This document shows, in pieces, positions 1 to 64,000 of a stretch of DNA of 64,000 nt (the stretch's first letter is position 1; every line of letters starts with the position of its first letter). The position numbers were made by a program, and so were the translations under genes. The stretch is taken from contig NC_091947.1 of NCBI RefSeq assembly GCF_041260155.1, forward strand, positions 25,319,615-25,383,614. Reading direction: 5' to 3'. Source of the DNA: Ptychodera flava (Eukaryota; Hemichordata; Enteropneusta; Ptychoderidae). The notes beneath the pieces are model-generated. The model did not search any database and was not told the DNA's origin. It worked only from the letters and a program-made list of their open reading frames with translations.

Positions 1-1604
1 CACTAAGATCAATGTGCAGGGCCTAGGACTACATTCATAATCCGTAGGAACTATTGTCAAGCTTGTGACCTAATTTATTGGCAGTTGCATGCCATTAAGC
101 TCACAATTGTTAAAGTAGTATGTGCCTCAAAATTGAAAGACTTAACTTTGGTTTAACTTTTCTCAATGAAACTTTCAACCACTCCCTTGACAAATCAAGA
201 ACAGAAATCAGAGGGTTATTATGCAAATGTTGATACTCAATATTTACCAATATTTGAAATTCAAAATGGCTGCCACACCTGTGTTAACTCTGTGGGGAAT
301 TTTTTTGTTTTCACAAAACTAGGACGATGAAAACTTGGCTTGCTCCAAGAGCTTAAAATTAGCCCCCAGAAGTGGTAGACTAGAAAAGACGTGTAAAAAT
401 TTGAGTCCGAATATCTGTCCTTGAGGTGCATTCTACCTTAACCGTGAGACTTTATTCCCAAATGAATGTAAATATCAAGACATTCTATGAATTACAAATG
501 GAGTTGTTTTCCATACTCTTTGCACTTAGATTCCACAATGTTCATCCCCGCACTTTGGGACATTATAGCTTTAAGGTTCAAAGAACAGCACTGATCTGCA
601 TGTATTAGCAATACTCTGTGACATGTCTTTTTAACCAAGGGTATACTGGTTGTAAAACCAAATCATAGGTTCTCACACCCCTCCATTCTGAGAGAAAGTG
701 GAATAATCCAGCTGCAGCTACATTTGCAGAACAGGGAAGTGAGATCATTCCAACTTTCCTCTGACGATGAGGGGCTTGTTCATAATTTGTGTTTTTCCCC
801 GTCTAATGTGATATTTGTGTAGGGACTCTCACAGCATGCTATTGGCAAACTACATACTAACAAATCAGAGTTTACTCAAATGTCGATCAAATTAACTCAT
901 TTAATCTCAGGGGAATTTTTTTGTCTGTTTAAAATAATCTGTGTCGTCATATCAAAATTTTAACAAGCTATCCAATGAAGTCTTTTCTGTCTTGTTGACA
1001 CCGTGCAGATTATGAAAGAGTGTCTCTCACAAGTCACCATGAATAAGCTTATCAGGAGAGCATATTGAACAAGAGGCATGAATTTGCAATTGTATGCTTA
1101 ACAGATACCTCAGGGTTCATATTTTACTATGCTTATGCAATCTGTGGTCACAGAAAGTTGCAGGTTTTTAAGCCACTTAGATGACTTGTTTGTCAGCAGG
1201 CTGGTTTTGTTTTGTTGCAAGTTTGACACAAATAACTGCTATGCAGTTTGATATGAAAGATTGACAGAATGAAGCAAGCCTTGCAGTTGGATGCACATGT
1301 ACAGTACAACTCCATCCATGCATGCTGGAAAACTGTCAAGTGTCATGTATCACATGCACAATAAATTTGTAGATTTGGCACCAGGGAACAGATTTGTACC
1401 AGTAGGGCTGTACAGTAGGCCTCTAACTAGATGTCATTTCCACATCCCATCCCTGCAGACTACAACTTTACTCAGTGAAAAATACTATCATCCATAGGAA
1501 GAGCTAACTTTACCAGTATTTGTTGCGCAAAATTAGGAATAATCAACACAACAATGGAATAGAAATTTTAAAGACAGCCTGTCACTACTTTTGTAGTAAC
1601 ATGT
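1..1604. other. Non-coding stretch, probable EXOC6 intron, with an interspersed repeat
   Basis: No convincing exon is visible on either strand. Bases about 195-432 are a copy, in reverse orientation, of a repeat also seen near 13,270-13,590 and 32,922-33,180. The shared core reads 'ggcagccattttgaa' and 'gaatgcacctc' on the complementary strand. The rest is AT-rich single-copy-looking sequence. Since the next coding exon to the right is an internal EXOC6 exon, this is most likely intron of that gene. Confidence 0.5.
195..432 (-). repeat. Interspersed repeat R1, copy a
   Basis: Read on the minus strand it begins 'gaatgcacctcaaggacaga', continues through a 'tctagtctaccac' block and reaches 'gttaacacaggtgtggcagc'. 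The same blocks occur in order at 32,922-33,180 and, more diverged, at 13,270-13,590. No terminal inverted repeat or A-rich tail is obvious, so the class is unknown. Confidence 0.6.
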
Positions 1605-1614
1605 TCAGCATCTT

Positions 1615-2685
1615 CAGTGTTTCCGTTAGTTTTTTTCTACTTGCGTACGATGTACGCATAGGCTCTGGAAAATTGCGTACAAAGTAAAAAAAGTCGCGTA
1701 CGGTGACCACTGACCTCAAGAAGTACCGCTAATACACAAAGGCTGCCGCTTGTATCAGTGGTGACGTCATCGTTCCCTAAATAGACGTCAAACAAATCTA
1801 TTTTCTCCGCTGTTTCTGCCGTCTAAACTCTTGCATCGCACTTTGGAAGTCAAACTCTCCGATCTCTGGCCCTTGCAGTGTTATCATCATGATGTCATCG
1901 ATGACGTTCTCATTTAGTCGACTTCGTTTTGATGTTTTTATCCGTCAGTTTTTGGCGTGTCCAAATCGGTAACTGTTGTGCTGGAAACCGAGGCATGCGG
2001 TGTTGAAATTCCAACGTCTTCGGTAGCGTTATTAGGTTCATTATTATCACCCGGCTCCGTGTCACGAACATCGTCGTTAACGCGTGGTTCTGTGGTCTTT
2101 GTTGTCTTCCACAGAGAATCGAGTGTCTTTTGACGTTTCGACATATTTATTTACGTCTAGCCCGGTCCGTGGATAGAGGATCAACAGTCAAATAGCAAAT
2201 AACACGTGCGTGGAGAAGCGACTCGAAATGATTGTGCAAGCCCGTGGGAAAGAAAAAAACATCGTGTGATGATAAAAGTTTATTTGTATCTAAGTTAATT
2301 AGGCACGTCTTGTCATTGGTCGAAAGTCAATGTGCGTGGAAATGATTGACAGCTACAGTATTGATTTGTAGATAGGAGAAACGTTGTTTAGTCTTTAACG
2401 CTGGTATGTGAACATCAACGAACGTCACGGTGACCTGAAACTCGCTAGGGACGTCTTTGGTACGCGTTCACTCCGTGCTATTTATAGTTTTCAACAGGTC
2501 GATGCCATTGTCGATGCCCCACTTACTTGCGTGTGCTGAGAACCTTCGAACACATACGCGAACAATTTGATTTTCAGTCGAGAGCCAGAAATTTGCGTAC
2601 ATCCGTACGCAAGCGATTTTTATTTTGCGTACAGAGCCATAAATATGCGTACAGTACGCAAGTTTGTACGCTAACGGAAACACTG
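1615..2685 (-). mobile_element. Non-autonomous hAT-like DNA transposon
   Basis: The ends are a perfect 15-bp inverted repeat: CAGTGTTTCCGTTAG at 1615-1629 and CTAACGGAAACACTG at 2671-2685. CAGTG-type ends are typical of hAT elements. A 10-bp direct repeat, TCAGCATCTT, flanks it at 1605-1614 and 2686-2695. hAT elements normally make 8-bp target duplications, so the two extra bases may be chance or the family may differ. Both ends are followed by many copies of GCGTAC in both orientations, as expected for subterminal transposase-binding sites. The interior is about 1 kb, too short for a full transposase. It keeps one open frame on the minus strand resembling a hAT transposase N-terminus. Confidence 0.75.
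1938..2144 (-). pseudogene. N-terminal remnant of a hAT transposase
   Basis: A 68-residue frame starts MSKRQKTLDSLWK and goes on with an acidic, Ser/Thr-rich stretch. MSKRQKTLDSF/L-type starts are common at the N-terminus of animal hAT transposases and related zinc-finger MYM/KIAA1586-like proteins (recalled from knowledge, not searched). No BED finger, RNase H-like core or hAT dimerisation region follows. It lies inside the hAT-like inverted repeats and probably marks the first coding exon of the former autonomous element. It could also be a chance frame. Confidence 0.45.
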
Positions 2686-2695
2686 TCAGCATCTT

Positions 2696-4447
2696 CACTT
2701 TGTCTACAAACCAAAGTTGTGTTTATAATGCACAGTTGCCCTATGTGTTCAGACTCCCAGATGCTTTCAAATAACATGTCAGATATGTGAAATATTTAAA
2801 TGAGTTATGACAGTTGTACCTCTCATCAGTTGAGCCTCCATTGCCTCTCGGTCAGTTTACCCTCGTATTGCAGTGTTGTAAATCGACGTTGTTAGTTTCA
2901 ATAGTTGTCCAAGCCATACTTTATAGAAAGCTAATGTATTAGTATATGGATGATACACCAAAGCACACTGAAGTTTCCAAATTATTTATCTATGTGTCTT
3001 GTCATTTCTGGCTGTATTAGCAATAGGCAAAGGAAAAAATTCATCAAATTTAAAGTCTGTCATTCATTGTTCATAGACATTGTAATCCGAACCAAGCAAT
3101 GGTGGCAAATACAGTTTATTCCTGTTGTCACAGAGTTAGTTTAATTCGTAAGACATCAGTGTTAAATTATAGAGAGTTAGGAACTGCTTTTTTCCTCCCT
3201 ACTTGCCGACAAGAGACGCAAGGAATGAAAATATTTTTAAAAAGTTTGATGGCTTGAGACTTTTTTATTCCAAAAAGGATGTATTCCGCAGTGAACTTCT
3301 TCATGTATTTTACCCGTAAATTTGTCATCATAAAGTAACTTGCACATACCGTAAATAACTGGGGTGGCAAAGTGTCATGTATAGAATACGTTTTGCTAAA
3401 AATCTCAATTGTAATAACAAATAATCTGTTAGACGATGCTGTAAACACATATTACCATGGTCAGTAAATGTAATTGGTGAATCACACCTTTTTGAATTAA
3501 TATCACTTATCTGTAACACAAACTGAGAAATCTACCCCAAATAATTTTTCAAATTATTGAAAACATCGTCATTTCATTTGGAGTGTTTATCCCCCAAAAT
3601 AGATAGTGTGACATCTTAAATATTGCAAATGGACACCATCTGTTACGTGCATGTAGAATGTTACCGGTACAAAAGCAGAAGGTAAACTTTGAGAAATTCA
3701 TCCTCAGAATCGACATTTATAATAGAGGAAACGGTTGTGAATATAAGTGATTACAGAGTTGTTTCAGATGAAATTTGGTGCACCTTTGATTGTCTGACCC
3801 TGAATTATAGTTCTAGTCACACACTGGCACAGTGTTTAACAAAAGCAAATTTGTAGATATTTTGAATGAAGGACAGTATTGATCATAATTTTTAAATGCT
3901 GAATATGCCAGTAAATCTGGATGTATTACAGGTTAGTATTTGTGATTTGTTTCCGATTTCATATCAGTTACAAGGATAATATGTGATATTCCTGTGTTAG
4001 AGCCTTCTTTAAACCAGGATGGATCAGCACACACGTATACACTGAGATGTTACAGCAGGCATTTGCCCTGAAATGCCAATGTGTCAATTGCTAATACACA
4101 TTCATTTCCTAAGAATAGCATTTACAGCGTTTTGAGTGAGCAAAGATTTCAACGTTTTGGCTTGCAAATGTGACATTGCAGCTGTTTTGAAGGACTGCAG
4201 CGTACCCTCCCCCTTTATTTTTGCATCAGTTGATCCAAATGGCCATAACCCTGCCATCCCCAAACAAGCAACCAGTAAAATTCTAGTATAACAGTTCCCT
4301 CATAACAGATCAGAACCTTGTTTTACCCCTATATCAACTAACCCATTCATAGGTTAATAAAGGACTTTTTTGTTAGCCGGGAGTGAAAAAGTGATGACTT
4401 TCTTTCTTGGAAAGATAATTTTTGTTTTTCTGTCTTGTGTCTCCTAG
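2696..4447. other. EXOC6: Intronic sequence upstream of an EXOC6 exon
   Basis: AT-rich, with no recognisable exon, RNA gene or repeat structure on either strand. It ends in the pyrimidine-rich tract and AG acceptor (4446-4447) of the EXOC6 exon that follows, so it is read as intron. Confidence 0.5.
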
Positions 4448-6009
4448 GGTAAAGTTGCACAGACTGCATGTATGGCTGCCTGTAAGCACTTGGCTCATTC
4501 ACTTATGCAGTTTCTTATGGATCCAGAGGTGAAGTTTGTCTCCATGGGTGCCCTACAGCAGTTTAATTTGGATGTCATACAGTGTGAACGTAAGTCAGCA
4601 ACACAGATCTGTGTAATACATGTGATATGATATGCCCATGTGTTTATCCTCTTTCTACCAGCCTCCATAGACAAACCATAGAAATAAATACAACTTGGGA
4701 GAAAGAGGATTACTTTGCAAAAGTTTCCCATCACCAGTGTACCTGCTGTGTTTTTGAAGCAAGCAATTCTTGCCTGGTCTGTAATAATGTCACGTTTGCA
4801 TATGCCATTAGGCATATTACCCATACATGTAGTGTATATAAGTTTTTGACTGATCATCTTCGGGTTGTCCATATGACAGTCTTCTCATAAAGGGTGCAGA
4901 CACAGCTTCAACTAGGGTGTCATAATTCCCCTTCTTCTGTTTGTCTACAGAGAAACTCCATTCAAATTTTCATCTGAAACCATGTTATTTTACCCAATAG
5001 CACCTCAGTATTTTGCTGTATCCTTAAAGTGAAAAGTCAGTAAATACCTGATTTGTAGGATTATATGGTGAAGTAAGTATTTTCATTGCAGTTTTTCTTT
5101 CCCTTCGATGTAGAATTTGCAAACTCAGACCCGGTGCCAGGGTTCCGCGATGGTGCATTACAGATGACTTTTCTTGAACTTAGGCAGCTCCTTGACCTCT
5201 TCATGACCTGGGATTGGTCGTCTTACTTCGCTGATCATGGACAGCCAAACAGCAAATACCTTCGTGTTAGTCCTCAGAGGGCTCTAACCCTCCTTGAGAA
5301 GTGAGTACAAAGAGCAGATACTTTTGAGGAGGGGAGAGATGTGGGGGGTGATGACAAATCAATCTGGATGGATGAAAAGATCATTTCTAGGTATCTGTAC
5401 ACCATTGAAACACCGTGTGATCAGATGAACCTTGTATCATGTGCACTGTATTTTATGTGTACATTTTCAACCTTTTTCAACTCTTCTATTAAAGGCCCAT
5501 GAGCTGCAACTCTGTGAAATTTGTCCAACTGCAAGATACCCTCCAATTTTCTCAGATATTATTATAGTCTAGAAATTGAACAATATAGTCGTTAACTGTG
5601 CCTCAACAACATTTGCTTGTAGCAGAATAGGCAAGAAATGGAACAGATTCTTGTTCATTTCAAATTTCTGGCTATTTTCTAAATCTTGCCATATTGCGTG
5701 AAAAAACACACTCACTAATTAAAACAATGAGGGTTGGCTAAACCTTGATGGTGAAATGGTGAAATGAAAATGGTATACCCTTCTACATTATGGTTTGGAC
5801 CAATCCTCTTGTTTCCTGTAGTGCATCGTGACCTCCACATAGGGAAATTGAGACAATTAATCCTGTAAACTTTCCCGTCTTCCAGAATGAAAGATGCCGA
5901 CAAGAAGAAGAATTTACTGTCTACCTTTAAGAAGAATGAGAGAGACAAGAAGAAACTGATGGACACTGTCCACAAGCAGCTGCGAGCACTGGCCTACGGT
6001 ACAAGTTAG
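4448..6009 (+). CDS. EXOC6: Exocyst complex component 6 (Sec15), last three coding exons
   Basis: EXOC6/Sec15 is a subunit of the octameric exocyst, which tethers secretory vesicles to the plasma membrane; Sec15 binds Rab GTPases (Sec4/Rab11 type) through its C-terminal helical domain. Three exons are visible: 4448-4589, 5114-5300 and 5886-6009. All junctions are GT-AG and the phases agree: CAA (Gln) spans the first intron and AAA (Lys) the second. The protein reads GKVAQTACMAACKHLA, QFANSDPVPGF, LRQLLDLFMTWDWSSYFADH, KYLRVSPQRALTLLEKMKD and ends QLRALAYGTS. These match the C-terminus of animal EXOC6/EXOC6B as I remember it. The second exon could be misread as starting at 5086, but only the AG at 5112-5113 keeps the frame. 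The rest of the gene lies left of the window. About 150 of roughly 800 residues are here. Confidence 0.96.
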
Positions 6010-6474
6010 GATCACTCTTAAAACGCGGTTTCCCCCATGATGAGAAAAAAAAAACTTACCAAGAAGGCAGAGGGAAAGAAATCACTTCTTGAAATTGCTT
6101 TGAGCCAAGACTATTGCAGCAGCATCTGTCGCATTGAGATGTGGAGTTGCAGAGACTGCCTGGCTGAATAACACAAATAGCGTGAGACCACTTGCAACGG
6201 TGCAAACAAACTGCTCGCGCTGCCCTCTAGTGGCCATCCCACACTTGGTGGCACAGAACAAAGTCAACACGAATCATGTGCCATTATCTGTTTTGTTCAG
6301 AATCTTTTGCTCAAGTACCCACTATTGAAGTGTGGGTTATCAAGCAGACGTGCTGTGAGGGGGGATGGACCATGCCAAAAAAAAGAAAATGACACGCTGT
6401 CCTTTTGGCAGTCATATTTTATTATGTATTGGCAGAGTGGTGTATGTTGAATTTTGTCTTTTTGCCTGCTTGTG

Positions 6475-6573
<99 letters not shown>

Positions 6574-9060
6574 GAATGTTTGCATATTTGACTGTATTAG
6601 CATGAAATACACGTATACAACAAGAAATCATGAATCTAACATTGCTTGCTTGTAAAAAGATAAATTTTCTTCATCTGAGAAGCCGTACACATCACTTCAT
6701 CATATATGACATAGACAAATTTAACTTGAAAATGTAAATGAGAAGAATTGTGCAAGTGAATGAGAGACAGGGACAGGACCAGGTTTGCTCGACTGGTCTG
6801 TTTCAAAGCACTCAGAGAGATACTTGGTACGAGAAGTCCTTACATAAAATACTGCTTCAACAAAATGCCAATCGTGTGTCATGAAGAAGAGTATATATGC
6901 AGTGCTATCCGCAGCAGACAATAGAACCAGCCTGTCCACTTGACTGAAAAAGCTGATTTTGAAACTGGATCACACACAGTTGCAGTACATTGTGATCTCT
7001 TAGGTTCTTTCTTTGCCATTTTCTATAGCAAGCATAACTGTGTGTATTTGAATCTACTGAGAAAGTATACTTCAAATAGACTTTTGTCAACTTACTACTC
7101 ATCAGTGAATAGATTTAAAAAAATGAGGCAAGCACATATTTTTTGGAAGAGACATATGAGAGTTAGAAATCATGTTTTTTTTCTGGAAATGCAAAAAGTA
7201 GATGGCCTATGACGGATGTCAAATGCTATGTTTTTAAAGAAAAACGGAGTTTATCGATGACAGAGGAAGCCTGATCTTGCAATAGCTTTCCTCAACTGCT
7301 CAACACTAATTTATGTATGTTTATGTAAATACTTATAGAAATTTACATTGCACTTTTTAAGATAATCCTCAAAGTCAGCGCATTTGAAAACATAATCAGT
7401 AAGCAAATGTCTATCAAAAAAAGCAATTGTTTTCACTTTTTATGATAACTTTTATGTGCAGTCGCATATTTTGTATTGGGCTCGCAATATTTTGGAATAT
7501 GCTTGCGCAAATGTTAATGCGCAATCAGCAAACATTTGCACAGAGGAGATTTGACTTTTGTATATTTTTTGTGTGTGTGCTTTGAGCTCACTGCATCCAT
7601 GGAGAGGATTTTTTGACTCTCCAGCAATGAACCTGTCATGTCTCCAGAACAGATCTGTATTGAAGTGATTTATATGTCTGGCTAATATGCTGTTGTTAAC
7701 CGCCCCTATCTACTTTTCTCCCACAGACTTTGAGTAAGAGTGTCTTTTAAATGTGTTGGCATAAAGAAAAATTGACCCAAATGGTGCTGTAGCGATATAA
7801 ATGTAAATGTGAACTACCACAATATATTTGTGCAATATTGCTAGTCCTTAGGAAAGCAAGACAGGCATGAATATAGCATGCTTGGAGGTCCACACTTTTT
7901 CCTTTATTCTGTGGAAAGTTGTAGATTTATTCAAGAATGTTGTTAACCACAACCCTACCAATCCCAATTCTGAAATCATTGTTTATAAATTGTGTATTTA
8001 CATACATGTGAAATTCAGGAAGCACCATCACATTTAATTAAGGAGGGATCAATTTTAATTGAAAGCGGTATCTGTCTTGTGTTTGACACTTTCTTAATTT
8101 GCATCTTGTTGTTTTTCAATGCATGAGCTGAGTAAAACATCACTCTGAAGTGAGTCTGCTGGATACAAGATTGCAGCTCGTTTCAAAACCTATACAGACC
8201 AATTTTACTTGAATGCAGGAAAAGTTCTTTTGAAATACACGTGTACATGTTCAGACAGTGGTTTTGTGGACTGCCTCCTCAGTAGTTTGAAAGAATTAGC
8301 ATTAAAGTGAGCTTTAATATTGCTTTCAGTCAATTACCCTTTTAAAGAGACAGAAATTCCGTGGATCTGTCATTTTTAAGGGTTACGGATATTCACAAAT
8401 GGGGTAAAGAATTACCTAATTATTTGCAGTGCGCCCTCTTATGACCACTTTGATATTTGTAAGTTTGTGGACTGACCAGGAATATAGAAGGGTGCAGACC
8501 ACTTTTTATGTTAGGACAACCCAGATTGGTGGGGCTTCGTAAAAGTTACTAACATTCATTCACCAATCACACTTAAAAAACGTTTTTGAATGTTTTGAAA
8601 ACTCAGAAAGAACTACCAGCCTCTGTTTAGGAAATTCAATGCATGTTCAGCTCTTGTTGATATGAAAACCATGTTTGATTCAAACATCCCTCCCCTTCTT
8701 TTTGGTCTCCAAATTGAAACATGCACATCTGCATTAGACTAAAAGATTGTCGCTATAGGATGATCCCTACGGCGCCCCCCCCCCCCTTTCTGGGTAGGGG
8801 GTGTTAGAGAGCGCCCTCAAGCGACGGATCTTCCAGTCTAAATCTGCATGATATTTCCGCAGAGCATATCTTGTAAATCTGTCATATGAAGTAAGAAGAC
8901 AATACTGCTGTTCAAGTCTTCCAGTGTAAGTTATGTGGACGTACAACTGTACATGTTCAGCCTGTCTTGCGGTAGTCATATAATCTCTGTAGTGTAAATA
9001 GTTCCTTTTTTGTATTCCAGCATTTGTCTCCTGCCATAATAAATAAAAACTGCATTCAAA
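6010..9060 (+). other. EXOC6: EXOC6 3' untranslated/downstream region
   Basis: About 3 kb after the EXOC6 stop holds no plausible coding exon. It carries a (GT)n-(GA)n microsatellite at about 6470-6571. Two overlapping AATAAA poly(A) signals lie at 9038-9043 and 9042-9047, which would suit a long 3' UTR; the true cleavage site cannot be known without transcripts. A short C-run is at 8775-8787. Confidence 0.45.
6470..6571. repeat. Compound (GT)n/(GA)n microsatellite
   Basis: About 45 bases of GT repeats with one TTT interruption run straight into about 55 bases of GA repeats with one ACA interruption. Open frames through it encode only Val-Cys and Arg-Glu runs and are not genes. Confidence 0.95.
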
Positions 9061-9586
9061 ATGAAAGTCGTAGTGTGTTTTGTGTCATAGTTCATGGTCT
9101 TAGATGTTAAAGCACAGTGCCTCCCATGTACTGTCTCAAAAAATCAAGCAGAGAGGCTCATCTTCATACTTACGGTTCTAAAAGACACATTTAGAAAAGT
9201 TAAATACTTCGTGTGTGTGTTGAGTGATTGTGTGTACAGCAAACATAGTAACCCTAGAAGGGGAAGGTTCAAATTTGGTGTATTGGGTGCAAAACATCTG
9301 AAAATGTTTAACTTGGAGGTCATGATTAAGTTAAATTAATCCATAATTGAGGTGAATGAGAATAAACAGACTTCAAATTCTTAAACTTGATTGCAGATGT
9401 TTCACAAGTCAAAAACTGTTGTGTCTACGTGATTTGATCTTGCCCTAATAGCTTGGGCGTAAGTAAGGGAGCCTTCATTAGTTATAGGGGAGGGGGTGGA
9501 ATTTAAGAAATGTAAGAAATGTGAAAGGTTACCTTCTCAAAGTAATTATTCTAAATTATATTATATCATGCTACCATGCTGCTTAA

Positions 9587-9761
9587 TTATATCATACCAG
9601 TATATTGATGGCGCAATTACAGCGATCTGATTGGTCGAAACACGAAAAGAACCGTGGTATTTTGGCGATATACCACGGCTGGCATACGTGCGAGCTCAGC
9701 TTGAGCAAAAATCCGTTTTGGACGTTCCACACCAAAATTTCAATATACTGTTATGATATAA
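9587..9761. mobile_element. MITE with TTATATCATA ends
   Basis: A 175-bp unit with imperfect inverted ends of about 21 bp: TTATATCATACCAGTATATT on the left, and on the right the complement of TTATATCATAACAGTATATT. Inside is a hairpin made of CCGTGGTAT and ATACCACGG. No coding capacity. Class uncertain. Confidence 0.65.
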
Positions 9762-10348
9762 CTGGGTGTTCTTTATTGCTTAAATGTAACACCCATGAGT
9801 CATAAATTATAAAATGTGATCCCTGGTCAAAATCATAAAACATTTAATCAAACATTTCATCCCTTTTATGCTACAAGTCAGCATTTGTGAAGATTGTTTA
9901 TTTACCAGCTGCTTTGATATAAGTTGTTAACCGTTAAATCATGAAGAGATGGTAAACCATCCTTCTCATCATCATGATGTCAGACTTACTTGATTTATGG
10001 CCAAGACGGAGTCAGCGTGGACTCTCTCTCGTGCCGCGCAACAAAATAAACGTAGCCACTGACGTTTATAAGACAAAACATACAGACAATGTAGCAAATA
10101 TCATGAAATCTTTTTTGTTGAAAAGGCGTGCTGGCGTTACCAGGACTGTTTTGAACGTGTTGATTTCATCATGGATGTTAGATAAACATATCCATGTCTA
10201 GAACAAAAACTAATGAAAAAAGTTGAATTTCAATATTTCAACGATTTTTATCCAACTCAAACGAAATTAACAGAAACAGAAACGAAATTAAGGCTTTCCG
10301 TTTTTGGGGAAAAATTGACCCTAAGCATGGATAGGGTCTATGGAAACA

Positions 10349-10678
10349 CTAAAATTTTAAAACAAGAACATGCAAGAAAATGTCAACAAGTTCGTAAGCC
10401 TGGCAATACCAGTCGTGTTCCTTGCAATTCAAGGTGTTTGTGGATACGATGGTGGAGGTTTCTTTGGGAATGGGTGGGAACCATTCATCGGTACGGATAC
10501 TAGTCGCTGATGTGTTTAGCGGGAGAGGGGTGGAGGAGTCGGTCACAGTCACAGTCGCTGACGGTGTGCTCGCTGTTGTCGGAATTTCACCTGGACATTG
10601 ATAATAGACGTACGGTGATGAAGGTGGCATCGCATAATACGGATAAGGTGTGTAGTACTGGCAATACGAAGGCAGCAA
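10349..10678 (-). CDS. Tyr/Pro/Thr-rich open frame inside the Tc1/mariner-like element
   Basis: A 109-residue frame rich in Tyr, Pro, Ser and Thr (YYTPYPYYAMPPSSPYVYYQ and similar). No domain is recognised. It lies on the strand opposite to the transposase remains, between the left end and the transposase. It may be a second element-encoded frame or may be spurious; there is no start-site or splice evidence for it. Confidence 0.25.
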   Translation of the reverse strand: MLPSYCQYYTPYPYYAMPPSSPYVYYQCPGEIPTTASTPSATVTVTDSSTPLPLNTSATSIRTDEWFPPIPKETSTIVSTNTLNCKEHDWYCQAYELVDIFLHVLVLKF

Positions 10679-10887
10679 TCTAAATTGAGCTGCGTGCTGC
10701 GGAGATTGCTCGGTTGACGCTATCCCACTTTCGCTGAAGCTAACACCACCTCCTCGATCGGGCGTTTATGTAGATTCGGGCGCAGGAAACGTGATACAGC
10801 GCCGTTCAAGCTCTTTCTGTACAGGATTCACCGTATTTTTCATTTTATTCTCAAACCCATCGTATTTTTTCACCATCGACTCAATAA

Positions 10888-11485
10888 TTGAACGCCATCT
10901 ATTACTCTCTCTATTTTGACGAATCAGGATTTAGTTATCCGGGAGTTTGTAATAGCCTGTACGGACATGCAGCTATCGGCATTCGCTGTGTTGAAATACA
11001 GCGGTACGCTAAACAACCAAATGTAACGCTGAATCTACTTGTCAGCGCCTATGCGGGCATTTGTCATGCAAACGTAGTGGATGGGGCATCTGACACTGAT
11101 TCATTTCTAGGCAGCAAATTCGGTAACGGATGATGGTACTCCTTCGCTCATGGTTGGCGACGTCGTCATTGTTGACAATTGCCCAACTCATCACAATCGT
11201 GGAGGTGAACTTTTGGCACAATTCTTAGATCACATGGGAATACAGTACATTTTGACGCCAACCACGGTCCCACGGTGATAGAGGGACCGTGCGCCAACTT
11301 ACTCGCCTGACTTCAACGCTGCAGCTGAGTATGTTTTCGGACACTTAAAGACACTATGTAAAAGACCTATATTCAGGCATTTGTTTGAGGACAATAAACA
11401 ATATGCTGTCCTTCGCGCAGTAATGGAAATTACGCCTGGTGATTTCCTCGGCTTTTATCGCAAAGTTGGCTATTTGAAATTGTAG
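10888..11485 (+). pseudogene. IS630/Tc1-type DDE transposase remnant
   Basis: Three catalytic blocks are readable in order. FDESGF lies near 10,909. VDNCPTHHN near 11,175 is the usual second-Asp block. YSPDFNAAAEYVFGHLK near 11,300-11,350 is the third, Glu, block. Between the first two is PNVTLNLLVSAYAG and a DGASDTDSFL stretch, as in IS630-like enzymes. Once the 29-bp insert described below is set aside, the second Asp and the Glu are separated by about 38 residues, closest to the DD38E type. The frame is interrupted after the first third (after KFGNG) and again at the small insert, so no active enzyme is made. The C-terminus ends near GFYRKVGYLKL at 11,485. The N-terminal DNA-binding part was not recognised. 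Confidence 0.75.
11263..11291. mobile_element. 29-bp palindromic micro-insertion with 7-bp target repeat
   Basis: A 29-base unit with perfect 9-bp inverted ends, CACGGTCCC (11263-11271) and GGGACCGTG (11283-11291), sits between two copies of CGCCAAC (11256-11262 and 11292-11298). Removing it together with one CGCCAAC restores a normal transposase reading across the site, so it is a true insertion into the older element. A sister lies at 53744-53767. Confidence 0.7.
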
Positions 11486-12149
11486 TTTTTCCTGGGAAAT
11501 AGGTCCTTTTCCTGAGTAACCCTAGAAAGACGATTGCGGTTTTTCTGTCATTTCATTTTACAGTCTGCGGTATACATGTATATCTCGCTGGAATGATGAA
11601 TGTTTTCAGTGTGTTTCCAAGTAATTATTTGTTACAAAAAGGATACAAATTGAATCTTTTGTTTGATTTGTGCGATTGTTTGATGGCGTTTGATGGGTGT
11701 CCTGTCTGAAAAAACGTCAGTGAATGCGTTAACTTTGTTGCGCGGCACAACAGAGAGTCCAAGCTGACTCCGTCTTGGCTATAGTAGATTGTGCGCCACA
11801 GATACCTTTTTTCAGGCCTGGAGTTTCATAGTGATACAGGAAGCCAGTATTTACTATTCCTATTTCGTTTCAAGCCGGGATTTCATTTGTGCAGTTTGTT
11901 TACTTTTACAATCAGCACTGTTGCTGATAAAATCCTATTTGTATTGTTCCCAAATTCAATACAGAATAAACAATAATTTTTTTTCAGTTCAATACAAATC
12001 TTTTGTAAAATACAAGCCCCTCAAAGTATCTATTGCAAAATTTGACTCACTCCCTCTGTAACGTCACTGTTACAGTTTTGTAAATCCCCCTCACTTGATT
12101 TCAACCGTCCCTTCCTCGTAAAAAGTGATCGCTCCCCAAGGGACCACGG

Positions 12150-12459
12150 TAGACTTGGTTCAAGTCTGTGATTTGTGAATGTATGAGTGGGATAAACGCG
12201 ATGATTTGTGTTCTGTTTTTTTATGTGAAACGCGTAAGTTGGGTGAACGCGATGAGAGGGGTGAACGCTTTAATACAGGGGAGTTTCTCCCGGAGAATCC
12301 GGCCGAAACTAACTACTGCGCAGACTCAAAGGTAACGCATGGCTTGGAATACCTGGTCTGGGCTGCCAAATTCCAACTTAGTTTGTATGAAATAGGAGGG
12401 ACACGAGAGAAACTATTACATATTATTTTTTTTTAATTCACCAACTTAAACCAAGTCTA
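12150..12459. mobile_element. TA-flanked MITE, family M1, copy 1
   Basis: About 310 bp. Starts TAGACTTGGTTCAAGTCTGTG and ends ACCAAGTCTA, so it has inverted ends bounded by TA. The interior, including the 'ctgcgcagactcaaa' block, matches the copy at 45393-45724 in reverse orientation. TA boundaries suggest mobilisation by a Tc1/mariner-type transposase. Open frames across it are not genes. Confidence 0.75.
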
Positions 12460-14856
12460 GGACCATGGTCATATTATCAGCGCTCGCTTGATCTCCATAC
12501 TACCATTATGTACTTCGCCTCCCCTGAACGAAAGTTTTGAAGTGCGAAAATCGGACTACATAAGAGAGGGCTTGTAATTACGTTCCATCAAGTAGGTAAA
12601 AAGACTTTTTTTACCTCCATAGTTCAATCAGTATACGCGTAGCGTCTTCGTCACACGATAACATGCCGTAGCGTACGTGTAACACAGATGTTCGGAACGG
12701 CAAGCGACACTTCTTGCACGTAGTCATACTCACGTGCTTTACTTTTGGGATTTTCTTGAATAGCTGCTTTCCGTGAATTTAGACATTGTCAAGCACCCTC
12801 GTAAAGTATCATTGTAAATTAACAAAAATATTTGATGTTAGCATATTTCTTGGTGTTTTCACCAGTATAAAAGGTACTTTCTATGATTTCACGACCTGAA
12901 CGAAATGTTGAAGTCTCATTCCCCTTATCATGTGATCATCTGACACCTCCGAGTGGACATGGTTTCTGTCTCAAAGAAATATCGACCTATTTAATTCGAG
13001 GGCATAACGAGGTGTAAGAATAGCCGTCATGTATAGAAATTAATTTTTTCTAAAAAATTACACTAATTTCGCATGTTTCTGAGAAAAATGCAGAAAAATA
13101 ACCGGGAACGCACAACCAAAAAAATTCACGCGCAGGCACAAATACGCGCCGCCAGACTTACGCGTAGATATAACTAAGCCTCTCATTATGATTTGAACTC
13201 CTCCAAACGCGATAAAGTGCTCAAATGGGTTTTGGAATTTTCAACTGCTGCATGAAAAACTGGTTTTGGAAGAAGAGACATTAAGAAGAATGCACGTTGG
13301 GGACATATATTCGGATTCTCAAACTTTTGCAATACTCTTCTGGTCTACGCCTTTCGGGGAATTCTTTTGATGCTAATCGAGTGAATAAAATTTTCACCGG
13401 TTTATCTTTGCGAAAATCAAAAAAATCATTTTCTCCATATAGTTAACACGGAAATGGTGGCCATTATTAATTTAGAGAGTCGGGAAATATTAGTTGGGTA
13501 ATTTCTTTCTCTAATACCAAATTTTCACTTTAACCTCAGAATTTTATTCCTCATTTCGACAAAGAATGGCTTATGGAGTTCTGTTACTGAAAATTCGAGA
13601 AAAAATCTTAAATCTTAAAATTTCGTGGCGCGAACTACCTTAACCCTTTCACCCCCAGTTCCCTGTATACAGGTCCAACTTTACCATAGAAAACAATGAA
13701 TTTGGGACAAACCATGAAACTATCACGAATGTACACGGTTTTAACGGCTTACCTCGTTGACCATAGACTTTAGGCCTACATAGTTACTGAGAATTTGCAC
13801 ACATCACGATAATCGAAGTACATTGTGAAACTATTAAAGCCCGCTATAGCTCTCCTGAACGCAATGAATTTCGTGGTCGTCAGTGCGTGTGTCCATTTTC
13901 CACAACCCCTACATGTAACAAATTGTATGAATGCGTAATTTACACAGCAGACGACATGCGCGACAAGAGCAACAAAAATTGAGAAATTATTAATTTTACG
14001 CTGTTAAGTCCACTCGGTCATTAACGGTGGGCTCCATAGTAACCTAGGGTTAAACATGCCAATTACTATAAAAATACAACGATAAGAATACAGTATTTAG
14101 ATCTACAACCGCAAATTGTGACACCACAAAATTCCCAAAGGTAACCCACAGGTATGTTTGACATATTTCGTGTCGTTGTGAAGACTGCTTGCTTTTACAG
14201 CAAAACTATCCGCACACTCCCGCAAAAGTATAATTGAAATTAGTGACATTACTCACCACTTCCTATTTAAACCAAGGTGTTAGCCTAAGTTACACTTGAA
14301 TTCCTTCAGACCTCTGAAACCTCGTCAACCACAGTCCCCTTCGTAAACCTGAGGCGCCCATCTTCCTGTTCTGTACACTTACTTCACGGCTTCCTCACTT
14401 TTATCAGGCATACGGATATGCCAAGGGATCAGGGCGTACCAGGGGTGGTTAGAATGAGGACGTACATTTTCTGTGTTTTCAGCAATTAACATTTCCTTCG
14501 AGAAGGCAGAGCATGCAATTTTACAGAATTCCACACTTCGTTTCCCAGTTTTCTCTAAAGCGATCTTTTCGGCATAACAGCAAATCTCCAACTAATTTTG
14601 CTCTGTTGATTTTTATTCTTTTTCCCACCCCCGCAGATATATGATGGTTAAACCCTAACCAATGTCAACGTTCATATAGTCTGACGTCACAGTATACCGA
14701 ACGCGCATTTATGCCGTTCACATTTGTGCCATACTCATACTGTAGCAGCACCGAGCGGGCATACATGGACATTCTGAATTATAATTCAGGATTCCGGTGT
14801 AGTTAGGTATTTATGTTAGTAAACGATGATGACAGAAATAAAATTTCTTTATAAGT
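12460..14856. other. Non-coding stretch with repeat debris
   Basis: No host exon found. About 13,270-13,590 is a diverged copy of interspersed repeat R1. At 13,641-13,680 there is a 'ttaaccctttcacccccagt' block of the kind that starts TTAA-flanked MITEs, but I could not find its partner end. The remainder is AT-rich. Confidence 0.4.
13270..13590 (+). repeat. Interspersed repeat R1, copy b (diverged)
   Basis: Shares, in the same order as the copy at 32,922-33,180, the blocks 'gaatgcac', 'ggattctcaaacttttgcaa', 'tctggtctac', 'attttctccata', 'agttaacac' and 'ggtggccatt'. More diverged than the other two copies. Confidence 0.5.
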
Positions 14857-15364
14857 AAAGTTAATACATTAACTGGTTTCAAATCCATGTGGAGCTTGCT
14901 AGAGGGATCACTGTGTTTATTCATTGTTTATCCACAAGCATTTGTTTTAGTATTTTTAGAGAGTAGTAATATTTTATGTAAAGCCACATTTACATCGTGA
15001 AGGTTACATTTCCATATGCAACTTATTGCCTTTCATGACACATTTGAATATTGTAAAGGTCAGATTTCCATATGCAACATTTTGCCATTGTCAAGGTTAG
15101 ATTTCCATAAGCAAACTTATTGCCTTTCAAGGCACATTCAAACTATAAAGGTCATACTGTATTTCCATATGCAACATGTTGCCATTGTCAAGGTTAGATT
15201 TCCATATATTAAGTTAACTTATTGGCTTCAAGTCACTTTTGAATTGTAAAGGTCACATTTCCATATGCAACGTTTTGCCTTTATAAGCGGGTAACTAAAC
15301 CCATTCCGCAGTCTGATTTTAGCAGCAGTTTCGATGCCGTCCTGCTTCCAGCTGCAAGCCTTTC
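14857..15364 (+). repeat. Ngaro A1 repeat
   Basis: Left terminal repeat, about 508 bp, matched by A2 at 19820-20324. It contains several short internal tandem units built on 'aggttagatttccata' and 'catatgcaac', and ends in the 'ctgcttccagctgcaagcc' block. Confidence 0.9.
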
Positions 15365-15613
15365 TGCAAGCCTTTGATGCTGTCCTGCCTCCAACCATCA
15401 GCCTCTGATGTCGCCTAACCTGCAGCTTCCATCCTGTAGCCGTTGATGCCGTTCAGAAAGCAGCCTTTCCAGTTGCAGCATCGCAGACCACAATAGACAG
15501 CCTTCGACAGACTGCGCGCCTCAGCAACATCTGCAGCCACAGCGGACAGCTTCCAACAGCGGCAACCACCAGTTCCAAGATGGCCGATTAGACAACAGAC
15601 TGAAGACGTCAAC

Positions 15614-16864
15614 ATGGAAACACCAGGTATGTTGACGTTAAACCTAACACCCCAGAGCCAGAAAGCACTGGTCGAAGAGGTTGGTACCGGTCCCGAAACT
15701 CCAGCTGATGTTAAACAATGGACGGCTGACAACGACCTTACCCCCATTACAATAGCACGTCTAGCGGCAGGGGGATTCGTCACTATGAAGTCAATGCGCC
15801 TTATAAAAGACTCACATATCACAACGCTCGAAATTCAACCAATCGCCCAGTGTTGCCTCCTCGAAGAAGCAGTGAAAAACTTGCAGCTCACCATCAAAAG
15901 CTCCACAGAAAATAACCAGTCACCACAACAAGCACTGCTGAAAGAAACTGAAAGACGACCCTCCGATGAACCTCAACAGTTAGCGTCGGAAACAGATGCC
16001 ACCAGAGCAACAGTAGACAACAATGCAGCCGACACTGGCAGTCTTCTCCAGCAGCTCCTGAATCCCGCTTGTGGTCAACCAAATGCAGCTCCAGCCGGAA
16101 CAACACCTCTGCAAAGTCTGCTGAACTCTTTGATTAAGTCACAAACTCTTGCTAACTCTAATGACACTGTAAATCAGCCTCGAGCCGATTTAGACCCGAA
16201 AGTCTATATGCAAACAAAGTCAAAAGGTGAGAAATATGCTGATATCTTAGATTACTTGTCACCAGCTGACAAGGCTATCGAACAACACGTTATTAGTACA
16301 GGGAAAAGTGGCACTCGTTTGGTCTTAGAGTCAGAAACAAAAAAACCCAGTTTAGAGTCAGTTACGCCATCCCAGTGGATGGGGGCCAATGCAGCCATTC
16401 TTTACGAAAAAATTGAAAATGGGTCATTACAAGGTAACGGTATTCTCAGCTATTTGGCAACCAAAAAGATCTCTCGATTAGCAAATCGGTACACCTGGTC
16501 TTCTGTTATCCAGTTCGATAGAGAATACCGCCAATATCAAGCTACCCACAATTTCCCGTGGGGTTCAGATATAGGCCATTTAACCTCTGTTCATTTGAGG
16601 GACAAAGTGCCATTTTTCCCTAACAGCCATAGAAATACGGCAAATACTGGGAAAAGTTATACCCAATTTGAAAACAATACTGGTCGAACCCAAGCTCCAA
16701 TTGACAGCCAATCTGGTCGGCCAATCTGCTTGGGATTTAATAAGGGTAGCTGTAAATTTGGTCTCACATGCAAATACGCTCATGTTTGTCTTGATGCATC
16801 TTGTAGAAAACCTCATCCCAAATCTGTTCATGATTCAGCCGCTACTCCCAGTCCAAAAAACTAG
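15614..16864 (+). CDS. Ngaro ORF1, gag-like protein with CCCH finger (fossil)
   Basis: First protein of the Ngaro-like element, 416 residues, starting METPGMLTLNL. Gag-like proteins of this order are thought to bind the element RNA. The N-terminal half is Gln/Thr/Ser-rich and probably flexible. The C-terminal part has a finger of the form C-x7-C-x5-C-x3-H (CLGFNKGSC..CKYAH) followed by a second Cys/His cluster (CLDASCRKPH). It precedes the reverse transcriptase frame by about 25 bases. Confidence 0.75.
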   Translation: METPGMLTLNLTPQSQKALVEEVGTGPETPADVKQWTADNDLTPITIARLAAGGFVTMKSMRLIKDSHITTLEIQPIAQCCLLEEAVKNLQLTIKSSTENNQSPQQALLKETERRPSDEPQQLASETDATRATVDNNAADTGSLLQQLLNPACGQPNAAPAGTTPLQSLLNSLIKSQTLANSNDTVNQPRADLDPKVYMQTKSKGEKYADILDYLSPADKAIEQHVISTGKSGTRLVLESETKKPSLESVTPSQWMGANAAILYEKIENGSLQGNGILSYLATKKISRLANRYTWSSVIQFDREYRQYQATHNFPWGSDIGHLTSVHLRDKVPFFPNSHRNTANTGKSYTQFENNTGRTQAPIDSQSGRPICLGFNKGSCKFGLTCKYAHVCLDASCRKPHPKSVHDSAATPSPKN

Positions 16865-16887
16865 ATTGTGAGTCACTGCCTTCTTTC

Positions 16888-18528
16888 TTGCCAAAGCCAC
16901 CCACCACTGAGTTTTCTCTTAACTATTCCGTTTGGCAATCGGAGTTACAAAATGACCCTGATGCCGATTTTCTTCTTACTGGTATTCGAGATGGCTTTCA
17001 CATTATTGATGACTCCTCTAATTTACAGCCTGCGTACATGAAAAACTACAAATCCGCTACCGATTATGCTCGCCAGCAAGTTGAAGCTCAGTTGCTTGCT
17101 GAAATTGCTGAAGGTCATTATTTGGTTACCGATCAAAAGCCGACTATTGTAAGCGCACTGGGAGCTATCCCTAAGCCAAACTCTTCTGAAATCCGCCTGA
17201 TTCATGATTGTAGTCAGCCATATGGCAAGGCCGTTAATGATTATGCCACAAACCAACATTTTCAGTATTAGTCGCTTGATGACGCAATTAAGCTAATTTC
17301 TCCCGGTAGCTATCTAGCCAAGGTTGATCTTAAATCTGCCTATCGTTCAGTTAAAATTCACCCCTCCAACTATCCAGCCACAGGCCTTGAATGGACGTTT
17401 CAAGGTCAAACTCGCCCTACTTACCTTCATGACACCCGCCTGCCATTTGGTGCAAAACTTTCTCCAAGTATTTTCCATAGGTTAACTCAGAGTGTTAGAC
17501 GGATGATGGCACGGCGTGGCTTTAATGCTATGGTTGTTTACCTTGATGATTTCCTCATAATTGCTCCCGATTACAATTCCTGTTTAGAGGCTCTAAATAT
17601 TCTCCTCAGTCTACTAAGAAAGCTAGGTTTTCGTATTGCCTGGAAGAAGGTAGAAGGCCCTACTCAATGTTTAGTTTTCCTTGGCGTGGAAATTGATACT
17701 TTACTGCTTACTTTAAGCTTACCGCAGCCAAAGCTTAAAGAATTTTACGATCTGCTCCTTAAGTTTTCTTTGAGAAAACGGGCTACTCGTCGCCAGCTTG
17801 AAACCCTCGCAGGCAAATTGGCATGGGCATGCAGAGTTATCAAAGGAGGTAGAACTTTCCTCCAGCGTATTCTCTCCCAGCTAAGCAAATTACGCCGCTC
17901 TTCGCACAAAATGCTCTTATCTAAGGATTTCCACCTTGACATCCAATGGTGGTTACAATGCTTGCCTTTGTTCAATGGTGCTACGAAGTTTATCGATCCT
18001 CGCCCTATTACAGATGTTCATATCGATGCGTCTAATTTAGCTTCTGGTATTTTCCACAGAGGGGACTGGCAGTATACCCTGTGGTCTTGTGACTGGCCTG
18101 CTGTTGCTTCTCTGCACATTAATCATAAAGAAGCTTTGTCCATTATTTTAGCTGCTAGACGCTGGGCAAAGCATTGGACGAATTCTACGGTCCATATCTT
18201 CACAGATAGTACTGTTGCCATGGCCTGTATCAACCATGGTACTTCACGCAATCCTGTGGTAATGTCCGCCCTTAGGGATTTGTTTTGGTTGTCAGTCAGA
18301 TACAATTTCAATATCAAAGCAATACATGTCCCAGGTAAAGAAAATGACATTCCAGATGCAATTTCACGATTGCATCAACGCGGACAAGCTTGGCGTCTTT
18401 ATTCCCTTCTTTTCTCTCAATTTAGCCCAGCAGTACCTTTCTCAGATTTCATTTCAACTTTTCGCAACCATATGTCTGTTACTGCTGCTTTAATTCTTCA
18501 CCCTCAGATCATCAACTCAAGCAGCTAG
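16888..18528 (+). CDS. Ngaro reverse transcriptase-RNase H region (fossil)
   Basis: Encodes reverse transcriptase and RNase H, which copy the element RNA into DNA. Visible marks are an early palm block (KVDLKSAYR-type), the catalytic YLDDFLII box (the YxDD motif), and then an RNase H domain with HIDASNLASGIF, HINHKEALSIILAA, FTDSTVAM and a closing VPGKENDIPDAISR block. The order RT then RNase H then recombinase is as in DIRS/Ngaro elements. The region carries about one apparent break. Confidence 0.85.
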
Positions 18529-18685
18529 AGTCTGAACTGGACCTAGAAATTGCTTTCTACAGAGGCCATACTTTTGCTCAGTCAACGAAAACCACATATG
18601 CAGTGCACCGGAAAGCTTATCTTGAATTTGTCTTTCTTTTGGCTACTGTCCTGTTCCAGTTGACCCCCTCGTCCTGTGTAGGTAT

Positions 18686-19492
18686 GTGGTCTATCTTGCT
18701 CGGCGCCTAAAAGTGTCTTCTATCCGTCAGTATCTTAACATTGTTCGTCTCCTTCACTCAGAATGTGGGCTTCCTAACCCTCTTGACAGTGCCTGTAATT
18801 TTACTCTATCAACTCTCCTCAAAGGTATAGCCTGTGTGAAAGGTTCTTCGGTGTCCCGTAAACTCCCGATTACACCTGTTCTCTTACTTGGCATTCGCTC
18901 ACAGCTAAATTTGGCCTGTACTGTTGATTTAGTTTTCTGGGCAGTTTGTCTGGTGATGTTCTTTGGTTTATTCCGTAAGTCAAATGTTCTTCCACCTTCC
19001 CTTAAATCTTTTGATTCTTCCAAGCACCTTACCCGTGGTGACTTCTTGACTTTTCCTTGGGGTCTTGGTGTTGTTGTTAGATGGTCAAAAACAATTCAGA
19101 CCAAAGAACGTGAGCTTATAATTCCTCTACCCATCATCCCAGGGCATCTTCTTTGCCCAGTTTCTGCTGTGCTGTCTGCTTTTCTTGCTACTCCTGCCCC
19201 GCTGGAGGGTCCTGCTTTTATCATTCCCCCAGCCCACCCCATTCTCCCATCTGCTTTCTCCAAGCGCCTCCTCACTCTTTTGACCCCTATTGTATGTAAC
19301 GTTGATCAGTATTCCACGCACAGTTTCCGTCGGGGTGGTGCATCATGGGCCTTGCAATGTGGCATTTCTCCTGAACTTATTAAGTTGTTAGGTGACTGGA
19401 AAAGTGATTCTTTTAGAAACTATTTACACCCTTCCCTTCCCCTCCGCATTGAGGCAATCAGTACTTTTGCCAAAAACCTACCTACTTCTTAA
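18686..19492 (+). CDS. Ngaro tyrosine recombinase (fossil)
   Basis: A 268-residue frame with a phage-integrase-type tyrosine recombinase fold. The first catalytic Arg region is FFGLFRKSNVLP; the HxxR box is THSFRRGGASWAL; the LLGDWKSDSFRNYL segment carries the likely catalytic Tyr. Such recombinases replace the DDE integrase in the DIRS order. The domain may begin a little upstream of the first Met shown. Confidence 0.85.
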   Translation: MVYLARRLKVSSIRQYLNIVRLLHSECGLPNPLDSACNFTLSTLLKGIACVKGSSVSRKLPITPVLLLGIRSQLNLACTVDLVFWAVCLVMFFGLFRKSNVLPPSLKSFDSSKHLTRGDFLTFPWGLGVVVRWSKTIQTKERELIIPLPIIPGHLLCPVSAVLSAFLATPAPLEGPAFIIPPAHPILPSAFSKRLLTLLTPIVCNVDQYSTHSFRRGGASWALQCGISPELIKLLGDWKSDSFRNYLHPSLPLRIEAISTFAKNLPTS

Positions 19493-19527
19493 TACACCCT
19501 ATGTCTAAAGGTATCTTGGGTCTTGGG

Positions 19528-20910
19528 GACTTTAGTCCATAGGTTAGTTGTCTGTTAGTTGTAGTTAGGTTAGCAGTGTTTGCCCCCTAAGCCAGCATAC
19601 CTCATCTGTTTTGTTTACCTTCATTTGCATGCCAATGGGGCTAAACACGTGACCTGTTAGTTTATTAGTTCATAGTTGATTGTTATTGAATAAATACCCC
19701 CTACTGATCCAAGATACCTGTACCTGTGTGTGCGCTTGTTGTTTGATCAGTGATCCCCCCCCAACTTTGACGTTCTCAGCTCTAAGCCTCTCTTCCTCCC
19801 GCGTAACTAGGATTTGAGGCAAAGTTAATTCATTAACTGGTTTCAAATCCATGTGGAGCTTGCTAGGGGGGATCACTGTGTTTATTCATTGTTTATCCAC
19901 AAGCATTTGTTTTAGTATTTTTAGAGAGTAGTAATATTTTATGTAAAGCCACATTTACATCGTGAAGGTTACATTTCCATATGCAACTTATTGCCTTTCA
20001 TGACACATTTGAATATTGTAAAGGTCAGATTTCCATATGCAACATTTTGCCATTGTCAAGGTTAGATTTCCATAAGCAAACTTATTGCCTTTCAAGGCAC
20101 ATTCAAACTATAAAGGTCATATTTCCATATGCAACATGTTGCCATTGTCAAGGTTAGATTTCCATATATTAAGTAAACTTATTGGCTTCAAGTCACTTTT
20201 GAATTGTAAAGGTCACATTTCCATATGCAACGTTTTGCCTTTATAAGCGGGTAACTAAACCCATTCCGCAGTCTGATTTTAGCAGCAGTTTCGATGCCGT
20301 CCTGCTTCCAGCTGCAAGCCTTTCCCTCCCTACCCACCCTTATTTACGTATAGTTTGACAGTGACTCCGCATTTTTATTTATTGTATGGTTTATAGTTTC
20401 TTTCCTATCTACGTATGATTTGTAATTCATTCAGCTCATTATCATATGAGTTTATACAATTAATGATCTGTATTTTTCTTTTCTTACTTTTATTTGATAT
20501 GTAATTTGATATTCATTACTGCCTTTAACTACAGGGCAAGCTTTATTCATTTACTTGATGCCCTTTGCTTGATTTATTATGATTAATTTCTTTGTTCCGC
20601 TTTACAATTGTAGGGGAGTTTAGACTTTAGTCCATAGGTTAGTTGTCTGTTAGTTGTAGTTAGGTTAGCAGTGTTTGCCCCCTAAGCCAGCATACCTCAT
20701 CTGTTTTGTTTACCTTCATTTGCATGCCAATGGGGCTAAACACGTGACCTGTTAGTTTATTAGTTCATAGTTGATTGTTATTGAATAAATACCCCCTACT
20801 GATCCAAGATACCTGTACCTGTGTGTGCGCTTGTTGTTTGATCAGTGATCCCCCCCAACTTTGACGTTCTCAGCTCTAAGCCTCTCTTCCTCCCGCGTAA
20901 CTAGGATTTG
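19528..20910 (+). repeat. Ngaro B1-A2-B2 right terminal repeats
   Basis: B1 (19528-19816) and B2 (20623-20910) both run from 'gactttagtccataggttag' to 'cgtaactaggatttg'. A2 (19820-20324) repeats A1. Three bases separate B1 from A2, and 298 bases of unique AT-rich sequence separate A2 from B2. A (TA)n stretch begins right after the element end. Confidence 0.9.
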
Positions 20911-23900
20911 GATATATATATATATATGAATTTATTGATAACATAAACAATTTCCATATATGGTAAAGAAAATATGCATAGTCCCGGAAACATCCGTACC
21001 AATTCAGAGCTAAGTCACCCTTACCGGGGAGTCGGTGTGCGGTCACGTTAGTTTTAGCTTTACATTCTGCATATGCTCTTGACAAATTCAAGATGTGCAG
21101 GGACGGCCATATTACAGGATGAGCGTTGCGTTCCAGTATCTGGAAGTGTGGAACAGTAGACAGTACAGTCTGAAAGGAGCCTATGAAATTTGCATAAAAG
21201 TTCGTGTTAGAGAGCCTCGTTTTCGTTACGCTGACCGCCACTGCAGTGAGGGATAAAATACGGCGAAAGGGTGGTCTTTAAATATCGACGTGCAGCAAAA
21301 CGTACAATAGCTAGAACTATAATTTTTGCTTTCAGTTGTAGCATACATACTAATGATCTGTTTTCCTTGGGTAAACTCACAAAAGTTGAGAAGATTTTAT
21401 TTAAATCGCTACAAAGTGGGTGGCGAGGTCGACCCGCCAAATGCGGAAGTAAACTTCACCTTTTTCGTAAAACAGCTCGATAATGACCTTAGAGGTCTTA
21501 AGCCAAGCCGAAAATTTCAGAAAATATTCATTTAACTGTTGTCAACATTTGGTGAAATTTTCATGACCGTGCGACCATGGACATGTATTTGCGGCAGTGT
21601 TGAATGTTGGCATGCAGTTACCATATCGCTGTATACGTAGATCTCGAGGGTCTATGAGTATACGAACACCCGTTACGCTACGTACACTCCACGCTGTTTA
21701 CCGCGACCAAACCACTTGTAGTTCACACGGCGCGGGTGTTACACGATTAATCTTTCATTTTTTTCAAAGTTTACTCCTATAATCTCGGGTCACTGATGTT
21801 ATATATAAATAAAGTATTTAATTAATGTCACATTATGACCATCAATACTTAAAAAAAAATTTTGCTAGTTACATGAGTTATAAAATGTGCCAGTCTAGTT
21901 CGAGCACGCACGGTAATGCTAGCAGGGATGGCCGCAACGCGCAGCTGTTTACCGGCTATCATTCTAGCCGCATCTATATTCACGTACTAGTGTCCCGAGT
22001 AGCCGTATTTATCCACGGAGATTTTTTGCAGTCGATGTTATTTCCTACAGTTTTTGTATGCTTGCTAGCTACTAGAATGCGAAAACGGAAAAAATCACTC
22101 ATAAACGAAACAGCACTGCTAGTCAGTACGACGGGTGTCTACCACTATACTACGTGTACGGCCGCAGACAGTGATAAACGTAGCCCTTCTGTCACCGTAG
22201 TGTTTTTTTTTTCCATTTGCACTGTCCACGACTTTACCGAGAAGCCAGCCAGGCAGATTGTGTTGGCCAGTGAGGTAACACAAGCTTGCAGTCTTGCTTC
22301 CTCGTCACAATCATTGAAAACATAAACAGAACCGAAAAAATCTGCCAAGTTAGCCGGTGAGGACCGAGAAAGAGCTGAAAGAGTTTACGTGTACACTCAC
22401 GCTGCGCTGTAGGTCGCCATGTTAGATTTAACACATGAACGTCGCTGCATAGTCAACTTCAACGAGACTTATTTCAAAAACGGAGGCTTAAGCCACTGAG
22501 ATTTTTTCAGATCGTATGGACCTACTCAAGATACGTCCCCTCCCTACTTCTCATGGAAATTTGACTTTGGATATGCTTTTGCGGCAGTGTTTAGTGAACG
22601 GCATTTTCGGTCGCTCGAAAACCATGAAAATAAGGCTAACGCAAAAACGAATCGATAAAACCCCATAAAAAATCATCGGCGAACACTAACTAAGAGTACA
22701 ATTCAGCCGCTAACTGGAAACAGGACGGATGCTAAACGAAGGCTGAGATATCTGCGGATAAAATTCTGGCGAAAAATGCCATAACCGTCACTCATTGGCT
22801 AGAGGGCGCTGTTCGAATTTGAACTAAATCCCTAATTATGCATGCAAATGAAGTACCCTCCTTTCAGACTGGTAGCCTTGATGGAACCAAACATCGGCAG
22901 TGCGATTGACAATCAGTCATAATGTATGACGTCTTTGAGACATGCTGGTTATGATTGTAAAGTCATACTAGGAACACTCACGCAGCTATGGCGCAAATCA
23001 CAGTGGAGCTGTTGACAAAGATGCAGATGTAGGAGGAGCCAATGTATTAGAGTCCAGCCTGTTTCAGTGCTCACCTCTATAGCGGTCACTTTATGGTAGT
23101 ACCATCACATTTTACATGTTAACGGCCCTCTACAGGACAGCAACCTATCTTGTGCCTGGGGTCAGTGGCCACATATAATTGCTCCAATGCGGTACAAAAT
23201 CTGTGTGTAATGGTCAGCATATCTGATTCTGAATAACCTTAGTCAAAAATGGTTAGACTGGAAGGCAAGACATTTTTTACAAGTGCATCACAAACTTTGA
23301 GAAACTAAAATGAATGTAGATTTATGTCATGGAATTCGATAATAACTGTTGTCTTTTCAAATATTCACCACTCAGCACACAACCTACACTTAAGTAATGC
23401 CACACACACCCTCCACAGGAAGGCCACCTGTCCATATATAGTGGGCACTTTTTCTTGGTCCCTTGAGAGACCAAGATACACAAGTTTGATTGTATTCTAG
23501 AAGTGAGGAGGCACGCCTCAAGCAATACCAGTGAAATGTTGGGGACTAGATGGGATTTGCCATGAAACTGGGCCTGTGGGGGCAGTGTTAAGCACATACT
23601 GGACTGGTGGGATTGATTAGGACTGTCGCCCTTTTCTTGTCTTGTCCCAGGGGGTGGGGCATTTAGCAAACCTCATATGGCAGATTTTTAAATCCCATAT
23701 GGGAATCCCAAGCCCAGGTAGGGTTGACATTCACTGCTGCATATCTGTACCTGGATTGGCAAATGAACGAACGCACAGCATTCATCCTGACTGTCATAGA
23801 AATCAGCTTCTTCACACGATGAACTTTGTTGACATTGAAACAACGTTTATTGAGTTTCAACAAGGAAAATAACCAGCATAAAGAAACCATGATATGGTGT

Positions 23901-25260
23901 TTCATAACACAGGAACTATGAAAACTTATATTGGACTATCACAGTGAAATTAAATGTGACTATCACCCTTTTTTAAAAATCTGATTGCCGAATCTGGTGA
24001 ATAAATCTACATTGGCGTATCCTTCATTTCTGTGCATCCTTTGACAATCGCGAACAGTAAACTTTTAAGGTGATTTCTGTTGGCTTTGCTGTACATTGGA
24101 GAAGTCAAGTTGGAATGTACTTTGTCATCATGGCCTAAAGAGGTAACATACACTGTACCACAGTCCCTCTCTGGGGACTGTGACTGTACCATGCCTAAAG
24201 AGGCACTGTACCAGCACCAACGAGACAGGAACATGCTACTTTTAAAATAACTTACTTTCTGGATATGACAAAATAATTAACAAAGGCAGTGAGAATCTTA
24301 GCCCAAGGGTCTGAAAATCTTAGGTTGCAGCAAAAATGTGTATTCTTTTGTATGGGTTTGGAAAATTGAAAGATACATTGCAACGTTTCCCTTCCTTGAT
24401 ATAAGTTTGTTAGTGCTCCATTATTGAAAGAAAGATTTGTGAATTTGAAACATAGTTGACAGAAATTCCTTGGAAAATCACTCCCACAAACCCTTTGTTC
24501 TTGTACATATCACAGAGAATGCACATTACAAATATGCAAGCCACTTAGGCAAATCCTTTGCAAGTTATTTTAACAATGTCCACTAAAAAGTCAAGTCTAT
24601 AGCTTTCCTGGCTTGAAAAATACATAACAGATAGCACATTTGGTCTAAATAAAATAGATAACATATTTAATTTTGTAACTATAAACCCATCAATAATAAT
24701 TGTAACAACGGTAACAAATATATCCAAAGAAAGGTTTTTGTAACACAACCAAACTTGTACACAATTGGGTAAACATACTATAAATGCATAACAAGAAATT
24801 CTCTCTCAAATTTATGAAAACATAAATATTTTAAAGATATTGATGTTATTGATAAGCAAAACATTGAGCGATTACCATTGGTCAATATGATGTTATAATA
24901 CATAACTTCTCCCTTTCCAGTGACCTATTCCTGCTCTTTAAACTTAGTCTCTTGATTCCATATCTTAGCTTAAAAGCTTCCTGCATTCAGCGGTTTAATA
25001 ACAACTAACAACAAGAACAACTTAAACAACAACCAGGATTGGCATCTGTCAAAGACGTCCTCCATGGTTCAAGACTTCAGCTGCTGCAACACTATGTGTG
25101 TAATTCCTGTGATTCCCAGTTGAATAGTTCATCGCCGTCTCTTGGACTATTTGTTCTTTTTAACTCAGGGCAAGGAGCCTTTGAAAGCAGGAAGCACCTG
25201 AATTACAGCATAATTCTCCTGGTGAACACAAGTAATGTTGCAAATGTTCCATATTCATAG
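20911..25260. other. Long non-coding stretch
   Basis: No recognisable gene or RNA. Starts with a (TA)8 run just after the Ngaro element. A short imperfect hairpin (CACAGTCCC/GGGGACTGTG) lies near 24,159-24,182. The right end, from about 23.8 kb, could be 3' UTR of the minus-strand exon ending at 25261. Scattered open frames of 60-166 codons have no protein-like features. Confidence 0.35.
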
Positions 25261-25400
25261 CTATTCCAAAACAAGACGGTGGTTGTTCACCTCGGTGCTG
25301 TCATCGGATATCTGGTATCTTTTGATAACTTCAAGGAACTTCTGCTCATGTTCCTTCACATAATTTACCCAATGCACAGTCAGAGGGCCATGAATATTCT
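25261..25400 (-). CDS. Candidate terminal coding exon, unknown protein
   Basis: Minus-strand exon with an acceptor (ttatcaacag) followed by 45 codons and a TAG. It encodes NIHGPLTVHWVNYVKEHEQK, then FLEVIKRYQISDDS and a tail ending NNHRLVLE. The balanced, helical composition looks like real protein. The exon needs one base from the preceding exon. Neither exon found upstream (26534-26640 ends in a stop; 27349-27433 would create a stop) joins it in frame, so its upstream partner is missing. Function unknown. Confidence 0.45.
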
Positions 25401-25626
25401 CTGTTGATAATTAGTCATCATCTCGTAATTTTCATACTTAAACAATACTCATCAATAAACATTGCATAAGTGTATACTACTTTATCACTATGAGTATTGC
25501 ATAAAACATCCATTTACAGTAGCAATGAACTTTTAAAACGAGATTCGCTGAGAGAAGGAAAAATTTAGGCTTTGTATATTGTGAGCAGTGGTCAATGCAT
25601 GTAGAAAACTTAATAATCTCCATGCA

Positions 25627-25819
25627 TTAAAGGTATACTGTCACCTGTTCCAATTTTGCCTCAGTTACCATGGAAAGAGAAAATCTAACCAATCACAGAT
25701 TTTAAGCGGGTGGCCGCTTTTTAAAAACAGCGCCCTCACATGGGCAATTTGAATATCAAGGAACGCCCCTTTGACCATATATGGGCATATTTAGATTGTA
25801 GGTGACTGTATACCTTTAA
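25627..25819. mobile_element. TTAA-bounded MITE (AAAGGTATACTGTCACC ends)
   Basis: A 193-bp unit. It begins TTAAAGGTATACTGTCACCT and ends with the inverted match AGGTGACTGTATACCTTTAA. TTAA at both edges suggests piggyBac-type mobilisation. Non-coding. Confidence 0.8.
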
Positions 25820-26533
25820 CTCTGAAAATACTGTTTTATTTTCTTACAGCATAATTTGTTGGCCAAATATCCATTGTATACATTGAGTGAAGAAGTTTCA
25901 ATATTTCACATTCAAAATAAATTTTGCATGCCAACCTCAAGTAAGATTTCAGATTACATACGTTCGGCACCTAAGATATATTCTGTGTTCATGACGCAAA
26001 GGTCACATAAGCCATTACAAGTAATACCTTACATTCTGGTCTTCATGAGACTTTTATTTTTGCTGAACAAACGAAGTACAGTCTTTCAAGATCACTTCAC
26101 AATGACAACAAACAAACTGCTATTTTAGAAATGAAGGTTTCACACTAGAACGGAACTACCGTATACAAGAATGAGGATTCAACTAAAAGAAACACCTTAT
26201 ATATACTGACTGTATGTCAATTTAATGAGTAACATTTTACATATCCTTGTCTTCATGAAACATTTTTTGCAGAAACGTTTACTTTCAGTGTACCAACAAA
26301 ATTAGGAATTGGAACTACAAGTCTAAACAAGAAAACAGCTTCCTTATGTATGGTGAAAAATGTAATATGAAAAGCATTTTTTTTATAAACACACAACTAC
26401 CTTAAGGTCACTAAAAGATTCACTGACTGATATATTTTTACCAGTGGGTGTTTTGGAAAGCATAACAAACCATGGATTCAGACTATCAATGAGATCATAT
26501 GTATCTTCAAAGCAATTCAGGGTGGTGGTCAGG

Positions 26534-26640
26534 TCAGGTCTGTGATTGGTCCATTTCTTTCTGTTTCTCGTCGGGCCAATCTATGAATTTGTATAACAGA
26601 TGTATGAATCCTACTACAACTAATGAGATTTCTTCTTCAC
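26534..26640 (-). CDS. Candidate terminal coding exon with one membrane-like helix
   Basis: Acceptor tgcctttgcag, then 34 codons and TGA. Encoded residues are EEEISLVVVGFIHLLYKFID followed by WPDEKQKEMDQSQT. The SLVVVGFIHLLYKF part could be a short transmembrane or buried helix. It joins in phase to the exon at 27349-27433 (Cys codon split T|GT), giving LNC-EEEISL. Product not recognised. Confidence 0.4.
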
Positions 26641-27150
26641 CTGCAAAGGCACAAGATGAGCCGACATAATCAACATTATTATATGCCTGCATCTGTAACC
26701 TATGGAGTTTCGTCGTACAGTAAGTTTTGGTATCAGAGGACGCTGAGTCCAATAAAACTTTGACACGGAATACAATAACTTTAGGATTTATTGGACGCTA
26801 TTTGACCTTTGACCCGAACACTTTATGTCAGCGCGGGGAAAGAGGAGAGATGGGTTTAACCTCTTAACAAAAAAATATACTTCTAAACATTCAGTACTTC
26901 ATAAAGTCAATAGTCATAGTGGTCAATCCAAAACCTGTGAATTTGAGTAAAATTGTGCCGATGACCTACAAATTCTACCATGTGCACTGCACCACTGTGC
27001 GAGTTGAACTTTCGTTCTGTGTGCTTAGTTGACACGTTGAACGCAATCCCAGTTTGCTCGCGGTTGCTCAGTGCATTGCACAATGGACATCCCAAAAACC
27101 CTTTAATTTTGACTTTCCTGATAAAATTGGACTAAAAGGGTGCATAATAA

Positions 27151-27273
27151 TAAGGTTATTCACAAAATATGGGATTCATGTCCTCGTACATAGTACGCTT
27201 CGGTATTGTCCTTGACGCTACAGGTCTCGAACAATACTCCGACATTAATCCCGATATTTTGTGAATGACCTTA
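27151..27273. mobile_element. Small MITE with TAAGGTTATTCACAAAATAT ends
   Basis: A 123-bp element. The left end TAAGGTTATTCACAAAATAT is matched by the right end ATATTTTGTGAATGACCTTA with one mismatch, and the similarity continues inward (gggattcatg / cattaatccc). Non-coding. Confidence 0.75.
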
Positions 27274-27348
27274 TATTTTTGCATGTTACAATGTTTGCAT
27301 TGTAAAGAGGTCCTCTGTGGAATCCACGACTGTCTCCGTTATTCTTAC

Positions 27349-27433
27349 AGTTCAGCACAGTCAATGTTGTCTGCTGTATTTTCTCTATCAGGGCATCTAG
27401 GTTATGCAGTATTTGCCCTACTCTCACCACCAG
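27349..27433 (-). CDS. Candidate coding exon, helical segment of an unknown protein
   Basis: Acceptor ctactgcccag, donor GTAAGA. It encodes LVVRVGQILHNLDALIEKIQ followed by QTTLTVLN, a regular amphipathic-helix pattern. The phase fits the exon at 26534-26640. Its 5' partner is not found; it lies only about 430 bases downstream of the stop of the neighbouring minus-strand gene, so it could be an alternative 3' exon of that gene or a separate small gene. Confidence 0.45.
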
Positions 27434-27525
27434 CTGGGCAGTAGAGTGAATGAAAAGGGTATGAAAAACTTCAATACTTCACTAGAAAAAAATGAAAATA
27501 TTACAAAACAATAACAAATCCAGGA

Positions 27526-27810
27526 TTAACCCTTATCCTGTTAGGGCTGTCACTGCACCATCTGCCAAGTCAGTAAAAAGCAGTATTGAGCCAAAGGCTA
27601 CCCGTATTTTCAACCACTTTGCATGGTAACTTGCAGCAGGTTAAGTCAGTAAAAATCATGTTTACAGTATCAATGTTTTTAGGGCCTTCCAATTTTCAAG
27701 ACTTTGTTTAAAATGCACCATATGGGACATGTTATGCTTCACTGGTTTTAACCAACTTGACCTGACAGTGAATATGAACTTATCCAAGCAGCATAAGAGC
27801 AACTAACTAT
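27526..27810. mobile_element. TTAA MITE family M2, copy 1 (diverged)
   Basis: Begins TTAACCCTTATCCTGTTAGG and shares 'aagtcagtaaaaagcagtat' and later blocks with the copies at 30236-30508 and 61486-61770. The right boundary is approximate. It lies just beyond the stop of the minus-strand gene, in its likely 3' UTR. Confidence 0.65.
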
Positions 27811-27858
27811 GTTTAGCATCTCCAATGATGCTTACGTCGAAAATGTCCATGCAAATGT

Positions 27859-29235
27859 TCAAAGGAAGAAGTTGTTGGCTTTCTTTGGACAATGAAATGT
27901 CACATGTCTCTGACTTCCACACAGAATACACGCTTTACGAGCACCGAAATTTGCAGTTGCCAGTGTATCGTCCTCACTTGAGATACTCTCACTGCTCTCA
28001 GGGGGCGTGGTCAAGTCATCAACGTCATCCCTCTTTCTTTCTGCATCCTGTTTTCTGTAGCTTGGGGCGTACTTCTGATACACAGGACAGGCCCTGAGTG
28101 CGTGCTTATTGCTGCCGCAGATTTCGCAGTGCCTGAATGGGTTTGACTTCCTGGCTTTTGAAGGCGACGATCCCTGACTTGTGACGCTGGCTTGTGTTGG
28201 ATGCTCTGCAGATACTACGGTGGAAAGTTTCTGGCTTTCAGACAAACTTTTATGAAATGTATTTCCAAGGTCTAGAGGGTGAGGTGATGTGAAAGTACTG
28301 TCTCTCAGCATATCTTGCTGTTTATGTTTGCTGCCAAACTGCTCTTTCTTTATTTCCTTTAGAGATACATCATCTTTTGTACTCCCTGGGTTGCACTCCA
28401 TCTCTTTCTCATCAGATCCATAAGACCGACTACCATTCAAACTCTCTGCAGCTCTACCACCTATAGGGTTATCATTTGTTTCATTTCTGTGTCCAACATT
28501 TCTCTGTAACGGCCTTTTCGGAGGAGTGGTTTTCTGCTTTCTCCTTGCTTATCACTGGTCTGCTGCCTATTTCAAGACTGCCCACTGATGATCTCTCATC
28601 AGAGTGCTGTCGTTGAAACTCTTCCTGCTGTTGCAACACTTCACTCTTAATCAGCCTGATTGCATCTGCAGACATGTTTGGATACGTTCTACTGCTGATG
28701 CCATCGTCCCTACGAACATGACTGTGACCTTCATGTTCCTCTGCACCACAATCATGATTATCTCCATCATCATCACCTGCAGTTACCAGAGCAACATCTT
28801 CATGATCATCATCACCATTATCATCATCATCGTCATCATCATCACCACCACCACTATCACCACCACCACCAACAGCAGCACTAGCCTTCAATGCTACATG
28901 ACCATTTCCCTCCCTAAGTTCTTCCTTGTCAAACCTGCGCAGCTGGTCAGCTTCTGTGGCTGACTTTGATGGACTAGTTTTCTTCTGTGCAGAACTTCCA
29001 AAAGAGATTGTTGTTTTCTTTGTGACAAGATTTTCCACTGATCTGGTCTGGTTTTGCACCCTCTCAACTTCGCTATTCTCGGTTGCAGATCTTGGAAGAT
29101 ACTGTGCAGCCAATTCAAGGTTAACATTTCCACTTTGAACAAGCTGCCCCATTGTAATTGACATGCTTGTCTTTCCCTTCTTGCTCTCTTCCGGTACAGT
29201 TTTTTTATCAGATTTCTGACACACTTCTCCCAGTC
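27859..29235 (-). CDS. Last exon: acidic linker and two CCHC zinc knuckles
   Basis: Starts LGEVCQKSDKKTVPEESKKG, has an Asp run encoded by an ATC-type trinucleotide repeat on the + strand (28,750-28,870), and ends with two zinc knuckles: CEICGSNKHALRAC and CILCGSQRHVTFHC (both C-x2-C-x4-H-x4-C), before the stop at 27859-27861. The reading frame changes once between about 28,530 and 28,565: the first part reads ...GSRPVISKE and the second ...TTPPKRPLQRNVGHRN. With no good small intron there, this is either an assembly indel or a damaged allele. Confidence 0.75.
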
Positions 29236-32200
29236 CTGCAAAAAAGAATGGGTAAGCACTAACACAATTGTAAAAAGGAATGTCTGTTGTCAATCATGAG
29301 AAACGATAAATTGTATAGGTAATCCTAATTTTCCATGAAATATTTTGGCAGAAAGAACACCTTTTCCAACACATACCAAGAAGCCATTGCCGAACTGCTT
29401 ACTTTTTGTCTGAAGGTACATCTGTATTTCCAGAATTATTCCTGGAAGAAATCCACATTCCTTGAGGACAGATTTGAGATCATTCCAGTCAGCCATGAGA
29501 GCTGAATCCTAGGAAAAAAGAATTACGCTGTAACGGTTATTACATTATCTTGTTCAGAAAGTAACCAAGCATACAACAGAACATTACCTGAGAGTGACAT
29601 TGCTCCTTTCCACAAACAACCTGAACTTTACACACACCACCAAAAAATAGCTTGAAATTCACAGCCTTTTTGTTTACTATTATGTACAAAACTAATCGTC
29701 AGTGAAAGCAAAAGAGCTTATCAAAGAGTGTTAAAATTTGGAATATTGTTAACGCCACTGTTCTTGTCACACAATGCCAATTAATCATAATGATACTCAG
29801 TGTATCTCGACCTTTTTCAGGGATTAACTGTGTTGCTGTGTAGAAATCTAATTATGGAATTTTGACTCTCTGTGAAGATATAAATTGTTTTGACTATGGT
29901 ACCACTGGAATAATTCAGTACATCAAGAATGATATGAAAAGGAACTGCCACCCTCATAGATTCTATTGGATGAAACACTATGGCACTGGCATGCAGCCAC
30001 CACTCTGGTTCTCACTTCCTTACCCTTATACCATTTTCAACAAATTTGATGAGTAACTCTCCCAGGCCGAGCTCTCTTAGAATTCTTTGTATTTTATTGT
30101 ATGGGTTTGCAGCTGCAACTACACTTTCTTCCTCTGTTTGTTTCACTGGTGGATCAAAAACATCCTGCTCGACAATAACTGGAGATGTGACTGTGAATTT
30201 AAAAGAAAACATTCACTCTGTACTTTGGCATATCTTTAACCCTTTTCCTGCCAGACAGTATCACTTCCCAATCAGCCAAGTCAGTAAAAAGCAGTATTGA
30301 GCCAAAACATGACGTATTTTCACCCGCTTGGCTTGGTCTGTTATAGCATCTTTGGTCACAGAAAATAAAGTTTACAGTATTTATGTTTTCAACAGCTTTC
30401 AAATGTACAGTATTATGTTAAAATACACCATATGGAATATGTTGTGTTTCATTAATTTTAACCACCTTGACCTGGTGGTGAAATATGGACTTGGCAGAAA
30501 AAGTGTCAAACTGTTCACCCCTGATTATCGGTAAACAGGTCCACGATCACCATTGGTAACAATAGGTTGGGGCTGGACCATGGTGGTAAAAGGGGTGAAT
30601 ACAACATTACTGTCACTACACATAGGGCAATATTGACATTTGTGCTCCAAGCACAAGGCTCTTGGCAGTTTGTGTAAAATCAAAGGAAGCCATACAATAT
30701 ATATGTGGTGCCTCCCCTCCTATCCATGAGACTTTTAACCAAGGAGGAATTGATGAGGGCACTCATAATATACAGGTGTAGCCTTTGTGTCAAATATATG
30801 GGAAGAGTAACCAAACTCACCCTTTCTTTGTGCTTCATCTGGTGGATTTTCTGTATCATTAACTTGAACACTTGCCTCTTTGAAGTCCACAGTATCAGTG
30901 TTAACAGCTCTGTGTGTGGCTGTGACTGTTTTTGAAGTTTGTTGTATTTTCACTGTTGGTACTTCTGCCCAGCCAGCTGCTCTCAGAAGCATCAAATCAA
31001 GCAGTTTTGCCTTCACTTTCCTGTGTGGAATATATCAAATGTACTGTGCTTGCTTTCATCATGATGAAATACATCCCCTTACACAAAGAAGTTAAGAAGC
31101 TTGACCTCAAGGAGAATTATTTGCATAGATGTTTGCCTGACCTCTGAGGTTTAGGAATATCTAGATATCTATACCTGTACATGTAATATGTACAATTTTC
31201 TTGAGCTAGAGAGATTTTAATATTTTGGTCAGAGGTGCATCAATGCGGCTTTGTGGGCACATTGTATTCAATATCAACGAGCATAGAGTGAAGAAGGTAC
31301 AGAAATATTACTCCAAATAACACTGAACATCTTCCTGCTTGTAACTTGACAAATTGTAATTATGCATTTACCACCACAATCAGACCCAAATGATATCTCT
31401 GATTATTCAATGCTTACCATGGCATATGCGTATCAGTCAAGACTCTATCCCTCATCATGGCAAAATATCGGTCAGAAAGAACCTTGTTGTGTTTATCCAA
31501 GTGGTTCCCAATCACTCTGAGCAGCTCTGTCAGGCAGTTGGAGTATGAATCCAGCAAGGTGTCTGATTGTTGGTGATATCCCTGTCAGTAATTTAGAACA
31601 TAACGTCTGAACATATGGTCGAAGTTTAGTAGGCTGTCTGACTTTCTTAACTTACAGTTACATATTTCTAAAATGTTTAGAAAGGTAAATTGACTGTTTG
31701 CTTTTCAAAAATAAATACCATTTGAGTTATTTTTGATAAAAAATTGGTTTTGCTAAACCGTTATTATTAATACCACTGGACCTGAACAGAGTTCAGTGAA
31801 ATTTCTTCACAATATGAGCGGAATTTTCAAAGGGCTTACATTATACCCATTGAAAATTCTGCTCATATTGTGAAGAAATTTGCAGTAGAGGAGACTGTTT
31901 TGACATACTTTTCTGTTGAAGATGATCCATTTTTCAATGCTGCTGTGTACACATGCTGACACTTGTTCCTTGAGACCTGATGTACTCTCAATGGCCATCA
32001 GATACAACTTGCCAAGCAGAGAACTGTACCATTTGGAATGTTCACTGTAACTTCGAGTGGTCTGAGAAATTAAGAGGAAGTTTATCAAGGTCTGACCTGA
32101 CAAAATACAATAGGATCTAATCTATCCCTTATCGGAATTTGGTCAAAAAACTTGCATGACCATGATATAAAGTGTTCAGTAGTATAAGAAAGTAGCTACA

Positions 32201-35200
32201 GTGTATTTGTACTGAACTTAAAATCAAGCAAACTTAAGAAGTACTCTAAATGCAACTGTAATGTCTTTGTTAAACCTCTTAAATGCTAGTATTGCTATTT
32301 AGTTTGAGATAACACCATTTTCCAAGTACATTAGATATGAGCTTGCCAATCTGCAAAACAGTCTGAAAACATGGGATAAGCTTCAATACTCAATTTCTCC
32401 CTTTTCCACTTGATCGCTGGAGTAAAAAGTGAAAAACATTGTTAGAGTCACTGAAATAGTCTCTCCTAGCTATGTTGATACAATTTTTGTTGATCAGTTG
32501 GATCAGCTGCAGAAAATCATTTACCTTAATATAATCCCCAACTTTCTTGCACAGAACCTGGCTAACCTGTTGATCAAAACCTGTATCCAGGCCTGCAATA
32601 AAAGGAGTCCACAAAACAATCTGATAAAGTGTCTTTGAATTACATTAGAATGGCATCATTTGTACTACGGTGTGCTTGCAAACTACAAAAAAAAGTTTTG
32701 CCCATCAAAAAACTTCATACCGCTATTTTCTTATAATCTAAAGTTTTACAAACAAGTCTCTCTTTAAGGGAAAGTGCACCTCGAAGACAACTTTAGAATC
32801 ACAAATTTTTACAATCCTTCTCTGGTCTATCAGGCTACAGAACAGGTCCTGAACTTCTGGATTTTCAGCTGCAAAGTTGATAATATCTTCCAACAATCAA
32901 TAAATTTGCACAAACTTTAGGGTAGAATCCACCTCAGGGACAGATACTTGGACTCTCAAACTTTTACAATTCTTTTCTGATCTACCACTTTTTGGGATTC
33001 ACTTTAAAAGTCTTGGTGTAAGAAAACTTTTTGGAGTCTTAGTTTTTTGAAAAATCGAATACTTTATTTTCTCCATATTTTCTCCAGTTAACACAAGGAT
33101 GGCAGCCATTTTGAATTTCAAATATCGGTAAATCTTGGCTAATTTGTTTCTCTAGCACCAAATTTTGCGCGAAATCTCAAATTCAATGAGAAAATACCTT
33201 CAAGCTGCAGTACCAGGCTACAGACCAGGTCCTGAACTTCTGGATTTTCAACTGCATAGCCGATAATCTCTTCCAAGACGATAAATAATTGCTTCGGCCA
33301 TGGATATTTAGCAAGCTGTGATACTCCTGTTGGTATAAGGAGAAACCAAAATAGTCTAAAATCCAATAGCTCTGCATTGCTGACACCGAGAACAGAATGT
33401 CTTAACACAAATTCTATTGGAGCCATTGAAATGTTAGCTATGGGAACAAAGCATACCACAATTTGATGACATGATATCATATTTAGTCCACTGTCATTAT
33501 GTCTCGTTGTGTTCACAGCCCATCCTGAAAACCTTGCAAAAATCAAATGCTTTCTGTTTTCGACAAACTTGTCAGGCCACACTTGTCACACGACTTACAA
33601 GTATACTGGAACCTAGTACTGTGAATTTGAAAACATCATGGTAATAGCCACATGTATTTATGATTTATGATTCGTTTTGCAGTACAAGAAAAAAAGAGCA
33701 AGTAAAGAGAGTTTGCCTGAACAAGCCTAAATTAACAGTTGGTATCAAAACCAAAAATACCGAATTAAGCTTTCCATTATAAAATGTGAGCACTGGTATG
33801 TCTCTCTTTATAAGTCACCACTAAATCTTTTAAGATGGAGCTGCATGTTGCCAACACAGTTTTTGTCAAAGCAATATATATCTAACCTTAGCTTTAATAT
33901 GAGTTGGACTGTGTATGTTGCATCATCTTTCTCATAAAAATTCTGTAGAAAACTATGTTTTATTGACAAGACCTTGAATATGAACAACATCTTCATTTTG
34001 ATAATGTCTTAAAGATATCTTTGCATACATTACCAGTGTTAACAATCTTCTCAATTTCCTGGACAACATTAACCATTGTTTCTTCTGATAATCCAATCAG
34101 AAGCTATAACACGAAACAGATGTTCAGATGAACAGAATTGGTTGAAACAGACTGAGGGACAAGATACCGGTAGTTCATGACAAATGATACACAGTGCTCT
34201 TTTTTATTATAGTCTTATCACACACACACACACACACACGCACATACACACATTTAGTTAAAGGAATTCTAAAAGTAATATCCCTACAACTAATGAGTGT
34301 TGTTTTTGTGATACAAGGACTTACGTAAACACCTTAAGGCAAATCATAAGCAATATCTGTTATCATGAAATCTTGATTAAGTGCCACAGTCACCACATAC
34401 TCATGGCTGTTTGTAGATGAATTCCCAAGGCTGGCCTTACCACAACTTGCACAAGCTTAGTAAATGAAATGCTAAGAACAAAGAGAATGTATTCTGTAAG
34501 ATGAAACATGCAGAGATTTTTTGTATGTGAGGTTTTATTGGTGACCTGCAGAGATAATTTAAAAGAAAAAACTGAAATAGGGTTGGATATAACCTACCGC
34601 CTTGACTTTCCTCTCTATCTTTGATTTCTGCCAGTCATATTCCGTTCGCATGAGATCCTTTTCATTCACCTGTGGTGTCTGAAATTTCTGCTTGGCTTCA
34701 AAGTCGGAGTCTGCCATCTCCTGGCCACCAGCTCTTGGCATTTGTCTTCCATCCAGCACGGCTTTACCAGCATCTCCAGGCATCCTCCTCCAGTCTTCCC
34801 GGGAGAACTCTTTCCCATGGCGGTATTTCTTGCCAGAGTGTTGTCTAACTTTGTGCTGACTGCCTTTATCATAGTGTGAAGGCTGAGGTCTGACTTTGCC
34901 TCTGTAGGTGTAACCGCTGTGCCAAGAGTGATTGACTTCCAGATTGGACTTCCTGGGCCACCTGTGGTGTTGAAGGTTTTCAGCAGAACTGGTCCCCCCG
35001 GTGAAGTCCTCTCTGTAACTCTGCCTCTCTGTCCATGCGTTTGGCTTCTGTACTCTGGTATCCGAGGACGACCTTTGGAATGCATTCTCGACTGCGTATT
35101 GGGCAGTATTGCTTTTTATCGCACTGAAGTTACCTCTCCCTATTCCTAAAGTGAAGGAAGAGAATGAAATCCATTTGGAAAGCCATACCGGTATCTCTCA

Positions 35201-38200
35201 ACGTATCAATCCAGGGTTAGTGTCTATGACTGTTGATTGGACTCTGATCAAATGTATCACCATATAATGATTGATACATAAATTCTTTAGTGTCATTATT
35301 ATTTATTGCCATTATTCACCAAAGCTCACTAGTCTAACCAACTAAAAGACTGAACAAACAGAATATTAACCAATATTTAAACATTTATGCTATCAGATGA
35401 ATGAAAAACACAATCTGATCCAAAAAATAACCCAAGTATCGATGTATTCCAAAGGAATTTCAGCAGGCTTATAATGAACTTACCTTAGACACTAACAGAT
35501 TATCAATTTGTGAAAAACAATGAGGCTTGTAGTACATAGAAAGCAAAAGACCATGGCTCCCACTTAGTATCAACTGGCAAGGTCAATGCCAGCAACTCTG
35601 TCAGCTGTCTAAAAAACAACCTTCATCCTCAATGTCCATTAATTTTACCAGGCATGCCTGGGAATTACATTGAGCCTGATTTCCCAGTTTACACACACAT
35701 AATAAAATGAAGTATGATGAATCATATCTAAACATGCTTGTCTCTTGATTTTCACTTTCAAAATTATCCCAGTTTTAACACTTTGAAATGATCCTTTGAA
35801 AGGATGATATGATCATATTACTTTACATCTTTGAATATCTAACACATCTTACACAAACACATATGCATGCGACATATTTCAAACATGCACAGACATGCAC
35901 ATAACATGATCATAAAGCTCTTTCCCAGTGAAAGAATGATCAATTTTTAATTCTTTTACTTCCATTCAATGCATATTTTGAAGGGTTTATGGAGTGATAG
36001 CAAAGGCAGAGTATAACACCGCACTGAAAACTGAATTGACACTATCTTGTTGAATGTTACTTCTGTTTGGTAAATCGATGCACTGTACTTCCATAAATTA
36101 CAGGTGATTCTTAGAAAAAAAATACATGAAGGCCCATCAGCTGCAACTTTTTGCATTCCATTATTTTCATGTTATGATTCCAACTGAACTTGATACATGA
36201 GAACGTACTTACTGAAAGATCATGGATGTGTATAAAAGTATGATTAACTATGGACTGGAAATGCATAATTATGCAAATTTCGACAAGGTTAAGGGTTCTC
36301 TACTAAAATATGGTAACTTCATGTAAATGTGCAGAACTAGTGAACATGCCCATTGGTATGTATACATGTATATGGACATCAGAATCCTAAAAGAAACATA
36401 TTTTAACCAATAAGAACACTCAGCATGAAATGTCCCACACGTGAATGTTGTTTTTCAATTATTTTGCAAAAGACAAGTTTTCTTTGAATATCAAGAAATT
36501 TCAAATGAATTGAAAACTGTAAAATTTACTTTACCATTTTGACATCTATTAAATTGTTGAAACGCAGTGAAAGGCTATTTTGTTTTATGGGTAGAACTCA
36601 GAGAACATGAGAGAAAATTTCAAGATATTTCAATGCGAACAAATTACAAAGAGATGCAGTTCTTGAGCCTGTAACACATGGTGTAACCTTTCCACCTGTT
36701 TTCCGTCCTCAGTGGTCTAACTCTGCCTTTGAACACTATTGGGGGTCATATCAAAGTTTTGTGATGTAAGGGTTAGAGTTGCAAGCGAGAAAGAACTTTT
36801 GAAAACATGCTGCATGCACCATACCTCTGTGCAAACTGCGTTTCTCAGCCTTATAACCTGACACATCCTGTGCTCTCCCTGGCCTTTCGAAATTGTTAGT
36901 AAATTTACGAATTGGGTTCAAAAAATATTAGTAAGCACAAATTATGTTATTCTGAACCCACCAACTTTCAACAAGCACTTCTGGTACTCAATAGATGATT
37001 TTAAGGGGATAGAAATGATGAATGATTTCATTATAGACAAAAGAAAATGAAAAATCCCTTTTTAGTTTTTTTGACAATGAACACTCATATTTTGATACGC
37101 ATTTTCAAAAGATTTATTGAATAACACAGTACATCATGGGTCATGAATGCTTGTAACATTGAAATTTCTTCCTTGTCTCAATAAAGTGTGTAATTTTGGT
37201 CAACGGCCAATGAATGTTATTCAATTACTTGATCTTTATTACACAACATAACATGTTCAAGTATATTGTGACACAAATCATAACTCCCTTTGTGTGTGTA
37301 GTCAGTGGTTGATGATTATATATATTAATTTATGAAGCGGTCATTAATATTATCAAATATTATCAGTGTTTGCACAAGTTTTTGATGCTAGAAAATCTGT
37401 CCCCTGTTTTTCATATTTGGAAAGCTCTGTTACTTTGAAAGTATGCACGTCATCCATAGGTACTAGGTGGTGCCTCTATAGCTGCAGTCATTATGCCATG
37501 TTCATCTCTAAATTCTTTTTAAACAACCACTGATCAGAACATTTGGCAGTCTGTGTTTCGCACAAATTTTGTCTCATCTCAATCAAATTTAAGTACGCAA
37601 ACTGAGACTGGTGATCCTGCTAATGTTTTCTTAGAGACAGTTACACTTTTAAAACGCTGCAGATGATCGTCATTTATTTTTTTGTCTGGATAAACTTTTT
37701 GGTCATGGGACTGTGCACAGCATTTTCTCTGGATCATAGAAAACTATCAGTATTCATAACATTTGCTGAGACAGTTTCTTGTAAATATTTGAAGGAAACC
37801 TATTAAAATTGGCAAGCTGACTGAAAAATTCAATTTGCAGATCGTCAAATGACAAATCTATGACATCTAAGATTTCCGGCTCGCTTCCACCTCCATGCAC
37901 AGAAAACACTGTGCAGTACATGTTCAACCATGCGCGGCCCGGACTGCAGTTCTGCTGTAGTTCGACTGTCTTTCAGGCTGACTGTTCTTGATCTCTTCTA
38001 GCTCGGCGGTTTCATTGTTTCGTATTTTTTTCATATCAGTTGCCGTTTTTATGCCCAACTTTCTTTCCCAACTGGATACTATCAATCCAAAGTATTTGTA
38101 ACTGCCCGCTTCCCTCGATCCCCTTCAACAGTCCATTCGGAAAGTTGACAGCATGTGAGTGTTTGGGTGTCTCGAAACTACCGTAATGGGGTGGTAATGC

Positions 38201-39492
38201 ATGACACACCACTATGAGATTACAAAACCCGGGGATCTTGAAACCTTTTCGCGCATGCTCATGTTATTACAGGTCAAAGTCCAAAGCCAGCTATCACCAT
38301 GTGTCGATGCGCCGATGATAGGGGCAGCGTAGGTTTTGAAAGACGAGATATGACAGTATTTCCCCGGAATTCACAATCTTGACCGAAAATCAGGCTTCAA
38401 AAATAACAAATCGTTCGTAAATGGCCGATCGGGCATTCATTTTTTTCGTAAATTTTCATTTTTGTTCGTAATTTACGAAAGTTACGAGCGACAGCGAGAG
38501 CACAGCACATCACAACGCAAATCTGCTGAAGACCTGTCAGACGCATCGCTCCAATAGCCCTCAATGATGACAGCACCACCCTTACTCTCAGACGCCTGTC
38601 TGTCATCACTGGTGTTGTCGCCATCACTACTGACACTCTGGCAAACCTGGTCATAGGCAGCATTCATCTTGGCTGGCACACTGTAAACAAGTCTCTCATT
38701 CTTAAATTTACCTGGAAATTCATCCTGCTCTCTGAATCCGCCGCTTTGCTGCAGCTCTGGTCTCATCTGCACTGGTTTATCTCCTCCTGTCTCACTGAAT
38801 GTCATCATTTCTTCTCCGACAACACACTGCTTTGCAATATCAAGGTGTCTGTATGGATAATTCTTGCAGTGCTTGTGAGCAAATTTATGAGTTTTGGTAT
38901 TTCCTACCGGGTCTGGGTGTGGATAACCACCCCACGCCCTTGGACCAGATTTTTCATCAGACGTTTCCTCTTGAAAGACAGATGGGGGAAGGAGATCTGT
39001 TTGACTTTTGTACGGTGTTGGCTCAGAAAACACACCCATCTGAAGCACTGGCATGTCTGGATCATTTATTTGCACTTCTTGTTGTTGCTTTCCCCCGACA
39101 TCAAGATGCTGTTTCAGATGTAGTTGCCGCTGAAGCTGCTGTTGGAAAGCGTCTTCCTGCTGTGGGCATGGTTGGCACTGCTCCACTTGATTGTCACCTC
39201 GCATTTGCAGCCATGGTTGATGTTCATGCTGTACATGCTGCTTTTGTTGATGTGGCAACTTGTCCTTTCCTGGTTCGTCTTCAGATTCTGATGATGTACT
39301 GGAGGTTGTATCAGTTGAGTAGTCGCTGCTTTCTGAACTTGGGTCAAATCTCGCAGCAATCTGTATTTTGCCAGGCCCTGAACCTGACTTAGAATGGCCA
39401 CTGGCTGATGTTGGATGGCTTCTGTGTAAAAAGCCAACACCTTGTGACTCCATGGTATGGGCTGTTATGGACTGCATAGTCAGTACTGGTTT
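27859..39492 (-). CDS. Host gene: MIF4G-like + SAM-like + double CCHC zinc-knuckle protein
   Basis: Minus-strand gene; exons in transcription order: ~39492-38490, 35145-34598, 34103-34029, 33942-33819, 33437-33387, 33326-33198, 32592-32525, 32061-31909, 31581-31418, 31020-30821, 30190-30032, 29501-29403 and 29235-27859. From the second exon on, all donors are GT, acceptors AG, and every phase agrees. MIF4G domains bind RNA, eIF4A or cap-binding partners; SAM-like domains bind RNA or proteins; CCHC knuckles bind RNA. I infer an mRNA/translation regulator. The MIF4G closing segment LLDLMLLRAAGWAEV resembles those of MIF4GD, PAIP1 and CTIF, but I know none with this full order. Estimated length is about 1,200 residues. 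The 5' exon and promoter were not found; the join between the first two exons is unresolved. Confidence 0.8.
29403..30190 (-). CDS. Two exons encoding a SAM-like domain
   Basis: Exon 30190-30032 encodes an acidic lead (TEEESVVAA) and then NPYNKIQRILRELGLGELLI, KFVEN. Exon 29501-29403 continues ALMADWNDLKSVLKECGFLP and GIILEIQMYLQTK. Together they follow the SAM plan: a first helix with LxxLGLxxLxxKFxEN, a middle Asp-rich loop, and LKxxxGFLPGxxLxIxxYLQ at the end. The second exon uses the AG of 'gattcag' at 29502-29503; using the earlier 'cctag' would break the frame. Confidence 0.65.
30236..30508. mobile_element. TTAA MITE family M2, copy 2 (in an intron)
   Basis: Starts TTAACCCTTTTCCTGCCAGA and ends near 'ttggcagaaaaagtg', with inverted ends. 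Closely matches the copy at 61486-61770. It lies in the intron before the SAM-like exons of the minus-strand gene. Confidence 0.8.
30513..30600. mobile_element. 88-bp palindromic MITE
   Basis: Inverted ends TTCACCCCT and AGGGGTGAA enclose about 70 bases, including 'ggaccatggtggtaa'. It abuts the M2 MITE. Non-coding. Confidence 0.5.
30821..34103 (-). CDS. Exons encoding the MIF4G-like helical repeat domain
   Basis: Eight short exons give about 300 residues of helix pairs. In order they include LLIGLSEETMVNVVQEIEKI, NFYEKDDATYTVQLILKLRL, NISMAPIEFVLRHSVLGVSQ, LFIVLEEIIGYAVENPEVQD, LDTGFDQQVSQVLCKKVGDY, YSSLLGKLYLMAIES, LLDSYSNCLTELLRVIGNHL and MMRDRVLTDTHMPW-KVKAKLL. The pattern (paired amphipathic helices, 'LLGKLYL', a closing basic LLDLMLLRAAGW helix) is that of MIF4G domains in PAIP1/CTIF/MIF4GD-like proteins. 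Assignment rests on pattern, not on a profile search. Introns hold a duplicated exon piece (32,829-32,905) and a strong hairpin (31,799-31,881). Confidence 0.75.
31799..31881 (+). other. Intronic long hairpin, 32-bp arms and 19-base loop
   Basis: Arms 31799-31830 and 31850-31881 pair along all 32 positions when read as + strand RNA, with a single G-U pair; the minus strand has an A-C mismatch there. It lies between two MIF4G exons of the minus-strand gene. The shape (about 83 nt, one stem) suits a small-RNA precursor or a very small snapback MITE. Confidence 0.5.
32922..33180 (+). repeat. Interspersed repeat R1, copy c (intronic)
   Basis: Reads 'gaatccacctcagggacaga' through 'gttaacacaaggatggcagc' to 'cgcgaaatctcaaa'. 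Same order of blocks as the copies near 195-432 (reversed) and 13,270-13,590. A 60-bp piece of its start also occurs at about 32,775-32,828, joined to a copy of part of the neighbouring exon. Confidence 0.65.
34219..34249. repeat. (CA)n microsatellite
   Basis: About 30 bases of near-perfect CA repeats in an intron. Confidence 0.9.
34598..35145 (-). CDS. Second exon: basic linker leading into the MIF4G domain
   Basis: 548 bases, 182 codons after a split first codon. It is rich in Arg, Lys, His, Gln and Ser, with HSGKKYRHGKEFSREDWRRM and a closing QTPQVNEKDLMRTEYDWQKS-KIERKVKA. The last part looks helical and may begin the folded domain. Donor GTAGGT. Basic low-complexity composition is common in RNA-binding linkers. 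Confidence 0.7.
35146..38485 (-). other. Large intron of the MIF4G/SAM gene, no feature seen
   Basis: About 3.3 kb of AT-rich sequence between the first two visible exons. I found no further exon with protein-like composition, though one is possible because the phases of the flanking exons do not join cleanly. No clear repeat ends. Confidence 0.4.
38486..39492 (-). CDS. N-terminal exon of the MIF4G/SAM/zinc-knuckle gene (disordered region)
   Basis: Begins after a good acceptor (tttgtgtctcag). Likely start codons in frame are at 39477 (MQSITAHTMES) or 39453 (MESQGVGF). About 330 residues, low-complexity: Ser/Thr/Asp-rich SSESSDYSTDTTSSTSSESE, then a Gln/His-rich stretch, then a segment with KTHKFAHKHCKNYPYRHLD. 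No folded domain is recognised. The frame stops at 38482-38484. The exon must end one base into a codon to match the next exon, for example the weak donor after TTGC near 38,507, or else an exon is missing in the 3.3-kb gap. Confidence 0.6.
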
Positions 39493-40020
39493 CTGAGACA
39501 CAAAAGGAAAAAAAGGTAAAATAAAAAGGATCAAGTGTTTTGAATCCGATAACTTTCATTTCACAAAATGAGGAAGCAGTGTGAGGAAGAGTACATATAT
39601 TTCCTTGTAATTACTATATCTTGTTCCTTTGCCATAGACTTCTTGTTTCTGTTCATCTAGACTGTCTACTCAGTCATGCAGTGAATTGTTTTGTGATGCA
39701 ATCCAACATGGCCACCTGGCTTCAATCTTGATGTATTTTAATAACTTTCAAAATTCATAAGCTAAAATTTTGTTTTCCTGTGAGTTGCTTCTCATATCAT
39801 TTCAATTTCATCTTGAGAGGTAAGTGGTGTACTTAGACACGGCCCATTCATGGTGGTAGCCTGTTCATTTTAGGGGCCTTTTCTGGGCACACAATCCTTA
39901 TCATAAAGCTAAATGGTAGTCTGATTGCTTTATGTACCTAACCCTTAATACATATATGAAATTAGGTATAATCGTCCCAACCTTCGGGCTCACTTTCAGG
40001 GCAAATCTCGTCATATCCCT
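39493..40020. other. Sequence upstream of the N-terminal exon, no feature seen
   Basis: Pyrimidine-rich acceptor context (on the minus strand) next to the exon, then AT-rich sequence without recognisable genes. It is intron or 5' flank of the minus-strand gene. Confidence 0.4.
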
Positions 40021-40559
40021 AGCTGCAAAATTGTAGCTCTACGGTGAGGCGGTCGGTGAGTTTTGGTTTTTGCGACCTCGCTCACCAGTAGAGCTACAAT
40101 GCCGAAGGCCCTGTAGCATACAAAACAAGTCATCGTTGATGACACAGTCCCCGCTTGTCCATTTTGTTATAATCTTTGGTGTCTAGGTAGCTGTGGAATG
40201 ACATGATGCAACGGGTGCATCAGCCTGTGACTTGCATAATAAAGTAATCTGAGGAACGTTCAATAAAAGACTCATCTCTGCCGGTGTTGACCACTAAAGG
40301 AACTTTTGATTACATCACACATAACGATGCCCTCACTGCCTCTAGTGTCATGACAGCACATACTATACACATGGTTTGGTGGAATTTTCGAAATGGTATG
40401 GGATCGGGTATGTTGTTGTAATCAGCCATTTTGGATCATATAATGAAACAAATTAATGTGCACAAGAATGCAGCCATATCACGTTAAAACAAAATCAGTC
40501 CATTGAAGGACAGTGACCTATGTTTATAAAATTGAAATCAATGGCTGTCTATATTGACC

Positions 40560-41817
40560 ATGTGGATTGTAGCACAAAATTAGTAGACATGCATAAGTAT
40601 GCCATAGTACTTTATCTTTGTACCAAGCCTCAACAACATTGGATAAGGAATATTTGCATATGATTAAGCCTAAAAGACATGAAAAAATCCAAAAATGACA
40701 ATCTGGCAGCCATATTGGAACATGTCACGAAGTAAATGTGACATGTATACATGTATGTGTGCCATAGTGCTTGATCTTTGTGCCAAGTTTGGACAAAATG
40801 GGTTTAATGACCTTTGAATTATGCTTCAAAGACATGCAAAATTCCAACAAATGGCAGTTCTGCAGCCATATTGGATCCTATCGCAAGGTTAATTGATACA
40901 TGCATATGTATGCCATAGTGCTTTGCCTTTGTGCCAAGTTTGAACAAAATCAGTTCAAGGATGTTTGAGTTATGGTTCAGAGACATGAGAAAATCGCAAA
41001 AAAATGGACGCCTGTCGGCCATATTGGATCATATCATGAAATAAGTGGCGTTCATATGGGGGGCATAATGTTTTGCTTTTGTGCCAAATTTGAACAGAAT
41101 CGGTTCAAGGATGTCTGAGTTATGGTCCAAAGACATGAAAAATCGCAACAAAATTGCTGCCTCACGCCCATATTGGATCGTATTGCAAAATAATTTACAT
41201 GCACATGAAGGCCATAGTGTTATGCCTTTGTGCCAAGTTTTAACAGAATCTGTTCAAGGATGTCTGAGTTATGATCCAAAAACATGAAAGATCCCAACAA
41301 AATGGCTGCCTCACGCCCATATTGGATCGTATCGCAATATAATTTGACATGAATATGTATGCCATAGTGCTTTGCCTTTGTGCAAAGTTTGAACAGACTC
41401 GGTTCAAGGATATTTGAGTTATGGTTCAAAGACATGAAAAAATCGCACACAAAAATGGCCGCCTCGCGGCCATGTTGGATCGTATCGCAAAATAATTTGA
41501 CATGCACATGTAGGCCATAGTGTTATGCCTTTGTGCCAAGGTTGAACAGAATATGTTCAAGGATGTCTGAGTTATGGTCCAAAGACATGAAAAATCGCAA
41601 CAAAATGGCTGCCTCGCGGCCATATTGGATCGTATCACAAAATAAATCGACGTGCATCTGTAGGTCATAGTGCTATGCCTTTGTGCCGAGTTTGAACGAA
41701 ATTGGTTCAGCAGTGTCTGAGAAACTGTTGATGACGGACGGACGGACGGACGGACGGACGCACAGACGGGACCCAATCTATAAGTCCCCGCCGGACTTCG
41801 TCCGCGGGGACTAATAA
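40560..41817 (+). repeat. ~150-bp tandem array ending in (GGAC)n and a GC-rich hairpin
   Basis: About eight units of 150-153 bp. Recurrent blocks are 'gccatagtgctttgcctttg', 'tcaaggatgtctgagttatg' and 'gccatattggatcgtatcgc'. The array ends in (GACG)n at about 41,733-41,760 and then a hairpin, AGTCCCCGCxGGAC / GTCCGCGGGGACT, at about 41,783-41,813. Similar blocks ('tagtccc' plus a GTCCGTCC-rich tract, other orientation) occur inside the foldback element at 50,684 and 51,460. Open frames on the minus strand here are artefacts of the repeat. Confidence 0.85.
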
Positions 41818-41844
41818 GCGCGCCACACATGGTGCGGCATTTTC

Positions 41845-42178
41845 ATGTAAAATCCCACATATTTATTGCATTGGTCGTACCGATTTATCACTACTGAAGA
41901 CTAAACACTATACTACACTAACCTTGTCGTTTATGGGGTTTGGTATTAGCACAGACACGTCGATCGCGTTCCATAAACATTGAGCGTGTTTCTGGGAGCC
42001 GCCATTACCAACTTCGGTAATGGTGGCTCCCAGAAAACGCTCAATGTTATGGAACGCGATCGACGTGTCTGTGCTAATACCAAACCCCATAAACGACAAG
42101 GTTAGTGTAGTATAGTGTTTAGTCTTCAGTAGTGATAAATCAGTATGACCAAATGCAGTAAATATATGGATTTTACAC
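41845..42178. repeat. Long near-perfect palindrome (arms ~165 bp, 6-base loop)
   Basis: Left arm 41845-42009 and right arm 42016-42178 are inverted copies; the inner 130 bp match almost perfectly (for example 'cgatcgcgttccataa' and 'ttatggaacgcgatcg'). The centre is CCATTACC-AACTTC-GGTAATGG. Such a structure would form a cruciform or long hairpin and is hard to assemble, so the true locus may differ. Confidence 0.85.
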
Positions 42179-42899
42179 AAAATGCATGCCATGTGCAGCG
42201 TGCTATTTTTGTATGCTTCAGGGCCTTCGGCATTGTAGCTCTACTGCAGTGGTGAGCGAGGTCGCAAAAACCAAAACTCACCGACCGCCTCACCGTAGAG
42301 CTACAAATTTGCAGCTGGTCATATTCCGTATCTGTCCCATATTGCCCGAAGTGCATGCCCCTTGGCAATGACATTGGCTGCTGAATTAGAGGGCACTAAT
42401 GTAAAATACAACGAGTATACCATATTGGGGATTCCAACCGTTTGTGGTCGACGGCTGAAAAATTTTGAATTTTTTTGTGAGCATGTGAAACAAGGCAACA
42501 CTGGGAAGGTTACGGATTTGCAATATCCAGGTTTAAGGGTTAATCACAACACCATAGCGTAAAAACTGGCATCACGATACCTGATTTCAGAGTGCAATGC
42601 TTTTGAGTACATCCTAAACGTACGAATTTTACTCAATAACAGTCAGTGGATATGATGTATCGGAAGAATATCTGGTTTCCACATGTTGCGTTGGGCCTGG
42701 GGATCGTGAAAAAGACTGTGGGTTGTCAAGGTGTAACATTCTTAAACTACCTATTTGACAGTTGTGATATCTGAGGTCTTACCTTCTTCTATTCTCTGGC
42801 ATCTAAATTCTGTAAAATTGCCTGAGAATTCTAATCCTTTCTCATATAAACGATGACGGGAGTATCATCAGCTTACACACTGACTACTGACTGTACAGT

Positions 42900-43225
42900 C
42901 GCCATGTTGTATGCGAAGGAAAGCGCCCCCATTTGTCATAATTTGTTAATAGATCGAGAGGGCGCAATGGCCATTGACATTTCTCTCTTCTTCCCTTTCT
43001 ATGGTAGTTAGATTTACCAAAAATGAATCCATGTGAAAATGCATCTTTATGCTTGAAAGTTAGGTAAAGTTATAAAATATTATGCGAACGAAAGCGTCCC
43101 ATTTGTCATAATCTGTTAATTTCTCGAGTGGCAATGGCCATTGACATCTTCTCCCTTCTTTCTTTCTGTGTGGTACAGTATAAGCTTATTTACAGAAAAT
43201 AAATCACCTGAAAGTTAGCTAAAAG
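42900..43225. repeat. Tandem duplication, ~170-bp period, two copies
   Basis: Blocks 'tatgcgaa-gaaagcg', 'catttgtcataatttgttaa', 'gcaatggccattgacat' and 'gaaagttag' occur in the same order in 42,917-43,066 and 43,083-43,215. Confidence 0.7.
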
Positions 43226-43957
43226 TTGAAATTCATTTCTTAATTTCATGTAGAAACATTGTATTTTGAATACCATCAGCCATCACTAAAATGACAGAAT
43301 GTACACCGGTCTTTAGGTGAGCACGACTCCTGGTTTTGGGAAAAGTACAGAGAAAACTGAGTGGCTGGCTCCAGGAAACAATAAGCTTACTGCAAAACCT
43401 GAAATATATTTTGCAATAATACATTTAAATGACGAAGGTTTTCCGGATTTTTTTTTCATGTTTTCATCAGTTATTTCAGCGATATAAACAAGAGAAAAGC
43501 ACTGCAACAAGTTGTTATTTTGAGGATGCACCTACATACGATACTTTACATTTTACAAACGTATCACTGTGCAAGAGATATTGGGCCTCACTAGCGCGCA
43601 TAACTCAAAGTGCTGTTAGGTCGCATTCACTCACCATGGCTTGGTATAGGCTGACACAATATCGGAGGGGTATCTGAAATAACACAGCACAGAGGGGATG
43701 GGGGTCACATGATTTGCAAAACTATGTCTACCGTGTGGAAAAGGCTTGTTTCAGACAGGTAACCTTCAGAAAGGCTTTACGATATAGTCTTTGAAGGTCT
43801 GTCTTACATTAAATTGTGTAATCATGGTTAAAATAATGGATTTTTGGCATGCTTTGACTGAGGTACAGACAAATAATAGGCGCGAAAGGTCTGCCGTTGT
43901 CAGAAATTCACTTTGTGCTGTTACCTATACTATGTCGTAGATATCTGCCTGTTGTTA

Positions 43958-44800
43958 GGCTGCGTTCACAAACTTGAGGAATCGCGATTGATTTTTTTTT
44001 CAGATCCCCCCTCAATGCTCTAAAAAAATTCAAGTCTCCCCAATCTATATATACGATCAAATTGTTCAAGCCCCCCCCCCCCCCCAATTATCATATAGCC
44101 GTACATTGATTAGGGGTCTGCGCACAGAAAAAAAAATGCGCAGTTCTGCTCGCAAAGGTTCCACACTACCTGTTATCAGCAGTGTGTAGAGTCATATCCT
44201 ACGGCAAGTTATTAAATCCATTCATTTTTAAATTCATCAGTGGATTATCAGTCTAAGCCGATTTGAGTTAATCCAACTCGGGCCAGGTCAAGGGCACCTG
44301 CTGAAAAGCAAAATGACGATCATGAGAGAGTATGCAAATTGTGAATTACTGGTTACATTTTGCCAAATTGGGAAAAACTAAGCACAGTGACCTACCTAAA
44401 AATTTTTCAAAAGTACAAGATATATATGACTCAGATATTTTACAAAATTGACAATACTGGCGGTCAAAATATTCCATCAAAAAACGTTTTATTCTGTGAC
44501 ATTTTGGGTGTAATAACGGCAAATTTGATAAAAAAATCAATAATTCAATTTAGTCACATATTTCTTCATATGAATTAGAGTCTTTACTTCTCAAAGTTTT
44601 ACTTTTGTGTTATTGTACGATGTGAAAATTTCATTCACTGAATGAACTGAAGTGAATGGTTTTATAGTTTGATTTTAAGTGATTTCGTGAAAAACTGTGA
44701 CCTTTCATCGTACAGTTGTAGAAAATCAAGCATGGCCGGTGATCCCATCTTCTTTCTTTATATATTATTCTAACATGCCAGAAATAAAAAAAAAAATCCC
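43958..44800. mobile_element. GCTGCGTTCACAA element, copy 1 (truncated)
   Basis: Starts GGCTGCGTTCACAAA, followed by a 'cagatccccccc' block and a long C run (44,070-44,085). The interior matches 56,140-56,847 in reverse complement: 'ggccaggtcaa', 'gtgacctacc', 'gacaatac-gg', 'atcaagcatgg'. The far end is missing or too diverged to place. Confidence 0.7.
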
Positions 44801-44981
44801 CAGCTGATAATTGTCAAGTCTCCTGGTCTTCCATTTTTTGCACGACATATAGCCACAATATTTTTGGGGGGTGGGGGGTTATAAACGGCAAATAAATCAA
44901 AGAACTTTTGTAAAACAACAATTATATACGCCGGGAAGTAGAAGCCGACTTCTTTGTATCTGCACAGGGAATTCAGTAATC

Positions 44982-45022
<41 letters not shown>

Positions 45023-45060
45023 ATTGTTGTTGTTGTTGATGGTGATGATGATGATGATGG
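44982..45060. repeat. (TTG)n/(ATG)n microsatellite
   Basis: About 55 bases of TTG repeats then GATGATGATG repeats. The Leu-run frame through it is not a gene. Confidence 0.95.
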
Positions 45061-45193
45061 CGATAATAAAAAATGTTAAAAAACAATGTGTCATTCCTTG
45101 CTGTTGTTTGTCGATGTTGTAGATAATTGTAAAAGAAAACTGTAATCGTGACCAAAAAACGACGTAGGTCGCCCAACGTCACTCCCGTCCTAT

Positions 45194-45245
45194 TATACAA
45201 TATATATTATATAATATTTATATATTATATAATATTTATATAAAT
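45194..45245. repeat. AT-rich self-complementary block
   Basis: Repeated 'atatattatataatattta' units, self-complementary, next to the snapback element below. Confidence 0.7.
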
Positions 45246-46004
45246 TTTTCTTTCTTTTTCAATGTTACAAATAATCCAGCTGAAGAGCACAACACTTGTG
45301 TAGCTGTCTTTTGTGTAGCGTGGTATTGGCAAGTAGCCTATAGTGCGTCCTCGTAAATGTGACCTTTAGTTCCGTGACCTCTAGTCCCGGCTTAGACTTG
45401 GTTCAAGTCGGTGAATTTTAAAAAATAAAATCATTATAATAGTTTTCTCTTGTGTCTCTCCTATTTCGTACAAACCTATTCGGAATTTTGCAGCTCACGC
45501 CAGGTTTTCCCAGGGATTGAATGAGTCACGTTTGAGTCTGCGCAGTAGTGAGTTAGTTTCTGCCGGATTCACTCCGGGTGAAACTCCGCTGTATAGCGTG
45601 CACTCATCGCGTTCACCCTACTCATCGCGTCCACTCACGCGCGCTTTTTCACATGAAAGCAGAATACAAATCATGCGTTCACTCAACTCAAACATTCACA
45701 AATCACAGACTTGAACCAAGTCTAGGTCCGGCTCTAGCCATGCCTACTTCCTGCCCTGCCCTCGCTATGCTTACTGTACTAATATTAGTACAGTAAACAC
45801 AGCGACGTCTGTACGCATGGCCAGTAGGCATGGCCAGAGGAATTGGCTAGAGGTCACGGAACTTAAGGTCGTATTTAAATATGATCACATTCCCCATCGA
45901 GGGCGCACTATACATGTCAATACAAGCTACACAAAAGACAGCTACACAAGTTTTGTGCTCTTCAGCTGCATGGTTTATTTGTAACATTGAAAAAGAAAGA
46001 AAAA
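45245..46004. mobile_element. Snapback element with ~150-bp inverted arms and a nested MITE
   Basis: Left arm 45245-45390 and right arm 45845-46004 are inverted copies with blocks 'ctttctttttcaatgttaca', 'gctgaagagcacaa', 'gtgtagctgtcttttgtgta' and 'ttccgtgacctctag'. The centre holds the TA-flanked MITE M1 and a 26-bp perfect palindrome at 45771-45796. No coding capacity. Confidence 0.8.
45393..45724. mobile_element. TA-flanked MITE, family M1, copy 2 (nested)
   Basis: Starts TAGACTTGGTTCAAGTCGGT and ends with the inverted match GACTTGAACCAAGTCTA. About 332 bp. Same family as 12150-12459, opposite orientation, inserted in the snapback element. Chance open frames across it are not genes. Confidence 0.8.
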
Positions 46005-46093
46005 CGCTGTAATATTGACTTAAATAGCCACTTATGAGCCCCTGTGAGCGAGATGGTAGTTTATTTTACAAAAGTATGAATAGTGTAGAGTTT

Positions 46094-47112
46094 AGGGAGC
46101 GTTCAGTTTTTACGGCCTGGGGGGGGGGCGGCAAAATCTTGTCGCCGGTGTTCAAAAAAATATAGAACCCCCCTGCATTTTTTGTGAAAAAAGATGACCC
46201 CTCCCCATTTGTCAGACGAAAAAAATTGATACCCCCCCCCCCTGAAAAATAACCAAAACCCATATGTCAAATTTACCCGCATGGTTGGATTTGAACTCCT
46301 GTACGCGGCGCACTTTATTCGTGTAGCAGAGATGCCAGTGCACAAACTTCTCAGCCACATCCATTGAAACGTCTGTTAATTAGGACGACTGTAAGGCAAT
46401 TTTTAACTTCATTTCCATAGACAACTCATGTCTATGGACATTGTATAAAGTAAACTTTATTGGAGTGGTTCGCCAAAGGCAGCCCTCCGGTTAAGAGGGT
46501 CATGGGCCATTACGTAAAGTCAACTTTATTCTAGTGGGCCACCAAAGGTGGCACGCCGGTAAAGAGGGTCGATCATTGCTATTGCATAAAATAGACTTTA
46601 CTGGATAGGGCTGCTGAAGGCGCGCGGTCATTACCATTATTCAGTGTGTGATCCCAGGGGTCCCTCAAAAATGTTTCTAATACAAGCCGCGGCTTCAATT
46701 GGGAATTTTACGGTAAGATTGCCGTGGGGTATTACATAAAGTCAATTTATTGTAGTGGGCCGCCGCAGGCGGCCCGCGGTAAAGAGGGTCAATCATGGCC
46801 ATGGCATAAAGTAAACCTAATTGGAATGGGCCGCCAAAGGCGTCTGCCCGTTAAGAGGGTCATGGGTAATACATAATGTATATTTATTGTAGTGGGCCGC
46901 CGAAGGCGGCCCGCCGGTAAAGAGGGTCGATCATGGCCATGGCATAAAGTGAACTTTATTGTTGGTATTATGTATTTGAAAATGTGGTGACTCCCCCCCT
47001 TTCCTACCAGTGAAAAAGCGATGACCCCCCTTTGCGGATTCCAAAATTACAATGAACCCCCCCCCTGGATTTTGCCGGCCCCCCCCCGGCCATAAAAACT
47101 GAACCGGTCCCT
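46094..47112. mobile_element. GTTCAGTTTTTACGGCC element carrying a tandem array
   Basis: Inverted ends are AGGGAGCGTTCAGTTTTTAC (46094 on) and, from the right, AGGGACCGGTTCAGTTTTTA, both running into G-rich tracts and 'cggcaaaatc'. The interior (46,430-46,965) has about six units of 70-110 bp built on 'gggccgccgaaggcggcccg', 'taaagagggtcgatcatggc' and 'cataaagtaaactttattg'. No coding capacity. Confidence 0.75.
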
Positions 47113-47170
47113 TATGCTACGTTCCGACATTCTGATACGTGGATAGTCTACGTATAAGCACGTTGAGTGG

Positions 47171-49606
47171 GGTGCGGGATTGCTGGATAGCTGAATAGCC
47201 CCCTAAATAGCTAGGTAGCTAATAGCTACGTTAGCCATAAGAATAGCTTATATTTAGCTGTTTGTGGCTATTTAAGCTATTATTAATTTCCACAGGACAC
47301 TTTTAGCTGCTAATAAACGTAGTAGGTAGCTATTCAGCTAAAATAAATGATTATTATAGGGCTAGTTATAGAGCTATTCAAGCTATTAGCCGTTTTTAGC
47401 CGCTAATAGCCACTCTTAGCTTACTATTAGCTGGCTAGCAGCTACAAACTCCTGATGCCGATATGGGCTGGCTATTGAGCTATTCAAGCTATTAGCCGTT
47501 TTTAGCCGCTATTAGCTGTTATTAGCCAGCTATTATCTGGCTACCAGCTAAAAACTCCCGAGGTCGGAATGGGCTGGCTATTGAGCTATTCAAGCTATTA
47601 GCCGTTTTTAGCCGCTACTAGCTGCTCTTAGCCAGCTATTAGCTGGCTACCAGCTAACAACTCCTGAGGTCGGAATGGGCTGGCTCCCAAGGTCGGAATG
47701 GGCTGGCTATTGAGCTATCAAGCTATTAGCCGTTTTTAGCCGCTAATAGCCACTCTTAGCTAGCTATTAGCTGGCTACCAGCTAACAACTCCCGAGGTCG
47801 GAATGGGCTGGCTCCATAGGTCGGAATGGGCTGGCTATTGAGCTATTCAAGCTATTAGCCGTTTTTAGCCGCTAATAGCCACTCTTAGCTAGCTATTAGC
47901 TGGCTACCAGCTAACAACTCCCGCGGCCTGAATGGGCTGGCTATTGAGCTATTCAAGCTATTAGCCGTTTTTAGCCGCTATTAGCTGTTATTAGCCACCT
48001 ATTAGCTGGCTACCAGCTAAGCAGTGGACACGTCGGAAAAGCCTGACAACTACTTATTACAAAGGAAGTTACGAGCGTGACTTTCACTTAGGTGACCAAA
48101 GAATTAGACATCTCAAATATACTTAATAAGTATTGTAGAACCTCCATGGTAGAACCAAGAAAGTAGTATTGAGTTCTTTATTGAAGACATTTTCTTTCAT
48201 ACAAGTGTAAGTTTCTACTAACCACGGCACATGGCATTTTTTTTCTGAATTGAGAGCTAAAAGAATCACAAATTGTACGTATTGAGGATTTCATTCACGG
48301 GCATGAAAAGTTTTGTTGTAAAACGAAATGATCGGGGAATCTTGCGATTTGTAGAACCAAGAAAATATTAAGTCACTGGCTGGTTGAGCGGTAGAGTAGT
48401 TATGGTCAGTTAGTCTCTGTTTGACAAGTTTTTATGTGATTGCTTGTGTCTGGAAAAGTTTCATGTGATTAATTGTACCGTCATTCACGCAGAGGCTAAT
48501 CAAATACCTGTGACGGGTTTTGCATTGTCTTTTGTTCAAAGACTTAATAAATATGCATGCCAGTTTGCAGCTGAACACAAAAATTGTTTGTAGAAGACTT
48601 CCCACAACTGACAAGTACTAGGAAGATACACAAGCGTTTGGACGATAAGCTGTTGTTTTGGCTTGGCCTCTGTATTAAATGAACGATGTGCGAGAATATG
48701 GGTAGAACCAAGAAAGTAATATAAAATGTTCGGTTACTTCAGAAATACCTAAATTGCATTGTGCATTTCTTGTCGAGCGGGGCTCTACGGAGGAAATGGT
48801 GAATGTGATAATTTTGTTCATTGTCTTTTAAGTTATAAGCGAGGGGTAGAATCACGTCAAAAGATCACGCTGTACATGAGAATTGGTAATGTTTATGCCC
48901 ACTTTACAGGTTTTAACAGATACTAATCCCGGCGACAACATGAATGACTGATTACACAGGTTCTAAATCAGGCAAAGAACTGCGACCAGTAAGTTCATGT
49001 GGAAAAGCGGAAGCGCAGTTGCGAGATCGCTAAGATCGGCAGTGGGAATAATTGGTGTAAATAAGAAAGATATCGACAAACAGGTGCTGCATTGCAAGAG
49101 TAATCGCACCGTAAGACATTGCAAGAGTAATCGCACCGTAAGACATTGGAAGACTTCTCGAGTTTAAAAGTTCGGAAGCAAATGTTGAAAATATAGGCCT
49201 ACACGTACGAATTGTATGTCACCTCATTCGGCGTGTTAATGATGAGAGTATAAGTTTCCAGGCAAGGCAATAATTAATACAGGAAAACATGACAGTGATT
49301 TTGCATGAATATGATTGATGAGAAAATAGCTGATAGCTAGCTAATAGCCAGCTAACATTGGCTAATAGCGGCTAAAAACGGCTATTAGCTTGAATAGCTG
49401 AATAGCCAAGGATTTTGGTATCATAGCAGAATAGCTGAATAGCTGCTCAACAACCCCGAAGCAGCTATTAAGTTTCCGTCATTAGTCCCAAACATAATAG
49501 CTGAATAGCCGCTAATTATTCCTTGAGTCATTGCTGTACACTCTTAGCTAAATAGCTGCTAAATATGTCAAAGCTGGCTATTTTGGCTATCCAGCAATCC
49601 CGCACC
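47171..49606. mobile_element. GCTA-rich foldback element FB1
   Basis: Perfect inverted ends of at least 20 bp: GGTGCGGGATTGCTGGATAG at 47171 and its complement ending at 49606. Just inside are GCTA/TAGC-rich tandem arrays in opposite orientation: about six units of 100-125 bp at 47,210-48,020 and a shorter array at 49,320-49,590. The middle (48,020-49,320) is unique AT-rich sequence without a recognisable gene. AGCACGTTG lies outside both ends (47157-47165 and 49613-49621), 5-6 bases away, perhaps a displaced target duplication. Foldback (FB/Galileo-like) architecture; transposase source unknown. Confidence 0.75.
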
Positions 49607-49708
49607 TTTATGAGCACGTTGGTACGTAGCCTATACGTAGCATAAACTCTTCACTCTTCATGCTATTACTGTAAAACTCTCCAGTTTCCATCACGCTTGT
49701 GTGTGTAC

Positions 49709-49820
49709 TGTGGAAGACGGTCACGACATGCGACATGCGAGTTTTTTTTTTAACTGCGACCTGGGAGTTCTTAAACTGCGACATGCGAGTTCTTAAACTG
49801 CGACATGCGAGTTGCAAAAC
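49709..49820 (+). repeat. Short relative of the FB2 end
   Basis: Begins 'ctgtggaagacggtcacgac', like the FB2 end at 49958, then has three copies of 'aactgcgac-tg-gagtt' (period about 25). Probably a solo or degraded end of the same family. Confidence 0.5.
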
Positions 49821-49864
49821 TAATATGGCGTTTGCATACATGTCATTTCGTTCTCCTCCTAACG

Positions 49865-49957
49865 ATGGATTACAGAGGTAGAGACGAGCTTATTTCTGCA
49901 TACTTCTACAATGGATACACCCTGGGAGAAATAGCGGCCACGTTAGGACTCCGACAT
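49865..49957 (+). pseudogene. Helix-turn-helix fragment of an integrase-domain protein family, cut by FB2
   Basis: The short frame MDYRGRDELISAYFYNGYTL followed by GEIAATLGLRH resembles the N-terminal helix-turn-helix of an animal family of DDE-integrase-domain proteins of the 'YFxxGxxxxEIxxxLxxxHG' type (from memory). It breaks off exactly at the left end of FB2. Only the N-terminal piece is identified. Confidence 0.45.
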
Positions 49958-50018
49958 GTATGGAAGACCGGTCACGACCTGCGACATACGACCTGCGTTT
50001 TAAAGTAGGATCTGCGAC

Positions 50019-50047
50019 CTAACCCTAACCCTAACCCTAACCCCTAA
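50019..50047 (+). repeat. Interstitial telomere-type repeat, left
   Basis: About four CCCTAA units directly inside the FB2 left end, reading CCCTAA on the + strand. Confidence 0.9.
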
Positions 50048-50160
50048 CGCTAACTAACCTTAGTTATGCCGTTACAATTTTTCCCTCCCTTGACCTAATC
50101 TCCAGGGTTGAGAAAGAAGTAAGGCTTTTTACCAGAGAAAACCTAACCCCTAACGGGTCC

Positions 50161-52240
50161 GTGAAGTTTGTTACTTATTCCTTTTTCCTTATTCCTTATT
50201 CGAACGTGAAGTTTGTTCCTTATTCCTTTTTCCTTATTCCTTATTCGAACGTGAAGTTTGTTACTTATTCCTTTTTCCTTATTCCTTATTCGAACGTGAA
50301 GTTTGTTCCTTATTCCTTTTTCCTTATTCCTTATTCGAACGTGAAGTTTGTTCCTTATTCCTTTTTCCTTATTCCTTATTCGAACGTGAAGTTTGTTCCT
50401 TATTCCTTTTTCCTTATTCCTTATTCGAACGTGAAGTTTGTTCCTTATTCCTTTTTCCTTATTCCTTATTCGAACGTGAAGTTTGTTCCTTATTCCTTTT
50501 TCCTTATTCCTTATTCGAACGTGAAGTTTGTTCCTTATTCCTTTTTCCTTATTCCTTATTCGTTACTTATTCCTTTTTCCTTATTCCTTATTCCTTTTTC
50601 CTTATTCCTTATTCGAACGTGAAGTTTGTTACTTATTCCTTATTGGTTATTCCTTATTCAAAATGTGAAGTATGTTAGTTATTAGTCCCAACGGACACCG
50701 TGCGTGCGTGCGTGTGTCCGTCCGTCTGTCAATGCGTGCGTCCATCCGTCTGTCTGTCCGTTCACGCAGATATCTGAGAGATGTCAAAAGCGATTTCATT
50801 CAAGTCTGTTACTTATTCCTTTTTCCTTATTCCTTATTCGAACGTGAAGTTTGTTCCTTATTCCTTTTTCCTTATTCCTTATTCGTTACTTATTCCTTTT
50901 TCCTTATTCCTTATTTGTTACTTATTCCTTTTTCCTTATTCCTTATTCGTTACTTATTCCTTTTTCCTTATTCCTTATTCGTTACTTATTCCTTTTTCCT
51001 TATTCCTTATTCGTTACTTATTCCTTTTTCCTTATTCCTTATTCGTTACTTATTCCTTTTTCCTTATTCCTTATTCGAAGTTTGTTACTTATTCCTTTTT
51101 CCTTATTCCTTATTCGAACGTGAATTTTGTTCCTTATTCCTTTTTCCTTATTCGTTACTTATTCCTTTTTCCTTATTCCTTATTCGTTACTTATTCCTTT
51201 TTCCTTATTCCTTATTCGTTACTTATTCCTTTTTCCTTATTCCTTATTCGTTACTTATTCCTTTTTCCTTTTTCCTTATTCCTTATTCGTTACTTATTCC
51301 TTTTTCCTTATTCCTTATTCGTTATTTATTCCTTTTCCTTATTCCTTATTCGAAGTTTGTTACTTATTCCTTTTTCCTTATTCCTTATTCGAACGTGAAG
51401 TTTGTTACTTATTCCTTATTGGTTATTCCTTATTCAAAATGTGAAGTATGTTAGTTATTAGTCCCAACGGACACCGTGCGTGCGTGCGTGTGTCCGTCCG
51501 TCTGTCAATGCGTGCGTCCATCCGTCTGTCTGTCCGTTCACGCAGATATCTGAGAGATGTCAAAAGCGATTTCATTCAAGTCTGTTACTTATTCCTTTTT
51601 CCTTATTCCTTATTCGAACGTGAAGTTTGTTCCTTATTCCTTTTTCCTTATTCCTTATTCGAACGTGAAGTTTGTTCCTTATTCCTTATTACTTATCTTT
51701 ATTCAAAATGTGAAGTTTGTTAGTTATTCCTTATTCCTTATTCCTTATTCCTTATTCGTCACTTATTCCTTTTTCCTTTTTCCTTATTCGTCACTTATTC
51801 TTTTTCCTTATTCCTTATTCGTTACTTAACTTTTTGACTTATTTCTTATTCGAAATCTGAAGTTTTTTACTTATTCCCTATTCGAAATCTGAAGTGTGTG
51901 ACTTATTCCTTATTCCTTATTCCTTTTTCGAAGTTTGTTACTTATTCCTTTTTCCTTTTTCCTTATTCGAAGTTTTTCCTTATTCCTTATTCGAAGTCTG
52001 TTACTTATTCCTTTTCCTTATTCCTTTTTCGAAATCTTAAGTTTTTTACTTATTCCTTTTCCCTTATTCCTTGTTCGAAGTCTGTTACTTATTCCTTTTT
52101 CCTTATTCCTTATTCGAAATCTAAAGTTTTTTACTTATTCCCTATTCGAAATCTGAAGTTTGTGACTTATTCCTTATTCACAACCTGAACTTTTTTACTT
52201 ATTCCTTACTCGAAATCTGAAGTTTTTCACTTATTCAAAT
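50161..52240 (+). repeat. 45-bp minisatellite with 776-bp higher-order repeat
   Basis: Nine near-identical 45-bp units lie at 50,161-50,565. Beyond that, shortened units ('ttcgttacttattccttttt' type) alternate. A block with 'gttagttattagtcccaacg' and GTCCGTCC tracts occurs at 50,672 and again, almost identical, at 51,448, giving a 776-bp higher-order period. Because 45 is divisible by three and stops are absent, all forward frames stay open (15-residue repeats such as VKFVPYSFFLIPYSN). I read this as satellite DNA, not protein. Confidence 0.9.
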
Positions 52241-52623
52241 CTGAAGATTGTGACGTTCGTGAAGTGCATGCAAGCAGGTAGGTATTCGGTCGTCCATCTG
52301 TGCCAGAAGTGTTGATGTATAAATTTTGCAAGATATCTGGCGCGTTTTTTTATTGTTGCCCGGTACCGATCATGTGCAATCGTAGGTGCTGTCCTTTCAT
52401 CCATGTCGATCAGTTCATAAGTATTGAAAACCGCTTGTGACCTTTGCCGCTCTCTGTGATATCACGTTTAAATGCCCATACCATAGAATCAGTCGCCGAC
52501 AGCGGCATCGGTTTCAATGCACACGCCGTTGTGGACCTTCGCTCATCATCGCCAGAACGCATGCAAGCGCATGTGCATATGAGTCCCGCTGGGTGGTCAA
52601 ACAGCCAAGTTAATAACGAAGCT

Positions 52624-52875
52624 TAACTTATAAGTTCATCTAGGCTGAAGCGAGTGCAGCCCAAAACTTTCTCCAAAATCCAACCACCAAACCATGTAGT
52701 TCCTTTGGGAATAAAATTCCTTTCGACGCCAATATTGTTCATGTATTCTGTTTCTTCTTGTGTTTTTAGAAGTTTATTGATTTCTTCAGAAGCGGAGAGA
52801 TATGTTGACGCGTTATCCGATATTACTTGGATCGATTGTAACTCGTGTTTCCCCGTGGTATTAGAATTGGAACTT
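52624..52875 (-). mobile_element. BEL/Pao-type integrase fragment (fossil)
   Basis: On the minus strand about 80 codons resemble the catalytic core of a BEL/Pao LTR-retrotransposon integrase: VISDNASTYLSA (second catalytic Asp block) and, at the expected distance, FIPKGTTWFGGW (the FxPxxxxxxGG block). No terminal repeats, reverse transcriptase or protease are nearby. It is a broken fragment, clearly old, lying in the unique centre of FB2. Confidence 0.7.
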
Positions 52876-52914
52876 TTGTCTCGTAGCTGACAGTAAAGCC
52901 ATGTTGTAAGTTCA

Positions 52915-53295
52915 GGTTGTGAATAAGGAATAAGTCACAAGCTTCAGATTTCGAAAAGGGAATAAGTAAAAAACTTAAGATTTCGCATAAGGAATAAGGA
53001 AAAAGGAATAAGTAACAAACTTCGAATAAGGAAAAAGGAAAAAGGAATAAGTAACAAACTTCGAATAAGGAAAAAGGAAAAAGGAATAAGTAACGAATAA
53101 GGATTAAGGAAAAAGGAATAAGTAACAAACTTCGAAAAAGGAAAAAGGAAAAAGGAATAAGTAACGAATAAGGAATAAGGAGAAAGGAATAAGTAACAAA
53201 CTTAAGATTTCGAAAACGGAATAAGGAAAAAGGAATAAGTAACAAACTTCACATTTTGAATAAGGAATAAGGAAAAAGGAATAAGTAACAAACTT
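52915..53295 (-). repeat. Right-arm minisatellite of FB2 (inverted)
   Basis: Repeats of 'ggaataaggaaaaaggaata' and 'agtaacaaacttcgaataag' are the reverse complement of the left array, in shorter and more varied units. Confidence 0.9.
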
Positions 53296-53304
53296 CCCAG
53301 ACCT

Positions 53305-53338
53305 ACCCCTAACCCTAACCCTAACCCTGACCCTAACC
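53305..53338 (+). repeat. Interstitial telomere-type repeat, right
   Basis: About five CCCTAA units (one CCCTGA) just inside the FB2 right end. They read CCCTAA on the + strand, the same as the left block, so they are direct, not inverted, copies. Confidence 0.9.
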
Positions 53339-53622
53339 GCAGATCGCAGTTTTAAAAACTCGCATGTCGCGACCGGTCTTCCATACTGTACGGCCCGTGA
53401 TCACTACTCTTCTGATATGGCAGTCATAGAGCGGCGCGACGTCGTAGCTACTCATTGAGTGAGTTTCGAATATCTGCGAAAATATGTTCGGGTTTTACAT
53501 TGACTGTGGTTTTTACATAACGTGTACACCAAATGAAGAAAACAAAAGGTTCAGCAAAAATTACGTTTGAGGGCGTCTGATAGAAAATATATATTCACTC
53601 TGTTACTACTTCAGTTATCAGA

Positions 53623-53694
53623 GGCTCGTTGGTCTAGGGGCATGATTCCTGCTTTGGGTGCAGGAGGTCCCGGGTTCAAATCCCGGACGAGCCC
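53623..53694 (+). tRNA. tRNA-Pro: tRNA-Pro (anticodon UGG)
   Basis: 72 nt with all four arms. Acceptor stem GGCTCGT / ACGAGCC with discriminator C; anticodon stem CCTGC/GCAGG with loop TTTGGGT (anticodon TGG at 53655-53657); T arm CCGGG-TTCAAAT-CCCGG. The internal A box (TGGTCTAGGGG) and B box (GGTTCAAATCC) are intact, and a TTTT terminator follows at 53703-53706. Nearly identical to vertebrate tRNA-Pro as I remember it. No intron. It looks functional, although it lies next to foldback DNA. Confidence 0.96.
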
Positions 53695-53702
53695 CTCTGC
53701 TC

Positions 53703-53706
53703 TTTT
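53703..53706 (+). terminator. RNA polymerase III T-run terminator of tRNA-Pro
   Basis: TTTT nine bases after the tRNA 3' end, the standard pol III stop signal. Confidence 0.8.
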
Positions 53707-53743
53707 GCTCCCCGCTAACGTATTTTTAGTCAGTAAACTTCAC

Positions 53744-53767
53744 CACGGACCCTGCGGAGGGACCGTG
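53744..53767. mobile_element. 24-bp palindromic micro-insertion, sister of 11263-11291
   Basis: CACGGACCCT-GCGG-AGGGACCGTG, the same ends as the 29-bp insert at 11,263 with one mismatch. Flanked by ACTTCAC (53737-53743) and ACTTTAC (53768-53774), a 7-bp direct repeat with one difference. It lies 50 bp downstream of the tRNA. Confidence 0.6.
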
Positions 53768-53774
53768 ACTTTAC

Positions 53775-55217
53775 CACGTATGTGTGAGGTTGTGCAGGTC
53801 TTCATGGTCGCTGTAACGTAACAAAGACCTATGTAGGGTCTATATTTTAAAACCTTTGCACCATTAGGCAGGGCCCAGGTGGAGTTGATATTTGGAAGTA
53901 CCTTGAAGCATGACGTCTGACTTCTGAAATTATCAAAGACTGTCCCCATACTCAAATATTTTTGGAATCACCCTAAAATACTTGTCCCAAAAATATGCAA
54001 ATTATGGTCATGTGACCTCATTAAATATTCAAAATGACCACCAATATATAAACTTTTTTTTTTATTTTTTCAAGATATTTGTTTATTTTCATAAAAATTC
54101 CTCATTTCATCACCTAACCATTGCTTTCTGTCAAATCAGCATAGACAGCACGGCTCGTAGGCTAAAATTATTGCAGCTACACCATGCCACGCAGAGCTAT
54201 AGAAGCTAGAAGCAACAACCTCGTTGAAAGAAATCTTCACAGGTATCTTGTTACAGGTATGCAGGGCCTTAAGAGGGCTGGGCCATGGTATTCTTCGGTG
54301 GGGGATCTTAGATGATAGACACTTGAGTGTTATTTTTTCTCTCCTGCTTCATCCTGGAATTGGTTTTTTTTAACCGTGTGAATACTGGCATATTTTTATT
54401 TTCACGTCCACTCACAGAGGAATCTCTTGTTTTTCGTGCGCATGCCAATATGCCAATATGAAATGCCAATATATGCTGTTCTTTTTTGTTAAGATGCTTT
54501 CTTCATATTACGTGACAAATCTAAATAAGGAAAAAAATGTAAAGCAGCACACAGTTTAGGCCTACATGGGACTATTTAAGAATGCTGGAAAGTTGGAAAG
54601 AAAATAGAAGCATCCTTTACTACAGCAAAATTACTGATGGAGACAAGAAGTCAATGAGGTCTCCACTCAAACTGTCAGTGATTAAATTTGTTCTAGGTAG
54701 CAGGCTAAAAGCATATGGCACAACCGACCAAGGATTTGAAAGACTGCGAATGCATAGAGGTTGTGGAATACTGACATGAAACAATTATTCAAGTTTGTTG
54801 GGGTGGTCCCATCTTCCCAAGGGCAAAAAATTGAACATACATACTGATACAAGGCAGAACAGAATGCAATGAAACATGACAGTCCAAGCTAGGAACCTCT
54901 GACAATTTTGCACCTTAGATCTAGTAACTCTTCCATGTTCAATTTTAGTACAAAGACTTTTCATAAATTGTGGCGCAAGATTATTTCATCATTTAAAAAC
55001 CATACACATATTCCTATAAATTTTTCTGTCTGGTAGTAGGCCCTCTATTGTTCAGGGTCGACCCCTAGTTTTGACACAAAATGGTACAGCGGAGATCGGA
55101 ACACCGTCAAAGCTGAGCTCCGCATGTGGTAGAGCTCGAGTCTTGTATTTGCACATCCGCGCTTCATAGTATTTTGTTCAGGCTCATACTACTCTGTAAC
55201 AGGGATTGGAATATTAA
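53775..55217. other. Non-coding stretch between tRNA-Pro and a GCTGCGTTCACAA element
   Basis: AT-rich, no recognisable gene, and no clear repeat ends. Short frames (for example 54582-54779) lack protein-like features I can name. Confidence 0.35.
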
Positions 55218-56847
55218 GGCTGCATTCACAAAAAACGGTTAGGGGGGGGCTGGAGGAATTCAGGGGGGGGATTCGAAAATTTTTGGGGTAGTGGAGGGGG
55301 GGGGACTTGAAAATTTTGCTCTACCTGTAGGGGGGGGACTTGAAAATTTTTGGGTCCCTTTTGAGTTTTACATTTTCCAATTCCAAGTTTTTGTAGGTAA
55401 TTCAATGAAAAATGAATACCATTTTTTATGTCATCAAAATGTTGTAATGTTAGTAATAATTTAACAAACTCTAGAACCATTTGTCACATTTCATGACTTT
55501 TATCTCGAAAAAATCTTAACGTGTTATTTGTCGTAAAAACAAACTTGAGCCTCGTAACAGGGCAGAAGCTGCAACTGTTAATGATTTCTGCAATATTTCT
55601 ATGCAATATAACAACTACAGTTTCTTGCTATCTCCCTACAGCATGCTCAAACACACAATATTTAGTTTGTCGACAAAGCCTGTATATATAAATATGTATT
55701 TGGTGATAATTTAATTGGAGTCCAGACTGACAGTCAGTTGTCAGTGATACAAATGCATGGTACACATACATAGGCTGTGATAGCAAGCTGAATACTGGAC
55801 AATTCAACATGCTGTAGGGAGTAGAACAAGAACGCAGTTGTAAAACTGAACAAAAATATTGCCAAAATTATCAAAGTTAATACAGCTACTGCCTACGGGT
55901 AGTGTCACTATCAGATACTACCATGCTACTGCAGTGTCACTGTCACTACATACCTGAACAGTGACAGAGACAGCTCTGACTCTGATGTACATGGTAGTTG
56001 AAGAAGAGTTTTGGTCAAATGACACTCATGACAGTGAAACTCACTTGTACACAAGATCAGGCCAGAGAGCAACACATGGAAGAAAACATAGAAATGTTTG
56101 AATTCTTGCATATGAGAATAATCAAATATTAAAGAAAAAAGATGGGGTCACCATGCTTGATTTTCTAAATTTTCACACTCTTATTATAAAATGATACAGA
56201 AGTAAAACTTTGAATAGTAAAGACTAAAAGAAAAAATATGTGACCAAATGGAATTATTATTTTTTAACCAAATTTGCAATTATCACACCCAAAATTTCAG
56301 AGATTAAAACATTTATTTGATGGAATATTTTAACCTTCCGGTATTGTCAATTTTGAGTAGCATCTAATTCATATAGGTCTTGTAGTTTTGAAACAATTTT
56401 TTGGTAGGTCACTGTGCAATACGGCAATTAGCCAGAATTCACAATTTTCCTACTCTCTCATGATTGCATTTTGTGTGCTCTTCAACAGGAGCAATTGACC
56501 TGGCCAGAGTTGGATTAATTCAAGTTGGCTTTTAGACCAATAAATCTAAAAAATTAACTGATGCATTTAAAGAACTTGCCTTGGGAATATGACTATACAA
56601 AGTGCTAATACAGGTAGTGTTGAACACCTGTGAGCAGAACGGCGCAATACATGTTTATTTTTTCTGCGCTCACATCCTTTACAAATATGCGGGCCTGTGA
56701 TAGTTGGGGGGGGACTTGAAAAAATTTGACCATACAGAGGGGGGCATTTGAAAATTTTTTAGGGTATTTAGGGGGGATCTGAAAAAAAAATAAGATTTCA
56801 ATCGAGATTCCTCCAGCCCCCGTAATCGTTATTTGTGAACGCAGCTA
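55218..56847. mobile_element. GCTGCGTTCACAA element, copy 2 (full length)
   Basis: Inverted ends are GGCTGCATTCACAAAAAACG at 55218 and, from the right, AGCTGCGTTCACAAATAACG, each followed by G-rich tracts and 'ctggagga'. Several 'gggggggacttgaaaatttt' units follow inside each end. About 1.63 kb with no coding capacity. Copy 1 at 43,958 is shorter and reversed. Class unknown. Confidence 0.8.
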
Positions 56848-57449
56848 AAGTAAATTTAAAGTCACAGTCAAACGCTACGATTTACGTTGTTTACTGATAT
56901 TTACCAAATAGGCCAACTTTTGCTGTTTGTGATGATACTTCCCATCAAAGTTTTAAAATTCTAACGGATTCCAAACCACAGTCACTCCGTCACGCACGGT
57001 AGATGGACTGTTTCTAATCTGAGTCATACTGGATGATTGGCGACAGCATCTCAATATATTAAACACCCACGGAAACTTAGTGTGTGTAGTTGTGTATCGT
57101 TAATATGTAAAACGCAAATACACATCAAAAATATTTTCGATGCGCTAAAAAAATAAATGCTGTTGAAATATAGTCTCAAACACAAAATAAATTTGCCCAA
57201 AAGAAACGACGATGACGAAATATATAAAAGTAAATCGCTGCGTATGGAACGAAAGTTCACCCTTATTAAAAAGGACGTATGCAATAGAAATGTAATGTAC
57301 CTTTACAAAAAGAAAACAAGTAGGGGAAGATGCCGTGCCAGAGGGCCTGACATGCACCGCGACGGTCAGAACAGCAAGCATGCGTCGGCCGCCGCGGCCG
57401 AGGGTATCGTCGGTCGTGTCACAGCAGATAATGCATTGTAATGAACCGA

Positions 57450-57721
57450 CCTGCTGATGTTCCCGTGGTACGCGTGGAGTATTACGTATAGGTGGTCACA
57501 TGACCATCGGCACGTCCTGTTATTGGTCGTGTCACCGTTTAGAGGCCACGAATATAAGTAACACATTCACAGTAAGCATGGCTATGGGTACTACGAAGGC
57601 ATAGTGTGTCATCCGGTTTCGCAACCGCTTGCAGGGGACACCGAGATTGATCGCCGGAATCTTTACTTTGATATGAAATTTAGGACACTCTAATCACAAT
57701 ATTTACCTTGATTTACCAACA
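57450..57721 (+). promoter_or_regulatory. mfrn: Probable mitoferrin 5' region
   Basis: About 270 bases upstream of the mitoferrin start contain an inverted CCAAT-type box ('tattggtcg', near 57,521) and are richer in CG dinucleotides than the surroundings. The transcription start cannot be placed from sequence alone. Confidence 0.3.
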
Positions 57722-60700
57722 ATGATGCTGGAAGAAGAAGATATGTACGAAAGCTTGCCACCGTCTACCAAGGCCTCTACGCACATGATGGCCGGTGCTA
57801 TGGCTGGTATTATGGAGCACTGCGTGATGTATCCGGTAGACTGTGTGAAAGTAAGTGCCACATTAACAGAATTAGCAGTCCGATCAAATAATTACCGTTA
57901 TTTCGCAATGAATTAACAAACCAAAATTAACAGCAGGGTGCGGGAAAACTGTAATAGTGTACCCGTCATAGAAAACCAGTATGCCGACGTTGTTCGTGAC
58001 CGTCCCGCAGTCTTCTCCTACCTGGGAGGATCTACGCAGTTGGCATTGATTTTAGAGGGTATTTGTCGAAATGTGGCACAAGTAGCTGCTGGGAGTAGCT
58101 GGAAGGTCAAGCGGGAATTCTGTATGTATGGCTTCATAGCATTCTTTGATTGAAATTGAGGCACACTATCATATAGACTCGCATGATTCAAGGTGTACGT
58201 ATAGCACGGTATATACGCACCTTGTTACGACAGCGTACGGTAATGTTGATGGCCACACAAAATGGCCGCTGATGCACCCTAAGGGCCTAACCCATGCAGG
58301 ACAAGTCGATCATTCATGTTCAAGAGCAAGTTGAGTAGGTCACTATAACTCGAAGGACCAACAACTTGTTCAAGTGCAACTACCGAAGGTGATTTTGCGA
58401 ACCTTTGTTGTGTCTAACGATGTGGGTTAACCCGTAGTACTGCCAAACATAAGTGGGTACCAAGTCTGGTACCAAGTAAAGTGCAGTGCCCTTGACCGTA
58501 ACCTTTGACCTAGGTTGCAGCTGACTTTGCAGAGGCAGAAATTCTGCCAGCAAAATAAACCTGATTTAATTTTGTAAGTAAGTGCTATCATGACCTAGGC
58601 TTAGGATGTAGGTCACGACTCCTAGTGCACTTCTGAGCCATAACCTAAAAACCTGATTTTATAGCAAGTAAGTGCTATTGTGACCTCAGGTTTTGGGTTC
58701 TGGCTCAGTACTGTGCCAAATTCCTTCTACAAATAGCATTGGTTCTTTCTACGTCACGAAAACACTTAGCCTCCTCAATCTATCATAATGGCTGGAGGAA
58801 AATAATCTTCTTTGAGAATCATTCTCGTTAAGTTGGATCACCATAGCTGTGATAGATTCTACTTATGTATTTTTATTCGTAATACATCACACTCACACGC
58901 ATGTGTAGCTCTTGCTGACCCATCATCAGAATTACATGTTTGCCCCCCCCCCCCCCCCGTCTCTTTGTTCATGCCTGTCTAAAGTAAAATGACAAAAGTT
59001 TGAGTTTATCTGAGACTTCAATCTGAAAAATACAAATCTCCACCATGAGTCACCTCTGACGCCAGATTACAGGTCATAGGTTAGCTAGTATCGTGGAGTT
59101 TGTATCCAGTCATTGATTTCAAGAAGTGCTTATGCGAGGTATAATGCTTATGAATGTTAGAGATTTAAAATCTCTGGATCTATGGTGGCTAAAATGGAAC
59201 AGTTCTGTTACAAGTGATGAATCCTACAGGACAAACCAGTGGAACGTTCATCTACTGACACGCTTGTATTATTGCTTCATATGGAAAGATGGGCCATACC
59301 TTTTGAAAGTTCTGGGAACGTGACTTTGTCACATGACATAACTTGTCATAATCATGACAATGGTCATTTCCTGCTTAGACCTCACAAATCTTTTCTGTGC
59401 ACGTCACAATAGTGCATGATGACTGTAGTTGTACAATGTAGGGAATCTATTAAATGCCTTAGGGTATTTTCCCCTCCATTCAAAGTCTCTAAGGTTCAAG
59501 CAAAGCTCTGTTAAGTCTTGGATCAAGCTGAAAATATGTAGAAATAGGTAGAGAATGTTGATATTGTTTGGAAACTGTAAACTTGATTTTGAAAAATAAT
59601 ATGAATGTTCACAAAATGTTGATGTTGTCAGGAAACCATGAAGGAGATATGATGCGAAAGAACAGGGAATGTTTCATGAAGTGATATTTAAGCAATAATG
59701 TACCCCTGCCAGTCATAACGGACTCAAGCAAACTTTCCACAATACAATATACTCAGCTTCCCCTCATGATGCATTATTTCATGGAAAGTTTGGTTTGTCC
59801 ATTATGGGCCGGTTAGGGGTACATTATTGCTGTACATATAGTTTTGGCAATGCCAGTGAATTTGTAGATGCAGAAAACATCTGGGGCCACAATGCTGTAT
59901 AATTGGATACATTATCAGTAATAATCTGGGGGAATGACATTGCAAAATTGAGTGGCATCAATTGACAAAGCTGTAATATAATTGTAAATATTAGCATTAT
60001 GAATTCCACTTCATTCAAAACATGAATGATTGAATACCTTGAAGTGCAATACTAATTCGCTACAAGGGATATTTAAATTTATTACAACAATCGACTTTCC
60101 TTGAAAGAACACGTAGATAGTTAACAAGAAAGCCTTCGAAATATCCTTTCCACGAACTGTGAAATCATTGTGATATAAATATCAAAATATCAAACTGGAC
60201 ATAACGCTGTTCTATTGAAAGTATCTACAGTTGAAAAACGGAAGTCTTGTTCTGAGTGTTGTGGGATTCTAAGTACTTTATAACGGGGCAACAACACAAT
60301 AACACTTGAAAAAAGCAAACAAATAACTTTATCGTTGAAACAGGATGTCCTGTTTCACTTTAAAGGAACTACCTTGTACAATAGTTGAAGTATGTTTATG
60401 CTGAATAAATGTGTGATGGCTTTCTCAACCTTTGTTTTAACCTTTAGAAATTTAAAAGTATGATTAACAACTACATGTAATTACCAGTAATTACCATAAC
60501 TTAGGTTGATGATCTTTTTTTTTAAAATAATGGAGAATTTTTTTTACGGTAGGTGCACTGCATCAACCAAACTTACTGTGTACTAGAAACCTTGGTGTCT
60601 ACAAGCAACAAAGTGATACCTGTCGTTATAAAGTAGTGGCAAAGATTGTAGATATTTCATAGCTAATTTTTTCATCAGAACAAATCTCTGTACATTGAGT

Positions 60701-62143
60701 GTGAAATTTGTATTTCAATTTTTTTTGAATTGGTGATCCATGAGGCTGTTGGGACTCCATTTCTTTATGTATATTCTTTGTTTTATCAGCCACTGAGTAA
60801 TGGTTGGTGCTTTTTACAGTGACAGCAAAAATTAATAGGTCGTTGTCACCTTTTAATTGCAACACCCATATAGGGTACCAGGGTACACTTGGTGAGGGTA
60901 GTACAGAAATGGTTTACACCATTTCTGCATTGTTCCAACATACCGTGTGCATGATTTATGCATACTCAGCATTTTCAAAGCAACAATAAAAGATTAATAG
61001 CAGACAAGGCAATTTGCAAGTTGGAACTTGGTCAAATGCAGTTGTTGGCTATGCAGTATGCTATCCAAAATAAGCATGACAACAGCAGTTATGGTCCTCT
61101 CCACAGCAATGATAATATGCCTGTTATTGTTCAAACTGGAAGTCTTTATCATGCAAATTTTCAAAACAACGATTTTGCACTGGTGGTTGCTCTCATGGTC
61201 AGGATGAAACACCATGTTGGTATTTTGTGGTATTAAAGGGGGTTTTATGGAACAAGCTCTCTTTTATTTGTTATGGATACTTAATTTGTAAATTTAAGAT
61301 ATTTACCACCACCTAACAGGCATATATTGAAAGGCTAAGCCTTGAATGGTAAATGGTGAGAATTTTCCTAGCCATACAACAGTTCATTGAATGAAGTTAG
61401 GACAACACAAAGTTATCAAACACCCCAACCTCACTCCCAAGTATTTGAAAAACACATATAATACAATAAGGACAAAACAGCTGACTTAACCCTTTGGTCC
61501 TGCCAGACAGTAATAACTGTATCACTTCCCCATCAGCTAAGTCAGTAAAAAGCAGTATTGAGCCAAAACATGACGTATTTTCACCCACTTGGCTTGGTAT
61601 GTTATAGCATCTTTTGTCCAAAAAAAATCAACTTTACAGCATTATGTTTTCAACAGCCTTCAAATTTACAGTATTATGTTAAAATATATCATATGGAATA
61701 CGTTGTGTTTCATTAATTTTAACCATCTTGACCTGGTGGTGGAATATGGACTTGGCAGGAAAAGAGTTAACCTCTTTGGTGACGTCATATATTTGGAAGA
61801 TAGGGCAGTAAGAATACTATTTTGAAACTTATTGAATTCAAGTATGGACTTACCGTGGAGTTAACAACATAATTATTAAAAATTTAATCCTAATATTTGT
61901 CTCTGTCTTCATTTTCTTTGCAGACGAGAATGCAGAATCTGAGACCCCATGCCAAAGCAAACTACAGGAGCATGGTACATGCATTTGCAACCATTATAAA
62001 ACATGAGGGCATATTTAGGACTATACGAGGGGTTAATGTGGTGGCACTTGGTGCCGGCCCCTCACATGCCCTATACTTTGCATCCTACGAGAAAATTAAA
62101 AAAGAGCTAAGTAAAAGGCCTGGACAGAACCCACTAGCAAATG
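57722..62143 (+). CDS. mfrn: Mitoferrin (mitochondrial iron carrier, SLC25A37/28 family), first two coding exons
   Basis: Mitoferrins import ferrous iron across the inner mitochondrial membrane for haem and Fe-S cluster synthesis. Exon 1 (57722-57850) encodes [20 protein letters not shown] and [23 protein letters not shown]; exon 2 (61924-62143) continues [20 protein letters not shown], with [20 protein letters not shown] and YEKIKKEL, ending LANG. The first carrier signature PxDxxKTRMQ (PVDCVKTRMQ) spans the exon junction, and the GAGPxHAxYFAxYE block is typical of mitoferrin. Donors GTAAGT, acceptor tttgcag; intron 1 is phase 0 and the second ends phase 1. The remaining two-thirds lies right of the window. 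The first ATG pair (57722, 57725) fits the short acidic N-terminus of the family. Confidence 0.96.
59691..59831. mobile_element. 141-bp MITE with AGCAATAATGTACCCCT ends
   Basis: Perfect 17-bp inverted ends, AGCAATAATGTACCCCT at 59691-59707 and AGGGGTACATTATTGCT at 59815-59831. Non-coding. Confidence 0.8.
61486..61770. mobile_element. TTAA MITE family M2, copy 3
   Basis: TTAA at both edges (61486-61489, 61767-61770), left end TTAACCCTTTGGTCCTGCCA, right end TTGGCAGGAAAAGAGTTAA. TTAA-CCC ends suggest piggyBac-type mobilisation (inference). The closest relative here is 30236-30508. It sits about 150 bp before mitoferrin exon 2. Confidence 0.85.
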
Positions 62144-64000
62144 GTAAGTAATTGTTGCAACAAAAATAATCATCTGATAACTTCATGTGTTTGTCATGGC
62201 TCCTCATAGAAGAATACTATTTTTGAAACTTTTTTGAATTCATATGGTATATTAATCCTTGTTCATCCAAGGATCATCGTTCACAAGAACTATTTTGAAT
62301 TTTCCTGAAAGGATATTTGATTGTCAGTCCACTTTCTGACAATCTAGAACCGAAAAGCTAGGGTATTTGGTGGCGGATGTAAGTCCTCTATTGGAAAATT
62401 AGCGTAACTAGCAGGAAACAATCACAGAGCAAGTTCAGGGGTCTGTGCTCTAAAACACATCAGGTAGTGTCATGTGCACTAATTCATGCAAGTAGTCTAC
62501 CGCTGACTGACTTGTTGACCGCTCTCTAGACTCTAGTGGTGATTTTGTATCCACGGAGTGACCACTGAAGTTCTGTCTGACCGTTTCTTTGCCTTGATTA
62601 GCTCTTCATCAGTAGCGTCATTGAGCCATTCAAGGGTGAACAGATCAAAATTATCTAAACTTTCTTTCAGTCAATTGTTAAAAATTTCAAGGAAACATAT
62701 CAAAATTTGACAGCAATATGAATCATGAATACCCATACATCTTTGCAAACTTCACTGCTAAATGAATCTGCAGTCTAAAAATAGCTATTCTAAGAATTAT
62801 GTCCCTATGTTGCCACATTAATAAAATTGAAAGTATCTGATCATAATGTTCAACGTGCCATTTACATATTTTCTTCATATGTCTGTTTCTTATTTGATAA
62901 AATATTCATTTTGTGCCTTGAAATGGTACCTAATGTAATCTCTATCTCCAAACTAATCTGATCAAAATATTTCAATATCTTGAGTGGCTTTGTCAAAAAA
63001 ATAGTAGAACGTTTGATCCGCTATATACAGTGTTTTAGTGGTAGAAAACTGACTGGAGGAATTGTCCCTGTAGGTCTGGTCATGATATTGTATTTGTGGT
63101 CAACTAACGCCAAATAAAAACAATGTGTGTTTCTGGTAACATGCTTCCAAAAGTTAGGGTATGTACCGGTAGGTCAGATGAAATTTTTTTATTCTTTTTG
63201 TTCACTGAGACCCATAGAATATGGTAAAATTTAGAGAATTAACTCAACATTTTTTGAAAATGCGAAAAAAATATCAGGGTTCAACAGGTTTTTCTGGGGT
63301 AGGTTTGGTTATGAGAAACACACATATTTTTTGATTTGGCCAAATTTTGAAAAATGAATGAGTATAAGACATAAAGCTGGGATATCCTTTCAGTTCCTCT
63401 GCTAGCGTTTTTGAAAGGGAAAGTGTAGTATTATGTCAAGCTCATAGGTGTGAGACTGGTCACTTCTGCTGGTAGTCAGAATTTACACATCTCATGAACC
63501 GTCTTTATAACAATCTTCCAAAGCTTGTCTCCAAGTACTATTAACGTTAGAGGAGGAGTGACACAGGCCCAGGATGAGGTTAGCTATTAATACACCTTTT
63601 CATGATCAGTACATGTAGTATTAACATGTCCAATGACACTGTTTTGTGAGAAAGCCACGTGCTAGATCTGTGAATGTGCTCAGTTATGTACATATGTGAT
63701 GTAGTCTTGCTAAAAACAGCCCCGATGAATCTCAGAATTTTCTCATCCATCTTTAATAATGAACTTGTCAGTTTGCTGCTAAAAATGACACAGGTACAGG
63801 AAAGACTTCAGTTTGACCTGGAAAACTGCAATAATCAGGTCGTAACGTGATGTTGTTTAAATTCACCAGGCTATAAATAGAATACAAAAGAAATGCCCAA
63901 TGACTACAAGATTTAGAGTCTATATTCGACCACTGACCTTTATGGCCGGTAAAGTACATTCACGAGTGAGGCAACTCAAATTTGTTTGTCAATTGTAATG
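62144..64000 (+). other. mfrn: Mitoferrin intron 2 (open to the right)
   Basis: AT-rich sequence after the GTAAGT donor at 62144. No next exon, RNA gene or clear repeat was found before the window ends. Confidence 0.7.

Follow-up and report, generated by a model that had tools for sequence, protein, structure and literature searches.

The minus strand of the 64 kb window, by which we mean the whole stretch of DNA that was analysed, carries a spliced gene of animal type that runs from 39492 to a stop codon at 27859 and whose 11 exons contain no internal stop. The predicted protein would combine a MIF4G-like domain, well supported in its C-terminal half, with a SAM-like region and a pair of zinc knuckles; most likely, known parts are combined here in a new way, and this is not a new kind of system. 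The reading of the locus as an intact cellular gene that encodes an RNA-regulatory scaffold (approximately 1240 residues, mostly low-complexity) is one that we consider almost evenly balanced. The first-pass annotation had placed the three parts in one protein; all of them indeed lie in one open chain, but only the C-terminal half of the MIF4G domain is secure, the SAM assignment is weak and the junction leading to the knuckles is poor.

Ten GT-AG introns with consistent phases join the 11 exons into 1193 residues counted from the acceptor of exon A, the first ATG being the sixth codon after it; inclusion of a further proposed exon (exon X, 33198..33326, which would supply the second helical repeat of MIF4G) brings the model to 1236 residues, with MIF4G at approximately 440-659, the SAM-like region at 733-795, and the knuckles starting at 1148 and 1214. 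Splice sites were scored with metazoan consensus frequencies and expressed as percentiles of all GT or AG in the window; in the model with exon X, 21 of the 23 sites reach at least the 90th percentile, and the two that fall below it both belong to the last intron (28555-28504). The chain, entirely on the minus strand, begins with exon A (38712..39492), an open, Ser/Gln-rich head whose two splice sites both stand at the 99th percentile and which could also be left through a donor at 38586 (95th percentile), either exit being in phase with exon B. The latter (34598..35145) is an open linker with strong sites, whose last residues, KVKA, begin MIF4G helix 1. The MIF4G domain continues through exon C (34034..34103; helix 1, in phase and supported by global alignment), exon D (32525..32592; strong sites, in phase), exon E (31909..32061; in phase and within the profile alignment), exon F (31418..31581), which is its strongest part, and exon G (30821..31020), which shares phmmer matches to MIF4GD structures with exon F and holds the end of the domain (LLDLMLLRAAGW) and a further linker. 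Exon H (30024..30190; in phase, with a weak SAM profile score) carries linker and the first half of the SAM-like region, and exon I (29403..29508; in phase) its second half. Exon J (28556..29235) is an open, low-complexity frame with an Asp-rich run, and a proposed 52-nt intron with weak sites (28504..28555) separates it from exon K (27859..28503), the tail that holds the two knuckle motif matches and the stop. From its second visible exon on, the chain had been described beforehand as solid, in phase and with standard splice sites. Its phases, its introns and the lack of internal stops agree with this description, but the J/K junction (donor at the 75th percentile, acceptor at the 56th) does not, and an in-phase exon at 33326-33198 had probably been missed.

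Sequence comparison gives good support to a MIF4G domain in its C-terminal half. A profile built from five M domains yields 34.8 to 36.7 bits in all four exon models, and 35.8 bits in the preferred one with exon X, while shuffles stay at or below 8.4 bits (300 shuffles, 264 reported). Among the 750 ORFs in the window with 40 or more residues, that of exon F alone is the best match to this profile with 21.5 bits, the next one reaching 5.7. Against solved structures, phmmer places MIF4GD first (E 2.9e-4 to 5e-4, across exons F-G), eIF4G2 second (E 2.6e-3 to 5e-3), and eIF4G1 and eIF4GII next (E 0.33 to 1.1), these matches covering the final 60-70 residues of the domain; a few unrelated chance matches also appear, at E of at least 0.78. 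For the preferred exon model the values are 4.6e-4 for MIF4GD and 2.6e-3 for eIF4G2. The C-terminal HEAT-repeat pattern CL..ll..iG..Ld...d.yf..m...R..gW is present, LLGKLY in exon E resembles FIGEL of eIF4G and FLGELY of PAIP1, and LLIGLSEETM in exon C, which follows the VKA of exon B, can be compared with VRGILNKLTPEKF of eIF4G2. Profile searching, which the first-pass annotation had suggested as a check on its MIF4G-like and SAM-like domains, gave a divided answer: our own MIF4G profile matches the C-terminal half, as do the structures, but Pfam returns neither MIF4G (in the four exon models) nor SAM at E up to 10. The N-terminal half together with exon X is only suggestive, as local profile search does not favour it and global alignment speaks modestly for it. 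Alone, this half gives 0.4 local profile bits with exon X (a score reached by 53 of 443 reported shuffles) and 1.4 bits without; when three earlier models of it were compared with MIF4GD, 281, 978 and 975 of 2000 shuffles reached the respective scores.

Regarding its relatives, the whole domain was aligned globally with five references and compared with full shuffles, eIF4G2 (DAP5/NAT1) giving the best result (z 10.4), followed by MIF4GD (7.6), eIF4G1 (5.8), eIF4G3 (5.4) and PAIP1 (4.5). The motifs KV..IL..L.PE and A.E.P and the C-terminal repeat are common to eIF4G2 and the present domain, which differs in being followed by the SAM-like stretch and the knuckles, Pfam finding no further domain in the chain, including the MA3 and W2 HEAT domains. 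The YxxxxL-phi eIF4E-binding motif of eIF4G is also absent by a simple pattern; since eIF4G2 is not known to have an eIF4E site either, this absence does not exclude kinship with it. MIF4GD (SLIP1), the best PDB sequence match (E 2.9e-4), is a single-domain protein, and its solved chain has only 222 residues. PAIP1 and CTIF each possess one MIF4G domain, as found here; PAIP1 was dropped as the nearest relative after coming last of the five in global alignment, and no PAM2-like motif, the PABP-binding trait of PAIP1, is found from exon A on with a loose pattern. Of the PAIP1/CTIF/MIF4GD type proposed at first, the MIF4GD likeness is retained and the PAIP1 likeness is the weakest of those compared.

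As the first-pass annotation had indicated, there are two C-x2-C-x4-H-x4-C knuckles: CEICGSNKHALRAC and CILCGSQRHVTFHC, starting at 28128 and 27930, match the pattern exactly, and it occurs nowhere else in the 64 kb in any of the six frames. The knuckles remain under the Pfam cut-off (best model zf-CCHC_3, 17.9 bits vs. 27), and the ORF that contains them has no megablast match to phage sequences. ZCCHC14 and ZCCHC2 carry a single knuckle and are not known to have a MIF4G domain; two knuckles are present here, and the basic residues of the Smaug-type SAM are missing. These residues stand where the last helix begins in the RNA-binding SAM domains of Smaug and ZCCHC14, and those in LGARRKLL of Vts1 serve for the reading of RNA hairpins. 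By eye, the corresponding segment is TKGASHKL in Smaug and LPGIILEI in our SAM-like region. For want of the basic residues, a SAM of Smaug/ZCCHC14 type was dropped; judging from LPGIILEI, the region probably does not read RNA hairpins Smaug-style. CX2CX4HX4C is the knuckle pattern of human ZCCHC proteins, C-terminal in ZCCHC2, with a central SAM in ZCCHC14, both proteins being TENT4 adaptors (PMC11508327).

Two alternatives concern the SAM-like region and the knuckles. The SAM-like region may be another small helical segment and not a SAM domain, which we regard as somewhat less than evenly likely. A small SAM profile assigns 9.5 bits to the region when cut out, above all 750 window ORFs (next 5.4) and 200 shuffles, which argues for the SAM assignment, but only 4.3 bits in the context of the whole protein, less than an unrelated ORF obtains (5.4). 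When Smaug and Vts1 are included in the profile, the region reaches 10.9 bits, and not one of 1000 shuffles attains this score (852 were reported, the best at 4.6). Nine SAM segments of known proteins obtain 16.4 to 49.5 bits when the profile for each is built after removing that segment and its namesakes, and the candidate gives 4.9 to 10.1 bits with these reduced profiles, the lowest value (4.9) appearing when four caskin segments are removed. Furthermore, of the 80 residues in the query the alignment covers only approximately 33 (residues 19-51), only the first residues of exon I fall within it, the stretch from DL to G is by eye around four residues longer than is usual in SAM domains, and none of the six PDB matches of the region is a SAM. 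The SAM-like domain first proposed thus clears its shuffles and falls short of known SAMs. The other alternative is that the protein stops with exon J, without knuckles, the knuckle ORF being a separate or alternative end; we hold this to be rather improbable. The attachment of the knuckles to the rest of the protein is the weakest link of the model. Both sites of the 52-nt intron are poor, and exon J, if no intron is removed, reads on to its own stop at 28481, where the protein would end if no J to K join were valid. Against such an ending, J and K have open frames that share 68 nt, and the 52-nt intron is an exactly in-frame GT-AG join, one of 335 in the region scanned. At least ten of the 335 have better sites than this intron, and the ten best retain both knuckles at the expense of part of exon J; an assembly error of one base would likewise unite the two frames.

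Taking the scaffold reading with its knuckles attached, the latter would hold RNA and thereby tether the protein, whereas the MIF4G domain might dock an eIF4A/DDX-type helicase or an eIF3-type partner; such docking would bring a translation or decay machine to target mRNAs or withdraw it from them, and the SAM-like region could oligomerise copies of the protein or join a partner. A link to the cap or to PABP is not seen, given that simple patterns detect neither an eIF4E-binding nor a PAM2-like motif. The fullest version of this proposal, which we put forward tentatively and consider less than likely, is an undescribed invertebrate family in which an eIF4G2-like MIF4G domain, two knuckles that grip RNA and a SAM-like module for oligomerisation form a self-assembling, RNA-tethered scaffold for translation or decay, devoid of cap and PABP contacts. 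A more ordinary explanation, to which we assign a probability only slightly short of even, is that animal databases already list the family to which the gene belongs as an orthologue, under a plain or "uncharacterized" label. The gene is intact and clearly exonic, which favours this explanation; on the other side, every Pfam family stays below its cut-off in the parts that were tested, and full-text literature searches gave no protein combining MIF4G with SAM and a CCHC or zinc knuckle, in line with the earlier remark that no named family is known to have all three. Relatives were not found in viral contigs or prokaryote genomes either, a result that says little because these collections hold little animal DNA and one viral contig scan used a query from an exon model later set aside. 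It could also be argued that the MIF4G part serves in decay rather than in initiation, as a scaffold to which DDX6 or CAF1 would dock in the manner of NOT1. In NOT1, CAF1 docks on the MIF4G domain, with which Me31B/DDX6 is also associated (PMC10164591), and the missing eIF4E- and PABP-binding motifs would suit this role; the best alignments are nevertheless those to eIF4G2 and MIF4GD among the five tested references (eIF4G1, eIF4G2, eIF4G3, MIF4GD and PAIP1). We rate the decay role as unlikely. CTIF, reported to replace eIF4G on mRNA bound by the cap-binding complex (PMC4141738), and NOT1 serve here as working models of function, not as demonstrated relatives.

MIF4G proteins help to choose which helicase or initiation factor gets to an mRNA. 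If the scaffold reading is true, knuckles and a possible oligomerisation module on a MIF4G domain would amount to a ready-made tether bringing chosen mRNAs to the machinery, and the combination of MIF4G, SAM-like region and knuckles could be the sign of a translation or mRNA-decay regulator about which little is known, the spread or loss of which among animals is directly testable by orthologue searches.

Within the MIF4G domain, exon X (33326-33198) probably belongs to the gene, judging from its splice sites and alignments. The C-D intron contains four in-phase open candidate exons if the acceptor has to score 0 or more, the donor -1 or more, and the length has to lie between 30 and 299 nt; exon X ranks first of the four both by splice score and by summed global alignment to the five M domains (558 vs. 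441.6 without it). Its translation (VLEEIIGYAVENPEVQDLVCSLVLQL) aligns beside VILLIVDKALEEPKYSSLYAQLCLRL of eIF4G2, and its inclusion raises the global alignment to all five references. Most of this gain corresponds to length, since the mean scores of shuffled versions of exon X sum to 531.5; per 1000 such shuffles, the real score is reached by 31 for eIF4G2, 51 for MIF4GD, 514 for eIF4G3, 612 for PAIP1 and 674 for eIF4G1. Local profile scores do not support exon X: the model obtains 35.8 bits when the exon is included and 36.7 bits when it is left out, and of 300 shuffled versions of the exon, 263 score at least as high as the real one. An extended model, in which exon D runs to 32410 and exon E starts from 32096, also restores the length of the MIF4G domain; it was set aside in favour of exon X on account of its weak donor (72nd percentile) and of a score, 35.1 bits, that is no better. 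Besides, a partial second copy of exon X, 66 bp long and 89 per cent identical, lies at 32893-32828; it was considered as an exon and rejected, having a stop just upstream and no acceptor by eye, and is taken as a relic.

A retroelement on the plus strand (15497-19492) resembles DIRS elements: it carries an open reading frame with a CCCH zinc finger (Pfam PF00642, E 3.1e-5) and a reverse transcriptase (Pfam PF00078, E 2.6e-18), and it also matches a tyrosine recombinase weakly (E 0.095). It is flanked by two tandem arrays, one on each side (14993-15279 and 19958-20239), which are built from units of 92-97 bp, near-identical between both arrays, and which are perhaps its terminal repeats.

Repeated sequence is also found in and around the main gene, the spliced minus-strand chain coding for the MIF4G-like protein. 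A partial copy of exon X, the proposed extra exon of this gene, covers 66 bp at 32828-32893, with 89 per cent identity to the exon core and a stop codon directly upstream; since about seven base differences change 6 of its 22 residues, the copy looks free of constraint. The intron directly after exon E, in the MIF4G part, includes some 83 bp of self-complementary sequence (31799-31881, 88 per cent), and the intron between exons G and H a repeat of about 250 bp (30255-30503) that recurs far outside the gene (61516-61764, 91.6 per cent identity between the two), with a third, more diverged copy at 27526-27781 (75 per cent).

Elsewhere, a minus-strand open frame of 138 residues (10349-10765), containing a Pro/Tyr-rich run, gave no match in a Pfam search. 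A long CTTATTC minisatellite region (50018-53338), reversed in orientation in its second part, bears short, telomere-repeat-like CCTAAC runs at both edges, and a tRNA match (Rfam, 55.6 bits) lies at 53623-53694 on the plus strand.
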